Origin: Salipaludibacillus daqingensis
Lineage (GTDB): Bacteria; Bacillota; Bacilli; Bacillales; Salisediminibacteriaceae
Reading direction: 5' to 3'
NCBI RefSeq assembly: GCF_029891575.1
Contig: NZ_JARZHF010000003.1
Location: forward strand, 248,001-312,000
Length of the DNA: 64,000 bases
The notes under the pieces were generated by a model. The model was not told the DNA's origin, made no database searches, and saw only the letters and a program-made list of their open reading frames with translations. Positions 1-64,000 of this stretch are shown piece by piece; positions within the stretch are counted from its first letter, which is position 1, and every line of letters begins with the position of its first letter. A program made the position numbers and the translations under genes.

Positions 1-125
1 ACCCACGCTTTTTTTGTAATACTTTGGTTACTATCTAACAACAACGTTTTTTTCCCTGCTTTTGCAGCAAATAAAGCTGCGCTCGCTCCTGCAGGTCCTG
101 CACCAATAACTATAATATCGTACAT
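1..125 (-). CDS. NAD(P)/FAD-dependent oxidoreductase, N-terminal fragment
   Basis: Only the first 41 residues are in the window; the rest lies beyond the left edge. The protein starts with MYDIIVIGAGPAGASAA, a classic FAD-binding Rossmann motif (GxGxxG, here GAGPAG) at residues 8-13, followed by a second beta strand ending in LLLD that would hold the ribose hydroxyls. This is the N-terminus of a thioredoxin-reductase-like or related flavoprotein. The ATG at position 125 is preceded by a GAAAGGG-like ribosome site. The specific substrate cannot be read from this fragment. Confidence is good for a flavoprotein and low for any subtype. Confidence 0.8.
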   Translation of the reverse strand, partial: MYDIIVIGAGPAGASAALFAAKAGKKTLLLDSNQSITKKAW

Positions 126-314
126 ACTAACCAACCCTTTCGAGAATTCTAATCGCTTTCATTATTCATTTTACAAATGTTCCCTAACGAAATCGAATGA
201 TCTGCTTATAACAATTAGGGAAACCTTGATTGAATAGTTATTTTGGTTAAAACCATTTGTGAGTTTGGAGAGTATGCGAGGAATTTTTGAAGAAGATACG
301 GTAATGTGCGGCTT

Positions 315-410
315 GCTTCCCTTCAAGCGATCTGAAAATGCATGAAGGTCACTATACCTTTCTTTTACTTCCTTTCAAGCGATCAACCTACTAACGAATG
401 TCACTATCCC
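315..410. repeat. Two copies of a 52-bp intergenic direct repeat
   Basis: The gene-free stretch 126-510 holds two units offset by 52 bp. TTCAAGCGATC occurs at 322-332 and 374-384, and GTCACTAT at 348-355 and 400-407. The bases between the anchors differ, so these are old copies. The rest of the gap, apart from the flagellin promoter, shows nothing recognisable. Confidence 0.6.
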
Positions 411-442
411 ACTCCCTCCTAAATCTCTTAAAGAAAATAAAC

Positions 443-472
443 TTGTTCTGTTTTCAGAATAATTGGTATAAT
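443..472 (+). promoter_or_regulatory. Candidate SigA promoter of the flagellin gene
   Basis: TTGTTC (443-448), an 18-bp spacer and a perfect TATAAT (467-472) lie about 40 bp before the flagellin start. I saw no convincing SigD-type (TAAA/GCCGATAA) element, which is what a flagellin gene would normally use. Confidence 0.5.
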
Positions 473-510
473 GGATATAAGATAGAATGACTATTGAAAG
501 AGGTGATACG

Positions 511-1326
511 ATGATTTCCTCTCAATCAGTTCCATTTTTTTCAACAACAAAACAAACGAACAATCAGCTAGCGATGAAAATGCTTCGCCTCAGTTCGTCA
601 CAACGGATTAATAAGGCCGCAGACGATGCAGCGGGCTTAGCCATTTCAGAAGGCATGCGAGGTCAAATCCGCGGAGACCGGATGGCCACTCGGAACATGG
701 AGGACTTTCAATCGCTAACTAGGACGGCGGAGGGTGCATTAAGTCAGTCACACGATATTTTTCAACGGATGCGGCAGCTCGCTGTTCAAGCGAATAACGG
801 AACATTAACAGAATCAGATCGAAATGTTCTGCAGAAAGAATTCTCACAAATTCGCGAGACGTTAGATGCGATTGGACGAGATACGGAATTTAATACACAA
901 CCGCTACTTGATGGGTCATTCACTAACAAACGTGCAATAACAAATGCAAATGGACAATCCCTCCAGCTTTCGATTGATGGAAGCACGTCTGATTATTTAG
1001 GTAGCGTTGTTTCAGGTCAAAGTTTAGCCGATGTTGATTTAAGTTCCGATCCTCGAAGTGCTCTTGGCGTGATCGATGAATCGATAGCAAGAATCTCTCA
1101 TACTCGAAGCACGCTTGGTTCCACGGACAATCGATTAAATTACGCCGGTAGCCTTGCGCAAACTCACCTTTTGAATTTACAACAAGCTGAATCGCGCATT
1201 CGCGATGCAGATATAGCAGCGGAGTCGATCCAACTTAACCAATATTTAGCGATGCAACAAGCGCAGTTAAGCGCCCAGAACATGGGTATTGGAATGAGTG
1301 GTATGCAAATAAATTTACTTCAATAA
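511..1326 (+). CDS. Divergent short flagellin
   Basis: A 271-residue flagellin, the filament subunit exported through the flagellar type III system. The conserved N-terminal D0/D1 region is visible at about residues 30-110: RINKAADDAAGLAISEGMRGQIRG and the following TAEGALSQSHDIFQRMRQLAVQA segment. The C-terminal helix (AESIQLNQYLAMQ to MQINLLQ) is also flagellin-like. The start at 511 is chosen because AGGTGAT sits directly before it; an upstream in-frame ATG at 487 has no ribosome site. Oddities: the usual MRINHN start is replaced by MISSQSVPFFSTT, and the centre is only about 70 residues, so there is almost no exposed domain. No other flagellar gene is nearby. It is probably a secondary or orphan flagellin rather than the main hag gene. 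Confidence 0.88.
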   Translation: MISSQSVPFFSTTKQTNNQLAMKMLRLSSSQRINKAADDAAGLAISEGMRGQIRGDRMATRNMEDFQSLTRTAEGALSQSHDIFQRMRQLAVQANNGTLTESDRNVLQKEFSQIRETLDAIGRDTEFNTQPLLDGSFTNKRAITNANGQSLQLSIDGSTSDYLGSVVSGQSLADVDLSSDPRSALGVIDESIARISHTRSTLGSTDNRLNYAGSLAQTHLLNLQQAESRIRDADIAAESIQLNQYLAMQQAQLSAQNMGIGMSGMQINLLQ

Positions 1327-1333
1327 TCAAGAG

Positions 1334-1366
1334 GGCTGTCTCTCAAAATGAGGACAGCCTTTTTCA
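1334..1366. terminator. Terminator after flagellin
   Basis: GGCTGTC (1334-1340) pairs with GACAGCC (1353-1359), followed by a T run on the plus strand. It lies just beyond the 3' end of asnB and may act for both convergent genes. Confidence 0.75.
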
Positions 1367-1405
1367 TTCTATTTAAGCTATTCTTACTCATCGGTATTAT
1401 TTCCC

Positions 1406-3283
1406 TTAAGATGCACCATCTAAGTAACTATAAGACTTTTTCTCATTTTCAATATAAAGGACATGCCACTGAGCAAGGATATATAAACACCAGATTTTTC
1501 GTGAATGATCAGCTTTGTCCATTTGGTGCTCCCAAAATAATTTATCTACATAACGTTCGTTAAGATACTGACTCAAACCACTCTCTAGGATGAAGTACAA
1601 ACACTTCTCTCCTCTTTCGCCTTTTAACCAATTTCGCAGTGGGACAGGAAACCCTAGTTTCCGTCTATGGAGAACGTGGTCTGGAACAATCCCTGACATC
1701 GCTTCTCTGAAAATCCGCTTCGTTGTTTTCCGATTCACCTTTCCAGGCAAAGAAATTTTCCTTCCTACTTCAAAAACAGATTGATCAACAAAGGGGACAC
1801 GAAGTTCTAATGAATGGGCCATCGACATTTTATCCGCTTTCGCTAAAATGTTGCCAGGTAACCAAAAATTCGTATCAATGATCTGCATCTTCGTTACATC
1901 ATCCATGTTTTTGGCACCTTCGTAAAACGGTTTGACAAGCTGAAAGGCTGTCTCATTATGAAGGTAACGCTCTTTCAAATTCTCATGGACTACATCAAGA
2001 ACATCTTCCGTATAAATTTTCGCATTTCCGATGAAACGATTTTCTAACAAAGTCATCGCACGATTCAAATAATTTTTCCCGAAAAAATCCGGAAACTGTC
2101 TCGAATGTTTTTTCCATGCTCGTTTGATACTTGGTGGAAGCCACTGAAAATACTTTAGAGCCTGTGGTTCCTGATAGATACGATAACCTCCGAAAAACTC
2201 ATCGGCACCTTCCCCTGACAAAACGACTTTCACATGTCTAGAAGCCATTTTGGAAAGGAGATAAAGAGGAATCGCGGAAGGATCTGCAACCGGATCATCC
2301 TGATGCCACACTGCAGATTCTACAGCTTGAAAAAAATCTTCTTCTGATAATGTCCACTCATGATGGTCCGTATCAAGAATCTCTGCCGTTTTTCTAGCAA
2401 CTTCACACTCATTTAATCCACCTTCAAAACCGACAGAAAATGTCTTCAATGGACCCATTTTTCTTAACATAGCTGCTATTGCCGTAGAATCAATTCCACT
2501 AGATAAAAAACTACCTATAGGAACATCACTTTGGCTATGAAGCTCAACAGATTTCGTTAATGCCTTTCTAATTTTTTTGCGAACCTGCTCATCAGGTTCT
2601 TCGATGGGGTCAAATACCGGCTTCCAATAGCGCTCTATCTTAAAATCATTTCCTTTGACGATTAACCGATGACCAGCAGGTAACTTGTACACTCCCTCAA
2701 CCATCGTAGCCGGTTCAGGCACATATTGAAAACTCAGAAAGTGTAACAAACTTTGTTCATTAAGTTTCGCAGGACCAGTGAATTCGCCTAAGACGCTTTT
2801 CAATTCTGATGAACATATAAGCTTTTCATCATCATACCAATAATAAAAAGGTTTGATCCCAAAATGATCACGTGCTGCGAAAAATAATTCATGTTCCGAA
2901 TCCCATAATATGAACGAAAACATCCCTTGCACGTGGTCCACACAATCTACGCCATATTCTTCGTATAAATGAAGAATGGTTTCCGCATCTCCATTTGTCC
3001 TAAATTCATGTCCTTTTGTCATTAAATCTTCTCGAAGGTCTTTATAGTTATATATTTCACCGTTACAAACGAGCATGAGACGATTATTTTCATTAAACAA
3101 TGGTTGGTTAGCTCCTGATTGATCAATGATTGCCAGTCTGCGAAAACCAATGCCTACAAAATTATCGATTTCCACCCCATCATCATCTGGCCCACGGTGA
3201 ACCATCACATTTGCCATTGTTTGAAGACGGGCTCGATCGACCAGTTGTTTGTTAAACGAATAGATTCCATTGATTCCACACAT
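1406..3283 (-). CDS. asnB: Asparagine synthetase (glutamine-hydrolysing)
   Basis: A 625-residue class II glutamine amidotransferase that makes asparagine from aspartate, glutamine and ATP in the cytosol. It begins MCGINGIYSF, so Cys2 becomes the N-terminal nucleophile of the glutaminase domain (about residues 2-190, with RRLAIID and CNGEIYN signatures). The synthetase domain has the ATP-pyrophosphatase loop SSGIDSTAIAA near residue 265 and GEGADEFFGGY near 360. Length fits Bacillus AsnB/AsnO proteins of about 610-635 residues. The start has AAGGAG upstream. It stands alone between convergent flagellin and the anti-sigma gene. Which B. subtilis paralogue (AsnB or AsnO) it matches best cannot be settled by eye. 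Confidence 0.93.
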   Translation of the reverse strand: MCGINGIYSFNKQLVDRARLQTMANVMVHRGPDDDGVEIDNFVGIGFRRLAIIDQSGANQPLFNENNRLMLVCNGEIYNYKDLREDLMTKGHEFRTNGDAETILHLYEEYGVDCVDHVQGMFSFILWDSEHELFFAARDHFGIKPFYYWYDDEKLICSSELKSVLGEFTGPAKLNEQSLLHFLSFQYVPEPATMVEGVYKLPAGHRLIVKGNDFKIERYWKPVFDPIEEPDEQVRKKIRKALTKSVELHSQSDVPIGSFLSSGIDSTAIAAMLRKMGPLKTFSVGFEGGLNECEVARKTAEILDTDHHEWTLSEEDFFQAVESAVWHQDDPVADPSAIPLYLLSKMASRHVKVVLSGEGADEFFGGYRIYQEPQALKYFQWLPPSIKRAWKKHSRQFPDFFGKNYLNRAMTLLENRFIGNAKIYTEDVLDVVHENLKERYLHNETAFQLVKPFYEGAKNMDDVTKMQIIDTNFWLPGNILAKADKMSMAHSLELRVPFVDQSVFEVGRKISLPGKVNRKTTKRIFREAMSGIVPDHVLHRRKLGFPVPLRNWLKGERGEKCLYFILESGLSQYLNERYVDKLFWEHQMDKADHSRKIWCLYILAQWHVLYIENEKKSYSYLDGAS

Positions 3284-3362
3284 CTTAGTTTATCTCCTTA
3301 CGCTTTAAATTTTTATCAATCTGATATTAAAACCGAGCCCATTTTTCTCCAATTAGGTTTAC

Positions 3363-4346
3363 TTAGTCATTAAGTTGCTCTCCTGTTTCCTTCCACTCCC
3401 ACTCATCTACAATCACTTGCTTTACTGGATACCAGCCATCTCCAGCTTCTGGAGCGTATCGACTGTAAATGTAGAAGTAGGACTCTTCATAGCTTCCTAC
3501 GATCATTTCTCCATGAACGTCTCCAATATGAACGACTTTCTCGACAATCCATCCTGCTAACTTCTCTTCTTCATCTAGGGGAAGCGCTTCTCCTCCAGCT
3601 ACATTCCACTCTTCCTCTGCATACTGCAACGCCTCAACTTCCGTGACGCCATCATCAAAAAAGACGATGTCAACGTTGATCATATCGAAGTCTTGTTGAG
3701 AGATTGTAACCCCTTTGCCAAACTCTTTATCAAATGATTCATAGTAATAACCGTCTCGAATATAAGTTGTAAACGGCATTGATGGATCATTTAATAAATG
3801 GTGCGTATTAACTTCTTCCATTCCTTCAGGAGTTGTTGTGATTTCTTTCGTCTCTGGACGATTCACTTCAGGAAACTCGGCACTTTCGTCAGGTGCATCA
3901 TTATTATCATCCGACTCATTTGCCTCGTTGGTGTCATTCGATTCGTTTAAATCAGTCACGTCTACCTCTTCGTTCGATTCGTTTTCATTATTGTCCACTT
4001 GAATTTCCTCATTTTCGTTGTCATTTCCAACTGAACCAGAACCTGTGCCAAACATATTTTGAAATTCATCCGTATTCAAAACAATTAATGAAAGTAATCC
4101 CGCCGCTACTGCTGCTGCAACAAGCCCTTGAGACCACCGTTTCATTTTAGCCATCTTATTTCTTTTACTAGATTCTCTTCTAGCTTCTTCTATTCCTTGC
4201 ATTGCTCTTTGGAACGATTCTCGTTTCGTTTTATCTGAAGGCTCCATTTTCCACTCCTTCATCGCTTCTTCTAGCTCGGTTTCGGTTGGAAATGGATGAC
4301 CTTCGTCTCTTTTTTCTGAGTTTGGATTATTATTTTTATCCGTCAT
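3363..4346 (-). CDS. Putative membrane anti-sigma factor
   Basis: A 327-residue single-span membrane protein whose start overlaps the stop of the upstream ECF sigma gene by 4 nt (ATGA), which implies translational coupling. Residues 1-70 are charged and helical, the likely sigma-binding cytoplasmic part. Residues 73-90 form one transmembrane helix (LVAAAVAAGLLSLIVL). Residues 100-165 are an Asn/Asp/Glu-rich linker, and about 165-327 form an extracytoplasmic domain rich in Tyr, Trp and acidic residues. There is no HxxxCxxC zinc anti-sigma motif. Function is inferred from gene order and topology, since I do not recognise a named domain. The acidic linker suits an organism living at high salt or pH. 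Confidence 0.72.
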   Translation of the reverse strand: MTDKNNNPNSEKRDEGHPFPTETELEEAMKEWKMEPSDKTKRESFQRAMQGIEEARRESSKRNKMAKMKRWSQGLVAAAVAAGLLSLIVLNTDEFQNMFGTGSGSVGNDNENEEIQVDNNENESNEEVDVTDLNESNDTNEANESDDNNDAPDESAEFPEVNRPETKEITTTPEGMEEVNTHHLLNDPSMPFTTYIRDGYYYESFDKEFGKGVTISQQDFDMINVDIVFFDDGVTEVEALQYAEEEWNVAGGEALPLDEEEKLAGWIVEKVVHIGDVHGEMIVGSYEESYFYIYSRYAPEAGDGWYPVKQVIVDEWEWKETGEQLND

Positions 4347-4897
4347 CCTTCTCCCACCTCTTCTCTAATAAGACTCATCATTTTTTTCCTCGCTCGATTT
4401 TGTAGCGCCTTCACTGAAAACGTTGTTTTTTTCATGATTTCTGCTGTTTCTTTTACGGAAAATTCTTCCACAAACCGTAAATGAAGCACAGCTTGATAAT
4501 CTGTCGGCAGCTGATTCATCGTTTGCAACAAATAATTTTTCAAGCCTTTGTCTAAAACCTCTTCCTCCGCAGAATGAACCTTTTCAGTAAATGCCTCTAG
4601 CGTGGAATGTGGCATGAAAGTTGTCGCCTTATGCTTTTTTTGTTTTCGATGGTAATCGATCACAACATTTCTACTAATCGCAAAGATCCATGTTTTAAAA
4701 CTAGATTTCCCTTGAAACCTTGCTAAATTCTTCGCCATTTTAAAGAAGATATCTTGGATCAGCTCTTCTGCATCATGATGATTTCCTGCTTGGACGTAAA
4801 CATAATGAAATAACGGCTGAACGTAACGGCCATGCAACGTACGAAGGGCTTCATCATCGCCATCTAAAGCTAGTTCGACGAGTTTTTCATCTTCCAT
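4343..4897 (-). CDS. ECF-type RNA polymerase sigma factor
   Basis: A 184-residue sigma-70-family protein of the extracytoplasmic function type, with only regions 2 and 4. Region 2 (about residues 20-90) contains HDAEELIQDIFFKMAKNL and the DNA-melting/-10 recognition stretch FKTWIFAISRNVVIDYHRK. Region 4 (about 120-170) has LPTDYQAVLHLRFVEEFSVKETAEIM, a helix-turn-helix for -35 recognition. The start is preceded by AGAGGTGG. It is translated together with the following membrane protein, the usual sigma/anti-sigma arrangement, so it should respond to an envelope signal. The subgroup (SigX, SigV, YlaC or other) is not clear from the sequence. Confidence 0.92.
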   Translation of the reverse strand: MEDEKLVELALDGDDEALRTLHGRYVQPLFHYVYVQAGNHHDAEELIQDIFFKMAKNLARFQGKSSFKTWIFAISRNVVIDYHRKQKKHKATTFMPHSTLEAFTEKVHSAEEEVLDKGLKNYLLQTMNQLPTDYQAVLHLRFVEEFSVKETAEIMKKTTFSVKALQNRARKKMMSLIREEVGEG

Positions 4898-4925
4898 AAA
4901 ACCACCTCTTTTCCATTCACACTAT

Positions 4926-4953
4926 TAGACGCACAAAAAATAAAAAGGAGTCA
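4926..4953 (-). promoter_or_regulatory. Candidate ECF autoregulatory promoter
   Basis: On the minus strand TGACTC (4953-4948), 16 bp, then CGTCTA (4931-4926) sits 28 bp before the sigma-factor start. CGTC is the common -10 core of ECF sigma promoters, and autoregulation is typical of this family. The -35 match is weak. The rest of the gap 4954-5250 holds only the GH42 terminator. Confidence 0.35.
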
Positions 4954-5063
4954 CATTCCATAAAAATTTTAGAAGAGTGTATGCTCTCTCTTTAAAGCTC
5001 TTTCTTTTGTATGTATTTCTTGTCATATATTATTGTATCTCGTTGAACTTATCATGCCTATAG

Positions 5064-5108
5064 ACACAAAAAAGGTTTGAAGTGATATGTCATCACATTC
5101 AAACCTTT
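5064..5108 (-). terminator. Terminator after the GH42 gene
   Basis: AAAGGTTTGAA (5071-5081) and TTCAAACCTTT (5098-5108) form a perfect 11-bp stem with an inner GTGAT/ATCAC pair, followed on the minus strand by a T run. It lies about 140 bp beyond the beta-galactosidase stop. Confidence 0.75.
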
Positions 5109-5250
5109 AATTCACTTCTATAAATTTAGTGTGAAAATTTCTCCAATAAGCTTGCCGGTCAACCTTTGCAAGGAACGCAGAGCCTGATTTGTTCTCTTCC
5201 ATCTATGAAGGAAGAGATACCAATCCATTACTTCCTATTTTCCCTAAACA

Positions 5251-7260
5251 TTACTTCTTTTTCATCAATACGACGCTTCCTAAACGAGGAATCGCCAGGC
5301 TCTTGGAGTACTTGTCTCCTGTTGTGGCATCTGTCCAATCTCCACTAGGTAAAGATACGTCATGTCCTTTTTCAACATCATGATTCAGGACAGAAAGATA
5401 GTCATACTCTCCGCAGTTTCTTTTAACTATTTCAACGTTTTCCGCTGATTCCATAAAAGGGACTTCGGTATCTGTAAACACAGACGTATAGAGTTGATTC
5501 ATCATCTCCGGACTTAATCCACAGCCGACATAATAAACCGTTCCTTTTCCATACGTGTTGCGAGTGACCGCTGCTTTGTCTTGAAACCAAGAATCGTTAT
5601 ATGTGGCTAGTACCTCTGCCGTATCCGCTTCAACATAGTCACACCATACGTTCACCGTTGCTTCCATTCCACTTAACGGTCCGCTAATTCCTTTGACCTG
5701 ACTAGATTTGTTTTCTCGAAGTGACTCATACTCGTGCACTTCTATTCCACATAAGTCAGCTAACTCTCCTGGTAATGTCTTATCTGTTACAACGTTATCT
5801 TCATCTTTCACACCTGTTCGATAACTAAAGATAACCGTGCCGCCATCTTCCACGTATTTTTTCAATTTGTCATTGAAGCCCGTTTTCGTTAAAAAATAAA
5901 TTGGCACGACAACAACTTTATACTTACTCAGGTCCTCATCAGCACGAATAATATTTCCTTGTACGTTCATTGCGTGAGCAGGCTCGTAAAAACGGAGAAA
6001 TTCTTTCACATAATCAAATTGATCGGACTGTGGTTGAATTTGCCACGCCCACTCATTTTCAGGATCGTGATAAAAAGCGACATCAGCGGAATAATCAGAC
6101 GCAATCCAATCATCAGCAAATCCACGTAACGAGTCAATTACTTCTTTTACTTCGTCGTATTTACGCCGTGGTTTGCCGTCGTGATCTAAAATACCGTGAC
6201 AAAATTGTTCTGTTCCAAACCGAGCCGCTCGCCAACGGAAGTAAACAATGGCCTCCGCTCCGCGGGACATCGCTTGGTATGTCCATAATTTCAAGTGACC
6301 AGGACGAGGAAGGTAGCCAATTTGACTCCACCCTTGCGCACCAGAAAGTTCTTCCATCACCCAAAACCCTTTTCCATTTTTCGTTCCTCTGCAAAGATCA
6401 TGTTGTCTGGCAATGGCAGCTGGTGAAATGGGATCTGCCAATCCACCCCAAACGGGATAATTATCAAACGATATAAAATCGAGATCTTTCGCTATTTCCT
6501 TTTGATCTTGAGCAAGGCCGCTATAAACAAAGTTGTGCGTTATAAACTGTCGTTCATCGACATATTGTCGAAGCGTTTCCACTTGCAAGCGATTATACTT
6601 CGTATAGCTGTCTGCGCAAAAACGATCGAAATCGAGAAGCAAACTCGGATTATGTTCTTGATACACTTTTCTTGGCACAGGAATTTGTGACCAATTCGTA
6701 TAAGTTTGGCTCCAAAACACGGTCCCCCACCGTTCATTGAGGGCTTGTACATCACCATATTTTTTCTCTAGCCAATTTTGAAAAGCTTTCTCGTCTACTT
6801 CCCCGTAACTGCGATCGGATTTCTCATGGCCATATTCATTGTCTACTTGCCAACCGATCACTGCTGGATGGTTTCCGTAATGCTTTCCCATTTCTTTCAC
6901 TATTCGCTTTGATAACACTTGGAAAACGTCACTATTCACCGTATAATGACGACGCGCCCCAAACCCAATCACGTGTCCATGATCGTCCACTGGGAGGACT
7001 TCCGGGTATTTTTCAATAAGCCAAGCAGGTGGCGTTGCCGTTGGCGTTCCTAATACGATGTCGAAACCGTATTGATGAATAAGCTCTATCGCCTCATCAT
7101 ATAAACGGAAGTCGAATTCTCCTTCTTCTGGTTCCATGATACTCCAACCAAATTCTGCGATTCTTACAACGTTGATTCCTAACTCTTTCATGAGTTGAAG
7201 ATCTGTTTCCCATCTTTCACGAGGCCATTGCTCTGGATAATAATCTACTCCTATATACAT
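5251..7260 (-). CDS. Beta-galactosidase, glycoside hydrolase family 42
   Basis: A 669-residue cytoplasmic (no signal peptide) GH42 enzyme that hydrolyses beta-galactosides with retention. The family start DYYPEQWP is at residues 6-13. The acid/base is Glu142 in WQVDNEYGH and the nucleophile is Glu303 in FWVMEELSG. A catalytic TIM barrel (about 1-380) is followed by a flavodoxin-like trimerisation domain (about 385-590) and a small beta C-terminal domain. Length is normal for the family. AAAGGAG precedes the ATG. It stands alone with its own promoter and a cre-like site. GH42 enzymes usually act on galacto-oligosaccharides from galactan rather than lactose, which fits the galactoside genes at 14-23 kb. 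Confidence 0.94.
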   Translation of the reverse strand: MYIGVDYYPEQWPRERWETDLQLMKELGINVVRIAEFGWSIMEPEEGEFDFRLYDEAIELIHQYGFDIVLGTPTATPPAWLIEKYPEVLPVDDHGHVIGFGARRHYTVNSDVFQVLSKRIVKEMGKHYGNHPAVIGWQVDNEYGHEKSDRSYGEVDEKAFQNWLEKKYGDVQALNERWGTVFWSQTYTNWSQIPVPRKVYQEHNPSLLLDFDRFCADSYTKYNRLQVETLRQYVDERQFITHNFVYSGLAQDQKEIAKDLDFISFDNYPVWGGLADPISPAAIARQHDLCRGTKNGKGFWVMEELSGAQGWSQIGYLPRPGHLKLWTYQAMSRGAEAIVYFRWRAARFGTEQFCHGILDHDGKPRRKYDEVKEVIDSLRGFADDWIASDYSADVAFYHDPENEWAWQIQPQSDQFDYVKEFLRFYEPAHAMNVQGNIIRADEDLSKYKVVVVPIYFLTKTGFNDKLKKYVEDGGTVIFSYRTGVKDEDNVVTDKTLPGELADLCGIEVHEYESLRENKSSQVKGISGPLSGMEATVNVWCDYVEADTAEVLATYNDSWFQDKAAVTRNTYGKGTVYYVGCGLSPEMMNQLYTSVFTDTEVPFMESAENVEIVKRNCGEYDYLSVLNHDVEKGHDVSLPSGDWTDATTGDKYSKSLAIPRLGSVVLMKKK

Positions 7261-7328
7261 TGTCGATTTCTCCTTTTTTGATATATTACTCTTTCAAAGA
7301 TTCCACTATTTTTTAAAAAAACTTCATT

Positions 7329-7342
7329 TGATAACGCTCTCA
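7329..7342. promoter_or_regulatory. Candidate cre (CcpA) site in the GH42 leader
   Basis: TGATAACGCTCTCA matches the core TGNAANCGNWNNCA with one mismatch. It lies just downstream of the predicted start of transcription, where CcpA would block elongation. Confidence 0.45.
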
Positions 7343-7374
7343 TACTCTTCCTAAGAAAATTAATTTCTATATCA

Positions 7375-7404
7375 ATTATACTTGTTCTCCTTACACTTTG
7401 TAAA
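7375..7404 (-). promoter_or_regulatory. Candidate SigA promoter of the GH42 gene
   Basis: On the minus strand TTTACA (7404-7399), 18 bp, TATAAT (7380-7375). It is the best SigA match upstream of the beta-galactosidase gene, about 115 bp from its ATG. Confidence 0.55.
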
Positions 7405-7608
7405 TTAAATTTATAAAGTTTCTGTTCTTTTATTAATTAACTTTGTTTATGTTCCTCGTTTGATTAAAAAAATCATCACGCCGGCTTGCAGAACAAGTCC
7501 CGAAGTGGCTTAGGCATGCTTAGTACTAAAAAGACACAATGAGTGCTAACGTAGAATAACTCGAGCAGGATTTCAAAAAAATAATTCTGTGTATAGGATA
7601 ATATAATT
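7405..7608. other. Gene-free stretch without clear content
   Basis: Roughly 200 bp between the GH42 promoter and the terminator of the next operon. I saw no ORF, RNA or strong repeat. One segment around 7500-7560 loosely resembles the 53-bp units at 51.4 kb in inverted orientation, but too weakly to call. Confidence 0.4.
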
Positions 7609-7643
7609 AAAAAAACAGAGTCAACCATGGCAATGGTTAACTC
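7609..7643 (-). terminator. Terminator of the phn-mgtC-PHP operon
   Basis: A hairpin (7618-7643; GAGTTAACCAT against ATGGTTGACTC on the minus strand, one mismatch) is followed by seven Ts. It ends the operon 9 bp past the PHP gene. Confidence 0.85.
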
Positions 7644-7651
7644 ATCCGTTT

Positions 7652-8479
7652 TCACCTTTTATGTTCTACTAATAATTCATTTAATGGCATCATTTTACGT
7701 TCTCGATTTTCAAATGTAGCAAGCTCTGTTACACCTAATTGCTTTAATTCTGCAAGAGCTTCCTTCCATCCGTGTGAGAGCTCCTCTGGAGAATGAGCGT
7801 CTGATCCAAATGTAAATGGAACTCCTCTATCATGAAGCAAGCTTAAAAAATTAGTTGATGGGAATATTTCTCCACATTTTCTTATTCCAGAAGTATTTAG
7901 CTCTACAGCCATATTACTTTTAGCTATCACATTAGCTGTTTCTTCCATTTCCTTTTGCATACTTGAAACAGGTTGATAGCCTAATCCTTTCACTGCATCA
8001 ATATGTCCTAAAATGTCAAACATTCCACTGTTCGCAGCTTTTCGAACGAGAGAGAAGTACTCTTTATAAATCTCATCACGGTCAACGTTAGTCCCTTTCC
8101 ACCTCTCAGGGTTAAATACGTGATACCCTCCAAAATAATGAACGGAACCAATGATAAAATCAAATGAATATTGGGAGTACAACTCTTTGTAAAACGTTTC
8201 CCAGCCTTCAAAATAATCTGACTCTACTCCAAGGCGTACATCGATCATTCCTTTATATTCTTCTTTCAGTTCAAAAATTTCTTTATAGTAATTGGGAAAC
8301 TCTGATTTAGCCATCGTCATTCCTGGATTAAAGTGATCTTCTTCGTAAATATACAAAGGACTATGGTCCGAGATACCAATGTGAGAAATTCCTTGTTGAA
8401 TCGCTTTTTCTATCATGTCCCTTATAGAACCAGTTGCATGACCACATCTTTCGTGATGGGTGTGATAGTCTATAATCAT
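7652..8479 (-). CDS. PHP-domain phosphoesterase (histidinol-phosphatase-like)
   Basis: A 275-residue polymerase-and-histidinol-phosphatase (PHP) family metal-dependent phosphoesterase. The metal ligands of the family are visible in order: HTHHERCGH (residues 6-14), SDHSP near 37, GVESDY near 103, GSVHYF near 130, GHIDAV near 178 and SDAHS near 237. The sequence resembles HisK/HisJ histidinol phosphatases in length and motifs. However, it is the last gene of a phosphonate-importer operon with no histidine genes nearby, so it more likely cleaves an imported organophosphate or a product of it. AAAGGATG precedes the ATG, and it lies 12 bp after mgtC. Family confidence is high; the substrate is inferred. 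Confidence 0.88.
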   Translation of the reverse strand: MIIDYHTHHERCGHATGSIRDMIEKAIQQGISHIGISDHSPLYIYEEDHFNPGMTMAKSEFPNYYKEIFELKEEYKGMIDVRLGVESDYFEGWETFYKELYSQYSFDFIIGSVHYFGGYHVFNPERWKGTNVDRDEIYKEYFSLVRKAANSGMFDILGHIDAVKGLGYQPVSSMQKEMEETANVIAKSNMAVELNTSGIRKCGEIFPSTNFLSLLHDRGVPFTFGSDAHSPEELSHGWKEALAELKQLGVTELATFENRERKMMPLNELLVEHKR

Positions 8480-8491
8480 ATAATCATCCTT

Positions 8492-8992
8492 TTAACTAGC
8501 TTTTGATTTCTTAACCTCGTCTTTTAATAAACTTTTATCTTCTATAAAATTTCCGAGTCTTGCTAGACTAATAGCTACCAATACGGTAGAAATCACTAAC
8601 ACGTAAAAACCTGCAGCCACTCCTATTCCAACTCCACCTACAAATAACATCATCGCTGCAGAAGTTAATCCTTTCACGTTTAATCCATCTTTCAATATGA
8701 CACCCGCGCCTAGAAAACCTAACCCACTTACTAGTTGAGCGGCTAGTCGCATAGGGTCCATCATGACATTATTAGAACTTGTAGAGAAAGCTTCTACACT
8801 GTAGATAGAAATAAGTGTAATTAAACAACATGATATACAAACGTACATATGTGTTTTAATTCCTGCTGGTTTACTTTTAGACGAGCGATCCCAGCCAATC
8901 ATGAACCCTAAAAATGCGCTAAACACCACTTTAAATACCATTTCTATATAGGGAGAGATATGATAGATATACAAAACTTCCAGTGTCTCCAT
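8492..8992 (-). CDS. MgtC/SapB family membrane protein
   Basis: A 166-residue inner-membrane protein of the MgtC/SapB family with about four or five membrane helices. Signatures visible are FLGFMIGWDR (residues 29-38), a segment RLAAQLVSGLGFLGAGVILK near 82-101 and the GLTSAAMMLFVGGVGIGVAAGFY block. MgtC proteins are linked to growth in low magnesium and, in Salmonella, to control of ATP synthase and phosphate uptake. This protein lacks the long soluble C-terminal ACT-like domain of pathogen MgtC and resembles the short YhiD/SapB type. It lies 28 bp after phnE and 12 bp before the PHP gene, inside the phosphonate importer operon, which suggests a role in phosphorus or magnesium balance. That role is inferred. 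Confidence 0.88.
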   Translation of the reverse strand: METLEVLYIYHISPYIEMVFKVVFSAFLGFMIGWDRSSKSKPAGIKTHMYVCISCCLITLISIYSVEAFSTSSNNVMMDPMRLAAQLVSGLGFLGAGVILKDGLNVKGLTSAAMMLFVGGVGIGVAAGFYVLVISTVLVAISLARLGNFIEDKSLLKDEVKKSKAS

Positions 8993-9020
8993 ACCTTCTT
9001 ACACCCTTTCTTGCATCTTC

Positions 9021-9830
9021 CTAATTTAAAGCTTGAGCTGTTGCTGCATTCGTTCGTTTTTTCATAAATTCTGAAATAACTTCTGCACTCATCACCATTC
9101 CGAAAATAACAATGGTTACCATGAGAGCTTCATCATAACGACTCATTTGTGCTGCTTTCATTAATTCCCATCCAATGCCACCTGCACCAACGACTCCTAA
9201 AATGGCAGAGTATCGAATATTTACATCTAATCTAAATAATGACCAAGCTGTGAAAGCAGTTAACACTGACGGGAAGACTCCTTGGAGAATCACTTGTAGT
9301 TTCGTAGCTCCTGCAGATTCCAGAGCTTCTACAATCCCCATATCGATCTCTTCTAATGCCTCACCATAAACTTTCACAAGCATCCCTATACTATTAATTG
9401 CCAGTGCAAGAATTCCTGGGGTTGGTCCTAAACCAACTGCTACAATGAACAGGAGTGCCCAAATCAAAGCGGGTACTGCTCGAACAAATCCTGCAAAAGC
9501 TTTAATAAAATAGCTCAAATATGGAGAGAATGTTAAATTTTTTGCTGCAAGTACTGCTAAAAATAGTGAAATTAATACGCCTAAAATGGTTCCTAATATA
9601 GCAACTTGAATTGATTCTATCGCTGCACCGAACAGATTTAACGGTTCATTTGTTACAGGTGGAAACATATTTGAGAAAATATAACCAAGTCTATCAATAC
9701 TTCTCACAATTCTTTCAGGAACGATATTTAATTGAAGCATGCTGAATACAAAGAATGCGAATGCTAGAAAAGTAAATATGGAGTTTTGAACTTTCTTTTG
9801 CTGACGAAATGTTTCCTTATTTTTAATCAT
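9021..9830 (-). CDS. phnE: Phosphonate-type ABC transporter permease (second PhnE)
   Basis: A 269-residue inner-membrane permease with about six helices. The cytoplasmic coupling loop for the ATPase is the EAA-like stretch YGEALEEIDMGIVEALESAGAT near residue 155. The motif RYSAILGVVGAGGIGWEL near 206 is typical of PhnE proteins. Its start overlaps the first phnE by 4 nt, so the two permeases are translationally coupled and probably form a heterodimer. Paired, non-identical phnE genes are common in Bacillaceae. Confidence 0.92.
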   Translation of the reverse strand: MIKNKETFRQQKKVQNSIFTFLAFAFFVFSMLQLNIVPERIVRSIDRLGYIFSNMFPPVTNEPLNLFGAAIESIQVAILGTILGVLISLFLAVLAAKNLTFSPYLSYFIKAFAGFVRAVPALIWALLFIVAVGLGPTPGILALAINSIGMLVKVYGEALEEIDMGIVEALESAGATKLQVILQGVFPSVLTAFTAWSLFRLDVNIRYSAILGVVGAGGIGWELMKAAQMSRYDEALMVTIVIFGMVMSAEVISEFMKKRTNAATAQALN

Positions 9831-10678
9831 ATAATCCGCTCCCTTATCTTAGCTGTCATATATTCTACTAGTAATATAAGGGCAAATATCATAAGTATCG
9901 CTGTAGCCGCTTCTTTGTATTGAAATAGATTGATCGATCCTTGTAAATAGTAACCTAATCCACCTGCTCCGACTAACCCTAGAATGGCAGCTTCACGAAT
10001 ATTCATATCTAATTTATATAAGGACCATGAGACAAATCCTGCTTTGAATTGAGGCCATACAGCTTGCCCAATAACTTGAAACCAGTTAGCTCCTGTCGCA
10101 CGAACACCCTCTAATTGATTCTCATCAATACTTTCTAATACTTCCGCGTAAGCTTTTCCTAAAATACCTATACCTGATAGACCGATCGCAATTGTACCAG
10201 TGAGAGGTCCTAGGCCGATTCCAGAAACTAATATAATTGCCCAAACAACAGCTGGTACAGAACGGAGGAATGCCGTGACACTTCGACTAACTCGAGCAAC
10301 AATCCAGTGCGGCGATAAATTGTTTGCTGCCAAAACTCCTAGAATGAGAGAAACCAAAACGGAAATAACCATCCCAACGTAACTCATATATAACGTATCT
10401 AGTGCAGGACTTATTAAACTACCAATGACCGATAAATCTGGAGGAAACATATCCGTAAATATAAACACCAATATTTCGTATGTTCCAAAGACTAAGCTTA
10501 ATAAATTAAACCCCGTCCCCCAAATGGACCATAAAGCTAATAATGAAATGAGTCCGACAATATACGCTTGGCTTTTGAGTAATATTTTTCGTCGCCGTTT
10601 ATATTCATCGTATTTAGACTGTTTTTTTGTCATCGAAGGTTGAGATGATGGACTTACTTTAAGCGCTTCTTGTCTCAT
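9827..10678 (-). CDS. phnE: Phosphonate-type ABC transporter permease (first PhnE)
   Basis: A 283-residue permease with a charged 30-residue N-terminal extension followed by about six membrane helices. It carries the coupling loop YAEVLESIDENQLEGVRATGA near residue 178 and NIREAAILGLVGAGGLGYYL near 228, matching its neighbour and the PhnE family. It overlaps phnC by 4 nt and the second phnE by 4 nt. Together with PhnC and PhnD it should import phosphonates, phosphite or related phosphorus oxoanions; the exact ligand is set by PhnD and is unknown. Confidence 0.92.
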   Translation of the reverse strand: MRQEALKVSPSSQPSMTKKQSKYDEYKRRRKILLKSQAYIVGLISLLALWSIWGTGFNLLSLVFGTYEILVFIFTDMFPPDLSVIGSLISPALDTLYMSYVGMVISVLVSLILGVLAANNLSPHWIVARVSRSVTAFLRSVPAVVWAIILVSGIGLGPLTGTIAIGLSGIGILGKAYAEVLESIDENQLEGVRATGANWFQVIGQAVWPQFKAGFVSWSLYKLDMNIREAAILGLVGAGGLGYYLQGSINLFQYKEAATAILMIFALILLVEYMTAKIRERII

Positions 10679-11445
10679 ACTGGCATCGCCTCTTTGTCAG
10701 TAGCGTATATGGCTTTAATCACATCTTCCGTTAGTTCATGAACAGGGCCATCAAAATAAACTTCTCCATTTTTTATACCTACAATACGATCCGCATATTC
10801 TTTTGCAAAATCAACTTGGTGAAGGTTTACGATTGTTGTAAACCCCTCATCTCGACATGCTTTTTGCAAATAATCCATGACCACTCGAGACGCATTTGGA
10901 TCTAAACTGGCAATCGGCTCATCAGCAAGAATCATACTTGGCGATTGATTGATAGCACGAGCAATCGCCACTCTTTGTTGTTGGCCTCCACTTAATTCAT
11001 CAGCTCGTTTGAATGCTTGCTTTTCCAATCCTACTCTTTCCAAAATGTCCAACGCTTCTTCCACTTCTTCTTGTCCAAAAAGCCCTAAAGCTCCTTTCCA
11101 AGTAGACATGTACCCTAGTTTTCCGTGCAAAACATTCCTGACAGTAGGTAAACGTTTTACCAAATTAAACCCTTGAAATATCATTCCGATGTTTCGGCGG
11201 ATTTTTCTTAATTTCGCTCTGTTTGCTTTGACGATATCTTCTCCGTGAAAGAGTATTTCACCACCAGAAGGTTCACTCAATCGGTTGATAGAGCGAAGAA
11301 AAGTACTCTTCCCCGCTCCACTAGGCCCAATTATGACAATGAACTCTCCTTTTTTCACGGAGAGGCTAATATCTTTCAGCGCCTCTGTGCCATCAGGATA
11401 AGTCTTATTTAAATGTTTTATTTCTAAAATAGTTTCCATCATCAT
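10675..11445 (-). CDS. phnC: Phosphonate-type ABC transporter ATP-binding protein
   Basis: An ABC ATPase of about 256 residues that powers the PhnE permeases. Walker A is GPSGAGKST (near 40), the signature LSGGQQQRVAIARA (near 148), Walker B ILADEPIASLD and the switch His in NLHQVDFA. The His followed by QVD, with weakly conserved spacing, is the form found in PhnC rather than in sugar importers. Three consecutive ATG codons (11445, 11442, 11439) follow the ribosome site AAGGAAGG; the first is used here, but the next is equally possible. phnD lies 20 bp upstream. Confidence 0.93.
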   Translation of the reverse strand: MMMETILEIKHLNKTYPDGTEALKDISLSVKKGEFIVIIGPSGAGKSTFLRSINRLSEPSGGEILFHGEDIVKANRAKLRKIRRNIGMIFQGFNLVKRLPTVRNVLHGKLGYMSTWKGALGLFGQEEVEEALDILERVGLEKQAFKRADELSGGQQQRVAIARAINQSPSMILADEPIASLDPNASRVVMDYLQKACRDEGFTTIVNLHQVDFAKEYADRIVGIKNGEVYFDGPVHELTEDVIKAIYATDKEAMPV

Positions 11446-11468
11446 CAAGCCTTCCTTTCATCTAGCTG

Positions 11469-12458
11469 TTAATTTAACAATTCCTCTGGTGACATACCTA
11501 GCGCCTCTGCTGTTTCTCTCATAATGTCAAAATCGCTGTCATCCACTTCAATCCAACCAGCTTGGAAATTCGCTGACTCCAAAAATTCTTGTAATTCTTC
11601 TTGCTCAGCCATATCAGCGAATGCCTGTTGCAATTCCTCTTTTAAACTTTCTGGCAAATCTGCAAGATAAGCATCTGGTCCTCGTGGAATATCGCCAGTC
11701 GTTGAAACAATTTTAATATTGTCATATTCCGGATGATCCCCATGCGTATCTTCAAGGTTTCCAATAATGAAGTCCGCTACTCCCGCTGCATCAACATCGC
11801 CATTTAATACGGAAATGAAAGCTGAGTCGTGTCCACCTGCAAAAACAACGTTTCCAAACATTTCATCCACTTCATCGTTCGTGATTCCTAATTCATTAAT
11901 TAAATGTGCTTTTGGAAATAGGTGACCTGACGCTGACGTAGGATCTACCCATGCGAAATCTTTTCCTTCTAAGTCTTCTAATGAATCAATTCCTGAGTCT
12001 TCCAACGTAATAATGATTGAATTATAAGCCGCATCTTCCAGATCATTAATTCCCATTGCGAACGCCTCTGCACCTGCACGTTCATGGGCTAGTGTGTATG
12101 CAAATGGTCCAAAGTGTGCTTGATGAACATGTCCTCCACGCATCGCTTCAATCATTGCTGTATAATCTGTGCCATGGAAAAATTCTACCGGAATACCTAG
12201 TCTCTCTTCCAAAAATTCTCTCATAGGGTCCCATCTGCTCTCTAATACAGAAGGGTCTTCCCCTGGTACTAAGCCGTAGACAAATTCTTCTGGCCAATCT
12301 TCTCTATCATCTGTTGTACCTTCATTTTCAGAATTAGTATTTTCTTCATTATTTGTTGCCCCTTCTACTTCATTAGTTTCATTATCTTCATTTTCCCCGC
12401 AAGCAAATAGTAAAGAAAAACTGATAACTCCGATAAATAACGTTGAAATTTTCTTCAT
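11469..12458 (-). CDS. phnD: Phosphonate-type ABC transporter binding lipoprotein
   Basis: A 329-residue lipoprotein binding protein. The signal peptide ends in the lipobox LLFACG (Cys20), followed by an Asn/Glu-rich tether to about residue 55. The PhnD fold shows FVYGLVPGEDP, WDPMREFLEERLGIPVEFF, YTAMIEAMRGGHVHQAHFGPFAY and DFAWVDPTSASGHLFP, the last being the conserved oxoanion-binding segment (Ser/Thr/Ser cluster). It is the first gene of a six-gene operon. The ligand may be a phosphonate, phosphite or a phosphate ester; family membership alone does not decide this. Confidence 0.92.
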   Translation of the reverse strand: MKKISTLFIGVISFSLLFACGENEDNETNEVEGATNNEENTNSENEGTTDDREDWPEEFVYGLVPGEDPSVLESRWDPMREFLEERLGIPVEFFHGTDYTAMIEAMRGGHVHQAHFGPFAYTLAHERAGAEAFAMGINDLEDAAYNSIIITLEDSGIDSLEDLEGKDFAWVDPTSASGHLFPKAHLINELGITNDEVDEMFGNVVFAGGHDSAFISVLNGDVDAAGVADFIIGNLEDTHGDHPEYDNIKIVSTTGDIPRGPDAYLADLPESLKEELQQAFADMAEQEELQEFLESANFQAGWIEVDDSDFDIMRETAEALGMSPEELLN

Positions 12459-12514
12459 GATTAATTTCCTCCTTGTGATTTTAATTAAGTACGATTAACA
12501 CACTACTGATAAAA

Positions 12515-12563
12515 GATTAAGGAAGTATTAAAGGAATATAAACATACTGTTAATATCTATTAA
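12515..12563 (-). promoter_or_regulatory. Candidate PhoP (Pho box) tandem repeats upstream of phnD
   Basis: Read on the minus strand, hexamers TTAATA, TTAACA, TTTATA, TTAATA and TTAATC begin 10, 11, 11 and 11 bp apart, ending 57 bp before the phnD start. Bacillus PhoP binds TT(A/T/C)ACA repeats with this spacing. The region is AT-rich, so chance is a real alternative. A GTTAATA/TATTAAC inverted repeat (12549-12564) overlaps it. Confidence 0.4.
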
Positions 12564-12793
12564 CGAGCATTCATAAATCCTAAAAGCAGCTACCATATTA
12601 AAAAAGTAAGATTGATTTTTCAGATATTCCTCTTATAAAAGTACGATTTTTTCAAAAATATAAAGAATTATTTTTCATGGTAATCCTCCTTGTTTTTTGT
12701 TTATTACCATTGTTTGTAAACCCTTTCATAATTATTTTTAATATTTAGATAATTATTAATTTGTAAACTCATCATAATACATTTTTGTAAGTA

Positions 12794-12803
12794 TGTCTAG
12801 ACA
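12794..12803. promoter_or_regulatory. Candidate GntR/UTRA operator between phnD and its regulator
   Basis: TGTCTAGACA is a perfect 10-bp palindrome in the 425-bp divergent gap. GntR-HutC proteins such as PhnF and NagR bind short palindromes of this kind (core GTNTAGAC). It lies just upstream of the predicted -35 of the regulator gene. Confidence 0.5.
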
Positions 12804-12818
12804 ATAATTAAAAAATGT

Positions 12819-12848
12819 TTGTAGTTTTTATCATTTTCCATTTATAAT
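12819..12848 (+). promoter_or_regulatory. Candidate SigA promoter of the GntR regulator
   Basis: TTGTAG (12819-12824), 18 bp, TATAAT (12843-12848), about 35 bp before the chosen ATG. Confidence 0.5.
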
Positions 12849-12883
12849 AATAAGTAAGACTAATAAAGAATCGGGTGAGCTCA

Positions 12884-13648
12884 ATGGTTAATAAATCTTC
12901 TTCCATACCTCTTTATGTACAAGTAAAAGACATACTTGAAAAAGAAATTCAAAGTGGATCGTACGAACCAGGTGATAAATTACCTACAGAAAAGGAATTA
13001 ACAAAACGTTTTGATATTAGCCGCATGACATTAAGGCAGGCAACAAACGCACTTGTTGAAGAAGGTTTTCTTAAACGCCTTAAAGGAGTCGGAACGATCG
13101 TGCAAGAAAGAAAACTTGAGCAAAGCCTTACGACATTAAAAAGCTTTACAGAGGACATCATGGAAAGAGGAATGAAACCATCTTCAAAAGTGCTTTCATT
13201 CCAGAAACAAAAAGGGACGTTTGAATCTATTGAAAAAATGGGCATTCAATTAAAAGATGACATGTGGGTTACAAAGCGGATTCGTTATGCAGATGAAAAT
13301 CCTATAGCTGTTGAAACGAACATTATTCCAGTCCATCTATTACCAGAATTGACTGAGCAAGACATGGAACGCTCCCTTCATGAATGTATTAAAAATAGCG
13401 GGTATACGATGGGGAAGGCAAGCACATCTATTGAGGCTTCTATGCCATCGGAAAGCGAAAGAAAACATTTGGACATTCAAGAAATTTCACCGGTTTTAAT
13501 TGTTGAAAGAGTCACTTATTTAGATGACGGCAGACCTATCGAGTGGTCTATATCTGTTAATCGTTCAGATAGATACCGATTCTCTGCGGAACTGTTAGCA
13601 CAGCCAAGGTCTCATTCATCAAATTCAAATACATCTAATAATAATTGA
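12884..13648 (+). CDS. GntR/HutC-family regulator of the phn operon
   Basis: A 254-residue repressor-type regulator. Residues 8-75 form a GntR winged helix (PLYVQVKDILEKEI, PGDKLPTEKELTKRFDISRMTLRQA). The rest is a UTRA ligand domain with FTEDIMERGMKPSS and VERVTYLDDGRPIEWS. Proteins of this architecture beside phn genes are named PhnF. The ATG at 12884 is chosen because GGGTGAG lies 4 nt upstream; a GTG at 12875 would overlap that site. It is divergent from phnD across a gap with a palindrome suited to this family, so it probably represses both directions until a phosphonate-related ligand binds. Confidence 0.88.
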   Translation: MVNKSSSIPLYVQVKDILEKEIQSGSYEPGDKLPTEKELTKRFDISRMTLRQATNALVEEGFLKRLKGVGTIVQERKLEQSLTTLKSFTEDIMERGMKPSSKVLSFQKQKGTFESIEKMGIQLKDDMWVTKRIRYADENPIAVETNIIPVHLLPELTEQDMERSLHECIKNSGYTMGKASTSIEASMPSESERKHLDIQEISPVLIVERVTYLDDGRPIEWSISVNRSDRYRFSAELLAQPRSHSSNSNTSNNN

Positions 13649-13735
13649 ACCGGGTCACATTCCATTTAGCTAAATGCCTTTATCTACTGTTGGCTAAACT
13701 CACATAACACCCCCTCAGAGATTTCCTTTATGATA

Positions 13736-13762
13736 TAGTAAAAGTAACAAAGTATTTTACTA
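13736..13762. promoter_or_regulatory. Candidate LacI-type operator before the first LacI gene
   Basis: TAGTAAAA (13736-13743) and TTTTACTA (13755-13762) are inverted 8-bp arms 11 bp apart. The same half-site makes the compact palindrome AGTAAAATTTTACT in front of the second LacI gene at 21 kb, so both regulators may read related sites. Confidence 0.45.
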
Positions 13763-13773
13763 AACATTTCTAA

Positions 13774-14817
<1,044 letters not shown>

Positions 14818-14852
14818 AGTAGAGGCTACATCAAAAGCCATTCTAAATTCAC

Positions 14853-14888
14853 AAAAAAGGATGTTGAGAAAGCAAAACATCCTTTTTT
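14853..14888. terminator. Terminator after the first LacI gene
   Basis: AAAAAAGGATGTT (14853-14865) pairs with AACATCCTTTTTT (14876-14888). The A and T tracts on both sides allow it to act in both directions, also for the convergent SemiSWEET gene. Confidence 0.85.
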
Positions 14889-14957
14889 CTTGTCATATAA
14901 AACCACTCTGGATACCATTTTCATCCGTCATGGGAAACATTCTTATCGGTGTCTAGC

Positions 14958-15212
14958 CTATTTATATTTCAACTTCATTCCCAAAATAAAACTAGCTAAA
15001 GCAAATGTAACTAAATTTGCTGCAATAATAGGAATATCCTTGATCATAATTCCGTACACAAGCCATAAAAAAACGCCTGTCGTGAACAAAGTATACATCC
15101 CTAGGGAAATGCTTTCTGTATTTTTTTCTTTGATTGTTTTTATCGCTTGTGGTAAAAAAGAAACCGTTGTTAAAACTGCTGCTAATAGTCCGATGATAGC
15201 AATTATTCTCAC
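14958..15212 (-). CDS. SemiSWEET sugar transporter
   Basis: An 84-residue membrane protein with three helices and the PQ-loop motif SFLPQAIKTIKEKNTESIS in the first half, matching bacterial SemiSWEETs, which dimerise to passively transport sugars. Length (about 85-95 in the family) fits. The start is a GTG at 15212 with AAAGG only 2 nt upstream, a short spacing, so the exact start is uncertain. It lies 60 bp after the GH36 gene but beyond a strong terminator, so it is either read at a low level by read-through or has a promoter I cannot see. A role in releasing or balancing galactose or glucose from alpha-galactosides is inferred. Confidence 0.85.
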   Translation of the reverse strand: MRIIAIIGLLAAVLTTVSFLPQAIKTIKEKNTESISLGMYTLFTTGVFLWLVYGIMIKDIPIIAANLVTFALASFILGMKLKYK

Positions 15213-15230
15213 AACCTTTCGTATTTCAAG

Positions 15231-15263
15231 AAAAAACCTCTACCCTATTTTATCGGATAGAGG
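15231..15263 (-). terminator. Terminator of the alpha-galactoside operon
   Basis: On the minus strand CCTCTATC (15263-15256) pairs with GGTAGAGG (15244-15237; one mismatch) and is followed by six Ts. It sits between the GH36 stop and the SemiSWEET start. Confidence 0.85.
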
Positions 15264-15273
15264 CTCTTGTCAA

Positions 15274-17505
15274 TTAGTTAACAGCCGTCAATTTGTATAG
15301 AGAAGACTTGAAATCTCCAATATTGTCGTCTTGAGGAGGAACAGATCCTGAATATTCATTTTCGATCATCAAACCAGGTCCCATTAATTCATCACCATAA
15401 AAGCTTCCAGCTTTCCCTTCAATCCTATACTCTTTTTTCTCGTCTAATCCTTTTAGGATCATTCGTTTAAATCCTGGGTTTGGCTCAGCAAGTATTTTGT
15501 AATATCCTGCTAATGCTTCTTTTTTGTCTTTAGAGACAACCATCCAACCTACTCGATTTCCACCATCCTCAAACGGACTAATTAACCTGAAGAATGTTCC
15601 GTTTTGAATAAGTTGTCGATGCTCTTTATAAAAATGAACCTGCTTTTTGACAGCCTCTTTTTCTTCTTGGGACATATTTGTGATGTCCAATTCGTAACCG
15701 AACATTCCAAAGAAAGAGACGTCTCCTCTCATTTTCAAGCTCGTATGTCTGTGTACTTGATGATTCGGTACGTCTGACACGTGAGCACCAAGTGAGCTGA
15801 GCGGATAAGCCATCGTTGTTCCATATTGAATTTTCAATCGTTCAACCGCATCGGTATCATCACTCGTCCACGTCTGCGGAGCATAATAAAGCATCCCCGG
15901 ATCAAAGCGGCAACCACCACTTGCGCATGATTCAAACAATACGTCTGGAAATTCTCTTGTTAGACGCTCATATAATTCATACACACCTAAAATATATCGG
16001 TGTGCGATCTCACTTTGACGTTCAGGTGGTAGTTTCGCAGAACCAATTTCTGTCATGTATCGGTTCATATCCCACTTTACATACGTGATAGGCGCTTTTT
16101 GCAATACTTCAGCCATTTGATCAAATAAATGACTAACGACTTCTTCGCGTGAAAAATCTAGTACAAATTGATGCCTACCGTGAGAAGCTCTTCGTCCTTC
16201 GACTTGAATAATCCAATCCGGGTGTTTTTTATATAATTCACTTTCTTTGTTGACCATTTCTGGTTCAAACCAAAGACCAAATGCCATACCAAGATCGGTA
16301 ATTTTCTCAGCAATTCCTTCGATTCCATTTGGAAGTTTCGCTTCGTCTGTGAACCAATCTCCTAATGACGTTGTATCGTCATCTCGTTTACCAAACCAAC
16401 CGTCATCCAAAACAAATAGCTCGATACCGAGCTCTTTTGATTCTTTTGCAATCGACAATAATTTTTCTTCATTGAAATCAAAGTAAGTCGCTTCCCAATT
16501 GTTAACTAAAACAGGGCGCTCTTTATTTTTCCAAGGTCCACGAACGAGTCGCTCGCGGTAAAGATCATGATATGTCTGACTCATGCCATTCAACCCTGTG
16601 TCAGAATAAACCATGACTACTTCTGGAGCTTGAAACATTTCACCTGGTTCTAGTAACCAATGAAAATCAAACGGGTTAATTCCCATCGTTACACGAGCTA
16701 CATCATAATGGTCCACTTCCACTTGAGCAAGGAAATTCCCACTATAAACAAAGTTGAATCCGTATGCTTCCCCTTGATGTTCATTCGTGTCTGGCCGTTT
16801 CAAGGCAAGGAACGGATTTTGCTGCGAACTGCTCGTTCCACGAGTGCTAGAAATACTTTGGATGCCTGATTGAAGTTCCCTTGTTTTCACGTGACGTTCT
16901 CTAGACCAAGAACCCGACAGTTGAACCATCTCATAGTCCGCATCAAACATATCAACACTCGCACTAAGTGCTCGATTTAAGACGAGTTTCTGATCTCCTT
17001 TATTAATAAACTTCGCACTTCTTGTGATGACATTTCTATTTTCATAGATCGTATAGGATAACTCAATTTTTGCATCAATCAATGAATCTACCAACACAAC
17101 AATAAGCGTTGTCGCTTCTTCTTCTTGTTCCGTGTAAGTCGCTGGTAATCCTTCTAATAAAGGTTTACCAGAAAATATACTGTGGGAATCGTATTCAAAC
17201 ATTGTCGTACGGCTTCCATTTTCTTGAAGGATCTGATAAGCAGGTTCTCGGTAATCTGTTGAGCCATAAGCAGGATATTCTTGTCTTAGAATATCTAATG
17301 AGAATGATAAATCTCCTTCGAACACACAGGACATCCCTGCCCGAGGTTGCTCTCGGTAAAGATGTTGGAAAGACTCTCGATTACGGATCCGCTTCCCGTA
17401 GTAAAGATGACCTAACTGATTGTTTTTCATGATCGTAAAAATATAGCTTAATCCTTTGTTTTGTAAGTGAAATTCTTTTGTTTTTTCATTGAAATATATC
17501 GGCAT
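15274..17505 (-). CDS. Alpha-galactosidase, glycoside hydrolase family 36
   Basis: A 743-residue cytoplasmic GH36 enzyme that removes terminal alpha-galactose from melibiose, raffinose and stachyose with retention. An N-terminal beta-supersandwich (about 1-325) precedes the TIM barrel. The nucleophile is Asp479 in KWDMNR and the acid/base Asp549 in SDDTDAVERL; both positions sit one residue from those of the Geobacillus AgaA enzymes (478/548). The motifs DDGWFG (367-372) and ESCASGGCRFD (near 525) shape the galactose pocket. Length is typical (about 730-750). GGAGG precedes the ATG. It is the last gene of the importer operon, 45 bp after the second permease. Confidence 0.95.
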   Translation of the reverse strand: MPIYFNEKTKEFHLQNKGLSYIFTIMKNNQLGHLYYGKRIRNRESFQHLYREQPRAGMSCVFEGDLSFSLDILRQEYPAYGSTDYREPAYQILQENGSRTTMFEYDSHSIFSGKPLLEGLPATYTEQEEEATTLIVVLVDSLIDAKIELSYTIYENRNVITRSAKFINKGDQKLVLNRALSASVDMFDADYEMVQLSGSWSRERHVKTRELQSGIQSISSTRGTSSSQQNPFLALKRPDTNEHQGEAYGFNFVYSGNFLAQVEVDHYDVARVTMGINPFDFHWLLEPGEMFQAPEVVMVYSDTGLNGMSQTYHDLYRERLVRGPWKNKERPVLVNNWEATYFDFNEEKLLSIAKESKELGIELFVLDDGWFGKRDDDTTSLGDWFTDEAKLPNGIEGIAEKITDLGMAFGLWFEPEMVNKESELYKKHPDWIIQVEGRRASHGRHQFVLDFSREEVVSHLFDQMAEVLQKAPITYVKWDMNRYMTEIGSAKLPPERQSEIAHRYILGVYELYERLTREFPDVLFESCASGGCRFDPGMLYYAPQTWTSDDTDAVERLKIQYGTTMAYPLSSLGAHVSDVPNHQVHRHTSLKMRGDVSFFGMFGYELDITNMSQEEKEAVKKQVHFYKEHRQLIQNGTFFRLISPFEDGGNRVGWMVVSKDKKEALAGYYKILAEPNPGFKRMILKGLDEKKEYRIEGKAGSFYGDELMGPGLMIENEYSGSVPPQDDNIGDFKSSLYKLTAVN

Positions 17506-17550
17506 GTCTTTTCCTCCATTACAACAATTTCGTCTTTCAAGTCATCTTTA

Positions 17551-18372
17551 TTATCCTTTTACTGCACCTGATGAAAGACCAGCAATAAAATATTTTTGCA
17601 AGAATAGGAACAAGATCGCCATTGGAATCATTGCCATAAACGCTGCAGCTGCTACAAGTCCTAAGTTATTCTGATTTGCTCCAACGAAGCTATCCATCGC
17701 AACCGTCAACGTGTGTACGTCGCTACTTTGCAAGAAGAAGATTGCAAATTGATAGTCGTTCCAAATAAATACACAAGCAATAATTAATACGGAAGCCGTG
17801 ACAGGTTTCAATAGCGGGAAAACAATTTTAAAGAAAATACCTAAAGTGCTACATCCATCAATTTTCGCTGCTTCTTCCAATTCTTTTGGAATCGTCGAGC
17901 GAATGAAACCTGAATACAAGAAAATCGTTAATGGCATAAATGCGGCTACGTTGTTTAAAATCGCCACCGTTCTTGTGTTTAACATACCGATTTGAACAAC
18001 CATTTGATACAACGGTACAAGTGCCGTTAATGGTGGCACTACCATAATCGCAACAAAAAGAACGAGTATTGCTTTGTTTAGTTTTGTTGCTCGTCTTGCA
18101 AGAGGGTAAGCAGCCATAGAACCGAAGAAAATTAATAAAATAGCCGCTCCTGTTGTGATGATAAAAGAATTCATAAACGCATTTCCTAAATTGGCATTTT
18201 GCCAAGCGGTTGTGAAATTTTCTAGTGTGAAGTAGTCTGGAAATGTCCACCTAGAGCTGAAATCGCCTCTCACTTTCAAGGACGTCGTAATTAAAATATA
18301 AAACGGAATGATATGGAAAACAGTGATGAAAAATGCTACTAATGTTAAAATAATTCTTTTACTCGTACTCAT
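17551..18372 (-). CDS. Sugar ABC transporter permease (MsmG/MalG type)
   Basis: A 273-residue permease with about six helices. The coupling loop EEAAKIDGCSTLGIFFKIVFPLLKP near residue 165 is the EAA motif of the carbohydrate-uptake-1 family, and the protein ends in the typical GLSSGAVKG tail. Its start codon shares one base with the stop of the upstream permease (TAATG), so the two are coupled. It should pair with that permease and import alpha-galactosides. No ATPase gene is in this operon, so a shared MsmX/MsmK-type ATPase elsewhere in the genome is expected, as in Bacillus. Confidence 0.92.
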   Translation of the reverse strand: MSTSKRIILTLVAFFITVFHIIPFYILITTSLKVRGDFSSRWTFPDYFTLENFTTAWQNANLGNAFMNSFIITTGAAILLIFFGSMAAYPLARRATKLNKAILVLFVAIMVVPPLTALVPLYQMVVQIGMLNTRTVAILNNVAAFMPLTIFLYSGFIRSTIPKELEEAAKIDGCSTLGIFFKIVFPLLKPVTASVLIIACVFIWNDYQFAIFFLQSSDVHTLTVAMDSFVGANQNNLGLVAAAAFMAMIPMAILFLFLQKYFIAGLSSGAVKG

Positions 18373-19301
18373 TAGGCTTCAATCTCCTTCCTTTTGAAAT
18401 ACCACAGTGCTAGAAGGCTAATAATCAATATAATAAAGGCTACCAATATCCCTTGAGTTGCAGCATAACCTGCATCTTGTCTGCTGAAATACAAAGAATA
18501 CATAAAGGTTGAACTGGATTGCGAAGCATTCCCTGGTCCACCACCTGTTAAAGCAATGATCACGTCGAACAACTTCAAACCACCGATAATATTCAACACA
18601 ACATTGATTGTTATAGAAGGGGCTAATAGTGGCAAAGTAATCGATTTAAACTGCTGCCATGCAGAAGCTCCATCAATATCCGCTGCTTCATAATAATCTT
18701 TAGAAATGCTTTGCAGTCCAGCCAAATAAATAATCATCGCAATACCAACAAATTGATACGTATTAACGAGTACGATGATAAGAGGATTAACGCTTGGATT
18801 CCCTAACGCATTGATTGGATTAAATCCAAAGAATGTAATCGCATCGTTTAATGCTCCGTTTTGGAAAGCAAAAATAAGGTAGAAAATGTACCCCATAATT
18901 AACGGGCTAATAATAACCGGAAGATAAACGACTGTTCTCGTCAACGTTCTCATTTTGATTTTGCTATTTAATAGAAGGGCATAACCAAGTCCGATCACGT
19001 TTTGTAATATGGTACTTCCAATCCCGTAAAGTAACGTGTTTCTCACTACCGTCCAAGTTGTCGGGTCCGTGAACATTCTTCTATATTGATCTAAACCAAT
19101 GAAATTACTATCCTGTGAGAATCCATTCCAGTCCGTAAATGAAATACGAAACCCGTTGATGAATGGATATACGATAAATGTGGTAACAAAGAGAAGCGCC
19201 GGAAGATACATCCACCATAGAGACGAATGTTTCTCAATCTTGTATTTTTTAGGTTTTTTTGGGTTCACAGTGTTACTAACTTTCCCTGCTAGTTCACTCA
19301 T
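18372..19301 (-). CDS. Sugar ABC transporter permease (MsmF/MalF type)
   Basis: A 309-residue permease with a polar N-terminal tail of about 27 residues and six helices. The EAA loop [26 protein letters not shown] lies near residue 205, and the following [12 protein letters not shown] segment is characteristic of carbohydrate-uptake-1 permeases. AAGGAG precedes the ATG. It lies 89 bp after the binding-protein gene across a stem-loop that probably lowers its expression relative to that gene. Confidence 0.92.
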
Positions 19302-19347
19302 GTCGTTCCATCTCCTTACTCTTATGCCTTAAAGGTCTATTGAAAGG

Positions 19348-19376
19348 AAAAGGAGCAGAACACGCCTGCTCCTTTT
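19348..19376 (-). terminator. Attenuating stem-loop between binding protein and permeases
   Basis: AAAAGGAGCAG (19348-19358) pairs perfectly with CTGCTCCTTTT (19366-19376). The T tract behind it on the minus strand is short and interrupted, so partial termination or protection of the upstream mRNA is more likely than a full stop. Confidence 0.65.
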
Positions 19377-19390
19377 AATCCAATTGCTGT

Positions 19391-20698
19391 TTACTGATCT
19401 CTTAAGCGATGGTACTCTGATTCCATTTCATTTGCAGCTTGCTCTGGCGTTCCACCTGCTAACAATTCAGCAGTTGTATTCGCCATCACATCCCACATGC
19501 CACTCGGTAAATAAACACGGTCGAAGTAAGGCTCGATTTCTAAATCAGAATACATATCATAATACTCAGAATAGTACGTATCCGCCTCAACATTCACTAA
19601 TGCAGAAGATAGGTTAGTCGCCTCTGCCATTTTCTTCGCGTTTTCTTCTTGAGCTAAGAAATCAATAAATTGTTTTGCTTCCTCTTTTACTTCTGATTTT
19701 TCAGCAACAGAGAATGTATATCTTTCTCCTCCAATCCATGATGGGTCATCGCCTTCATGAACTGCTGGTGTTGGTAATAATCCAACTTGTGTATCTGGGT
19801 TCATCTCCGTTGCATCTGGTCCGACAGAACCTACGATAAACATAAACGCCGCTTGGTTATTAGCCATGATTTCCGCTGTTTGAGCAAACTGGGCTGTTAA
19901 CACATCTTGGTTAAGCAAGTCATTTTCTTTTAAAGAAAGAATTTCTTCCGCTAACCACTCGTATTTACTCCAATCAAACGTTCCATCTAATAGTTCTTCG
20001 CTATAATCATTATCATCATCTGTAATGAACGTTGGTGTCAGCATTTGGTCAACCATTTGCGCGATTGTCCAGTTATCTCCTCCACCAATCCAAAGTGGCG
20101 CAACCGTTCCATCACCTTCATCTCTAATCGTTTCAAGTGCTGTTTTGAAATCATCCCACGTTGTTGGCGGTTCAATCCCATGTTCATCAAGAATATCTAC
20201 ATTATAGATAATCCCATCTTGCGCTTGGTTTAATGGATACGTATATACTTTTCCTTCATCATCTTTAATAATTTGGTCCATCGCTGGATCAAGATTTTCA
20301 ACCCAGTCCATGTCAGCTAAATCTTCTGTATAATCTCCATATCGAAGTTGGGACCAACCGTGTGTATCAAATAAATCTGGTAAATCATCAGCAGCCATCA
20401 TAACGCGAAGTTGATCTTCATAACTTCCACCTGGGAAATTTGCTTCTATAGTAATACCTGGATTTTCACTTTCGAAATCAGCAACAATTTCTTCAAATGC
20501 ACCTCTTTCACCATCTGACTGCATCGTAGAATATAACACAACGTTTGCGTCTCCATCTGCAGAAGCTGCTTCTCCATTGTTATTGTTTCCGTCGTTTTCG
20601 TTATTTACTTCATTTCCGTTATCATTATTTCCTCCACACGCTGCCAACATAGCTACAGCACCAAAACCAACAGCCAACTTTGCTAATACTTTTTTCAT
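19391..20698 (-). CDS. Sugar-binding lipoprotein of ABC transporter (MsmE-like)
   Basis: A 435-residue extracellular solute-binding protein of family 1. The signal peptide ends in the lipobox AMLAACGG (Cys21), followed by an Asn/Asp-rich tether to about residue 48. The mature domain shows VVLYSTMQSDGERGAFEEIVADFESENPGI and DDLPDLFDTHGWSQL near 115, both typical of sugar-binding proteins. The gene is first in an operon with two permeases and a GH36 alpha-galactosidase, so melibiose- or raffinose-type sugars are the likely ligands. The start has an AGGGGG ribosome site. The promoter carries a cre-like site over the -35 and a LacI-type palindrome downstream. Confidence 0.92.
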   Translation of the reverse strand: MKKVLAKLAVGFGAVAMLAACGGNNDNGNEVNNENDGNNNNGEAASADGDANVVLYSTMQSDGERGAFEEIVADFESENPGITIEANFPGGSYEDQLRVMMAADDLPDLFDTHGWSQLRYGDYTEDLADMDWVENLDPAMDQIIKDDEGKVYTYPLNQAQDGIIYNVDILDEHGIEPPTTWDDFKTALETIRDEGDGTVAPLWIGGGDNWTIAQMVDQMLTPTFITDDDNDYSEELLDGTFDWSKYEWLAEEILSLKENDLLNQDVLTAQFAQTAEIMANNQAAFMFIVGSVGPDATEMNPDTQVGLLPTPAVHEGDDPSWIGGERYTFSVAEKSEVKEEAKQFIDFLAQEENAKKMAEATNLSSALVNVEADTYYSEYYDMYSDLEIEPYFDRVYLPSGMWDVMANTTAELLAGGTPEQAANEMESEYHRLRDQ

Positions 20699-20813
20699 TG
20701 TGTACCCCCTTGTTTAATTAGGCTTAACGCCTTTTAAATCTAAAAGAATAATTACCTCATCATGCCTAAAATCGAGAAAGAGTAAAATTCGTTCACCTCT
20801 CCGTTTCTTTTTT

Positions 20814-20827
20814 ACTAAAATTTTATC
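20814..20827. promoter_or_regulatory. Candidate LacI-type operator of the alpha-galactoside operon
   Basis: A TAAAATTTTA palindrome (20816-20825) lies just past the predicted transcription start. It shares its 10-bp core with the operator AGTAAAATTTTACT before the second LacI gene. Confidence 0.55.
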
Positions 20828-20840
20828 TTTCTGTAATTAG

Positions 20841-20869
20841 AATATAACAGATTAGGTAACCGCTTTCAA
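20841..20869 (-). promoter_or_regulatory. Promoter of the alpha-galactoside importer operon
   Basis: On the minus strand TTGAAA (20869-20864), 17 bp, TATATT (20846-20841). This is close to the SigA consensus with ideal spacing, about 145 bp before the binding-protein start. Confidence 0.65.
20855..20868. promoter_or_regulatory. cre-like (CcpA) site overlapping the -35
   Basis: On the minus strand TGAAAGCGGTTACC matches TGNAANCGNWNNCA except for the last base. It overlaps the -35 hexamer, where CcpA binding would repress in the presence of a preferred sugar. Confidence 0.6.
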
Positions 20870-20976
20870 GTGAAAAATTAAAATTTCTAAAAATTTATTT
20901 ACTAGCTGTATATCAGGCAATAATCCTTATATACAAGTGATTATTTCCTTTTTTAGTCATCAGACTCATTTGAATG

Positions 20977-21005
20977 TTGAACAAAATATAAAACTGTGGT
21001 AACTT
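20977..21005 (+). promoter_or_regulatory. Promoter of the second LacI gene
   Basis: TTGAAC (20977-20982), 17 bp, TAACTT (21000-21005), with TG one base before the -10 (extended -10). Confidence 0.5.
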
Positions 21006-21013
21006 AAATATTA

Positions 21014-21027
21014 AGTAAAATTTTACT
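21014..21027. promoter_or_regulatory. LacI-type operator before the second LacI gene
   Basis: AGTAAAATTTTACT is a perfect 14-bp palindrome directly downstream of the predicted start site and 22 bp before the ATG. The position implies autorepression. Confidence 0.65.
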
Positions 21028-21049
21028 GAAAATCGATTGGAGGTGTACG

Positions 21050-22132
21050 ATGTCAAATTTAAAAGATGTCGCTCGAGATGCGAATGTTTCGATTGCCACG
21101 GTATCTCGAGTTTTAAACCGGGATCCTAATTTGTCTGTTGCTGATACAACGAGAGAACGAGTATTCCAGTCAGCAAAAAAATTAAACTATCTTCCTTCAT
21201 CTAAAAGAAAACAAACGATGTCAGAAGCTTCTCCTAAATTATCTATTGGGTTAATCATCTTCTGTTCAAAAGATCATGAATATGAAGACGAGTACTTTAT
21301 GAGTATCCGTAGGGGAATAGAATCAGCAAGTTTGAAATTAGGTTTTACTATTTCTTCCGTTATAAGGCTTGGCCAACATTCAATAGAAGAAACGAACTTC
21401 ACTGATTTGGAAGGACTCATCGTTGTTGGGAATATTTCAGATAGTATTGTTCAACAAATCTATGCGCAACATGACAGAGTCGTATTCGTAGACGAATCAC
21501 CAAGAACAGACTTATTTGATAGTGTCACATCAAATTTTTTCGGTGCTGCAACCCAATTAATGGAGTATATGTTCTCTATGGGGCATAAAAAAATTGGCTA
21601 TTTAGGCGGAAGTGAAATTACTCATACTCCCTCCCACGAGTCAGATTTAGGAATCATTGAAAATATTGAAAAAATGAGGTTCATTCCATATAAAAGAGTG
21701 ATGGAAAAACGAGGCCTATATAATCCTCAGCACGTGTATATTGGAGATTGGTCTACGGATGCTGGCTACCAACTGATGAAACAAGCGATAAAAAAAGGCA
21801 ACCTTCCTTCTGCTTTTCTGATTGCAAGTGATCCGATTGCGATTGGAGCGATTCGTGCATTGCATGAAGAAGGACTAAATGTTCCTAACGACGTGTCCAT
21901 TGCTAGCTTTAACGATATTGAAATTGCTAAATACGTTAATCCTCCGTTAACAACAGCAAAGGTTTACTCAGAGCAAATGGGAAAATCAGCAGTAAAATTA
22001 TTAAGTGAACGGATTGAGGGTAGAGAGGTTCCAGCAAAAATCATTCATCCATGTCGAATCGAATATCGTGAGTCATGCGCTCCTTTGAAAGAGCATAGCG
22101 GTAATTCGGTAGAGGTTTCATTCGATTTTTAA
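21050..22132 (+). CDS. LacI-family transcriptional regulator (galactoside locus, second copy)
   Basis: A 360-residue LacI/GalR protein with helix-turn-helix [22 protein letters not shown] (residues 4-25) and hinge to about 55. The sensor domain carries IASDPIAIGAIRALHEEGLNVPNDVSIASFND near 262. It contains a roughly 20-residue insertion near 190-210 relative to its paralogue at 13.8 kb. GGAGGTG precedes the ATG. It is divergent from the importer operon and lies 84 bp before the GH4 gene on the same strand. The matching palindromes in both promoters make it the probable repressor of the importer, of itself and of melA. Confidence 0.9.
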   Translation: MSNLKDVARDANVSIATVSRVLNRDPNLSVADTTRERVFQSAKKLNYLPSSKRKQTMSEASPKLSIGLIIFCSKDHEYEDEYFMSIRRGIESASLKLGFTISSVIRLGQHSIEETNFTDLEGLIVVGNISDSIVQQIYAQHDRVVFVDESPRTDLFDSVTSNFFGAATQLMEYMFSMGHKKIGYLGGSEITHTPSHESDLGIIENIEKMRFIPYKRVMEKRGLYNPQHVYIGDWSTDAGYQLMKQAIKKGNLPSAFLIASDPIAIGAIRALHEEGLNVPNDVSIASFNDIEIAKYVNPPLTTAKVYSEQMGKSAVKLLSERIEGREVPAKIIHPCRIEYRESCAPLKEHSGNSVEVSFDF

Positions 22133-22141
22133 TTAGTGTTT

Positions 22142-22155
22142 TTTAAGCGCTTTCA
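22142..22155. promoter_or_regulatory. Candidate cre site between LacI and melA
   Basis: On the minus strand TGAAAGCGCTTAAA carries the symmetric core AAAGCGCTT of cre sites but has A where C is expected at position 13. It lies in the short gap before melA. Confidence 0.45.
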
Positions 22156-22216
22156 GTATCGCTATCTTCATAAACGATTAACAATATCAACAGATAATAG
22201 AAGGAGTGGAATGATT

Positions 22217-23521
22217 ATGACGAAAAGAATCACGTTTATCGGTGCAGGAAGCACGATTTTCGCAAAAAATGTTCTAGGAGATTGTATGTTTGTCCCTGCC
22301 CTCAATGGGTTTGAGTTTGCGTTGCATGATATTGATGAGAAGAGGTTACAAGAGTCGGAGCAGATGCTGAAAAATTTGGCGCAAAAGTACAATGACTCGA
22401 TTTCGATCGTGTCATATTTGGATCGAAAAGAGGCGCTTAATGGGGCAAAGTATGTTGTCAATGCGATCCAAGTTGGTGGATATGAACCGAGCACAGTGAT
22501 AGACTTTGAGATTCCTAAAAAATACGGCTTAAAACAAACAATCGGAGATACGATCGGCATTGGTGGCTTATTCCGTTCGCTACGAACGATTCCTGTCATG
22601 CTTGATATTGCGAAAGACATGGAAGAAGTGTGTCCGGATGCGTGGTTATTAAATTATACGAATCCGATGGCGGCGTTGACTGGGTTCATGCTTCGTTATA
22701 CAAATGTGAAAACGATTGGACTATGCCATAGCGTCCAAGTATGTACGAAAGATTTATTTGAGTCGCTCGATATGGATCATGAAGGTATTGAAGAACGAAT
22801 TGCTGGGATCAATCATATGGCATGGCTTCTAGAAGTGAAAAAAGATGGCAAAGATTTATATCCTGAAATTAAAAAGCGCGCTCGTGAAAAGCAAGCTGAA
22901 AAACACGATGATATGGTCCGCTTCGAATTAATGGATAAGTTCGGCTACTACATTACCGAATCTTCGGAGCATAATGCGGAATATCACCCTTACTTTATTA
23001 AGAGTGGCTACCCTGAATTGATTGAGCGATTTAATATTCCATTGGATGAATATCCACGTCGCTGCGTCAATCAAATTAACGAGTGGGAAGAGATGCGCGG
23101 GGAGATTGTCGGAAATGCTCAGCTCACACACGAGCGTTCCCATGAATATGGTTCGCGAATTATTGAGGCGATGGAAACGAATGTCCCGTTTAAATTTGGT
23201 GGAAACGTATTGAATACGGGTGGACTTATTTCTAACCTTCCTGAAAATGCATGTGTGGAAGTTCCGTGTATCGTCGATCGTAATGGGATTTTACCAACGT
23301 ATATTGGACGATTACCAGAACAATTAGCCGCATTGAATCGAACGAACATCAATACGCAGCTATTAACGATGGAAGCTGCGAGTACGTTAAAGAAAGAACA
23401 CGTGTATCAAGCAGCGATGCTCGACCCTCATACGAGTGCTGAATTGTCGCTAGATGACATCGTTGCGATGTGTGATGACTTGATTGAAGCCCACGGTGAC
23501 TGGCTTCCTGAATACAAGTAA
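22217..23521 (+). CDS. melA: Alpha-galactosidase, glycoside hydrolase family 4
   Basis: A 434-residue GH4 enzyme, which uses NAD+ and Mn2+ to cleave alpha-galactosides by oxidation at C3 and elimination. It starts [24 protein letters not shown], the Rossmann NAD site of the family. The conserved [38 protein letters not shown] and GLCHSVQ segments follow, the last containing the Cys and His that coordinate manganese with His at AGINHMAW. Two ATG codons (22211 and 22217) follow the ribosome site AAGGAG; 22217 gives the usual family start. MelA acts on melibiose and related sugars, the same products as the GH36 enzyme in this locus but by a different mechanism. Confidence 0.93.
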
Positions 23522-23550
23522 ACGGTAAATGATATAGATGGACTAGCCGA

Positions 23551-23610
23551 GAAGACGACTGACGAAAAAAGGGATCCCCTTCCTGACAAATTTGCAGTCG
23601 TCTTCTTTTT
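23551..23610 (+). terminator. Terminator after melA
   Basis: GAAGACGACTG (23551-23561) and CAGTCGTCTTC (23595-23605) form a perfect 11-bp stem followed by five Ts. The 33-nt loop contains a small GGGATCCC palindrome. From here to 23800 nothing else is recognisable. Confidence 0.85.
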
Positions 23611-23819
23611 GTTGCGGACAAGATCGGATTTGTAGTGTTCGTCTAACATCTTGTTGTGCTAAACCACAAAATTATTGCGTTCGCTCACTCGTTTGTTTAT
23701 AGCTATCGCTATACAACTTGCGGCACTCCTCACCTTTTCATTCTAAATCTATCTTGTGTGCGTTCTATTTTCATTTTTCCTCGAAATTGGATAAACTAGA
23801 ATGGAAGGAGGCGATACAC

Positions 23820-24152
23820 GTGACCGATGAAAAACAAGAAATGATCGAGCGAGTTTATGCCGAATTGGAAAAGGTGATTGATCCGGAGCTTGGTGTTGAT
23901 ATTGTCAATCTAGGACTAATTTATGATGTGGATCTTGATGATAAAGATAACGTGCAAATTGAAATGACGTTAACTTCGATGGGATGTCCACTTGCTGGAA
24001 CGATCGTCAGTGACATTAAGAATTCGTTAAAAGAACTTCAGGAATTTAAAGAAATAGGCGAAGTGGATGTAGAAATTGTTTGGAGTCCACCGTGGGATAA
24101 AAAAATGATGTCACGTTATGCTAAATTAGCACTTGGCGTGCATGAGAGTTAA
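23820..24152 (+). CDS. MIP18/SufT-family iron-sulfur assembly protein (YitW-like)
   Basis: A 110-residue DUF59 (MIP18) protein. The family features are IDPELGVDIVNLGLIYDV (residues 20-37), TLTSMGCPLAGTI with the conserved Cys near 60 and VWSPPWDKKMMSRYAKLALG at the C-terminus. Members help mature iron-sulfur proteins. The start is a GTG at 23820, 8 nt after a perfect AAGGAGG; upstream in-frame ATG codons lack a ribosome site. It is monocistronic, between terminators on both sides, and has no link to the sugar genes. Confidence 0.9.
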   Translation: MTDEKQEMIERVYAELEKVIDPELGVDIVNLGLIYDVDLDDKDNVQIEMTLTSMGCPLAGTIVSDIKNSLKELQEFKEIGEVDVEIVWSPPWDKKMMSRYAKLALGVHES

Positions 24153-24174
24153 AAAACTTAAAAATTTTAACCTA

Positions 24175-24200
24175 GGCTTTCCTACACGGAGAGCCTTTTC
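24175..24200 (+). terminator. Terminator after the SufT-like gene
   Basis: GGCTTTCC (24175-24182) pairs with GGAGAGCC (24188-24195) with one mismatch, followed by TTTTC. Confidence 0.65.
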
Positions 24201-24261
24201 ATTGTTATTCATACCAACCTTTCCTCGATCGCTTTCTAATTCTTATGTAGAGTCGGTAAAG

Positions 24262-24298
24262 TAAAACGACGGGCAGAAGTTCTCTGTCCGCCGTCGTT
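24262..24298 (-). terminator. Terminator after the chemoreceptor gene
   Basis: AACGACGG (24265-24272) pairs with CCGTCGTT (24291-24298), with GCAGA/TCTGT inside; TTTTAC follows on the minus strand. Confidence 0.7.
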
Positions 24299-24304
24299 AA
24301 ACAT

Positions 24305-25996
24305 TTAGTATTTGAATTTACTTACATTTGTTTGCATATTTTCTGCTAGCTTCGCTAGTGTTTCACTAGAACTGGCAATCTCCTCCATAGAAGCCGTTTG
24401 TTCCTCAATAGCCGCTGACATTTCTTCTGTACTAGCCGCATTCTCTTCAGATATTGCGGATAAATTTTCAATCACTCGAATAATTTCTTCTTTTTTATGA
24501 TGCATGTTTTCTCCTGAATGGTTCAAGTCGTCCAATGTTAATCTCATTCTCTCAATCGCTTTCGCCACGCCATCAAATGTCGCAGTTGTTTCGTGGACAC
24601 TTTTGGATTGAATCACAGACATTTGTTTTGACTCATCCATTTTTGAGACAGCTTCTGTTGTTTTTTCTGCTAGCATTTGAATGATCGTTGAGATCTCTTC
24701 AGAGAATTTATTCGACTGCTCAGCAAGTTTCCGAATTTCATCGGCCACAACAGAGAACCCTTTCCCCGCTTCCCCTGCTCTCGCCGCTTCTATCGATGCA
24801 TTTAATGCAAGTAGATTTGTTTGTTCAGAAATGCTTTTAATCATTCCACTAGCACTTTCAATTTTCTCTGTGTTACTATTCGTCTCGGATATCATCTCAT
24901 GCACTTCTTCTGTTACACGATTATTATCTGTTGTTTTCTCAATTAAGTCACCAACTAGTTTCACGCCCTGATCTTTCAACGTACGAAGTTCACTAGCAAG
25001 ATCATTTAACTTCTCAACATGGTTTTGATTTTGGTCAATTGTACTTCCAAGCTCATTCACTTCTGCAGAACCTTTCTCTGTGTCTGCCGCTTGGTCCGTT
25101 GCTCCTTTAGAAATATCTTCAATTGTTTTAGCTACATCTTCTGCCGCTTTCGCCGATTGTTCACTGGTTGCCGTTAGTTCTTCTGATGATGAAGCAAGAT
25201 GATCAGAAGCTGAAGTGACATTTTGTAGTAAATAACTAAGGTTCTCTTTCATTTTATTAAAACTAATAGAAATCTGGCCAAGTTCATCATTGCTCTCTTC
25301 TTGATGATGATTGCGAAAATCCCCATCACCAGCTAGTTGAAGATTATCCAAAATGGTTTGAATCCTCGACTTTATTTTCCGAGAAAAAAACAAAAGGAGT
25401 ATCGTAGTAATGATTAATATCACAGCAACAACGATACCTACATATGTAATGACCTCAGTCATAATCGAATTGATTATTTCTTGAGATGCAGCCATGAAAA
25501 ACATACCTAAAATGGCCCCATTTTCATCCAAAATAGGTCGATAAGCTGTCTGCATATCTGTACCTAAAATATCTGCCTCCCCGTAATACATTTGACCATC
25601 TTCTAGAACGAGTTCCGTCACTTCTCCTGTCGCTTCTACTGACACAGCACGTTCATCGTTGATAATTAAGTTAGTTGTTATCGGTTGGCGCCCTTGAAAA
25701 ACAGTCACTAATCCACCTGTCATCTCAGCTATTTCATCCGCAAGATCATAATCTTCGTTGATCCGATGGTCCCCTTTGTATAAATCTCCATCTAGAATTT
25801 GCCATGACCCTTCATGCTTTTCATTGACATACTGATAAGATAATTCCAGATCAGAGCTTGCCTTTTCTGCGGCAAAACTTTCAATCCCACTCTTTACTTG
25901 ACTATAAGTAACCGTTAATAAGATTGCCGAAATTCCAATAATTGTTGCAACCATCACTAATTGAAACTTCGTCAATATTTTCATATTCTTTAACAT
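24305..25996 (-). CDS. Methyl-accepting chemotaxis protein
   Basis: A 563-residue membrane chemoreceptor. Helix 1 spans about residues 11-30, an extracellular single-Cache sensor about 35-175, helix 2 about 183-205 ([16 protein letters not shown]), and a HAMP domain about 206-260. The cytoplasmic signalling hairpin contains the conserved tip [38 protein letters not shown] near residue 395, which contacts CheW/CheA. Sensor segments [26 protein letters not shown] are typical of sCache_3 sensors. No chemotaxis genes flank it; orphan receptors are common. The ligand is unknown; its position between two sugar loci makes a carbohydrate-related cue conceivable but unproven. Confidence 0.93.
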
Positions 25997-26129
25997 GTCT
26001 CCACCCCTATATTTATAAGCAATTAGTCGTGCTTTCTAAAAATACCATCTAATTATAGGAGAAGCAAGACGATTGACGTCATTTTTAAGTAAAATAATAA
26101 GGACTTTTATACTTGTTTTATTACAAATA

Positions 26130-26161
26130 AACCACAACCATCTAAAACCTTGGTTGTGGTT
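26130..26161 (-). terminator. Stem-loop ending the mannoside/ManNAc-type operon
   Basis: AACCACAACCA (26130-26140) pairs perfectly with TGGTTGTGGTT (26151-26161), followed on the minus strand by an interrupted T tract. It is about 26 bp past the ROK gene and probably terminates the operon. Confidence 0.65.
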
Positions 26162-26186
26162 ATCGGTCGTATATTTAAAAACATAC

Positions 26187-27083
26187 TTATAATCTTTTGA
26201 CTATAGGTAAATAAGAGGCTCCAATGACACCAGCTTTTGTTCCTAATTTTGCAGGTTGAATGTCAATCGATGCTCTTAAGCTTGCATATACTTTTTCTTT
26301 TACTGCTGGAATAAGGGACGGTAGAATAACATCTTTTCCTATCATGACGCCGCCACCAAGAACAATCATTTCTGGGTTAATCACATGGACGATATTGGCA
26401 ATCCCTGATGCTAAATGTTCCATCCATTCATTGAACATTTCAACAGCTAATTTTTCGTTATTTTTTACACGTTTTAATAACTCTTTCGCTCCATCTTTCG
26501 ATTGAAAAACATCTTCTACTTTTTCTTTTATCGCGGTTCCCGAAGCTAATGATTCCCACGAACCAACATTTAACCCTTCACGTTTTGGACCTTCATTCGT
26601 AATAATCATGTTCCCAACTTCTCCTGCGCTAAACTGTGCCCCCGTTAGTATTTGACCGTTCAAAACAATTCCAGCACCGATCCCTGTACTAATCGTAATA
26701 TAGACCATGCTTTTTGCTTTATTTCCTGCTCCAGCATAGTATTCACCAACTGCAGCAGCATTTGCGTCATTTTCAAATAGGCACGTTTTACCCACGTTCT
26801 TTTCGAACTGTTTTACAAATGGATAGTTGTGCCATCCTTTTAAATTAGGTGGATCTAAAAATAGCCCATTTTGCAAATCCATCGGACCGGGGGCTGCTAC
26901 CCCAATAGTAGTTTCACTATTGGACAACCATTCGCCGATTAACCCTTTGATTTGATCCATTCCTTGATGAGGGTTTAACGGGGTAGCCATTTCTCTATGG
27001 GCAACTATCTGACCATCAGGAGCTATGACTCCCGCTTTGATCGATGTCCCTCCAATATCAATGCCAATTCTGTTTTTTTTCAT
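26187..27083 (-). CDS. ROK-family sugar kinase lacking the zinc motif
   Basis: A 298-residue ROK kinase-fold protein. The ATP phosphate loop is GIDIGGTSIKAG near the start and the catalytic base is in ENDANAAAVGE near 104, followed by TISTGIGAGIVLNG. At the place where most ROK proteins have CxCGxxGCxE it reads NEGPKREGLNVGSWESLASG with no cysteine, so the zinc site is lost. The glutamate of that motif (SWESLASG) remains. The ATG at 27083 is chosen over a GTG 6 nt upstream. It follows the DUF4127 gene by 9 bp. It is likely a glucokinase- or hexokinase-like enzyme for the sugar released in this operon; zinc-less ROK proteins are known but less common. Confidence 0.87.
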   Translation of the reverse strand: MKKNRIGIDIGGTSIKAGVIAPDGQIVAHREMATPLNPHQGMDQIKGLIGEWLSNSETTIGVAAPGPMDLQNGLFLDPPNLKGWHNYPFVKQFEKNVGKTCLFENDANAAAVGEYYAGAGNKAKSMVYITISTGIGAGIVLNGQILTGAQFSAGEVGNMIITNEGPKREGLNVGSWESLASGTAIKEKVEDVFQSKDGAKELLKRVKNNEKLAVEMFNEWMEHLASGIANIVHVINPEMIVLGGGVMIGKDVILPSLIPAVKEKVYASLRASIDIQPAKLGTKAGVIGASYLPIVKRL

Positions 27084-27092
27084 AGTCACTCA

Positions 27093-28607
27093 TCAATCAT
27101 CCTTTCTTTGATGAACAAGAAAGCCGATCTCAAACGTTCGTTTCCAAGGTAAATACACATCAGAAATTTGAAATTGATCCATATTATTTGTTATCAGCCA
27201 TTCTTGCGCTCTTTCTAAAAATACACCTGAGACTCTTTTTTCTAGATCAACGGACTTTTCTCCTTCTGGAGCAGTTTCTCTTACAATTTTTCTTATTACC
27301 GCCTGATATAAATAATCTTCGAGCAAGCGAAGGGCAAGAACCTCTTCATTTTTCTTCTGAAAGTTCTTATTCTCTTTTTTCGCTAAATAGACTAATGCAC
27401 TTTGAGCGACTACCGTTCCAATTGTATTTCCAGCTGTATTCCAGCCAGCATATGATAATAATTCTTTCCAGTTCATTTTATTTAATAAGCGAGGAATAAG
27501 CGCTGGGTCAGCTCCGTTTGCATAAGCTACATCCGCTACCGCTATTTCTTTTCCTTTATTTATATAACGTTCCATTCTATGTAACCATTCTCCTAAGTTA
27601 CGATCGGCCGTATGAACCCCCTTCAAATCAAGTTGCAAAGCTAGGTCTCCTTGTTTTTTGCCTGGTACATTAACAGCTAATACGATATCCGCGTCTTTAC
27701 CCTCGTCTTCAAAGGAACCTCCTAAAGCATGAATTTGACCTTTTACCGATTCGACTATCGGTCGGTCTTCATACATGGCGTTTATTAGAGAACCTTTCTC
27801 TCCACTGTATATCGGATAAAATGACGGGAGTGGCTCATGAGCCAATTCAAATACCATTCGTGTCGCCATAACACTGGCTACTTCATCCGCACCGGGATAT
27901 ATGAGAACTTGGTCGAATAATTTTTTTTCATCCGCCTTCTGAGACAACTGTTGTTGTTCTGATATATTGAAACCAAACTCTGACGTATCGTCTTGAGGAA
28001 ATATAAGTAAATCAATCACTTCTTTTTCCACTTCGTCCAACAAATACTGATTCAATTGGAAATTTCTTTTTCTCGTTTCTGTATAGTCTTTTATAATATG
28101 TGCAGGGATCACTCGAGTTACCTCTTCTATCACTCTCTGCGAATCTGACTCTCCTGTTTGCTCTAGTCGATGAGAATGAAAAGACAGTTTCCAAAGTTCT
28201 TTTCCGTATTCGCTCCAGTAGTCTTTCTCCTCTTCATTCACATAAGAGTTCGACAATCTCATCGTTGTGCTATAGGCATAAATTAAACAATCCGGGTTTT
28301 CCTCTTTCAATTCTTTAAGTAGATTCAATCTTTTTTTTGCTTCTGTGAGATCAATAGGGCTAACTCTCGAAGGAACAAGCCCTCCATAAATCAACATATC
28401 AATGGAAAGAACGAAACCTTTAACTTGATCTACTTGCTGGCGCAACCACTCATGTATAGCGCTGACATCTCCGGGATCCTTTAAAAAACCAAGTACCTCT
28501 TTATCAGGAATACGAACGGACCTACCTGCTACATTCATTAATTGAGCTGGAAGTAATCTTGTCACCGGGCGTGCATCCACTGGCAATAATGCAATATCAG
28601 ACATCAT
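27093..28607 (-). CDS. DUF4127 family protein
   Basis: A 504-residue cytoplasmic protein without signal peptide that I recognise as the DUF4127 family from the start LLPVDARPVTRLLPAQL and the segments LSIDMLIYGGLVPSR, YAYSTTMRLSNSYVNEEEKDYW, IFPQDDTSEFGFN and YPGADEVASVMATRMV. C-terminal features are VADVAYANGADPALIPRLL and YAGWNTAGNTIGTVVAQ. The many invariant acidic, Asn, Arg and His residues look catalytic, and homologues often lie in sugar operons, but no reaction is established to my knowledge. AAGGAGG precedes the ATG. It is preceded by the terminator after the alpha-mannosidase gene, so it and the ROK gene may be expressed at a lower level. Confidence 0.85.
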   Translation of the reverse strand: MMSDIALLPVDARPVTRLLPAQLMNVAGRSVRIPDKEVLGFLKDPGDVSAIHEWLRQQVDQVKGFVLSIDMLIYGGLVPSRVSPIDLTEAKKRLNLLKELKEENPDCLIYAYSTTMRLSNSYVNEEEKDYWSEYGKELWKLSFHSHRLEQTGESDSQRVIEEVTRVIPAHIIKDYTETRKRNFQLNQYLLDEVEKEVIDLLIFPQDDTSEFGFNISEQQQLSQKADEKKLFDQVLIYPGADEVASVMATRMVFELAHEPLPSFYPIYSGEKGSLINAMYEDRPIVESVKGQIHALGGSFEDEGKDADIVLAVNVPGKKQGDLALQLDLKGVHTADRNLGEWLHRMERYINKGKEIAVADVAYANGADPALIPRLLNKMNWKELLSYAGWNTAGNTIGTVVAQSALVYLAKKENKNFQKKNEEVLALRLLEDYLYQAVIRKIVRETAPEGEKSVDLEKRVSGVFLERAQEWLITNNMDQFQISDVYLPWKRTFEIGFLVHQRKDD

Positions 28608-28632
28608 CTTTATACCTCCTTATAAATATAAC

Positions 28633-28657
28633 GAACCTTTCTAGTCATGAAAGGTTC
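28633..28657 (-). other. Leader stem-loop before the DUF4127 gene
   Basis: GAACCTTT (28633-28640) pairs with AAAGGTTC (28650-28657). It lies between the GH38 terminator and the DUF4127 ribosome site and has no T tract. It could protect the 5' end of the downstream message. Confidence 0.4.
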
Positions 28658-28662
28658 TATGT

Positions 28663-28688
28663 AAAAAAGGGAGACAACATGCTCTCCC
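28663..28688 (-). terminator. Internal terminator after the GH38 gene
   Basis: GGGAGA (28669-28674) pairs with TCTCCC (28683-28688), followed on the minus strand by six Ts. It splits the long operon into eight upstream and two downstream genes. Confidence 0.75.
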
Positions 28689-28697
28689 CCGTAAAGT

Positions 28698-31316
28698 TTA
28701 TAAATCAGGATGCTGTCTCATCAATATATATGTCACTATTTCATGAGAAGCAACTGTGTCTTTCCATAACCCATTCTGAATGTCAATCTCCTTTAACTTC
28801 TCACCGTTTAAAGACCACTTTTCTACGTGACGCACGGTCGACTCAGCACGAAACACGATCTCTTTGTCCGTAGGGTTCCACAACCTGCATTTAAAGCCCT
28901 GTTCAACTGGACAAACGGCGCTCCATTGCAAATTTTGTTCGTCAATTGTCAACAAACCCTTCTCTTCTTGTGATTCAGCATGGCCGGAGAGGACAAGGGG
29001 AGGAACACGAAACTCTTTGACGGTTCTCAACCATTGGGCTTCAGATTTCGTCTCATTAAACGGTGTAACAATGAGATCAAATGAATAATCTCCTATACAC
29101 TGAGCTTCCGGAGTCTCTAAGCGCGGTCCTGCTCCTCCTCCTCTTGTACGGAGGTCATCTCGAGATAACCATCCAACACTTCGAAGTAAAGTTAAATGCA
29201 TTTCATCCTCTTGCTCTTTCTCGATCACTTGATATTCTTGCAGACCGCGCTGACCGAGTGCAATGCCTTGGGAACGTTGATCGTTATAACCCATAATGGC
29301 TGAGTGCGATGGTTCTACAACGACAGGAACTTCTGTCCCCTTTTTTGCATCTACTAACTCTTTCTTTTTTGCGGGGCGTGTGACCCATTCGAAACTAGAG
29401 TCACTTTTAGATTGATGGATACTAGTTCCAATAGGAAATATCGCTCGTAAACGTTGATCACTAGCATGATTACTTATATGAAAACTCACGTTCATATGCG
29501 TGGCTTCTGTTAATTGGAGATAGATCGTTACTTCTGATTGAACTGTCTCATTTACCGGACCTGTTCGATCTTTATTTAATTGTTTCGGTAGATTCAATAA
29601 AAGGCGGTACTCCATGGTCGAGTATCCATCATTTTCAAAGACTTGTGGAACTTCTGCTAGCTCAGCGAATGTCACTGGATCATTGATTGGTGGTGAATAA
29701 TTATATTCGTCACCCGCATCCATGGATGAATATATATTCATAAGTCCAGATATTTTATTACCAGATTTTTTATCTAGCATTGTTAGCGTTCCATCTTTTT
29801 CAAGTTCAATGAACAAGGAAGAATTCTCCATGTTCCAGCGCTCTAGTTGTTTAAGCTGATTACTTTCACCATATTTGACTTCAAAGGGTGTCATAGACAG
29901 TCCCTTTAAATCTGCGCAATGAAACCCAAAAGTATATTTTGTCATCGACTTGAAATCAGGGGCCGCATCTCTTGGTGAAGCAAAAAGCTCTCTTCTCTCT
30001 GCTTTGATAACAATGGGGGAGATCCTTTCACCTTTTTTGTTATGAAGATAAAACCCTTTTCCGAATTCTTCTTCTTGTTCATTTAACCATAGCTCCCCTT
30101 TAATGAACCCTGTGTAATTCCAGGGGTGAGGATTAAAAACTGAAAAATATTTATCATCGTCAAATGGGTATCTAGAAGCCAGCCCACTAACGAGCCCTGT
30201 TCTCATACCGAGAGTTTCTTGCGCCTCCGCTATGGAAACGTCCACTCGCTGTTCCAACTTCATTGTCCTCGTTTCCATTTCTCTATGTACGTTATCCACA
30301 CTGCATCCACAAATGCTGTCGTGAGGGTGATTTTCTAATAGCAGCTTCCACGAATTTTCTAAGTAAGTTTTTCTGAAACGATGGTTGTTAATAAACGAAG
30401 CATAAGCAATTAAAGGCTCCACATGCCCTGTAAGTTTGTCTTCCATCCGCTGATTTTGTTCTTTTAGATACGTCCTTGTAGACAAGACATTCGGCAAAAT
30501 ATAAAAATGATTATTAGACCTCATTTCTCCTTGATGTTCTGGCAGACGGTCAGTACCTACTAAAATTTTTCTGACATCGCGAAGATAGTCTTCCAATGAG
30601 CTTTGTTTCCAATGAACACCGCCAACGCCTTGAATGGAATCAATGACTTCCTTCATACCTTTTAATGAAGGCATAAGATGGTCTCCACCGTTCGGTAACA
30701 GGAGTTGATCCGAATCTGTCCACGGTAGCACTTTCTCCGTGAAAGACTGGACAGCTTTTTCAGGATTTATCTCATTAAGCAGTGGTTGATAGTACCCATC
30801 AGGCAAGAATATCGCTAATACCGATGATCCATCTGGTGCTTTCCAAACAAATTCAGACTTCTCAGGTAAAACTCCCCTCCATAAAAATGAATTATTAATT
30901 TGAAATTGGTTCAATAATTGCGGCATTTGACCGATATGACCGAACGTATCAGGCAAATAACCAACTTTCTGAACGCCACCCAGTTGCTCCGCTTTTTTCA
31001 TGCCGATCTCTAAATTACGAATCAATGATTCACCTGAAACTAAAAATTCGTCCGCTAATACGTACCAAGGGCCAATAACTAAGCGCCCATTTTTAATATA
31101 ATCAATGACTTTATTATTTAATTCATCATCGTTCTCGATTAAATAATCTTCAAGGGCGGCTACTTGGCCATCTAAAACGAAGGTGTCAATCTCCTTTGAA
31201 TCAATCCCATCTAGAATCCGATCCATCACTTGCATAAACCGATGCCGGAACGTTTCAAATGGTAAGTACCACTCTCTATCCCAGTGGGTATGAAACACAA
31301 TATGTCCTGTTTTCAC
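28698..31316 (-). CDS. Alpha-mannosidase, glycoside hydrolase family 38
   Basis: An 872-residue cytoplasmic zinc-dependent retaining alpha-mannosidase. HTHWDREW (residues 9-16) supplies zinc ligands His11 and Asp13; Asp123 in YLPDTFGH is the expected nucleophile and zinc ligand; HPHDSICGCS near 328 holds the fourth ligand His. A central three-helix bundle and a long beta C-terminal half follow. Length and motifs are close to the MngB/bacterial mannosidase branch (about 870-880 residues). The start is a GTG that overlaps the stop of the FAD oxidoreductase (GTGA), with AAGGGTGG upstream. It should release alpha-mannose, or a mannosyl derivative, from an imported glycan. Confidence 0.93.
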   Translation of the reverse strand: MKTGHIVFHTHWDREWYLPFETFRHRFMQVMDRILDGIDSKEIDTFVLDGQVAALEDYLIENDDELNNKVIDYIKNGRLVIGPWYVLADEFLVSGESLIRNLEIGMKKAEQLGGVQKVGYLPDTFGHIGQMPQLLNQFQINNSFLWRGVLPEKSEFVWKAPDGSSVLAIFLPDGYYQPLLNEINPEKAVQSFTEKVLPWTDSDQLLLPNGGDHLMPSLKGMKEVIDSIQGVGGVHWKQSSLEDYLRDVRKILVGTDRLPEHQGEMRSNNHFYILPNVLSTRTYLKEQNQRMEDKLTGHVEPLIAYASFINNHRFRKTYLENSWKLLLENHPHDSICGCSVDNVHREMETRTMKLEQRVDVSIAEAQETLGMRTGLVSGLASRYPFDDDKYFSVFNPHPWNYTGFIKGELWLNEQEEEFGKGFYLHNKKGERISPIVIKAERRELFASPRDAAPDFKSMTKYTFGFHCADLKGLSMTPFEVKYGESNQLKQLERWNMENSSLFIELEKDGTLTMLDKKSGNKISGLMNIYSSMDAGDEYNYSPPINDPVTFAELAEVPQVFENDGYSTMEYRLLLNLPKQLNKDRTGPVNETVQSEVTIYLQLTEATHMNVSFHISNHASDQRLRAIFPIGTSIHQSKSDSSFEWVTRPAKKKELVDAKKGTEVPVVVEPSHSAIMGYNDQRSQGIALGQRGLQEYQVIEKEQEDEMHLTLLRSVGWLSRDDLRTRGGGAGPRLETPEAQCIGDYSFDLIVTPFNETKSEAQWLRTVKEFRVPPLVLSGHAESQEEKGLLTIDEQNLQWSAVCPVEQGFKCRLWNPTDKEIVFRAESTVRHVEKWSLNGEKLKEIDIQNGLWKDTVASHEIVTYILMRQHPDL

Positions 31317-32677
31317 GTCACTTCCACCCTTTCTACATACTCCGGTTTAACAATATGACCATGTTCATGTAAGTATTTCTGCAAACTGGTTAGATCAATG
31401 TCTCTCACAGATACTTTCTCCTCTGAAGCGATTCCTGCTGCGGTTCCTACTGCTTCACCCATAGCTGCACACGTTGCTTGAATTCTCGCAGAGGAATGGG
31501 CGGAATGCGTGGCAGACAAACATCTTCCTGCAACTAGAACGTTATCAAAATCTACGGGAACAAGAGAACGATAGGGAATATCATAGTACTCATTTTCTTT
31601 GATATCTGTTAACTCTCCGCCTTCCCCTTTAGGATTATGAATATCGATAGGGTAAGCTCCATGAGTGATCGCATCATGAAATTTCCTCGCATATAAAACA
31701 TCATCTCTCGTTAACACATAATCACCAACAATTCGCCGAGTTTCTCGGATGCCGATGTGTGAGCCTGTCGTTGAAATATACGCTCTTTCCATTCCTGGCA
31801 CTTCGTTCTTTAGTACACGCATAACTGCGTGCGCTTGGTTTAAACTTTCTAATTCCGCTGCTGTAATATCTGATCCTGAAATACCGCTCTTTAAGACCAC
31901 TCTCGTCGTATTTACCAAGACTTCATCTCGACGATTCGTCGACACAAAGAATATATAATCTTGAGGCAAAGGGAACTCCCCTTTATTTTTGTATTCTTTT
32001 ACTAAATCTTTAAATCCAGCAATGGAGACGAGTTCCTCGTCTTCAATAAACATGAAATGTTCGCTGTTTGATTGGCAGTATTGAATAACTTCACCCATAT
32101 TGACATTAGCAATTTTAAACATCTTTGTCATCGCCTGAGTCAACCCGTCTTCTTTACGACCAACGACGTATTGCCCCCCGGCTAAATGAACCAAATCCGC
32201 ATCACCTGATGTATCGATGAAATAGTCGGCAGTTACGAGTTGTAACCCACTCTTATTATGAATCACTACTCCTTTAACCGTTCTTCCTTCTTTCACCACA
32301 TCGATTAATACTGTATGAAAAAGGAGTTCAACATCATACTTTTCCACCGTTTCATTTAGAACTTGTTTTAAAATTTCTACATCAAATCCACGGCTTTCTC
32401 CAGAGGCACCTTCCCGCAGAACCACATCATCACGAATATCTTGAAAGATGCCCTTCACTAATGGCTTGTCTTTGACGGAAAAAGGCATAAATGGCCCAAC
32501 CAGTGCTTGTGTGGCATTTCCACCTAGACAATTACTTTTTTCTATAAGCAGTGTTTTAGCACCTTTCCTGCCAGCAGCACAAGCAGCTGTTACGCCAGCC
32601 CATCCGCCACCGATCACTACCGTTTCATAATGAGCTGTGACAGGAAGAGTCGTTTCATATCTAAAATCAGGTCCCAT
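31313..32677 (-). CDS. FAD-dependent oxidoreductase of the sugar operon
   Basis: A 454-residue flavoprotein of the FAD_oxidored (PF12831-like) family. The FAD site is ETVVIGGGWAGVTAACAAGRKGAKTLLIEKSNCLGGNATQ (from about residue 18), and the C-terminal FAD contact is DFDNVLVAGRCLSATHSAHSSARIQATCAAMGEAVGTAAG near 400. No signal peptide is present. ATG 32677 is chosen because GAAAGG lies 6 nt upstream; ATG 32683, overlapping the permease stop, would have almost no spacing. Both ends overlap or abut neighbours, so it is translated as part of the sugar operon. Homologues are often annotated vaguely. Oxidation of a sugar hydroxyl before or after glycan cleavage is an inference. Confidence 0.85.
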   Translation of the reverse strand: MGPDFRYETTLPVTAHYETVVIGGGWAGVTAACAAGRKGAKTLLIEKSNCLGGNATQALVGPFMPFSVKDKPLVKGIFQDIRDDVVLREGASGESRGFDVEILKQVLNETVEKYDVELLFHTVLIDVVKEGRTVKGVVIHNKSGLQLVTADYFIDTSGDADLVHLAGGQYVVGRKEDGLTQAMTKMFKIANVNMGEVIQYCQSNSEHFMFIEDEELVSIAGFKDLVKEYKNKGEFPLPQDYIFFVSTNRRDEVLVNTTRVVLKSGISGSDITAAELESLNQAHAVMRVLKNEVPGMERAYISTTGSHIGIRETRRIVGDYVLTRDDVLYARKFHDAITHGAYPIDIHNPKGEGGELTDIKENEYYDIPYRSLVPVDFDNVLVAGRCLSATHSAHSSARIQATCAAMGEAVGTAAGIASEEKVSVRDIDLTSLQKYLHEHGHIVKPEYVERVEVT

Positions 32678-32679
32678 TG

Positions 32680-33612
32680 TCATCCTTTCACAGCTCCTTT
32701 CATTACACCGCCGATAAAGTATTTTTGCATAAAGATAAAGAAGATGATAATTGGTAAAATGGAGATGATCGAGCCAGCTGCTATTAGTCTCCAATCGGAA
32801 GAGAAGCTGCCCGCTAAAGCATTTACACCAAGAGGTAAGGTATACATACTTGTATCATCCAAAATGATTAACGGCCATAAAAAATCTCCCCAAGACATCA
32901 TAAATGTGAAAATAGCTAGTGTGACTAATGACGGTTTCACAAGTGGCATAAGAATTCTCAACCAAATTTGGAAACTGTTACATCCATCTATTCGCGCCGA
33001 TTCTTCTAATTCATAAGGAACCGTCATGAACGCCTGTCGAATTAAAAAGATACCGAAAGCTGTTGTCGCATGTGGGAGAATCACCCCTGCGTACGTGTTA
33101 TTCAACCCTAGGTCCAAAGCTAATAAATAAATAGGAATCATCAATAATTGGAATGGAATCATCATCGTACTTAATATTAAAATAAAAATGATATTCTTCC
33201 CTTTAAACTTCATTCGCGCTAATGGATAAGCTGCCAACGAGCATAATACAAGATTTAATAAAACCGTTACGAATGAAACAAGCGAACTATTAAATAAATA
33301 TCGCCAGAAGGGGAACGCCTCCATGACTCTAGCGAAATTTGCCAAAGTCGGCTGTTCAGGAATGAATTTAGGAGGATAAGCAAAGATATTTTCTGCTCCA
33401 GATTTCAAAGCCGTAGATAATAACCATAAAAATGGTCCTATTGTTACAATGGTCATCAAAATTAATAGCGAGTATATAAACAGATTATAAAGAAATTTAG
33501 TGAACGGCGTTTTCTTTTTTATTCTTTTCGGCTTTTCTTCTTTCTGAGAATGTTGAGTAATCGATGATTTTTTCATTTCCTCTTCCTCGTCTTTAAGTAC
33601 ACGAAGTCCCAT
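32680..33612 (-). CDS. Sugar ABC transporter permease (MalG/UgpE type)
   Basis: A 310-residue permease with a 40-residue charged N-terminal tail and six helices. The EAA loop ELEESARIDGCNSFQIWLRILMPLVKPS lies near residue 200, and it ends GGVMKGAVKG as is usual for this subfamily. GGAGG lies 7 nt before the ATG, supporting the long N-terminus. It pairs with the next upstream gene. As in the alpha-galactoside operon there is no ATPase gene nearby, so a shared MsmX-type ATPase is expected. Confidence 0.92.
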   Translation of the reverse strand: MGLRVLKDEEEEMKKSSITQHSQKEEKPKRIKKKTPFTKFLYNLFIYSLLILMTIVTIGPFLWLLSTALKSGAENIFAYPPKFIPEQPTLANFARVMEAFPFWRYLFNSSLVSFVTVLLNLVLCSLAAYPLARMKFKGKNIIFILILSTMMIPFQLLMIPIYLLALDLGLNNTYAGVILPHATTAFGIFLIRQAFMTVPYELEESARIDGCNSFQIWLRILMPLVKPSLVTLAIFTFMMSWGDFLWPLIILDDTSMYTLPLGVNALAGSFSSDWRLIAAGSIISILPIIIFFIFMQKYFIGGVMKGAVKG

Positions 33613-33630
33613 GTTTCTTCCTCCTATCTA

Positions 33631-34494
33631 TTAAGCTACTTTTTCTTTTTTACTCATAACTTTCAAGTTTATAATGGAAATAATCAAGGTGATTCCGAAT
33701 AATACAACACCTATTGCACTTGCATATCCCATGTTCAAACGACTAAACGCTTGTTCGTAAATAAGAAATACAATGGTCTTCGAACTATTAAGGGGTCCCC
33801 CACCTGTCATGACATAGATCTCCTCAAACACTTTCATAGCTGAAATGGAAGACATTATGCTTACAATCAGGATAGAAGGAGCCAATAATGGAATCGTGAC
33901 ATGAATGATTTGCTTGAATTTACTTGCTCCATCAATTTCCGCTGCTTCATATAAGTCAGATGGAATTGATTGCAATCCAGCTAAATAGATAAGCATGTAA
34001 TAGCCTAACCCCTTCCAGATGGTTACAGCCATGACCGCAAAAATCGCCGTAGATGTGGACGTGAGCCAGTTAACTGAGCTTAGTCCCATCAGATCTAATA
34101 TGTAATTAAGTACTCCTTGTTCTGCATAAACCCATTTCCATGTGATCCCAACAACAACCATTGAAGTTACAACCGGTACGAAATAAGCTGATCTAAAAAA
34201 ACCAATACCTTTCACTTTCTGATTCACTAATATTGCTAGAAAAATAGGTAATATAACCAAAGATGGCACGACAACAATTAAATATAAAAACGTTTGCCCG
34301 AGGGCTTTCCAAAACAAATCGCTCTCAATCATCGTTTGATAATTCTCCATCCCAACAAAATTAGGATCTTGTATAATATTATAGTCTGTAAAACTTAACC
34401 AAACTGCTTGAACGAGAGGATAAAAAATAATTAACCCTAAAACAATACAGCCTGGAAGGAGAAACAGATACGGGGCAATCTTACTTTGTTTCAT
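33631..34494 (-). CDS. Sugar ABC transporter permease (MalF/UgpA type)
   Basis: A 287-residue six-helix permease starting PYLFLLPGCIVLGLIIFYPLVQAVWLSFTDYN, with the EAA loop LYEAAEIDGASKFKQIIHVTIPLLAPS near residue 180 and MTGGGPLNSSKT near 227. Both motifs are those of carbohydrate-uptake-1 permeases. It lies 18 bp before the second permease gene and 3 bp after the ROK kinase gene. Confidence 0.92.
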   Translation of the reverse strand: MKQSKIAPYLFLLPGCIVLGLIIFYPLVQAVWLSFTDYNIIQDPNFVGMENYQTMIESDLFWKALGQTFLYLIVVVPSLVILPIFLAILVNQKVKGIGFFRSAYFVPVVTSMVVVGITWKWVYAEQGVLNYILDLMGLSSVNWLTSTSTAIFAVMAVTIWKGLGYYMLIYLAGLQSIPSDLYEAAEIDGASKFKQIIHVTIPLLAPSILIVSIMSSISAMKVFEEIYVMTGGGPLNSSKTIVFLIYEQAFSRLNMGYASAIGVVLFGITLIISIINLKVMSKKEKVA

Positions 34495-34497
34495 TTA

Positions 34498-35406
34498 TTA
34501 GAACTCCTTTCCTTCGACTTTCTTTATGATTGTAAAAGCTGCTCCATAAATACCAGCACGATTTCCTAAACTAGCCGAACGCACCAACGGAGAAGGTTGA
34601 GGATTTTGTTTCAAGCATGTTTGGAAATCTTCCCACCAAATGTCTTTCGCATGAATGACTCCCCCCCCAATTAAAAACAATTCAGGGTTCAATCCTTCAG
34701 CTAAGGAATCTATGAATAAAGCTAATTCATGAATATACGATTGAACGACAGGCACAACATCCCCCACATGATGGTGATAATCATTAAAAACATCTGCACC
34801 ATGCCGATAGCATCTTCCGGTTTGTTCACATGCTCTCTCAACAAAAGCTGTTCCTGATAAATAAGCTTCTACACACCCTTTTCGACCACAATTACACAGC
34901 CTACCACCAGGAACCAAATTGGAATGTCCCCAGTTTCCGCCTTTAAAAGAAGCGCCTCTAGATAATTTTCCATCAAACATATTCGCTCCACCCACACCAG
35001 TTCCTAACGTAACCATCACAACGGATTGGGTATGTGGATGGTTACCACGCCACATTTCTCCGACTAGGGCCATGTTCGCATCGTTATCTACAACTACTGG
35101 AAGTTTATAAGTTTCCTCTATAAGGGATTGCAAATTTACCCCTGTCCAACCAGGTAAGTTTTCTGAAGCGAAGTCTACTTTTCCATTTAGATAATCAATG
35201 TTTCCAGCAGAGCCAATTCCAATTCCGACGATATTGAATTTTTTATTGAGTAATTCTGAAATCACTCTCAATAATCCAGATAAGATCTCTTTTCTCCCTT
35301 TTTCTGCTCTTGTAGGAACGTTTATTTCCTCGCACCAATCACCATTACTAGTAATAATTGCTCCTTTGATAGCTGTTCCTCCAATATCTACACCAATGAC
35401 TTCCAT
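34498..35406 (-). CDS. ROK-family kinase, candidate N-acetylmannosamine kinase
   Basis: A 302-residue ROK kinase. The phosphate loop is VDIGGTAIKG near the start, the catalytic region VVDNDANMALVGE near 105 and the zinc motif CNCGRKGCVEAYLSGTA near 170 with an upstream GGNWGHSNL His. It therefore keeps the complete CxCGxxGCxE site, unlike the ROK protein at 26 kb. Two genes upstream encodes NanE, which interconverts ManNAc-6-phosphate and GlcNAc-6-phosphate, so phosphorylation of ManNAc (NanK role) is the likely task. ATG 35406 is chosen over a GTG 9 nt earlier. The substrate call rests on context. Confidence 0.85.
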   Translation of the reverse strand: MEVIGVDIGGTAIKGAIITSNGDWCEEINVPTRAEKGRKEILSGLLRVISELLNKKFNIVGIGIGSAGNIDYLNGKVDFASENLPGWTGVNLQSLIEETYKLPVVVDNDANMALVGEMWRGNHPHTQSVVMVTLGTGVGGANMFDGKLSRGASFKGGNWGHSNLVPGGRLCNCGRKGCVEAYLSGTAFVERACEQTGRCYRHGADVFNDYHHHVGDVVPVVQSYIHELALFIDSLAEGLNPELFLIGGGVIHAKDIWWEDFQTCLKQNPQPSPLVRSASLGNRAGIYGAAFTIIKKVEGKEF

Positions 35407-35421
35407 TATATTCACACCCGC

Positions 35422-36273
35422 TTAGTACAATTTTCCTGTCACAGACTTCGCTGTTTTTTCTTTCATTTCTATGGAAGAGTCAAAATCTTCTAGAGCAAGA
35501 CCCGTACATAATAAATCAATCACTACAAGCTGACCTATTTTTGCTGTCATCGAGCCACCCTCAAGAGGTGATTCTTTCCCGCCGCTTAGCAAGACTATGT
35601 CAGCTAGCTTGGTTATAGGTGACCTAGCATGATGTGTAATAGCAATCACTTTAGCACCATTTTTCTTTGCTATTTGCAGAGAGTCGATTGTATCTTTCGT
35701 AGAACCTGATACAGAAAGACCTATGACCACATCTTCCGATCGAACCGTTGCAGCTGTCATCGCTTGGAAATGTGAGTCCGTTATTGCTTCAACACTGTGG
35801 CCTGTGCGTAAAAAACGACTCTTGGCATCTAAAGCCGTTATACCTGAAGTCCCCACACCAAAAATGTAGATGGATCTCGCTTTTAATAGCATGGAAAGTC
35901 CTTCATTTAGAGAATTTTCGTCAATCATTGCTTTTGTTTCCTGAACAGCTTGGATGATGTGAGAGGTGATACTGTCTATAAAGCTCTCTTCCTTCGTTTC
36001 ATTTTTTGTTTCTTGAGATTGAGCAGAAATATCCTTCGCTAAAGAAAATTTAAATTCCTGATATCCTTTAAAACCTATTTTTCTACAGAAACGAAGAACC
36101 GTTGTTTCTCCCACCTCAGCTTTGTCAGCCAAATCGGTTACTGATGAATACATCACCTCATCCAAATGGTTCAGTACAAACTCTGCAACTTTTTGCTCTG
36201 ACTTGGTTAAAGCTTTTAAATGACTATCAATTCGAATTGCTACCGGTGTGTTTTTATCTACAGGATGAATCAA
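35422..36273 (-). CDS. RpiR/MurR-family transcriptional regulator
   Basis: A 283-residue regulator with an N-terminal HTH_6 domain (about residues 10-85: LTKSEQKVAEFVLNHLDEVMYSSVTDLADKAEVGETTVLRFCRKIGFKGYQEFK) and a C-terminal SIS sugar-phosphate domain (about 115-250: IYIFGVGTSGITALDAKSRFLRTGH and GLSVSGSTKDTIDSLQIAKKNGA). RpiR proteins sense phosphosugars; next to NanE this is typically GlcNAc- or ManNAc-6-phosphate. The start is TTG at 36273, overlapping the nanE stop (TTGA), with GGGGG 7 nt before. It sits inside the operon it presumably controls. Confidence 0.92.
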   Translation of the reverse strand: MIHPVDKNTPVAIRIDSHLKALTKSEQKVAEFVLNHLDEVMYSSVTDLADKAEVGETTVLRFCRKIGFKGYQEFKFSLAKDISAQSQETKNETKEESFIDSITSHIIQAVQETKAMIDENSLNEGLSMLLKARSIYIFGVGTSGITALDAKSRFLRTGHSVEAITDSHFQAMTAATVRSEDVVIGLSVSGSTKDTIDSLQIAKKNGAKVIAITHHARSPITKLADIVLLSGGKESPLEGGSMTAKIGQLVVIDLLCTGLALEDFDSSIEMKEKTAKSVTGKLY

Positions 36274-36977
36274 TGTACTTCCCCCTTTACTCTTTGGTTT
36301 AATTTCATCCCTTCAGCGAAATCTTTCGTAATGATTTGCGGCCTCGTAATCGCTGAACCGACGACCACTGCATAAGCACCTATACTTAGAGCTTGCTTCG
36401 CATGATCTGGTGTCTTGATTCTTCCCTCAGCTATAACAGGAACAGAGCAACAATTAACCAAGTTTTCAATAAGCTCGAAGTCTGGTCCAGAATGAGTTGG
36501 AGAATATTCTGTGTAACCTGAAAGCGTAGAAGAAATGCAATCCACACCTAACTTTTCAGCCTTCATCCCTTCCTCTACCGTTGAAACATCAGCCATGATA
36601 GGGATACCTAAAGGTTTTATATACTTAATCAATGACTGAAGCGTTTCTTGATTTGGGCGAGATCTATTTGTCGCATCAACCGCAATCATAGACACTCCTG
36701 CCTCAATCAACTCATCTACTTCTTCTTTTGTAGCTGTAATATACACTGGGCTATCAGGATAATCTCTTTTAACTAATCCTATAATAGGCAGTTCGACTTC
36801 TTTCTTTATAGCAAGAATATCTTCTTTACCGTTGGCACGAATTGCCACTGCTCCGCCTTGTTTAGCAGCTTTCGCCATTAATGCCATGATTTCAGACCCA
36901 TGTAACGGTTCATCATCCAAAGCTTGACAAGAAACAATTAGAGAGCCTTTAATCTTTTCAATTATATGTTTAGTCAT
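36270..36977 (-). CDS. nanE: N-acetylmannosamine-6-phosphate 2-epimerase
   Basis: A 235-residue TIM-barrel epimerase that converts ManNAc-6-phosphate to GlcNAc-6-phosphate in sialic acid and ManNAc breakdown. Recognised by IKGSLIVSCQALDDEPLHG, RANGKEDILAIK, PIIGLVKRDYPDSPVYITAT, MIAVDATNRSRPN, ADVSTVEEGMKAEKLGVDCISSTLSGYT (catalytic Lys and Glu region) and VIAEGRIKTPDHAKQAL. Length is typical (about 230). An in-frame TTG at 37001 would add 8 residues; ATG 36977 fits the family better. No sialic acid aldolase (nanA) is in the window, so the operon seems aimed at ManNAc itself rather than sialic acid. Confidence 0.93.
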   Translation of the reverse strand: MTKHIIEKIKGSLIVSCQALDDEPLHGSEIMALMAKAAKQGGAVAIRANGKEDILAIKKEVELPIIGLVKRDYPDSPVYITATKEEVDELIEAGVSMIAVDATNRSRPNQETLQSLIKYIKPLGIPIMADVSTVEEGMKAEKLGVDCISSTLSGYTEYSPTHSGPDFELIENLVNCCSVPVIAEGRIKTPDHAKQALSIGAYAVVVGSAITRPQIITKDFAEGMKLNQRVKGEVH

Positions 36978-37013
36978 AGACGTCATCACCAGCTTTTTCA
37001 AAATATAAAGATG

Positions 37014-37042
37014 GAAAGAGGGAGATCTCCTCCCCCTCTTTC
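37014..37042 (-). other. Intercistronic stem-loop after the binding-protein gene
   Basis: GAAAGAGGG (37014-37022) pairs with CCCTCTTTC (37034-37042), with no clear T tract behind it on the minus strand. Its place directly after the binding-protein stop suggests mRNA protection or partial termination. Confidence 0.55.
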
Positions 37043-37046
37043 ATTA

Positions 37047-38426
37047 TTATTGAGCTAAAATTTGATTCCATTGTTCTTCCGCTTGATCGAGCGCTTCTTG
37101 TGGACTTTGTTGTTCAAACATAGCAGATTCCAATGCTTCTACCATTGCGACTCTCAAGTCTTCATAATTTTCCATAGGTGGGATAAGTACTTCACTATCA
37201 GGAAGTTGAGAGGCTGATACTACTCTCGCTTCTTCCTCAGGGGTAGGATCTTCCTCCATTTCTTGGAAAAATGGCTCATCTAAAGCTGTTTCAATAGATG
37301 GTAAGATCGCTGTTTCCTTTGAAAAATCAGTCTGGTTTTCTGCATTTGTCATAAATACTGCGAAATCAAGTGCCTCATCCGTGTATTCGGTTCCTTCAGG
37401 AATGACAAGATTCATAGCGGCTATATTCATCAGTCCGGTTTCACCCGTAATTTGTGGTGCGGGACGTGTGACTTCAAAAATATCTGGAGCATTCGTTTCG
37501 ATCTGGCTTAAGAACTGAGGTCCTGATGCCATGATCGCCAACTGCCCTCCTTGGTACATATCGATCATCGCCGAATGTCCTTCTGTTAACACTTCACGTG
37601 GAATTAATTCATTTTGATATAGGTTAGAAAAGTATTCAAACGCATCTAGACCTTCTGGCGTATTAAAAGCTGCTTCAGTCATTTCTTCGTTTGTTAAATC
37701 AACGCCCATCATGACGAGTGCTTCTAACACATGACTGCCGTCAAACGGTGGAAAATATCCATATTTCCCTGTTTCTTCTTTAATTTGTTCAGCGGCATCA
37801 TATAGTTCTTCAAATGTAGACGGAGGATCTTCTGAGTCTAATCCAGCTTGTTCGAAAATATCTGCGTTGTACATCGTTACTTGACTAGATAAGTACCATG
37901 GAACTCCGAATGTTTTTCCGTCAAAAGAGTTTGATATCCATGCTCCCTCAAAGTATTGATCTTTCACTTCCGAATCGATCAATTCGTCAACATTAATCAA
38001 ACCGTCTAACTCTGCTAATTGAGCGGCGAATTGAGGATTTAAATTAGCAACGTCAGGAGCGGTTCCACCTGCAACGGCAGACAAAATACGAGTCTCCATG
38101 TCACCCCAAGGTACATCCACCCAGTTTACAGTAACATTGTCATTCTCATCTTCAAACTTCTCAATTACTCCGTTGATATAATCATCAAAATCAGGAGATA
38201 ATTGCATCGTCCAAAATTCTATTTCAACTGCTTCTCCTGAGTCAGCTGCATTGCTGTTAGCATCATTATTATTACTATCGTCACTATTATTATTAGACTC
38301 TTCAGCTGTAGCTTCTTCGTTCCCTGATGCCGCATCATTATTGTTTCCACCACAAGCCGCTAAAACGATAACGAAAGACATACACATAAAGAAAAACCAT
38401 TTCATAGAATTACTCTTCAAAATCAT
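37047..38426 (-). CDS. Sugar-binding lipoprotein of ABC transporter
   Basis: A 459-residue extracellular solute-binding protein of family 1. The signal peptide (MKWFFFMCMSFVIVLAACGG) has its lipobox Cys25, followed by an Asn/Ser/Asp-rich tether to about residue 68. The mature part shows VEIEFWTMQLSPDFDDYINGVIEKFEDENDNVTVNWVDVPWGDMETRILSAVAGGTAPDV, the standard start of sugar-binding proteins. AAGGGGTGT precedes the ATG. It is the first gene of the ten-gene NanE/GH38/DUF4127 operon, so its ligand should be the glycan that operon degrades. Given NanE and GH38, a mannose- or ManNAc-containing oligosaccharide is likely. Confidence 0.92.
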   Translation of the reverse strand: MILKSNSMKWFFFMCMSFVIVLAACGGNNNDAASGNEEATAEESNNNSDDSNNNDANSNAADSGEAVEIEFWTMQLSPDFDDYINGVIEKFEDENDNVTVNWVDVPWGDMETRILSAVAGGTAPDVANLNPQFAAQLAELDGLINVDELIDSEVKDQYFEGAWISNSFDGKTFGVPWYLSSQVTMYNADIFEQAGLDSEDPPSTFEELYDAAEQIKEETGKYGYFPPFDGSHVLEALVMMGVDLTNEEMTEAAFNTPEGLDAFEYFSNLYQNELIPREVLTEGHSAMIDMYQGGQLAIMASGPQFLSQIETNAPDIFEVTRPAPQITGETGLMNIAAMNLVIPEGTEYTDEALDFAVFMTNAENQTDFSKETAILPSIETALDEPFFQEMEEDPTPEEEARVVSASQLPDSEVLIPPMENYEDLRVAMVEALESAMFEQQSPQEALDQAEEQWNQILAQ

Positions 38427-38458
38427 ACACCCCTTTTAATTAATCTTTTTTCAACGTT

Positions 38459-38472
38459 AGTAAGCGGTTTCT
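38459..38472. promoter_or_regulatory. Candidate cre site in the leader of the mannoside/ManNAc operon
   Basis: On the minus strand AGAAACCGCTTACT matches TGNAANCGNWNNCW with one mismatch (first base). It lies in the 178-nt predicted leader. Confidence 0.45.
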
Positions 38473-38610
38473 TTTTACCGGAAAAAATATAGCTTAAATT
38501 ACCTGCTAATCAATGAAACTGGTAACATTGCAAATTAACGAATGATCACCTTTTTACTTTGTGGACGATCCCCCTTCGGTAATTTTCAGAAAACTTTTAT
38601 TTATAAGTTG

Positions 38611-38639
38611 ACTATAGCATAGAAAGATATAAAAGTGAA
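38611..38639 (-). promoter_or_regulatory. Promoter of the mannoside/ManNAc operon
   Basis: On the minus strand TTCACT (38639-38634), 17 bp, TATAGT (38616-38611). It is the best SigA match in the gap and lies 185 bp before the binding-protein start. Confidence 0.55.
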
Positions 38640-38680
38640 CATTTTCTCCAAAAATATTTTAATTTGTGAATAAATCCTCC

Positions 38681-38729
38681 AAAAAGATCGCCTGTAATGA
38701 GTAGGATGACCAACCTTGTGTCATTACAG
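38681..38729 (-). terminator. Terminator after the family-10-like hydrolase
   Basis: CTGTAATGA (38692-38700) pairs with TCATTACAG (38721-38729); five Ts follow on the minus strand at 38685-38681. Confidence 0.75.
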
Positions 38730-38741
38730 ACGAGAGCGAGT

Positions 38742-41069
38742 CTATTCTTTGAACTTAGCAAACTCAATCAACTGATTGATTTGCTGCATATCTCTTTGCA
38801 AGTAGTTTTTCACAGTTTCATCTATATGATGACTTCTATTCTCTAGAAATCTCGAGACTTTTTCGACCCGTTTTTCAGCTTGGACTAGATCTCCTTTGTT
38901 TAAGCTTTTTTGTATTTTTTGGATATGATTTATTAAAGGGTTAGTTAGCGAGTGCCTTATGCCATCGCTATAAACTTCGTCCATTCTTCGAAGAGCATCT
39001 TCTACAACTATTTCAGCTGCATAAACGGGATCGCGATGTGGAAGAACGGCTTCTTTTCGTTGAGGTCCTTCCTTAAGAGCTTTAAAATGCTCATCATTCA
39101 GTGAGTGCAGAGCAAATTGCACTTGTCCTAAAGCTTGCGTATCATTCATCGCATCCACTTGACTTACTAGTAGTTCATCAGAAAAGCCAATAAATGGGGC
39201 TAATCCGATGTAAGCTAACACAGGCTGTTCAAATTTATCCATAAATTCTTCTGTCGTTCGCTGAACATAATTTGTATCTACAGAATAGATCATTGGTGTA
39301 ATGAAATCCATGTAGCCTTCGCTAACCCATTCGATCCAATTTTGAAACTTTTGGTCTACTGCATCTGACACTTCTGGAAATACAGCTGTAGAGATATCAA
39401 TTGTCTCATCAACCTCTTTTATTTCTCGGTGGATTCTTTCCACAAACGTCGTAATTTGTTCTTGGCGCCATTCATTCCATTGTGTCCACAGTTCTTCATC
39501 ATCTGGAGTGATCTCCAATGGATCAGCACCATACTTTTTTTCAAATTGAGTCCGGCTATATTCGTCATAACTATAGCCTGCTTCAATTGGTAAACTTACA
39601 GGATAGCGAATATAGTCCAAGTGTAGCCCATCAAGATCTTCGTACTCAGTCATCATCTCTTCGAAGACTGTGGACAAAAAGTCGCGCACATCAGGAAGAG
39701 CTGGATTTAAGTAATAGTAACCTTCTTCTCTAACTGAAGGAATTCGCCCTTCACGGTCTACCGCTGCCCACTCTGGATTCTCAGATAAAATAGGTCCAGG
39801 AGGGTTTAACGATTCATGTCCTACAAAAAAGGTGTGTACCCAAGAGTGAACTTCAATTCCTCTCTTTTTTCCTTCCTCTATGAAAACTTGTAACGGATCC
39901 CACCCTTCAAAGTTTGGGTTTTGTTCAACATGATCACCAGGATAGATTGTATATCCGTGAAAAAAGGTCTCTACAAATAATATATTAAAGTTAGCATCCG
40001 CCAGCTTGTCTAACGTACGAATAATCTCCTCCTTATTGTTCTCCGTTGGTCTATGCCAAACACCTCTAGCATCGACTACCTGTGATTCAACAGTTTGGAA
40101 AGTAGCTTGGTTAGCACTGTTTTCTGCTTTCTCCGAATAATCAATTGTCTCCATCCAATTCTCTTCTTCAAAAGCTTTGTTGGCTTTTTCTAAATAAATT
40201 TGTGCGTTCGACACTGACTCAATAGCTTCTTCTATCGGCACATCCTTGAAGTTTTTCTCAGCTAGAGCAATGTTATTTTCCGCTTCATTTAATTTCAATT
40301 CCGCCGCCCTAATATAAGCCTTCGCATCTATAGTAGATTGAACAGTCATTTGATCTTCATCAAATGATAACTCTGCCCCGACTTGAGTATTCTGTAGAAT
40401 CCATTGCTGCGCGGTTCCGTGGCCTGATAAGACAAACCCATTTTCCGGAATGGTTGAATTACTTCCTGACATTTCAACTATGATTCCATCTTCAATAATG
40501 ACTTCTGCTCCATATTGATTCGTACCTGTCGTTTCATACTCATAATTTGAATCATAGTATATAAGTTCATTGGTCCCTCGTCCGCCAGGAAATTCATGCG
40601 GCAGTTCCGGATTTACTTTGCTAACATTGTACATCGACGTTCTCACAGGATCATCAATTACATCATAAAGAATGTCAACGCTTTCATTTTCACCTAAGTG
40701 TTCCAGGATCCACTCTCTAGCGGAACCATGTCCAGAAATAACGTACCCATTCTCAGGAATTGGAGCTCTTTCGGTTGCATCTACAGGGCCATCTCTAACT
40801 TCTAAGATTACGTCATTTTCAACTACTACCTCTGTCCCCCAACGGTTATTTGGAGTATTACTACCGTAATCAGGCGTATAAACAACAATTTGATCCTGTC
40901 CACGGAGTACATTAAAATCTGCAATGACGTGGGTTTCCCCATCTGATGATTGAATGTAATCTTGCGCTAAAGCCGCCTGTACCGCTTCTTTAGCTTGAAA
41001 TGGAGTAATCAACAGAGCTAAAGAAAGCACGCTTACTATCGCTATTTTAATAAATTTTGAAACAAGCAT
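38742..41069 (-). CDS. Exported family-10-like glycosyl hydrolase with duplicated N-terminal module
   Basis: A 775-residue exported protein with a signal peptide (residues 1-36, ending near QAALA). Two related modules follow at about 45-135 and 165-240, each ending in PENGYVISGHGSAREWI or PENGFVLSGHGTAQQWI. A helical segment rich in Ala/Glu/Lys spans about 245-330. The catalytic-like domain (about 335-650) is the YngK/GHL10 (DUF187-like) fold: RGVWHRPTENNKEEIIRTLDKLADANFNILFVE, DGLHLDYIRYP and WIEWVSEGYMDFITPMIYS. A C-terminal helical part ends at 775. The substrate of this family is not established; cell-wall or exopolysaccharide glycans have been suggested. It is monocistronic, next to the mannoside/ManNAc operon, and could supply it with fragments (inference). 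Confidence 0.85.
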   Translation of the reverse strand: MLVSKFIKIAIVSVLSLALLITPFQAKEAVQAALAQDYIQSSDGETHVIADFNVLRGQDQIVVYTPDYGSNTPNNRWGTEVVVENDVILEVRDGPVDATERAPIPENGYVISGHGSAREWILEHLGENESVDILYDVIDDPVRTSMYNVSKVNPELPHEFPGGRGTNELIYYDSNYEYETTGTNQYGAEVIIEDGIIVEMSGSNSTIPENGFVLSGHGTAQQWILQNTQVGAELSFDEDQMTVQSTIDAKAYIRAAELKLNEAENNIALAEKNFKDVPIEEAIESVSNAQIYLEKANKAFEEENWMETIDYSEKAENSANQATFQTVESQVVDARGVWHRPTENNKEEIIRTLDKLADANFNILFVETFFHGYTIYPGDHVEQNPNFEGWDPLQVFIEEGKKRGIEVHSWVHTFFVGHESLNPPGPILSENPEWAAVDREGRIPSVREEGYYYLNPALPDVRDFLSTVFEEMMTEYEDLDGLHLDYIRYPVSLPIEAGYSYDEYSRTQFEKKYGADPLEITPDDEELWTQWNEWRQEQITTFVERIHREIKEVDETIDISTAVFPEVSDAVDQKFQNWIEWVSEGYMDFITPMIYSVDTNYVQRTTEEFMDKFEQPVLAYIGLAPFIGFSDELLVSQVDAMNDTQALGQVQFALHSLNDEHFKALKEGPQRKEAVLPHRDPVYAAEIVVEDALRRMDEVYSDGIRHSLTNPLINHIQKIQKSLNKGDLVQAEKRVEKVSRFLENRSHHIDETVKNYLQRDMQQINQLIEFAKFKE

Positions 41070-41431
41070 TCATCTACCTCCCGATTTTAATATTCTGAAA
41101 ATAAATACCGTACTACTCGTTTTAGACCTCCCTTCACATTACCTAAATGTTAGTTAGATCATGATGGATAGAAGAGTTCATAAAGATGAATCTCTTCCAT
41201 TTTCTTCATTCATCGTAACATAAGCTTAGATAAAGGTGGATATTTTCTTTTTATTTTTCATAAAAAAAGGATAAATGCACCATTTTACACTTTTTTTATT
41301 TAGTAGTTTTCTATTTACGTTCCGTTCATTTACTGCCTTCTTCTTATATTTCCTTATCGACCTCCTATTGTTACTTTCATTCTTCCTAAACCTATCAAGT
41401 TGACAAAGTTCGTAAAGAAAATCTTTCTAAC
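41070..41431. other. AT-rich gap before the Zur-controlled rpsN gene
   Basis: About 360 bp between the divergent hydrolase gene and the rpsN promoter. No ORF, RNA or repeat is apparent. The part near 41070-41150 must hold the hydrolase promoter, but no match is strong enough to call. Confidence 0.4.
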
Positions 41432-41477
41432 TTGCCAAAAGCATGAAATTATGTTTAAATCGTAATTGTTACGATTT
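41432..41477 (+). promoter_or_regulatory. rpsN promoter with a Zur box
   Basis: TTGCCA (41432-41437), 17 bp, TTAAAT (41455-41460) forms the promoter. A Zur box follows at 41457-41477: arms AAATCGTAAT and TTACGATTT around TG, matching the Bacillus Zur consensus almost perfectly. It overlaps the -10, so Zur-Zn would block transcription. Confidence 0.92.
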
Positions 41478-41511
41478 AATTTATTAATAGTATTTAAGGA
41501 GGAATTAACTT

Positions 41512-41781
41512 ATGGCAAAAAAATCAAAAATAGCTAAAGAAAGAAAACGACAACAACTTGTCGCTCAATATGCAGACTTAAGACGAGAGTTAAAAGAAAA
41601 AGGAGACTACGCGGCGTTAAGAAAACTCCCCCGAGATTCTTCGCCTACACGTTTAACGAACCGTTGTGAATTAACAGGCAGACCACGCGGAGTACTACGT
41701 AAATTTAAGTTATCGAGAATTGCATTACGTGAACTAGCTCATAAAGGGCAAGTTCCTGGTGTGAAAAAAGCCAGCTGGTAA
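41512..41781 (+). CDS. rpsN: Alternative 30S ribosomal protein S14 (zinc-independent)
   Basis: An 89-residue S14 of the C-minus type: [28 protein letters not shown], then [51 protein letters not shown]. It lacks the CxxC...CxxC zinc ribbon of the 61-residue housekeeping S14. Such paralogues replace the zinc form in the ribosome under zinc starvation, freeing zinc. AAGGAGGAA precedes the ATG. The Zur box over the promoter supports this role directly. The B. subtilis counterpart is YhzA (RpsN2). It is monocistronic with its own terminator. Confidence 0.96.
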
Positions 41782-41817
41782 GGTAAAAAACATTTTCGGT
41801 TTATCCACTACATTTTT

Positions 41818-41850
41818 GAAGCCTGTGATGCATGAAAACAGGCTTCTTTT
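41818..41850 (+). terminator. Terminator after rpsN
   Basis: GAAGCCTGT (41818-41826) pairs with ACAGGCTTC (41838-41846), followed by TTTTT. Confidence 0.85.
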
Positions 41851-41980
41851 TATTAATTCCATTATTATCTTTGAAAAAAGCTGAAAAAAATCACTTTGTG
41901 CTTAATTCAAGAAGTTTTTCCCCTTTTGAAAGAACAAGCTTTTAGAAAAAGGACACAAATACAATCTCTCATTCACCTGC

Positions 41981-42025
41981 AAAAAAGCCATTGCCTTAAT
42001 GAAAATATAGGGCAATGGCTTTTTT
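41981..42025 (-). terminator. Terminator after dcd
   Basis: AAAAAAGCCATTGCC (41981-41995) pairs with GGCAATGGCTTTTTT (42011-42025). The A and T tracts permit both directions; it abuts the dcd stop codon. Confidence 0.85.
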
Positions 42026-42580
42026 CTATTCCAATCTATTTCGATTTTCATAATCCAACTGCACTCGACTTGCGGTTGCATGTTTTTGATCTAAGTATTT
42101 TCCTTCATATGGATTCGCTTCTTGGTCCACTTGTGCAAGAACGAGTTGGCAAATTCGACGGTTCACATCTAATTCAATCGGTAAGCGATTGGCGTTGAAT
42201 AATTCCAAAGTAATATGTCCTCGAAAACCTGGATCAACCCACCCTGCATTTTGAATAAACAAGCCAAGGCGGCCAATCGAACTTCTTCCCTCAACGAACG
42301 CTGTTAACGTCGGAGGAATTTCAATATACTCTTTCGTTGTTGCAAGAAGAAATGACTGCGGAGGAATAACAATGGAACCTCTGTCACCTACATCAATTTC
42401 TCGATAAACCGCTTCTGCAGTCAGTGAAAGTTTCGTACTTAAATGGTCATCTATTACAAGGAAATGATGCCCCAATCGAAGGTCGACAGAAGCAGGTTGA
42501 ATTTGTTCTGCTGTCATCGGTTTGATGACCATTTCTTTTGATGTGATTTTCTCTGATATTGTTTTTCCACTTAAAATCAT
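42026..42580 (-). CDS. dcd: dCTP deaminase
   Basis: A 184-residue trimeric nucleotide deaminase of the dUTPase fold that makes dUTP from dCTP for dTTP synthesis. Family motifs are [73 protein letters not shown], with the catalytic Glu in the last segment, and [14 protein letters not shown] 42580 gives the usual MILSGKTI start and follows GGGAG; an ORF start 21 nt upstream has no site. Length is typical (about 175-195). It is monocistronic. Confidence 0.95.
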
Positions 42581-42751
42581 CACAAAACACTCCCTCATCA
42601 CTGTTTATCAATCTCTAATATTATATATATTTTATCATGAAATGGCAGTAAGACAATATTCTCCCAACCCATGAAATATATTTTGTTCGTGCAAATAATG
42701 ATAATCGGGTAAGAGAAGCGGTCACTCACTAATGCCGACGCTCTAACTATC

Positions 42752-42784
42752 AAAAAAAAGCCTCCCAGATCTATCCAGGAAGCT
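42752..42784 (-). terminator. Terminator after the HesB-like gene
   Basis: On the minus strand AGCTTCCTGG pairs with CTGGGAGGCT (three wobble pairs) and is followed by seven Ts. Confidence 0.7.
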
Positions 42785-42808
42785 CTTTTAGCGGTTAATA
42801 TTATATTT

Positions 42809-43063
42809 TTAGTGAAGCTTAATGCAATCGCCTTTTTCACAAAAATCAAGTGTCATGCCATCAAACAACCAAAGATCATCTTCTTTAATAAAGAAACGAA
42901 CGCCATTAACAACCGTCTTCCAGTCTTCTGATTCTGATGCGTCTTTTTCAACACCTAGAAAAAATCCTTCTGCTCCGCGAACAAATAAACGAACCTCATC
43001 TTGACCTGAAAGTTCCATATCATCTCTGTACATACCAGCTGCTCGTTCTGTAATTTGTAACAT
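42809..43063 (-). CDS. HesB/YadR-family protein (YneR-like)
   Basis: An 84-residue protein of the HesB-like fold related to A-type iron-sulfur carriers: MLQITERAAGMYRDDMELSGQDEVRLFVRG, GFFLGVEKDA and FIKEDDLWLFDGMTLDFCEKGDC. It lacks the C-x(n)-CGC cysteine set of true IscA/SufA carriers and keeps only a CxxxxC pair near the C-terminus. Short Bacillus proteins of this type are annotated YneR or HesB-like with no proven function. GGAGG precedes the ATG. It is monocistronic. Confidence 0.85.
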   Translation of the reverse strand: MLQITERAAGMYRDDMELSGQDEVRLFVRGAEGFFLGVEKDASESEDWKTVVNGVRFFIKEDDLWLFDGMTLDFCEKGDCIKLH

Positions 43064-43345
43064 GCTGCATTCCTCCTAATTATAATTGTGATTTCATTCA
43101 CATAATTAACTGTAAAAACGTATTGTATGATCATTCAACTTACTTCTAAACTATTCTTACTTGTTTGTGAAATGACTTTCCTTGTTTAACAATATCTGCG
43201 TGTTGTTTTGTGATACATTTCACTAACTTGATAGTTATAATATAAAATAATATTGCTTCAATTACAATACAGTTCACAAAAGCGTCAATTTACATTTTTT
43301 ATTAATAGATGAGGGTAAGTGTCACAACTCGCATGAGAACGCAAC
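43064..43345. other. Gene-free stretch between convergent units
   Basis: About 280 AT-rich bases that must contain the promoter of the HesB-like gene near 43080-43150. I saw no ORF, RNA or repeat here. Confidence 0.4.
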
Positions 43346-43371
43346 AAAAAGGACAGACCTTTTATGTGTCC
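43346..43371 (-). terminator. Terminator after the M20 peptidase gene
   Basis: GGACA (43351-43355) pairs with TGTCC (43367-43371); five Ts follow on the minus strand. The stem is short but G/C-rich. Confidence 0.6.
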
Positions 43372-43397
43372 GTCCCATTCGTTACTCAATCATACTA

Positions 43398-44534
43398 TTA
43401 TTCCTTCGCGATATTTTTCAAAAGATGAGCAATTAATGCCGTTCGCTTCGGCAACTCGTCCAAGTCGATATGTTCATGTTCCGCATGAGCCCCGTCACCA
43501 TAACCACCTAACCCATCAATAGTCGGAATCCCTAAGCCTGCTGTAAAGTTTCCATCACTTCCTCCACCGATGTGTGCTTCTTTTAACTCAAAGCCAATTT
43601 CTTTCGCTGCATCTTTCGCATAAGAAAATAGCTTCGCTGTTGCTTCCGTTCGTTCCATCGGTGGACGATTCAGTTCTCCACGCACTTCCATTTTTGCGCC
43701 TTCCGTTAAAGGTTGTAAATTTTCTACAACCTTAACCATTCGTGCACCTTCTTCTTTTGTTTTCACTCGAAAATCAATCGTTGCCCGTGCATGATCAGGA
43801 ACAACGTTCAGTCGGGTGCCGCCTTCTACGATACCGATATTTACCGTTGTGCCCACGTCATAATCCGTCATCCCTTCCAATTTTATGATTTGATGTGCCA
43901 TCTCTTTAATGGCGCTTATTCCATCATAATGATGACTTCCTGCATGGGAACTGTGTCCTTTGACGATTAACTCATAAATACCAACACCATTTCGCGATGT
44001 TTTTAGAGCACCGCTTCCATGAACAGGTGCTTCCGTTACAAGAACAACATCCGCAGTTTTTGCTTCTTGCTCAATAAGTGAGCGTGAACTTATACTGCCA
44101 ATCTCTTCATCGGATGTGCAGAGAAAGACGATTTCCAGATTATCAAGTCCACCTTCTATATCAATCAATCCTTTCACTGCCCAAAGAGCTTGAATAATAC
44201 CACTTTTCATATCAAATACCCCTGGACCATATAGTTTACCTTCTTTTTCGACAATTGGGATTCTACCTTTATCCCAAACAGTATCAAAATGAACGAGGAA
44301 AAGGACTCGTTTTCCTCCGTTTCCGACAGTGAACTTCAAATGATCACCTTGTACGTCTTGTTTAAACACTTCAGGCTTCAATCCTAAATAATCGTAAAAC
44401 AGCTTCGCCAATTCTTGTCCGCACTCATCCACTAATTTTTTATCTGGCGTTGGAGATTCTGCTCGAGTTAATGTTAATAAGTCTTCCTTTATTTCTTCTT
44501 GTTTCTTGTAAAAATAATCGCTCAATTTTGTCAT
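43398..44534 (-). CDS. M20-family metallopeptidase (carboxypeptidase G2-like)
   Basis: A 378-residue cytoplasmic di-zinc peptidase. Zinc-site residues are visible: His82 in VHFDTVWDKG, bridging Asp108 in GPGVFDMKSG, the catalytic Glu pair in SDEEIGS (143-144), TEAPV near 169 and the C-terminal HAEHEHID His near 356. A lid/dimerisation domain (about 185-295) includes GHSSHAGSHHYDGISAI. It resembles glutamate carboxypeptidases and M20 dipeptidases. It is divergent from a complete oligopeptide importer with a 358-bp gap, so it probably hydrolyses an imported peptide or N-acyl amino acid (inference). Confidence 0.92.
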   Translation of the reverse strand: MTKLSDYFYKKQEEIKEDLLTLTRAESPTPDKKLVDECGQELAKLFYDYLGLKPEVFKQDVQGDHLKFTVGNGGKRVLFLVHFDTVWDKGRIPIVEKEGKLYGPGVFDMKSGIIQALWAVKGLIDIEGGLDNLEIVFLCTSDEEIGSISSRSLIEQEAKTADVVLVTEAPVHGSGALKTSRNGVGIYELIVKGHSSHAGSHHYDGISAIKEMAHQIIKLEGMTDYDVGTTVNIGIVEGGTRLNVVPDHARATIDFRVKTKEEGARMVKVVENLQPLTEGAKMEVRGELNRPPMERTEATAKLFSYAKDAAKEIGFELKEAHIGGGSDGNFTAGLGIPTIDGLGGYGDGAHAEHEHIDLDELPKRTALIAHLLKNIAKE

Positions 44535-44746
44535 CGCTATTCCCCCTAATTCAATTTGTTAATAAATCCCTCTACTTCATTATTTTTTAAATGAATACTG
44601 TAATTAAAACACTCGTAATGTTTTTGTAGTTTACTGTTCTTTTTAAATATTTGCAACAATCTATTATTTCATCAAAAAAAATGTTAAATAGTCTTACATA
44701 GTGTAAATACTACTCGCTCAAGACCTCCACCTACTTTATCACTTTA

Positions 44747-44762
44747 AAGCAACCGGTTTCAT
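44747..44762. promoter_or_regulatory. Near-perfect cre (CcpA) site upstream of the oligopeptide importer
   Basis: On the minus strand ATGAAACCGGTTGCTT matches all positions of WTGNAANCGNWNNCWW. It lies 131 bp before the binding-protein start and could also serve the divergent peptidase gene. The rest of the gap 44535-44838 shows no clear promoter. Confidence 0.65.
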
Positions 44763-44838
44763 ATTACAGGAATATTACAAATAATCTTGCAATTCTAAAT
44801 AATCATGGTACGCTTGATCATATCAAAATTAAAGTCCT

Positions 44839-44865
44839 GCTTCATTTTTTCAACAAAAGTGAAGC
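44839..44865 (+). other. Leader stem-loop of the oligopeptide importer
   Basis: GCTTCA (44839-44844) pairs with TGAAGC (44860-44865), extended by T/A pairs inside. It lies just before the ribosome site GGAGG and has no T tract, so it may affect mRNA stability or start-site access. Confidence 0.4.
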
Positions 44866-44892
44866 GCGACTGTAAAATGGAGGTTTAATTGG

Positions 44893-46554
44893 ATGAAAAA
44901 GACATTAAAGAGAACTATCGGGGGTTTCTCAGTACTTAGTTTAGCCCTACTCGTCGCCTGTGGCGGAGAAGACAATAACGATAATGAAGCGAACACAGGA
45001 AATGCTGATGAGGGTAACGACAACAATGCTGCGGAAGAAACAGACAACAACAACGCAGAAAATGATGACGAAGGACAAGCAGAAGCGGAAGAGTTAATAG
45101 AAGACAGCACGCTTGTTATTGCAATGGGTACAGACATGGTATCTTGGGACATCCATGACCACGGGAACACTTCTACTGAAGCCGTACACGTAAACGTATT
45201 TGATTATATGTTCAAACGAAACAAGGATACGATGGAAGTAGAACCTCATCTTGTCTCAGACTATGAATCAATCGAAGACGACGTTTGGGAATTCACGATT
45301 CGTGACGATGTATATTTCCATAACGGAGATCAGCTAACTGCTGAAGATGTGAAATTTACATTTGACCGTGTAATGGAAGACGATACGCTTTCTGAGCATG
45401 CGCGTTTTACTCAGCTAGGTGACATTGAAGTTCTAGACGAATTTACTGTCCGAATGACAACAGATGGTCCTCAGCCATCCCTGTTAAACCGCCTCGGCCA
45501 AACAGGTGCTAGTATCTTACCTAAAGATTACATTGAAGAAAATGGCATGGATCATTTCTTGGATGAGCCAGTAGGTAGTGGTCCATATAGCTTTGTTAAC
45601 TGGGCACGTGATGATCGTGTCGAACTAGAGAAATTTGATGATTACTTCCTAGGGGAAGATTTCACTGAATGGGAAGAAGTTGTTTTCCGAGCTATTCCTG
45701 AAACTTCTACTCGTGTAGGTGAACTACTAACAGGAAACGCACACGTTGTTACTGACATCCCACCAAACGAATGGGATCGTGTTGATGAGAACGATGGTAC
45801 AAGACATATTAACGCTGAATCAAACCGAACCATGCTAATCATCGTTCGTCAAACAGAAGGTGTTGCAACATCTGACCCGAGAGTTGTTGAGGCGATTGAC
45901 TTAGCAATTGATAATGAAGCGATTACTGAACAAGTTATGCAAGGGTCTGGAACACCAACAAGAACTCGTATGACACCGGGTAACGTAGGGGCTAACGAAG
46001 ACTTGTTTGACACATTCGTCTATGACCAAGAGCGCGCTCGTGAACTACTGGCAGAAGCTGGTTATGAAGACGGACTTGAAATTACGATGCAAGCACCACA
46101 AGGACGTTATTTAATGGACAGTGATATTGCAGAGGTTATCACTGGGATGCTTAGTGAAGTTGGCATCGACTTAAACCTTGAATTCCTCGAGTGGAGCCAA
46201 TTTATTGAGCATTACCAAGGTAATACTAATGAAGAATTAATGCTACTTGGTCTTGCAAGCTCACTATTTGACTCAGCTCAAGGTTTGGACCACTATACGT
46301 CAGAATCACCACTTAACGAAGGTCGTATGGATTGGGTTAATGAAGAATTTGATGAGCTTTTCTTCGCTGCTGACGTGAACATGGATCCTGAAGAGCGTTC
46401 ACAACAGTATCAAGATGCGCAAGAAATTCTTGCTGAAGAACGACCACACATTTACTTGCACTCGATTAACATGAACTTTGGTGTGAGTGACTTAGTTGAT
46501 TATGAACCACGTATTGATGAAATGTATTATGCAGATGAAATTACACGAAGATAA
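44893..46554 (+). CDS. Oligopeptide-binding lipoprotein of ABC transporter
   Basis: A 553-residue family 5 solute-binding protein. The lipobox is LLVACGG (Cys23), followed by a very long Asn/Asp/Glu tether to about residue 70. The mature domain shows DTMEVEPHLVSDYESIEDDVWEFTIRDDVYFHNGDQLTAEDVKFTFDRVMED (near 110-165) and the GSGPYSFVNW segment, hallmarks of OppA/DppA proteins. GGAGG precedes the ATG. It is the first gene of a six-gene unit with two permeases, two ATPases and a regulator. The ligand is presumably a dipeptide or oligopeptide; nickel, heme or sugar ligands exist in this family. Confidence 0.93.
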   Translation: MKKTLKRTIGGFSVLSLALLVACGGEDNNDNEANTGNADEGNDNNAAEETDNNNAENDDEGQAEAEELIEDSTLVIAMGTDMVSWDIHDHGNTSTEAVHVNVFDYMFKRNKDTMEVEPHLVSDYESIEDDVWEFTIRDDVYFHNGDQLTAEDVKFTFDRVMEDDTLSEHARFTQLGDIEVLDEFTVRMTTDGPQPSLLNRLGQTGASILPKDYIEENGMDHFLDEPVGSGPYSFVNWARDDRVELEKFDDYFLGEDFTEWEEVVFRAIPETSTRVGELLTGNAHVVTDIPPNEWDRVDENDGTRHINAESNRTMLIIVRQTEGVATSDPRVVEAIDLAIDNEAITEQVMQGSGTPTRTRMTPGNVGANEDLFDTFVYDQERARELLAEAGYEDGLEITMQAPQGRYLMDSDIAEVITGMLSEVGIDLNLEFLEWSQFIEHYQGNTNEELMLLGLASSLFDSAQGLDHYTSESPLNEGRMDWVNEEFDELFFAADVNMDPEERSQQYQDAQEILAEERPHIYLHSINMNFGVSDLVDYEPRIDEMYYADEITRR

Positions 46555-46578
46555 CTATTGTTAGTGAACTACCGGAAT

Positions 46579-46614
46579 TTCAACAGTACCTGTCTAACCG
46601 CAGGTACTGTTGAA
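46579..46614 (+). other. Strong intercistronic stem-loop after the binding-protein gene
   Basis: TTCAACAGTACCTG (46579-46592) and CAGGTACTGTTGAA (46601-46614) form a perfect 14-bp stem with an 8-nt loop, 25 bp past the stop and without a T tract. It probably shields the binding-protein message from 3' decay. The remaining 190 bp to dppB show nothing else clear. Confidence 0.7.
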
Positions 46615-46807
46615 GCATTACCGGCCGAATCATTTTTATGACGAAACGTCGCTCCTCTTTTATAAAGAGTTTTCTTGCGTCTTCACGTTACAGTATTACT
46701 TTATTTTTCAAGTAAAGAAGGAAATCATACAAAAATGGATCGCGTTTCCTATAGAAGAAAGCCAAACACACTGATATACATATTCCACCTTTGGAGGTGA
46801 AAAACTG

Positions 46808-47722
46808 ATGAAACGCTTTTTGATACAACGTTTATTACAACTCATTCCTGTCCTCATCATTATGACTTTTATTGTTTTTAGTCTCGTCTATGTAGCTGGA
46901 GATCCCGTCGCATTAATGCTACCAGAAGAAGCATCTCCTGAAGACGTCGCTAGAGTGCAAGAGTCACTAGGTCTCAATGAGCCCTTTTACGTTCAGTATG
47001 GCATATTCTTAACGAATGCTGTTCAAGGGGATTTTGGTCAATCATACCGATATAACCAAGATGCTATGTCGATAGTGCTAGAAAGAGTCCCTGCTACGAT
47101 GGAGTTAGCTATTGCATCGATGATTTTTGCAACAATCATCGCTATTCCAATGGGTATCTGGTCAGCTACACGTCGCAATACGTTTATTGACCTTTTTATT
47201 ACTGGTTCATCTGTTTTAGGAAAAGCAATGCCTAACTTTTGGCTTGGGATTATGTTTATTCTTATTTTAGCGGTAAACACTCAAATTTTCCCTGTTTCTG
47301 GAAGAGGGACTTTCATGCATGTTGTTTTGCCTGCGATTACGCTTGGTACTGCTGTTGCCGCCGAGATGACGCGGTTAACACGGTCAAATATGATTGAAAT
47401 ACTCCAACAAGATTATGTGCGAACCGCAAAAGCCAAAGGTGTCAGCAATGGGATTGTCACATACAAGCACTCGTTTAGAAATGCGCTGATTCCTGTTGTT
47501 ACCATCATGGCTTTGCAGACGTCCACGTTAGTTGGTGGCGCTATTGTTACAGAGCAAGTATTCGCTTGGCCAGGAATCGGACAGTTACTCGTTCAAGCTG
47601 TCAATGCTAGAGATATGGCGATCGTTCAAGCAGCTGTATTTTTAATTGCTTTACTCGTCATTTTCATCAATTTTATCGCTGATGTATTATATAGACTCCT
47701 AGATCCACGGATTAAATACTAG
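46808..47722 (+). CDS. Oligopeptide ABC transporter permease (DppB type)
   Basis: A 304-residue six-helix permease. It begins MKRFLIQRLLQLIPVLIIMTFIVFSLVYVAGDPVALMLPEEASPEDV, the typical DppB/OppB start with the first helix and the extracellular Pro/Glu-rich loop. The coupling loop MIEILQQDYVRTAKAKGVSNGIVTYKHSFRNALIPV near residue 195 is the family's EAA motif. GGAGGTG precedes the ATG. The gene is 10 to 20 bp apart from the next permease gene. Confidence 0.94.
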   Translation: MKRFLIQRLLQLIPVLIIMTFIVFSLVYVAGDPVALMLPEEASPEDVARVQESLGLNEPFYVQYGIFLTNAVQGDFGQSYRYNQDAMSIVLERVPATMELAIASMIFATIIAIPMGIWSATRRNTFIDLFITGSSVLGKAMPNFWLGIMFILILAVNTQIFPVSGRGTFMHVVLPAITLGTAVAAEMTRLTRSNMIEILQQDYVRTAKAKGVSNGIVTYKHSFRNALIPVVTIMALQTSTLVGGAIVTEQVFAWPGIGQLLVQAVNARDMAIVQAAVFLIALLVIFINFIADVLYRLLDPRIKY

Positions 47723-47738
47723 AAAGGAGGTCTTGAAT

Positions 47739-48680
47739 GTGAGTCAACAAGTAACTCCAGAACCGATTCCAGAGCCGCCAGTAGAACCAACTCCAGAATC
47801 GAAAAGAAGATTGAAAAAATCGTCTCCGATCACTCGATGGGCAAAACTGTTATTAAAAAGTAAAACAGGAACAGTTGGTTTATTTATCGTTCTTGTCGTT
47901 TTTATCGTCGGTATTTTCGCCGATCAATTGGCTCCGTTTGGCGTAAATGAACAAAATTATGCCAATATGCTCGCTCCTCCTTCATGGGCAGAGGGCGGCA
48001 CATCCGAACATTTTCTCGGTACCGATAACCTCGGGCGTGATATATTAAGTCGCATCATTTATGGCACAACCATTTCACTACTTGTTGGTATTTTCTCTGT
48101 TGTTGTTGCTGGAGTTCTCGGCATGGCCGCAGGGTTATTCTCAGGATATTATGGTGGATGGCTCGATACAATTACGATGAGACTCGTCGATGCATTTTTA
48201 TCTATTCCTAACATTCTATTTATTCTTGTTATTTTGTCTGTGTTAAATCCAGGGATCCTAACCTTGATTTTTGCGATTGGGGTTACAAACTGGGTCATCT
48301 ACGCTCGACTGATTCGCGGAGAAGTTCTTTCCGTTAAGGAGCGTGAATATGTAAAAGCTGCCAAATCGATCGGAACGAAAAACATGACGATCATTCGTAG
48401 GCACATATTACCGAACGTGTTCTCGACATTTATCGTTATTTCTACTTTGAGTGTAGCTACGACAATTATTTTGGAAGCATCTTTGAGTTTCCTCGGAATG
48501 GGTGTACAACCGCCTGATGTATCTTGGGGATATATGCTCGCAGACGGTCGTGACTATTTAGCAACAAACTGGTGGCTAGCAACATTCCCAGGTTTGGCCA
48601 TTACGATAACAGTACTGGGTATTATTTTCCTTGGTGACTGGTTACGCGATGTCTTAGATCCACGTTCACAAGGTCGTTAA
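47739..48680 (+). CDS. Oligopeptide ABC transporter permease (DppC type)
   Basis: A 313-residue permease with a Pro/Glu-rich N-terminal tail, first helix near residue 45 and the DppC segment FLGTDNLGRDILSRIIYGTTISLLVG near 95. The coupling loop VLSVKEREYVKAAKSIGTKNMTIIRRHILPN is near 200, and SFLGMGVQPPDVSWGYMLADGRDYL near 255. The start is taken as GTG 47739, 8 nt after AAGGAGG; a TTG at 47733 would be too close to that site. Confidence 0.93.
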   Translation: MSQQVTPEPIPEPPVEPTPESKRRLKKSSPITRWAKLLLKSKTGTVGLFIVLVVFIVGIFADQLAPFGVNEQNYANMLAPPSWAEGGTSEHFLGTDNLGRDILSRIIYGTTISLLVGIFSVVVAGVLGMAAGLFSGYYGGWLDTITMRLVDAFLSIPNILFILVILSVLNPGILTLIFAIGVTNWVIYARLIRGEVLSVKEREYVKAAKSIGTKNMTIIRRHILPNVFSTFIVISTLSVATTIILEASLSFLGMGVQPPDVSWGYMLADGRDYLATNWWLATFPGLAITITVLGIIFLGDWLRDVLDPRSQGR

Positions 48681-48692
48681 AGGAGGGGTACC

Positions 48693-49721
48693 ATGAAAGA
48701 TGAAAATCAATTGTTAAATGTAAGTAACTTACAAACTCATTTTTTCACGGAAAATGGGACTGTTCCTTCCGTGGACGGCGTATCGTTTCAAGTCAATAAA
48801 GGGGAACTCGTCGCTATCGTTGGTGAGTCAGGTTCCGGAAAAAGTGTCACATCCTTATCCATCATGGGACTTGTAGAAGATCCCGGAAAAATTGTCGGTG
48901 GGGATATTATGTTTGAAGACAAAAATTTAGCTACCTATACTAACAAGCAAATGCGTAAAATTCGTGGGAATGACATTGCGATGATTTTCCAAGAACCGCT
49001 TACGTCATTAAACCCAGTATTTACGATTGGAAATCAGCTGCGTGAAGCGATTCTTCAGCATCAAAACGTTGATAAAGCAACAGCGAAAAAAATGAGTATC
49101 GACATGCTCACTCAAGTTGGGATTCCGCGTGCGGATAAAGTATATAACTCTTTCCCCCACTCACTAAGTGGTGGGATGAGACAACGAGTGATGATCGCGA
49201 TGTCACTATCATGTAACCCTAAGCTTCTCATTGCCGATGAACCAACGACTGCACTAGACGTAACAATTCAAGCGCAAATACTAGAGTTAATGAAAGACTT
49301 AGTGAAAAAAATGGATACAGCTATCATTTTAATTACTCACGATCTTGGTGTTGTAGCAGAATTGGTGGATCGCGTCATTGTTATGTACGCAGGTCAAGTC
49401 GTGGAACAGTCCGACGTATTCACGTTATTTAAAGATCCTAAACACCCTTATACAAAAGGGTTACTAGACAGTACACCGAAAATTCAAGATTTAAATGAAG
49501 AATTAATATCGATTAAAGGAACCGTACCAACGCCAGCCAATATGCCCGAAGGATGTCGATTCCATCCCCGTTGTCCACACGCCATGGACCACTGCATCTC
49601 ACATGAACCACAACTTGAGACGATGGAAAATGGACGTGAAGTTCGTTGCTGGTTATTTGATGAGGAGGTGATGGAACATGAGCGACAAAAAAGTGGAAAC
49701 GAAGGAACCCCACAAAAGTAA
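48693..49721 (+). CDS. Oligopeptide ABC transporter ATPase (DppD type)
   Basis: A 342-residue ABC ATPase. Walker A is GESGSGKS near 46, the signature LSGGMRQRVMIAMSL near 157, Walker B LLIADEPTTALD near 177 and the switch region LITHDLGVV. The C-terminal oligopeptide-transporter extension contains the conserved cysteines in GCRFHPRCPHAMDHC near 297. AGGAGG lies before the ATG. The 3' end overlaps the next ATPase gene by 44 bp. Confidence 0.94.
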   Translation: MKDENQLLNVSNLQTHFFTENGTVPSVDGVSFQVNKGELVAIVGESGSGKSVTSLSIMGLVEDPGKIVGGDIMFEDKNLATYTNKQMRKIRGNDIAMIFQEPLTSLNPVFTIGNQLREAILQHQNVDKATAKKMSIDMLTQVGIPRADKVYNSFPHSLSGGMRQRVMIAMSLSCNPKLLIADEPTTALDVTIQAQILELMKDLVKKMDTAIILITHDLGVVAELVDRVIVMYAGQVVEQSDVFTLFKDPKHPYTKGLLDSTPKIQDLNEELISIKGTVPTPANMPEGCRFHPRCPHAMDHCISHEPQLETMENGREVRCWLFDEEVMEHERQKSGNEGTPQK

Positions 49722-50727
49722 TACGCAAGAACCTCTCCTTGAAATTAGGGGATTAAAAAAACACTTCGACGTCACCGAAGGCTGGTTCAAGAAAAAGCGA
49801 GAATATTTACGAGCTGTCGACGGCATTGATCTTAAAGTATACCCAGGAGAAACGTTAGGTATCGTTGGAGAATCTGGCTGTGGAAAATCCACGACAGGAA
49901 ATCTTATCGTACGTTTGCTTGAAGCAACAGAAGGGGAAATCATATTTGAAGGGGAAAACCTAACTGAATTAGATGGGGAAAAACTTCGACAAAAGCGGAA
50001 AGACATTCAAATGATCTTCCAAGATCCTTTCTCATCCTTAAATCCACGGATGCGCGTGTTTGAATTGATCGCTGAACCTTTACGAACGCACCAAACCCAT
50101 AAAGGAAAGGCATTATCAGAGCGCGTTTATGAATTGATGGATGTGGTCGGTCTTAGTGCGGAGTTCGCTCAACGTTTTCCTCACGAATTCAGTGGCGGTC
50201 AGCGACAACGAATCGGGATTGCACGTGCATTAGCATTAAATCCGAAATTGCTCGTTTGTGATGAGCCCGTTTCAGCGTTGGACGTGTCGATTCAGTCTCA
50301 AATTCTTAACCTGTTAAAAAGACTGCAAGAACAGTTTAACTTAACCCTTGTATTTATCGCACACGGTTTACCTGCAGTGAAACACATTAGTGATCGTATT
50401 GCTGTCATGTATTTAGGAAAAGTAGTGGAACTTACCACGAGGGAAAAGTTGTTTGCTAACCCAATGCACCCATACACAGAAGGACTCCTCACTGCCGTTC
50501 CTGTCCCAGATCCGGAAGTTCGCGACACAAGAGAACGAGTTGTACTTAAAGGAGATATTCCGAGCCCAGTAAATCCTCCTTCAGGTTGTAGCTTTCATAC
50601 TCGTTGTCCATTTGCTGATGAAAAATGTAAACAAGATACACCTGCATTCGAAGAACTAAAACCGGATCACTTTGTTGCATGCCACTATCCACTTGAAGGT
50701 GGCAAAGGAACAATCCAACGCTCCTGA
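49678..50727 (+). CDS. Oligopeptide ABC transporter ATPase (DppF type)
   Basis: A 349-residue ABC ATPase, partner of the preceding one. Walker A GESGCGKST near 66, signature FSGGQRQRIGIARAL near 172, Walker B LLVCDEPVSALD and the C-terminal GCSFHTRCPFADEKC. The switch region reads FIAHGLPAVKHISDR where DppF proteins normally have AHDLSVV, so the residue after the switch His is Gly rather than Asp. The His is kept. GAGGAGGTG precedes the ATG inside the upstream gene. It still looks functional, but the change is worth noting. Confidence 0.93.
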   Translation: MSDKKVETKEPHKSNTQEPLLEIRGLKKHFDVTEGWFKKKREYLRAVDGIDLKVYPGETLGIVGESGCGKSTTGNLIVRLLEATEGEIIFEGENLTELDGEKLRQKRKDIQMIFQDPFSSLNPRMRVFELIAEPLRTHQTHKGKALSERVYELMDVVGLSAEFAQRFPHEFSGGQRQRIGIARALALNPKLLVCDEPVSALDVSIQSQILNLLKRLQEQFNLTLVFIAHGLPAVKHISDRIAVMYLGKVVELTTREKLFANPMHPYTEGLLTAVPVPDPEVRDTRERVVLKGDIPSPVNPPSGCSFHTRCPFADEKCKQDTPAFEELKPDHFVACHYPLEGGKGTIQRS

Positions 50728-50762
50728 AGAGCTTGGTATTTAGAAGGAAGTGACTAAACATT

Positions 50763-51311
50763 ATGTCTGAATCAGAATTAGCAAAACAAATTCGACTTAC
50801 CCGTAATCACCAAGGGTTAACATTAAAGGAACTCAGTTCGAGAACTGGTCTGTCCGTTAGTTTTCTGTCTCAAGTAGAACGTGGGTCCTCGTCACCTGCA
50901 ATCAGTTCATTGAAAAAAATTGCTGATGGATTAGAAGTACCAATCACGAGCTTTTTTTCTCCAGAACAAAATACAAACTATAAAACAACTAAAGATAAGC
51001 GGCGGTCGTTTCGCATTGAAGGGTCCCCCGCTAAATATGTTCGATTAAGCGGTAATTTTTCTACCCGCTCCATGGAACCGTTACTTGTAACGCTTGATCC
51101 TGGTGCAACGGATCGAATCTTTCAGCATGCTGGAGAAGAAGTTCACTATATTCTTGAGGGAACAGTGGAGTATATGATTGATAATGAGGAGTATATCCTT
51201 TCAGAAGGAGATACGATTCACTTCCCTTCTGAGCGGCCGCATACTTGGCGCAACCCGTTGAAAGATAAGTGTTCAACAATTATGTGCGTCGTCACACCTA
51301 AAATATTTTAA
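50763..51311 (+). CDS. XRE-family regulator with cupin domain
   Basis: A 182-residue regulator. Residues 5-60 form an XRE helix-turn-helix (IRLTRNHQGLTLKELSSRTGLSVSFLSQVERGSSSPAISSLKKIADGLEV). The C-terminal cupin (about 105-180) has HAGEEVHYILEGTVEYMIDNEEYILSEGDTIHFPSERPHTWRNP, including metal-ligand-like His and Glu residues. This layout is found in PuuR-like and other amino-acid or peptide regulators. It is the last gene of the oligopeptide importer operon, 35 bp after the ATPase, with GAAGG before the ATG, so it probably senses the imported compound or its product. Confidence 0.92.
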   Translation: MSESELAKQIRLTRNHQGLTLKELSSRTGLSVSFLSQVERGSSSPAISSLKKIADGLEVPITSFFSPEQNTNYKTTKDKRRSFRIEGSPAKYVRLSGNFSTRSMEPLLVTLDPGATDRIFQHAGEEVHYILEGTVEYMIDNEEYILSEGDTIHFPSERPHTWRNPLKDKCSTIMCVVTPKIF

Positions 51312-51336
51312 CTAGTTTTGTTTGCTTTCGTGAAGG

Positions 51337-51375
51337 AAAACAGGTGGCTTAGATTTAAAGCACACCTGTTTTTTT
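51337..51375 (+). terminator. Terminator of the oligopeptide importer operon
   Basis: AACAGGTG pairs with CACCTGTT (51363-51370), followed by a run of seven Ts. Confidence 0.85.
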
Positions 51376-51383
51376 ACGTGCGT

Positions 51384-51766
51384 TCTTTCTTTTGAAAGAA
51401 ATCAGATTATCATGGGCTCATGGCGGTGGCTCTTGCGACCGTCTTTTACTGAAATCAGCTCGTCTTGGGCACAAGCAGGCTGCTCTTGTGACCGTCTTTT
51501 ACTGAAATCACCTCGCAACGGGCTCAAGACGCGCTCTCTTGTGACCGTCTTTTACTGAAATCAGCTCGCAACGGGCTCAAGACACGATCTCTTGTGACCG
51601 TCTTTCACCAAACTCGACTCGCAACCGGCTCAAGACGCGCTCTCTTGTGACCGTCTTTTAATGAAATCACCTCGCAACGGGCTCAAGACGCGCTCTCTTG
51701 TGACCGTCTTTTACCAAAATTAGCTCGCAACGGGCACATAATGTGCGGCTCCCTCCCTTATGACCA
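51384..51766. repeat. Tandem array of 53-bp units with a conserved hairpin
   Basis: GACCGTCTT begins at 51437, 51490, 51543, 51596, 51649 and 51702, exactly 53 bp apart. A degenerate unit precedes it (from 51384; GAAATCAG at the expected phase) and a decayed end follows at 51762. Units 2, 3 and 5 are nearly identical. Each unit has a small inverted repeat: CACAAG/CTTGTG in unit 1, CAAGA/TCTTG in units 2-5, GCACA/TGTGC in unit 6. The unit length is not a multiple of 3 and both strands have stops, so it is non-coding. It fills the gap between the convergent regulator and PBP genes. Confidence 0.92.
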
Positions 51767-51783
51767 TAAAAAAATCTTAAGTA

Positions 51784-51810
51784 ACAAAAAAAGCTGGCCG
51801 CAGCCAGCTT
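51784..51810 (-). terminator. Terminator after the PBP gene
   Basis: AAGCTGGC (51791-51798) pairs with GCCAGCTT (51803-51810); seven Ts follow on the minus strand. Confidence 0.85.
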
Positions 51811-51863
51811 AGCATTGTATTAATCTTTTCTATATAATATATCCTCATGAGAATTCACGCTTT

Positions 51864-53915
51864 CTACTCTACACTTCCCCAAAAATCATTGGCCAAATCA
51901 ACTACATATCCACTTCCGCCTTTATCTTCAACGTTTTGAACCATGACCGTTGTTAACAAATCACGTTCCTCGTAATCGAAGCTAACATACCATCCAATCT
52001 GATCACCATCTTCAACCGTCTGCTCTTGTTTTAATTCGGCTGTTCCTGTCTTTCCAGCTATAGAACGAGTATGCCCAGGCTCTGTTCGGTATGCCGTTCC
52101 ATCGGAATCCTCCACAACTTGAATTAGAGTATCTAACACGGTATCAGATGTTTCAACAGGTACTATGTCAATTAGAGTTGAATCCGTCTCTTCATCTATA
52201 AATAAAGTTGGTTGAACCATCGATCCTTCATTAAGGAAAATCGAGTACAGCGCATTCATATGGACTGGTGAAATTTGCACTTCCCCTTGCCCATAACCAG
52301 TGTCTGCTAACAAAATTTCTCGATCTATCCCATCATTGGCAATACTAGAATTATTAAGAGGAAAATCAAATGTAAACTCTCCTCCAAAACCAAACTTATC
52401 GGCCCATTCTTCCATTGCATCTTCCCCTAAGTCCAATGCTTGCTGTGCAAAATAAATGTTATCTGACAGTTTCATCGCTGTTTCCAAATCAATATCTGAT
52501 TCACTATCATTCACCCTCGTCACTCGATAACCGCCCCAGCTATCATCTGGTTGCCATTGGGTGCCTTCTATCTGTTTCTCTTCGTTTGGATCTAACGTCC
52601 CTTCTTCTATTCCTGCAATAGCTGTAAAGGGTTTGAATATGGAACCAGGTGAATAGACATTTTGAAACCTTCGCTCAAACAATATATCCGTGCTATCCAT
52701 CTCTTCTGCACGTGGATCGGATAATTGTAAATAACGCAAATTCGAATCAAACTGAGGTTCGCTAACTAATACCAACGTTTCTCCTGACAAAGGATCAATC
52801 ACAACACCGGACCCAGAGTCTTCATCTAAAACATCCGACATTTTTTCCTGCATATCTATATCCAATGTCAATGTAACGTCGTCTCCGTGATTTGGATCTG
52901 TTGTTTTTATAACATCTCTTGTTTCTCCTTCTTCTGAAAGAACAGAAAATGAAATACCAGGTTCTCCTCGAAGTTCTGCTTCTAGAAGAAGTTCGATTCC
53001 ATTTTTCCCGATTTCTGAAGTAGCGTTATATCCTTCACCTTCCCGATCTTCTATTTCATCAGCCGTTATCGCACCAATGTGACCAACAAGATGCCCCGTA
53101 ATATCACCATATGGATATTCCCTTCCATCGACACGATTTAGCAAAACACCTTGAATTTCTAGAAGATCTTCGATTCGATCATCCGTTAATGATAAGTTCT
53201 GTATTGGTGCAAACCAATCTGGATTATCTGGAAATTGGTTCGCTTGTTCAATTACTCTTTCCTCATCTAATCCAAGTACTTCTGCAAATTCTATTGCTGC
53301 TTCATCCAAATCATCGGAGCTTTCTGGGACGAGACCACCTTCATAGATTTCTCCATTGATCGCTAATGGTTCTCCATTACGATCGAAAATCTCTCCCCGC
53401 TCTGGTTGTTCTATTTCAATGGCGATCTGATCATCAGGCTCCTGCATTCTCATCATTAAATGAGAAGGATCCCAATTAATCACCCATTCCTCCTGTTCTT
53501 CTTCTTCATCTGCCGTAACTTGTTTATTCATTTTTACATCTGTCTCGTAGCTTAACTTCCCTACAAGCGTTTCCATTTCAATGAAGATAGAATAGTCCAC
53601 TTCTTCTAGCTCTTCTAGATCTATTTCTTCTTCAGTATAATCTCTTGACTCAAAAGTGATCTCCATATTTTCCACACCTAAGTCACTATAGACTTTTTCA
53701 TACCGCTCTTGAAAATCCCATTCAAAGTCGCTAATTTGATTCATCGACTCCTCGCTTAACTGATCAAGCATCTCCTCAAATGACTGAGAACTCCAAGCGT
53801 TTACATAAGCTTCGAGCGGCTCCTCAGGATGTGCAGGTTCCTCGTTGGAACAAGCAGTAATTACTAGCATTGTTACCGTGATACTCAGAAAAGAAAAAAA
53901 GCTCTTTCTATTCAT
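51864..53915 (-). CDS. Lipoprotein class B penicillin-binding protein (PBP3/MecA-like)
   Basis: A 683-residue peptidoglycan transpeptidase anchored as a lipoprotein (lipobox LVITAC, Cys22). An NTF2-like MecA_N domain (about residues 30-150) is followed by a dimerisation domain (about 165-335) and the transpeptidase domain (about 350-680). Active-site motifs are SIFK (Ser425, Lys428), SDN in MKLSDNIYFAQQ and KTGTAE near 625. The layout equals B. subtilis PbpC (PBP3) and staphylococcal PBP2a. Low beta-lactam affinity is a trait of some members but cannot be read here. ATG 53915 is chosen because a G-rich site lies 9 nt before and it starts the signal peptide. The protein is unusually rich in Asp and Glu, in line with its extracytoplasmic place in a salt-adapted cell. 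Confidence 0.92.
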   Translation of the reverse strand: MNRKSFFSFLSITVTMLVITACSNEEPAHPEEPLEAYVNAWSSQSFEEMLDQLSEESMNQISDFEWDFQERYEKVYSDLGVENMEITFESRDYTEEEIDLEELEEVDYSIFIEMETLVGKLSYETDVKMNKQVTADEEEEQEEWVINWDPSHLMMRMQEPDDQIAIEIEQPERGEIFDRNGEPLAINGEIYEGGLVPESSDDLDEAAIEFAEVLGLDEERVIEQANQFPDNPDWFAPIQNLSLTDDRIEDLLEIQGVLLNRVDGREYPYGDITGHLVGHIGAITADEIEDREGEGYNATSEIGKNGIELLLEAELRGEPGISFSVLSEEGETRDVIKTTDPNHGDDVTLTLDIDMQEKMSDVLDEDSGSGVVIDPLSGETLVLVSEPQFDSNLRYLQLSDPRAEEMDSTDILFERRFQNVYSPGSIFKPFTAIAGIEEGTLDPNEEKQIEGTQWQPDDSWGGYRVTRVNDSESDIDLETAMKLSDNIYFAQQALDLGEDAMEEWADKFGFGGEFTFDFPLNNSSIANDGIDREILLADTGYGQGEVQISPVHMNALYSIFLNEGSMVQPTLFIDEETDSTLIDIVPVETSDTVLDTLIQVVEDSDGTAYRTEPGHTRSIAGKTGTAELKQEQTVEDGDQIGWYVSFDYEERDLLTTVMVQNVEDKGGSGYVVDLANDFWGSVE

Positions 53916-54181
53916 ATTGATCAACCCCCCGTTGAAACTTTCGAATAGTTGTCTCACTTCCACATAACAGATCTACCCTTTATGCCTAATCCAAACCTAT
54001 CACATCATATGACATTCATATAGGTATTATTTGAAAAGAATGTCAAATTAGTAGTTTTTTTTATGAAAAAGACCTACTTAAACATTTATTATATAGTCTT
54101 TATTTCAGAATTTGTTGAAACTTGTTTTTTTTGTCTACATTTAGCTTATATTGTTAGTAGATATTTAAACTTGGTGGTGAT

Positions 54182-54466
54182 TTGTTGTTTTGGAAAAGTG
54201 CGAAGCAAAAGAGAATTTTAGAAGCAACTTATGTAGAGTGTCCAAGTTGTGAAACGATTGATCGGGCTGCAAATTGGAATAAACTAGCTCAGGAAACATA
54301 CGGAACTCACTCTCCTGATATTAGAAAAGCTGCAATTAATAAAGGAAATTCTTTTCCTTTTCAGTGTCCACACTGTTTTAAAGGCTATTCCGCACATAAT
54401 GTTCATTTTTTGGATGAAGAACAGCACGTGCACCCTGCCCCTTTAAAAGCTTCTCAAACTACATAA
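54182..54466 (+). CDS. Small zinc-ribbon-like protein, function unknown
   Basis: A 94-residue soluble protein with two CxxC pairs: CPSC (residues 20-23) and CPHC near 62-65, plus nearby His residues (NVHFLDEEQHVH). Together they could hold one zinc ion with the pairs brought together over a 40-residue spacer. I do not recognise a family. The start is a TTG at 54182 or the next TTG codon, both following GGTGGTGA; neither start is certain. It has its own strong terminator. A real gene is likely because of the ribosome site, the paired cysteines and the terminator just behind the stop. Confidence 0.68.
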   Translation: MLFWKSAKQKRILEATYVECPSCETIDRAANWNKLAQETYGTHSPDIRKAAINKGNSFPFQCPHCFKGYSAHNVHFLDEEQHVHPAPLKASQTT

Positions 54467-54473
54467 GTTAGAA

Positions 54474-54516
54474 AAAGAACCTAGGTTGATCATCAATTCA
54501 ACCTAGGTTCTTTTTT
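54474..54516 (+). terminator. Terminator after the zinc-ribbon gene
   Basis: GAACCTAGGTTGA pairs with TCAACCTAGGTTC on the other side of a short loop, followed by six Ts. The A tract in front allows both directions. Confidence 0.85.
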
Positions 54517-54593
54517 AATATTAATCGTTTACATCAATCTTCACCATTTTTTTAAGATCGAAAACACGTGTCATTTTCCGCAAGATAGATCAT

Positions 54594-55466
54594 TTAGTCA
54601 TTACTAACAAATATCGACATCACGCTGTCACTCCATTGTTCGTGTCCTCTTTGAGTGGGCATTCTATGATCTTCATCAACATAGTCAACTAATTCAATAT
54701 CTCTAATGTCTGGCCAATCACTCCAATGATCAATGTATAAAAGATCGTTTTCATTAACGAAGTTTCGTAATCCTTCCATTTGAATTGGATAATTCACCGT
54801 ATCGTATGCTGGTTGGGAAGATTGAATAATAGCAACTGCTTCTTCGTTTTCTGTCATGATTGTGTTCCATAATGTTAACAGGTGATCGGTTGAATGGTCT
54901 ATTCTCACCTCACCATTATCGTTCCATAGTAGCGGTTCAATTAAAAATATATCTGCATTTTTATCAGCAACTTCTTGATCCACACCTTGTTGAACCATTT
55001 CTAAAGATGTCATATCACCGACTGCCATCGTCTCCACTTGGAATAAATCCGTATCGTATGCTTCATTGATATTGTCCATAAACAACTCAGGCCACGGGAC
55101 AATTCCTTCATCCTGTGAATCAGTCAGCGCTTTTGATCCAAATGCCAAAATCGTTACTTGTTCCTCATTCGTTAACTTTTCTTCGATTTTTTCTGCGATA
55201 GGCTGCGGGACATTTTCTAGTAATGCCTCTACATCAAATTCCGAAGTTTCTTCGTCACTTTCTGCATTATTAGACGTCACCACATCTTCCGTATTATTTT
55301 CCGAACTCCCTACTTCTTCTTCATCGACAACGTTTTCTGCTTGTTCTGATAGCATCTCTTGCGCAGTTGACGAGATAGTTGATAGCTTTTGATCATATTG
55401 ATATCTTCCAATAATAATCACTATGATGGATAATGCAACGACACTTATTACTATGTATTTTTTCAT
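54594..55466 (-). CDS. Membrane-anchored SGNH/GDSL-hydrolase-like protein
   Basis: A 290-residue protein with one N-terminal membrane helix (about residues 4-22), an acidic linker to about 90, and an extracellular domain. The domain shows TILAFGSKALTD near 125 (Ser in the position of the SGNH nucleophile), DIFLIEPLLWND near 185 and a final PTQRGHEQWSD that would hold the catalytic His. This matches a group of Bacillus SGNH-like proteins whose substrate is unknown; esterase or deacetylase action on wall polymers is plausible. ATG 55466 is chosen because AAAGGAG precedes it. The VanZ gene lies 120 bp upstream on the same strand. Confidence 0.78.
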   Translation of the reverse strand: MKKYIVISVVALSIIVIIIGRYQYDQKLSTISSTAQEMLSEQAENVVDEEEVGSSENNTEDVVTSNNAESDEETSEFDVEALLENVPQPIAEKIEEKLTNEEQVTILAFGSKALTDSQDEGIVPWPELFMDNINEAYDTDLFQVETMAVGDMTSLEMVQQGVDQEVADKNADIFLIEPLLWNDNGEVRIDHSTDHLLTLWNTIMTENEEAVAIIQSSQPAYDTVNYPIQMEGLRNFVNENDLLYIDHWSDWPDIRDIELVDYVDEDHRMPTQRGHEQWSDSVMSIFVSND

Positions 55467-55587
55467 CTTTTTCTCCTTTAACATCGAGAATCTCCACCAT
55501 ATTATACAGGAAAAAAACGGTATTTTCACTAGTATTACACGAATTTATAAAAACAATGACCTATATCAAAAGACTAGTAACAGATAT

Positions 55588-56082
55588 TTAGCATCTCCAC
55601 CTCTTTTTCGCCCAGATAAAGATAGGTAAAGCAATTATCCCTCCAACAACATTTAAAATTACATCTTCCACCATGCCTGACCTACCAGGATGCAGTGATT
55701 GTCGGAACTCATCAACAGATGCATACAACAATACAAAACTTAATGAAGATATAACTGCCGTCTTATTGGAACGATATACAACATATACAAGTCTAAAAGC
55801 TAAAATTGCTAATATACCAAATACGGCAAGATGGGCCCCTTTTCGAATAAAAAATTCTGCAAATTCAGCTGTCGTTCTCGTTTCTAAACTTACAAGTGTA
55901 TCCCCATAATAAAAAGATACCCATGAAAACCAATCCGAGATCCAAGTAAGATTTCCACCAGCTAATAGCGGTTCAACTGTTTGATCTTCAAACGATTGGG
56001 AGGAAGAATAATAAATAAGTGCGACCCAAAATACGAATGGTGATAAATAAAATAATAAAAATTCTTTTGTTTGCTTAAGCAA
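55588..56082 (-). CDS. VanZ family membrane protein
   Basis: A 164-residue membrane protein with about four helices. The VanZ-family features are SPFVFWVALIYYSSSQSFEDQ near the start, RKGAHLAVFGILAILAFRLVY near 85 and the signature ASVDEFRQSLHPGRSGMVEDVILNVVGGIIALP near 120. The prototype VanZ gives low teicoplanin resistance; most family members have unknown cellular roles linked to the envelope. It is upstream of the SGNH-like gene on the same strand and divergent from nhaC. Confidence 0.9.
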   Translation of the reverse strand: MLKQTKEFLLFYLSPFVFWVALIYYSSSQSFEDQTVEPLLAGGNLTWISDWFSWVSFYYGDTLVSLETRTTAEFAEFFIRKGAHLAVFGILAILAFRLVYVVYRSNKTAVISSLSFVLLYASVDEFRQSLHPGRSGMVEDVILNVVGGIIALPIFIWAKKRWRC

Positions 56083-56225
56083 TGAAAACCTTCCTTTCTT
56101 GACAATTAATGTATAAATTTATTGTGATGCAATGTCATTTTGATCATAGCACAAATCATATAGACACGAATCTCCAGTCATTATGATAAAATGCTCCCAT
56201 ACCCTTTTGCGGAGGTTCGATCATT

Positions 56226-57554
56226 ATGAAACAAAAAACATTCACACTAGTAGAATTACTATTCATTATATCTGTTACTGTCAGCTCTCTAATAACAGCG
56301 ATTCTAAATGATTTATCTCTCGTCCTGGCGATCTGTCCAGGACTATTTTTACTTGTCGTCATCTCCTTGAGAAAAGGATTTTCTATTAAAAAACTGCGTA
56401 CATCCTCATGGACAGGGGTGAAAAGAAACAAAGACGTGGCTTGGTTGTTAGCATTTATTGGTATTTTGCTACCAACATGGTATTTAGCAGGGACGATTCG
56501 AGATTTAAATGATTTATCTCTTTCTCTCATCCACCCTGGATACTTTTTCACGATCACTTTCGTCGTTACCGCAATCATGTCTCTTATTGTTGGTTCTGCT
56601 ATCGGAAGTCTTAGTATCGTTGGTGTTCCATTAATAGGTGCCGCTGATATCCTCGGTTTTCCATTAGCTATTGTTGGGGGAGCACTTGTATCAGGTGCCT
56701 TTGTGGGCGACAGAACTTCCCCTTTATCTAGTTCCTTTTTTCTTTTATCGCACTCGTTGGAATTGACGGTTCGAAACCATTTTAAAGCAATATTCCCAAC
56801 GATGTTATGGACTACCGGACTAACAACAGTTATATTTTTGTTGTTTGATCTTTTCATAGATAAGGGAACAACCGGGGAGGAAGTACTGTCTCATCATTTA
56901 CAAGAAATTAATTTCACTTCCATTTCCATCTCTTTACTGCCTCCGTTAGTGTTACTTGTGATGATCTTAGCAGGAAAAAACATGAAAATAACTTTCTCAG
57001 CTAGTATTGTTACAGCGCTAATCATTTTAGTTATTCGCGGAGTAGCCTTAGATGAGTGGTTTCATGGCATTGTATTTGGGGTCGATGCGATAAATGGATT
57101 ACAGCAAATGTTGCCATTTATTCTATTTATTTTACTCGTTGGAGCCTATTCTCAAATGATCGAGGATACAAAACTCATCCAGCCTTACATAGAAAAGATT
57201 TTCACAACCAATACAGCTTTACCTATCAATACATCAAAAAGTATTGCAGTGGCCGCAAGTGTCTCCCTCATTTCACCTAATCAGTCATTTCCAATTATTT
57301 TAACTGGGCGGGCGCTTCTTCCCTACTGGCAAAAGCATTTATCGAAACGAGATTTAGCGAGGACACTCGCTGATTCAACCGTTGTTTTTGCAGGGCTTGT
57401 TCCATGGAGTTTGTTAGCGATACTGTGTAGCACGATTATTGGGATTCCTGTGCTGACCTATCTCCCTTTTGCATTTTTTCTTCTGCTTTCACCTTTAGTA
57501 ACGTTCTTTTATTCATTGGGTCAATACTTACAAAAAACAAATAGAAGCAATTAG
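56226..57554 (+). CDS. NhaC-family Na+/H+ antiporter
   Basis: A 442-residue polytopic membrane protein with about 11-12 helices. Family segments visible are SAIGSLSIVGVPLIGAADILGFPLAIVGGALVSGAFVGDRTSPLSSSFFLLSHSLEL (near 120-180) and SLISPNQSFPIILTGRALLPYW near 345, with conserved Asp/Ser residues for ion exchange. NhaC antiporters export sodium in exchange for protons and support growth at alkaline pH or high salt, matching the probable habitat. GGAGG precedes the ATG. Some relatives exchange malate/lactate or arginine/ornithine instead, so the ion call is likely but not certain. Confidence 0.87.
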   Translation: MKQKTFTLVELLFIISVTVSSLITAILNDLSLVLAICPGLFLLVVISLRKGFSIKKLRTSSWTGVKRNKDVAWLLAFIGILLPTWYLAGTIRDLNDLSLSLIHPGYFFTITFVVTAIMSLIVGSAIGSLSIVGVPLIGAADILGFPLAIVGGALVSGAFVGDRTSPLSSSFFLLSHSLELTVRNHFKAIFPTMLWTTGLTTVIFLLFDLFIDKGTTGEEVLSHHLQEINFTSISISLLPPLVLLVMILAGKNMKITFSASIVTALIILVIRGVALDEWFHGIVFGVDAINGLQQMLPFILFILLVGAYSQMIEDTKLIQPYIEKIFTTNTALPINTSKSIAVAASVSLISPNQSFPIILTGRALLPYWQKHLSKRDLARTLADSTVVFAGLVPWSLLAILCSTIIGIPVLTYLPFAFFLLLSPLVTFFYSLGQYLQKTNRSN

Positions 57555-57635
57555 ACTATTGAGTTCCTTCCTTTATGAGCACGACACCCTAAAATTTATC
57601 CACATCTCAAAAATATATAATTTCCGGCTAAACAT

Positions 57636-57678
57636 AAAAAAAGTGATTCCAATAGAGGATAACTCTGTTTGGAATCAC
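57636..57678. terminator. Shared terminator of nhaC and the small orphan gene
   Basis: GTGATTCCAA (57643-57652) pairs with TTGGAATCAC (57669-57678); seven Ts follow on the minus strand. It serves mainly the minus-strand gene. Confidence 0.8.
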
Positions 57679-57692
57679 ATATATAATTGATA

Positions 57693-57983
57693 TTATTCTT
57701 CAGTAAACTCAACTTTTTCCATAATGTTTTGATCTGGTAAAAAGAAATATAAATCAGCAAAGTTTTCTTTCGTGATTTGGATATGCTCCATTTCAAAATA
57801 ACGAAATTCATCCAAGCAAGCAGACACCATTTTGCTAAAAAATCCTGATGGCTCTTTTACATTTAATTCAACCACTGTTCCTTCTGAAACATCTTCAGCG
57901 TTTACTAATCCAGCAAACGTATATGTATCATCAGGGTTTCGTTGAACACAAACAGTGAAAGCAGTTTGTAAAGTATCCAACAT
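57693..57983 (-). CDS. Small conserved-looking protein, function unknown
   Basis: A 96-residue soluble acidic protein with no signal peptide, membrane segment or motif that I recognise. Predicted strands alternate with charged stretches (TAFTVCVQRNPDDTYTFAGLVNAEDVSEGTVVELNV, then SGFFSKMVSACLDEFRYFEMEH). The gene has AAAGGATG about 10 nt before the ATG and a strong terminator 15 bp behind the stop, both supporting a real gene. Neighbours are nhaC (convergent) and a TauE-type exporter upstream on the same strand. No function is proposed. Confidence 0.7.
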   Translation of the reverse strand: MLDTLQTAFTVCVQRNPDDTYTFAGLVNAEDVSEGTVVELNVKEPSGFFSKMVSACLDEFRYFEMEHIQITKENFADLYFFLPDQNIMEKVEFTEE

Positions 57984-58122
57984 GGAGTATTCATCCTTTC
58001 CATACTTTTAATGAGCTAAAACGTATTTCGTTTCGCTCTGCAGTAAAGATCCACATGTATCATCGAATCAAAATTCATTATAACAGGTGTTGAAAGGAAT
58101 TCAATGACTATTTTGTCTCAGA

Positions 58123-58863
58123 TTAACTAAACAGAATAAGATTAATCGCTGCAATAGCCACAACGACCCCAGCTAATTTTTTTATATTTTGCTGAGAAAT
58201 ATGGTTAAAAAAATAAATACCTATACGTGAACCGACCAAAACACTAATCACTCCGATTAAGAAATAAAGGAAAAACACACCACTGAAATCTCCATTTATC
58301 CCGTGCAAAAATACGGTAATAAAATTAGTGAATACAAAAGTTACTTGTAAATTAGCACTGTAGGCATATTTATTATTGTTGAAAATTAACATCAAATAAA
58401 ACACAAAAAACGGTCCACCAACAGCAAATATCCCGCCTACAAAACCACCACCAAAACCAAGAAGTACTGGAAGCCACGTTCGATTTGTAAATGCATCCGA
58501 GTCGCTAGGTCCTTTGCTCGTAAATAAATAAATAACAACACCAATGAGAAAAATCCCAAGGAAAACTTTTAATATATCTAACTCTCCGTAGTTATCGAGA
58601 ATGAAAAATGCACCAATTCGCCCTACAAATGCTGCGCCTAAAAGATAGATAAGCGATTTCCATTTAATATGGCGAAACAATTGAAGCGCAATGCTTACTG
58701 ATAAAATTAATGCGAGGGCCACAACGAGAAGTGTACTCTCTTTTATTGTAAAAAGAAATGGTAAAAAACTCATGGCAAACAAACCAAAACCAAATCCACT
58801 TACTCCTTGAATAAAACTGCCTATAAGTAAAATAACAAAAATAATCAGCAATTCGGTTACCAT
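58123..58863 (-). CDS. TauE/SafE family exporter
   Basis: A 246-residue membrane protein with about seven or eight helices and the duplicated family pattern: IGSFIQGVSGFGFGLFAMSFLPFLF near the N-terminus and LLGFGGGFVGGIFAVGGPFFVFYLMLI near 135. Members move sulfite, sulfoacetate or other organosulfur anions across the membrane, though many are uncharacterised. The ATG has a weak ribosome site. It is divergent from a DUF2249-like small protein at 59.0 kb, a family sometimes near sulfur genes; that link is only suggestive. Confidence 0.88.
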   Translation of the reverse strand: MVTELLIIFVILLIGSFIQGVSGFGFGLFAMSFLPFLFTIKESTLLVVALALILSVSIALQLFRHIKWKSLIYLLGAAFVGRIGAFFILDNYGELDILKVFLGIFLIGVVIYLFTSKGPSDSDAFTNRTWLPVLLGFGGGFVGGIFAVGGPFFVFYLMLIFNNNKYAYSANLQVTFVFTNFITVFLHGINGDFSGVFFLYFLIGVISVLVGSRIGIYFFNHISQQNIKKLAGVVVAIAAINLILFS

Positions 58864-59040
58864 AGTATTTAGCCTTTCCTAGAACAAATATTTACACTTA
58901 GCTTCTATTGTACAGGAAAAATGAAAAAGTGAAAATTCACATCTTCCTTCATTTTTTGTGACGTTCATCACCGCTACCGACTTTTTCTTCAGATAAAGTG
59001 GACATATCAACAGAGATACTTTAAAGGAGGACGACATACC

Positions 59041-59286
59041 ATGAACATAACAAAAGGATCAAATAATCAAACCGTCATCGATGTAAGAGAGATGGTGAAT
59101 AACGGACAACACCCAAAAAATGAAATTATCGCTCATCTCAAAACTGTACCTAAGGGAGGTGTAACTGAAATACATGTTCCGCATGAAGCGGAACCACTTG
59201 TTCAATTAATTAAAGCTCAAGGCTTCGAAGTAACTGTTAAAAAAATTGAGGCTGATCATTTTTGCCTTCATACGGTAAAAATTTAA
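59041..59286 (+). CDS. Small DUF2249-like protein
   Basis: An 81-residue soluble protein. The pattern TVIDVREMVNNGQHPKNEIIAHLKTVPKGGVTEIHVPHEAEPLVQLIKAQGFEVTVKKIEADHFCLHTVK follows DUF2249, a TusA-like two-layer fold: a short DVRE strand, a helix, a GGVTEIHVPHEAEPL strand-turn and a second helix. The TusA active-site Cys in CP is absent, as usual in this family. AAAGGAGG precedes the ATG. Function is unknown; DUF2249 proteins have been linked to nitrogen-oxide and sulfur metabolism by context. Family call is moderate. Confidence 0.72.
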   Translation: MNITKGSNNQTVIDVREMVNNGQHPKNEIIAHLKTVPKGGVTEIHVPHEAEPLVQLIKAQGFEVTVKKIEADHFCLHTVKI

Positions 59287-59295
59287 TGTTATAAG

Positions 59296-59333
59296 TAGTG
59301 AGGATAGTCTGAACAAGGCTGTCCTCTTTGCTA
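59296..59333 (+). terminator. Terminator after the DUF2249-like gene
   Basis: GAGGATAGT and GCTGTCCTC pair with G-T wobbles, followed by a short T tract. Confidence 0.55.
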
Positions 59334-59343
59334 AATTCATGCT

Positions 59344-59395
59344 TATTTCGGTCACATGACGTCCTCTCTTCTTACCGTCTTAGCCAGAACACTCT
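59344..59395. repeat. Single degenerate copy related to the 53-bp repeat
   Basis: GTCACATGACGTCCTCTCTT followed by ACCGTCTTAGCCAGAACACTC resembles the CTCTCTTGTGACCGTCTTTTACC junction of the 51.4-kb array (CTCTCTT and ACCGTCTT at matching spacing). The relationship is by eye only. Confidence 0.4.
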
Positions 59396-59450
59396 TCCTT
59401 TGGACACAGTTCAAGTTTCCCCGCCTCCTTATATATTTCCAACAAACAAC

Positions 59451-59480
59451 AAAAGGAGTACAGGGTTTATCCCTGCACTC
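59451..59480 (-). terminator. Terminator after the nuclease gene
   Basis: GAGTACAGGG (59456-59465) pairs with CCCTGCACTC (59471-59480) except for one mismatch; TTTT follows on the minus strand. Confidence 0.75.
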
Positions 59481-59515
59481 GCTATATTGTTAACCATTCC
59501 TTTTAAATCCGTTTT

Positions 59516-62500
59516 TTACTCGTCTTCACTTGCAGAAATATCTGCTTCCATTCGAGGTTTAAGTTGCATCGAACCTTGGTATTCTGCAACAATACCTGTT
59601 ACATCAACAATATCTCCATTTTCAAAAGTGAATCCGTTGTAATCAAGCCCTGTTCGGTTATCCACTCGAATAAGAACGGACTCCTCATCAACAACTGCGT
59701 TGAATTCAAATGTTCCAAAGTTATTTACTTCTTCAAGTTCATTTATTTCTACGCCTTCAACTTTAACAAGTTGTCCTTCCATATTTTTCGCCACTTCATC
59801 CAGATTAACAAGGGTTGGTTCTGGCAACTCACCTTCCCCTTTTACTTCTAGAGAAGTTAGGTCAGTTATTTGGATTTCACCATTAAATTCCCCTTTTGTT
59901 CCTGTAAGTTTGACTTGATCTCCTAATGAAATGTCACCATTATTTTGAAAAACGTAAATTCCAGCAGAATCATCTTGAACAGCAAATCCTTGTCCGCCCC
60001 AAGACCCTGGGTTAGTTGTTACAACACCTTCTACTGTTACTTCTGTTCCTTCAGCAGCATCCCGTGCGTCACTGATTGACATGACAGAAGTTTCTCCATC
60101 GCCATTTCCATTATCGCTATCACCATCGCCTTCAACAAACTCATACTCACTCGTATTTCTCAATCCAGGATATCCAAAATACGCCTCCAAACTTCCCGTT
60201 AACCTGACTTCTTCTCCAAGGTTATCAGGATTATCTCTTAGGTTTAGGTCAGCTCTTAAAGACGTATTTGGCAATTGAACATACAAGACCTTGTCCATTT
60301 CACGTTCATCTGGATCATCTGCTAACATCAGGTTTGTATGCGAGAATTCATCATCACCGTCAAAGTTTCCGTTACCACCTGAAATAATTGTTCCAACAAT
60401 ATAACCTTGAACGGTTCCTTCCCCGTCGTTATTTGCGATTGCTTGAGCAACAGTTAAATTATCTCTATCAATTTCGCCGTCTCCGTTACCGCTGTCACCG
60501 TCATCGCCTTCCACAAACTCATACTCACTCGTATCCCTTAATCCAGGTCTAGAAAAATATGCAGCTAAATTACCAGTTAACCGAACCTCTTTACCTAGAT
60601 TTTCAGGATTATCTTGTAAGTTGATATCTGATCTTAATGACGTATTTGGTAATTGAACAGGTAAAATTTTATCCATGTTACGCTCATCTGGATCATCTGC
60701 TAACATCAAGTTTGTTGCAGTGAAATCACCGTCAAAATTTCCGGTCATCGTTCCAACAATATAGCCTTGAACGGTTCCTTCCCCGTCATTATTAGCAATC
60801 GCTTGTGCGACAGTAAGATTATCTCTATCAATATCTTCCTTCACAACCACTGTCAATCGAAGGGTCGACGAACGACCTTCCTCGTCTGAAGCTCTGTAAA
60901 CGACAATGTATGTCCCTGCAGTGTTTGCATCAACATCATCCCCACCACGTTCAACAGTAAGGTCATTCCCTTCACTGTCCGTTGCCGTTACTTCTGGATA
61001 ATCAAAATCGTCCCCAACAGTAAGTTCCATTGTTGCATTTGAGTTTAGTTCGTCATCTTCGAACGTTAACTCTGGACCTGGTACAATCTCATAATCTGGA
61101 TCAATATCTGGAATTTCTAATTGAACCATGATCGGATCGTGGTCACTTGCTCGTCCATGCTCCCACATAAATTCTGAGTTGATACCCATCGCATCTACGT
61201 CTATTTCAGATTGTAAATGCTCTGAAACCAAAATAGAATCTAGTGATTGCGCGCTTCCATTATAGCTGTAAGTGTACTGTTCACTTCTTTCCAATTCAAA
61301 AATAGCATTGTAAAGATTTCCTGATTCAAGAAGGAGATCTACAGGAGGAGACCAAGGATAGTCATTGAAGTCTCCAAGAACAACCACATTTGCATCTTCT
61401 TCCGTTTTTTCATTTAGCTCAGCAACGAAATCACCAATCACTTCTGCTATTTCTAAACGTTGTTCACGGCTTCCTTGCTCTGCCGGTTGAACGATTCCAA
61501 ATGGTGCTTCATCTCCACGTTTAGAATTCCAGTGATTTCCGATAACATAAACGGACTCACCTTTGAAATTGAATTCAGTCAGCAGTGGCTTTCGTGAATT
61601 CCTAAACGCATCGTTTGTTGGATCGATCAACCCTGTTCCATAACTTAAGTTTCCTTGTTCATCAATTGTCAGACCTTCATCATTTGGTGCTACAGAATCA
61701 TCAGCAAGTTCTACTCGATCAACACGATAAAGGTGTCCATTTCGAATGTTTCCTCCTGGTATCCCACCATCGTTCCCTTGGATTGGCGCAACTTCTGTGA
61801 AGGCATACTCGACACCTGATTTTTCTTCAATCGCATCAATTAATGTCTGATAACTTGCACTTGCATCTGTATCTGGACCAACATCTTCTCCGTAATTATC
61901 CATCACCTCAACGAGAGTAATGATGTCAGGAGAATTCAGTTCATTCGCCATCGAATTAGCTAATCTACGAATTCTCTCAGGATTAGCATCAGGATGGAAG
62001 TTTTCCACGTTATAAGTAGCAACAGTAAGCTTATCATCTTCAAACTCAATGGTTGTCTCGTCTCTACGCTCTAAACCACCATCTTGTAAGTCTGGTAGTC
62101 CATCACCTACCGGCTGAATTTTAAAGTTACTAAAGTCATAACCTACAACACCAACGATAGATTCCTCAAAATAATCTCCTGTTTTTGCAATCGTGCCTCT
62201 CGGTGCGACAACAAACATCACTTCAGTATTAAATTCGGAGTAATTTTCTCCTTGCTCATTTTCCTCCACATAAACAGAACCAGACTCTGTTCTATTTTCA
62301 AGTCCCCACTCTTCTGATATAACTGTAAGTTCATCGTATTTTTGTGGGCCAGTAACCGTTACTTGACCTGGAATTTCAATGAGCATTCCTTCTAAACTTT
62401 CGTAAAAATCAAGTGCATTTGCTTCTGCATCGAAATCTTCTGGATCGTTAATATCATAGTTTTCAGGATCTGCAAGCAAAACCTCTGGAATCTCTCGATC

Positions 62501-64000
62501 AACACCTACAACAATGGCATCTGGTAGATCGTTTCCTGAAGATTCAATTTGTATATTACTTGCTTCCATTTGAGTTGTTCGAAGATCATTGTTAGGGTCA
62601 GAGCTAAAGTCATGGAACCCAGCCTCTTCATACTCGACCACTTTACCATCAACAAGAACTTCATCACCAACACTTGCTTCATGACTTCTGCTATAAACAT
62701 ACATCCCTTCAGATGTGTTTACATCGCCATCGGACTCTGCACTTTGGAAGTAAAATCCGTTATTTTCAGTATGTGTCACAATACCAGGCACTCCACGAAC
62801 AACTTGTCCTTCATAAGGAGAAGTGTGAGAAGCTCCTTGGATATCATAGATTTCTAATTCTCCTGCTTCTGGAAGTAGTGTGTACTGATATTCGCGAATA
62901 TCACTATTTTCTAATCCATCTTTCATCGCTATCGCTTTAAGTGTTGTTTCTTCAGTAATTGTAATTGGACCATCATACAGCATGTCCTCTGCTGTAGGGT
63001 CTTCTCCATTTATCGTATAATAAATATCTGCACCTTCTGTACCTGAAGATAACGTCACTTCACTACCGGAAGCAATAGCTCCAGATTCGTAGTTAGCTCT
63101 AGGTGACTGAACAACAGATGCATCTTCAACGAGGTCATCGTTATCTCTTGGCATCAATTTGTTTTCATAGAAATGATAGTTTACTACTCCAAAGATGGAG
63201 TCATATTCCGTATTTTCTTGAACATCTGCATATGCACCATAAACTAAAAAGTCACCTGCAGCATCATCTGCATTAAAATCATCAAAATCAAAATTATCTC
63301 TCACCGTCACATCTTTCATTTCAATTAATTGAGCTTCAATCTCATCAGCATCCTTTTCAAAAAATGTTGAATCGACCACCTTTGGCTCAATTTGACCGTG
63401 GTTTTTTTCAACGATTTCAGAGTCAGATACTAATATTTGTTTCATATCTCTAAAATGGTTATGTTCTCCTGTGAATTGAACTTTATCACCTAAGTTGTAT
63501 TGGCTCCCTAAACCAGCACCGCGAACTAAAATGGCTGCGGTATCATCTTGAACATACATGTTTGTTTGACCACCTGCTTCAAAGTGAGCAGTCACCGTTC
63601 CATAAAATGTTTGTGTCGTTCCAAAATCAGTTTCTCTTATATCTAAAATCGATTGACCTTCGTAGTAACCATACTCTTCGTCAGTACCATAATCAAAATC
63701 AATTTCAAAATCATTAATCGATAATGTGCCTGATAATCCATCGAGATCATCATTCACGTGTTCCACTGTCACATGAGATCGGTCATCCGACGACACCATG
63801 TAGTCCGTTAGTTCAGGAACAACAACTGTTTCATCCTCTAACTCCACTTCCACATCAATTATTCGATTAATATCTAATCCCTTTGGATAGGTCTTATCAA
63901 AATCGATCATAAAGCTGGTAGAATCAAGGATCTCTACATCTTCAATGGCTCTTTTTGGCCCCTGAGAGTTGTTTCCGTTGTTACCTCTTTCTTCACTCGT
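59516..64000 (-). CDS. Large multidomain extracellular nuclease, 5' end outside the window
   Basis: The reading frame is open to the right edge, so the 1494 residues seen are a C-terminal part; the signal peptide lies outside. In order: OB-fold-like nucleic-acid-binding modules, a chitobiase-C-type beta module (VTLSSGTEGADIYYTINGEDPTAEDMLYDGPITITEETTLKAIAMKDG), more OB-like modules, then an endonuclease/exonuclease/phosphatase domain (VATYNVENFHPD, DIITLVEVMDNYG, GNHWNSKRGDEAPFG, LGDFNDYPWSPP and SDHDPIMVQL, a full catalytic set). Behind it come a bacterial-Ig-like segment, two DUF6359-like repeats and a final OB-like module. This is the plan of ExeM/NucH-type DNases, which take phosphate and nucleosides from extracellular DNA. 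No LPXTG or membrane anchor is at the C-terminus, so it is probably secreted or held non-covalently. It is strongly acidic. Confidence 0.9.
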   Translation of the reverse strand, partial: TSEERGNNGNNSQGPKRAIEDVEILDSTSFMIDFDKTYPKGLDINRIIDVEVELEDETVVVPELTDYMVSSDDRSHVTVEHVNDDLDGLSGTLSINDFEIDFDYGTDEEYGYYEGQSILDIRETDFGTTQTFYGTVTAHFEAGGQTNMYVQDDTAAILVRGAGLGSQYNLGDKVQFTGEHNHFRDMKQILVSDSEIVEKNHGQIEPKVVDSTFFEKDADEIEAQLIEMKDVTVRDNFDFDDFNADDAAGDFLVYGAYADVQENTEYDSIFGVVNYHFYENKLMPRDNDDLVEDASVVQSPRANYESGAIASGSEVTLSSGTEGADIYYTINGEDPTAEDMLYDGPITITEETTLKAIAMKDGLENSDIREYQYTLLPEAGELEIYDIQGASHTSPYEGQVVRGVPGIVTHTENNGFYFQSAESDGDVNTSEGMYVYSRSHEASVGDEVLVDGKVVEYEEAGFHDFSSDPNNDLRTTQMEASNIQIESSGNDLPDAIVVGVDREIPEVLLADPENYDINDPEDFDAEANALDFYESLEGMLIEIPGQVTVTGPQKYDELTVISEEWGLENRTESGSVYVEENEQGENYSEFNTEVMFVVAPRGTIAKTGDYFEESIVGVVGYDFSNFKIQPVGDGLPDLQDGGLERRDETTIEFEDDKLTVATYNVENFHPDANPERIRRLANSMANELNSPDIITLVEVMDNYGEDVGPDTDASASYQTLIDAIEEKSGVEYAFTEVAPIQGNDGGIPGGNIRNGHLYRVDRVELADDSVAPNDEGLTIDEQGNLSYGTGLIDPTNDAFRNSRKPLLTEFNFKGESVYVIGNHWNSKRGDEAPFGIVQPAEQGSREQRLEIAEVIGDFVAELNEKTEEDANVVVLGDFNDYPWSPPVDLLLESGNLYNAIFELERSEQYTYSYNGSAQSLDSILVSEHLQSEIDVDAMGINSEFMWEHGRASDHDPIMVQLEIPDIDPDYEIVPGPELTFEDDELNSNATMELTVGDDFDYPEVTATDSEGNDLTVERGGDDVDANTAGTYIVVYRASDEEGRSSTLRLTVVVKEDIDRDNLTVAQAIANNDGEGTVQGYIVGTMTGNFDGDFTATNLMLADDPDERNMDKILPVQLPNTSLRSDINLQDNPENLGKEVRLTGNLAAYFSRPGLRDTSEYEFVEGDDGDSGNGDGEIDRDNLTVAQAIANNDGEGTVQGYIVGTIISGGNGNFDGDDEFSHTNLMLADDPDEREMDKVLYVQLPNTSLRADLNLRDNPDNLGEEVRLTGSLEAYFGYPGLRNTSEYEFVEGDGDSDNGNGDGETSVMSISDARDAAEGTEVTVEGVVTTNPGSWGGQGFAVQDDSAGIYVFQNNGDISLGDQVKLTGTKGEFNGEIQITDLTSLEVKGEGELPEPTLVNLDEVAKNMEGQLVKVEGVEINELEEVNNFGTFEFNAVVDEESVLIRVDNRTGLDYNGFTFENGDIVDVTGIVAEYQGSMQLKPRMEADISASEDE
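60108..60838 (-). repeat. Tandem duplication of a roughly 115-residue module in the nuclease
   Basis: Two adjacent copies begin IDRDNLTVAQAIANNDGEGTVQGYIVG, continue with TNLMLADDPDER and VQLPNTSLR and end TSEYEFVEGD. They are about 80% identical. The downstream copy has an insert ISGGNGNFDGDDEF. High identity at DNA level suggests a recent duplication. Confidence 0.85.

Follow-up and report, generated by a model that had tools for sequence, protein, structure and literature searches.

A ten-gene operon in a salt-loving relative of Bacillus is best read as a locus that breaks down a foreign glycan containing ManNAc, with a DUF4127 protein that would free this sugar from its glycoside upstream of the epimerase NanE; we give this reading an even chance. 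The operon runs uninterrupted along the minus strand of the stretch of DNA analysed here (64,000 nucleotides, hereafter the window), at positions 26187-38426. Because this conserved locus links the widespread DUF4127 family with ManNAc, the function becomes directly testable, and the locus could account for the bacterial reuse of ManNAc-containing polymers.

Gene content and layout of the operon

An earlier note on this DNA had described a minus-strand operon whose genes mostly overlap or abut. Every gene that it named was found, in one run and with Pfam matches (table 1), and the intergenic gaps, in order along the operon, measure 45, -4, 6, 3, 18, -4, -4, 90 and 3 bp. The cluster thus stood, with its limits corrected to those above and the GHL10 gene added as an upstream companion. 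The open reading frame of the PF12831 oxidoreductase spans 31313-32794; its likely start at 32683, an ATGA overlapping the stop codon of permease 2, gives a protein of 456 amino acids, in which no signal peptide was seen, nor was one seen in the DUF4127 protein of the window. A hairpin (37042-37014) lies 3' of the stop codon of the sugar-binding protein gene. In Salipaludibacillus keqinensis all ten genes occur in identical order, with 78-99% identity. The GHL10 gene lies 315 bp upstream of the operon and is likely its companion, with a depolymerising role, since GHL10 genes recur in relatives (24/40 NanE-linked loci of the order sample described below). A search of the window against Rfam at gathering scores gave no matches. 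A scan for viral contigs returned 41 stretches, none confirmed as viral; phage records gave two and one partial matches, all in unannotated records.

Table 1. Features of the operon and its upstream neighbour (positions in the window).
Feature	Position	Strand	Basis
ABC sugar-binding protein, first gene of the operon	37047-38426	-	Pfam (SBP_bac_8/SBP_bac_1)
NanE, ManNAc-6-P 2-epimerase	36270-37001	-	PF04131, 241.7 bits; NF002231, 324.2 bits (cut-off 189)
RpiR/MurR-type regulator	35422-36273	-	Pfam (HTH_6 + SIS); 4 bp overlap with NanE
ROK sugar kinase 1, with ROK zinc motif	34498-35415	-	PF00480; motif
ABC permease 1	33631-34494	-	PF00528
ABC permease 2	32680-33612	-	PF00528
FAD-dependent oxidoreductase	31313-32683	-	PF12831, 405 bits (cut-off 27), full-length match
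GH38 alpha-mannosidase-type enzyme	28698-31316	-	PF01074, PF09261, PF07748
DUF4127 protein	27093-28607	-	PF13552, 472.6 bits (gathering score 27), residues 5-495
ROK sugar kinase 2, without zinc motif	26187-27089	-	PF00480
GHL10 glycosidase-like protein, FIMAH domain, N-terminal hydrophobic segment	38742-41069	-	PF02638, PF22888

Comparison with known amino-sugar loci

The nan operon serves sialic acid catabolism and comprises NanA, NanK, NanE and often an RpiR-type regulator. The window operon shares with it NanE, a ROK kinase, an RpiR regulator, ABC import and products that pass into NagA/NagB, but has DUF4127, PF12831 and GH38 instead of a NanA above cut-off, and no sialidase among its Pfam matches. 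In the entire genome, too, no nanA reached the cut-off: the best profile matches scored 149 and 135 bits against 382, with no match among the operon genes. The absence of nagA and nagB held for the operon but not for the organism, in which the two genes sit next to each other on another contig (C9:62088-63986). The ROK zinc motif, C-x-C-G-x2-G-C-x-E, is present in ROK kinase 1 and absent from ROK kinase 2; judged by its sequence, the former is a candidate ManNAc or hexose kinase. The ROK proteins scored 142.7 and 118.4 bits with NF047821 (cut-off 450) and 164.1 and 124.3 bits with NF003461 (cut-off 283).

The Bacillus MurNAc recycling cluster comprises NamZ, MurQ and MurR. It is alike by analogy, each locus combining an RpiR/MurR regulator with an exo-enzyme (in the window a putative one) and an enzyme dedicated to a sugar phosphate. 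The window operon differs in carrying NanE where MurQ stands, and its DUF4127 protein has no PF07075 (NamZ_N) match at E up to 10; PF07075 had no match in the host genome either.

DUF4127 is linked with NanE and PF12831 across genomes

Linkage was examined in 397 genomes of the order, which hold 73 DUF4127 places when the pieces of broken copies are counted once. At 50 of these places a NanE gene is located no more than 20 kb away. PF12831 is that close at 58 in a first count that left out rows below 317 bits and nine just above, and at no fewer than 62 once four of the omitted rows (G125, G177, G096 and G184, 3-9 kb from DUF4127) were added. With NanE rows below 162 bits left out, NanE was present in 58/69 DUF4127-bearing genomes versus 43/328 others (Fisher p 1e-30, kinship ignored); the co-occurrence is far above chance. 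NanE-linked DUF4127 genes occur in several gene orders and in two separated clades, and the linkage changes 9 times on the DUF4127 tree versus 45.8 in shuffles. The conserved linkage of DUF4127, PF12831, GH38 and NanE, proposed earlier and checked here across genomes, holds widely.

Same-strand neighbours up to 11 kb away were counted at 160 DUF4127 loci (26 named, 70 from the order, 59 of 60 from the phylum and 5 of 7 from plasmids, L131 and L135 being the two that dropped out). Pruning of overlapping reading frames dropped the NanE gene of L109 (1.6 kb off) and the FAD and DUF4127 genes of L131, and the set includes near-copies (the S. keqinensis locus, L002, and the window; L005 and L092, which are identical). 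Among the 52 loci with NanE and an ABC importer, 46 carry PF12831 and 50 a ROK kinase, the exceptions being L068 and L142, the latter of which has a ROK gene on the opposite strand. Amino-sugar-type neighbours recur, namely a NagA-like amidohydrolase with a NagB-like gene, GH20C, GH84 and GH3, and in Deinococcus ficus DUF4127 adjoins wecB. A same-strand NanE within 11 kb is missing from 52 of the 59 loci sampled across the wider phylum and from all 21 of L007-L027, so specificity for ManNAc is not a property of the entire DUF4127 family; secreted type-D loci combine an importer, a flavoenzyme and DUF4127 without NanE.

Of the 40 order-sample loci with a linked NanE, only 18 carry GH38, which is therefore accessory. 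Of the glycan with mannose and ManNAc suggested in the earlier note, the ManNAc part stands as the best reading, while a mannoside is not the core of the operon. At five loci (L067, L071, L077, L116 and L117) GH38 is accompanied by a nearby phosphomannose-isomerase-cluster gene, in keeping with mannose as a further sugar. All three domains of the window GH38 (N, middle and C) score above gathering, and the bacterial GH38 enzymes among its PDB relatives (5kbp, 3lvt and 2wyh; E 3e-77) have all three Pfam domains in common with it. Mannosylglycerate hydrolase was considered and rejected, the GH38 protein scoring 458.2 bits, far under the NF007331 equivalog cut-off of 1138.

DUF4127 and PF00701 are complementary at NanE loci

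A PF00701 gene, a class that pools the NanA and DapA families and is counted here for both together, was found at 8 of 20 NanE loci without DUF4127 (20 were used of the 50 NanE places that lie in DUF4127-free genomes) versus 0 of 55 with both (p 7e-6, kinship ignored); the remaining 12 of the 20 have neither. By BLAST, the PF00701 cluster appeared at 2 of the 160 DUF4127 loci (L016 and L018), neither of them with NanE. The PTS operons of Carnobacterium and E. faecalis contain little beyond the PTS, NanE, a HAD phosphatase and DUF4127, without ROK; the third PTS-type locus, in Priestia, has ROK genes and manA, so that ROK is absent from two of the three. In such relatives the sugar would already be phosphorylated on entry, making a ManNAc kinase dispensable. 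The suggestion that DUF4127 supplies the missing step thus gains from the PF00701 complementarity and the sparse PTS operons, and the reaction itself may be glycoside cleavage.

Three arginines of DUF4127 (R13, R81 and R117) are invariant across 97 sequences, and the invariant Asp and Arg residues of the family would befit an enzyme. The AF2 model is confident (pLDDT 89.8). Foldseek found nothing at E <= 1e-3 among solved structures, the aligned pieces being generic alpha/beta domains, and a profile search over PDB sequences was likewise empty at E up to 10; with no clear PDB relative of the model, a hydrolase fold stays a proposal. The strand pattern, together with an invariant DD pair, had raised the suspicion of a GH84/GH20-like TIM barrel, which was rejected on these results within the families that Foldseek listed. 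Literature searches across 5.39 million papers returned neither DUF4127 nor PF13552 nor the word 'N-acetylmannosaminidase', and for PF12831 no relevant title was among the matches listed.

A proposed route from glycan to GlcNAc-6-P

In the pathway that we propose, secreted enzymes, probably including GHL10, would cut the glycan outside the cell, and the oligosaccharides would enter through the ABC importer. In the cytosol GH38, where present, would remove alpha-mannose, and DUF4127 would act on the imported oligosaccharide to release ManNAc or ManNAc-6-P. A ROK kinase would convert ManNAc to ManNAc-6-P and NanE would turn this into GlcNAc-6-P, to be passed to the NagA and NagB encoded elsewhere in the genome, with RpiR as the putative sugar-phosphate sensor. 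The PF12831 flavoenzyme would probably oxidize one of the sugars; Gfo/Idh and AP_endonuc_2 proteins seem to substitute for it in a few relatives. Tentatively, and at rather less than an even chance, DUF4127 would be the first of a new glycoside-cleaving family, possibly with a fold that has no solved relative, two of whose subclades are N-acetylmannosaminidases; this would provide a sialic-acid-independent route from ManNAc to GlcNAc-6-P, with PF12831 as redox partner, by which many Bacilli eat foreign wall polymers or exopolysaccharides. If so, PF12831 flavoenzymes would gain a context in glycan breakdown.

Alternative roles for DUF4127 and the operon

Plain hydrolysis does not account for the constant partnership with PF12831. 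It is possible, if improbable, that PF12831 makes a keto-glycoside and DUF4127 splits the oxidised sugar by elimination, two-step chemistry of a kind known from C3-oxidation/beta-elimination deglycosylation, where, in excerpts of PMC10628242 and PMC10646112, an oxidoreductase is likewise paired with a second glycan enzyme. Beyond the 46 of 52 loci noted above, the FAD and DUF4127 genes overlap as a pair in Deinococcus, and both proteins appear exported at four type-E loci. Moreover, AP_endonuc_2 occurs in 4/6 FAD-less versus 1/46 FAD-bearing loci (p 2.7e-4) and Gfo/Idh in 3/6 versus 4/46 (p 0.026), kinship being ignored in both. However, PF12831 is missing from the operons of Carnobacterium, E. 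faecalis and Priestia, which do contain DUF4127 and NanE, and in type D the flavoenzyme is apparently cytosolic while DUF4127 is apparently exported. The window also differs from the known systems in having PF12831 rather than a GMC flavoenzyme and a DUF4127 without Pfam kin, and the keto intermediate is hypothetical.

ManNAc occurs in teichoic linkage units and capsules. It is also a constituent of secondary cell wall polymers in Bacilli, as excerpts of PMC6030368 and PMC5568421 describe, and CsaB acts on the ManNAc of these polymers (PMC6030368, in excerpt). We consider it unlikely that DUF4127, leaving the glycosidic bond uncut, acts on a wall polymer by taking a substituent (a ketal pyruvate, a lactyl group or some other acid) off ManNAc or the residue next to it. 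The invariant arginines would suit an anionic group, and secreted DUF4127 genes lie near csaB (5/9 secreted-type loci), TagO-type and DUF5693 genes. CsaB was found in 9/9 genomes with the secreted type E (p 4e-6), but in 2/9 with type D (p 1) and in 13/51 with neither (p 1), no more commonly than elsewhere, kinship again being ignored. As the association is strong in type E only, we do not claim that the window glycan is pyruvylated. A 4,6-ketal would, furthermore, be expected to prevent PTS phosphorylation at O6, and the available part of PMC6801904 names no enzyme that removes pyruvate ketals.

Recycling of the cell's own wall ManNAc, from a teichoic linkage unit or a secondary cell wall polymer as carried by other Bacilli, is very unlikely: the host genome has no TagA/WecG match, and its sole CsaB hit is weak (E 1.5e-6, under the cut-off) and no true CsaB. 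Lacking both, the organism probably feeds on a foreign glycan, and a wall polymer as target, raised in the earlier note, is plausible for a foreign polymer and unsupported for its own. Equally unlikely is DUF4127 as a replacement for NanA, an aldolase giving ManNAc from sialic or another nonulosonic acid, which would fit the complementarity with PF00701; against this, DUF4127 has no PF00701 row at E up to 10, some members are exported, and in E. faecalis NanE and DUF4127 adjoin a lactose/cellobiose-type IIA.

Organization of the DUF4127 operon

The earlier note was right that one minus-strand run joins these genes (table). In this 4.58 Mb genome, the intergenic spacings from the sugar-binding protein (SBP) gene to the second ROK kinase gene are 45, -4, 6, 3, 18, -4, -4, 90 and 3 bp. 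For the FAD gene, the most likely start is 32683, where an ATGA overlaps the stop of the second permease gene; this makes the listed ORF 37 codons too long. One hairpin lies 3' of the SBP gene, and further hairpins lie within the GH38-DUF4127 gap. A gene 315 bp upstream of the operon encodes a GHL10 protein that carries a FIMAH domain and is hydrophobic at its N-terminus. All ten genes recur in unchanged order on a Salipaludibacillus keqinensis contig (78-99% identity). The GH4 gene of the window's alpha-galactoside-type locus has a 90% identical copy beside that operon (L002).

Features of the window and DUF4127 gene orders elsewhere (P, permease; positions refer to the window or, for L-numbers, to the examined locus)
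Feature	Position	Strand	Content
Operon	38426 to 26187	minus	SBP, NanE, RpiR, ROK1, two permeases, PF12831 FAD oxidoreductase, GH38, DUF4127, ROK2
Hairpins in the 90 bp GH38-DUF4127 gap	28633-28690	minus	two hairpin/terminator-like stems; rest of operon tightly packed
Alpha-galactoside-type locus, separate	15274-23521		GH36 melibiase, permeases, SBP on minus strand; LacI regulator and GH4 glycosidase divergent
1464 aa protein	59516-63910	minus	DUF6359, endonuclease/exonuclease/phosphatase, Ig-like domains; apparently a large surface-located or secreted protein of nuclease type
Type A (includes window)			SBP-NanE-RpiR-ROK-P-P-(GH38)-DUF4127; often then ROK, GHL10, FAD
Type B			SBP-P-P-FAD-GH38-ROK-esterase-DUF4127-NanE
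Type C			NanE, esterase, RpiR, FAD, permeases, SBP, GHL10, DUF4127, GH3, ROK
Type D			histidine kinase, response regulator, SBP, permeases, FAD, exported-looking DUF4127; without NanE
Type E (9 loci, L098-L106)			exported-looking DUF4127; regions with SLH proteins, SecA-like, CsaB, TagO-type or DUF5693 genes
Carnobacterium pCAR50			NanE-HAD phosphatase-DUF4127-PTS IIC-RpiR
E. faecalis plasmid			lactose/cellobiose-type IIA, NanE, HAD phosphatase, DUF4127, PTS IIC; RpiR divergent
Priestia (plasmid record)			AXE1-DUF4127-ROK-ManA-PTS-NanE-RpiR
Deinococcus (plasmid record)			importer genes, then overlapping FAD and DUF4127
D. ficus (plasmid record)			DUF4127 adjoins wecB polysaccharide cluster
Subdoligranulum variabile plasmid (L137)	9004-12371		DUF4127, then aminoglycoside-3-N-acetyltransferase-family gene and PfkB kinase; sugar-import cluster, without NanE
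L145 (other class of phylum)	9084-10922		DUF4127 adjoins YceG; cell-wall context, without NanE
L174 (other class of phylum)	9269-10942		DUF4127 adjoins SLH-domain protein; cell-wall context, without NanE

Association of DUF4127 with NanE and PF12831

DUF4127 is present in 69 of the 397 genomes sampled from the order, and none of the three further members of the window's genus in this sample gave a match. NanE exceeds its cut-off in 114/397 genomes; for counting, places scoring at least 162 bits were retained (117 places in 101 genomes). NanE at this score occurs in 58/69 DUF4127 genomes versus 43/328 others (Fisher p 1e-30, kinship ignored). The co-occurrence that the earlier note had proposed to look for was borne out: within 20 kb of DUF4127, NanE lies at 50/73 places and PF12831 at no fewer than 62/73 (58 plus neighbours in genomes G125, G177, G096 and G184), and both at no fewer than 46/73 by the first PF12831 count of 58/73. 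PF12831 matched all 397 genomes at E <= 0.001, probably through cross-hits of FAD domains, so for this family only the nearness of strong hits counts.

We then counted neighbours within 11 kb at 160 DUF4127 loci (26 from the named set, 70 from the order sample, 5 from plasmids and 59 from the phylum sample). NanE is encoded on the DUF4127 strand in 55, with ABC permeases in 52 of these, and FAD in 46 of the 52. GH38 occurs in 18 of 40 NanE-bearing order loci. The link is not universal: the phylum and named samples count against it, NanE being found in only 7/59 phylum loci and missing from 21/26 named ones. In a tree of 161 DUF4127 proteins, NanE-linked members (NanE within 11 kb) form two separated, supported clades of 28 rows (24 NanE) and 38 rows (30 NanE), plus the single stray row L163. 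The label requires 9 changes versus 45.8 in shuffles, with at least 7 changes forced by starred branches, and 8 of the 12 unlinked rows in these clades have NanE 11-18 kb away (L073, L078, L080, L081, L111, L112, L113, L115).

Among NanE and ABC loci, some of them close kin, AP_endonuc_2 occurs in 4/6 lacking FAD versus 1/46 bearing it (p 2.7e-4), and Gfo/Idh in 3/6 versus 4/46 (p 0.026), which hints that another sugar-oxidising and isomerising pair can replace the flavoenzyme.

DUF4127 as a proposed source of ManNAc

Genomes lacking DUF4127 contain 50 NanE places, of which we examined 20. Eight carry a gene of PF00701, the family of both NanA and DapA, six a PTS EIIBC-type cluster (named by Pfam scan of two representatives among the six) and six neither. 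The six PTS places (L207, L209, L213, L214, L216, L217), where the PTS gene adjoins NanE, mostly with RpiR as well, and PF00701 is absent, are candidate ManNAc PTS operons. The PF00701 cluster is found in 0/55 DUF4127 and NanE loci versus 8/20 NanE places without DUF4127 (Fisher p 7e-6). No NanA scores above cut-off in the genome that carries the window. NanE thus seems to be fed in one of several ways: through a lyase of the sialic-acid type, by DUF4127 or by direct import through a PTS. ROK is present in 50/52 ABC loci; of the PTS loci, those of Carnobacterium and E. faecalis lack it, though Priestia has it together with manA. Together, the PF00701 complementarity and this kinase pattern point to DUF4127 as the ManNAc-releasing step. 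The suggestion in the earlier note that DUF4127 supplies a missing step therefore gains comparative support, while the putative reaction is read from gene neighbourhood. The path can be completed, since nagA and nagB lie adjacent to each other elsewhere in the genome.

Nature of the glycan

Across loci, the same gene set appears in varying orders. Neighbour clusters, named by Pfam scan of a single representative each, include esterases PF00756 and AXE1, GHL10 with DUF4985, GH20C, GH3, a NagA-like amidohydrolase, a NagB-like gene, phosphomannose isomerase, Gfo/Idh, AP_endonuc_2, TagO-type Glycos_transf_4, MnaA-type Epimerase_2 and DUF5693. In L138-L140, from a different class of the phylum, GH84 and a GNAT protein lie within the operon.

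CsaB exceeds its cut-off in 9/9 type-E genomes and lies within 20 kb of DUF4127 in 5/9; PMC6030368 describes CsaB as pyruvylating ManNAc of secondary cell wall polymer. CsaB is not enriched once types D and E are set aside (13 of the remaining 51 DUF4127 genomes), and the genome that contains the window lacks a true CsaB and any TagA/WecG match. The operon's substrate is therefore probably a ManNAc glycan of foreign origin, with alpha-mannose and, judging from the esterases in relatives' loci, acyl groups in relatives.

On an Alkaliphilus plasmid record, DUF4127 has none of the gene company tabulated above. Viral occurrence of the family is indicated by PHROG family phrog_20208, which matches DUF4127, and by the 693 aa viral protein BFVD A0A346TNQ6, a full structural match to DUF4127 (TM 0.83, 24% identity).
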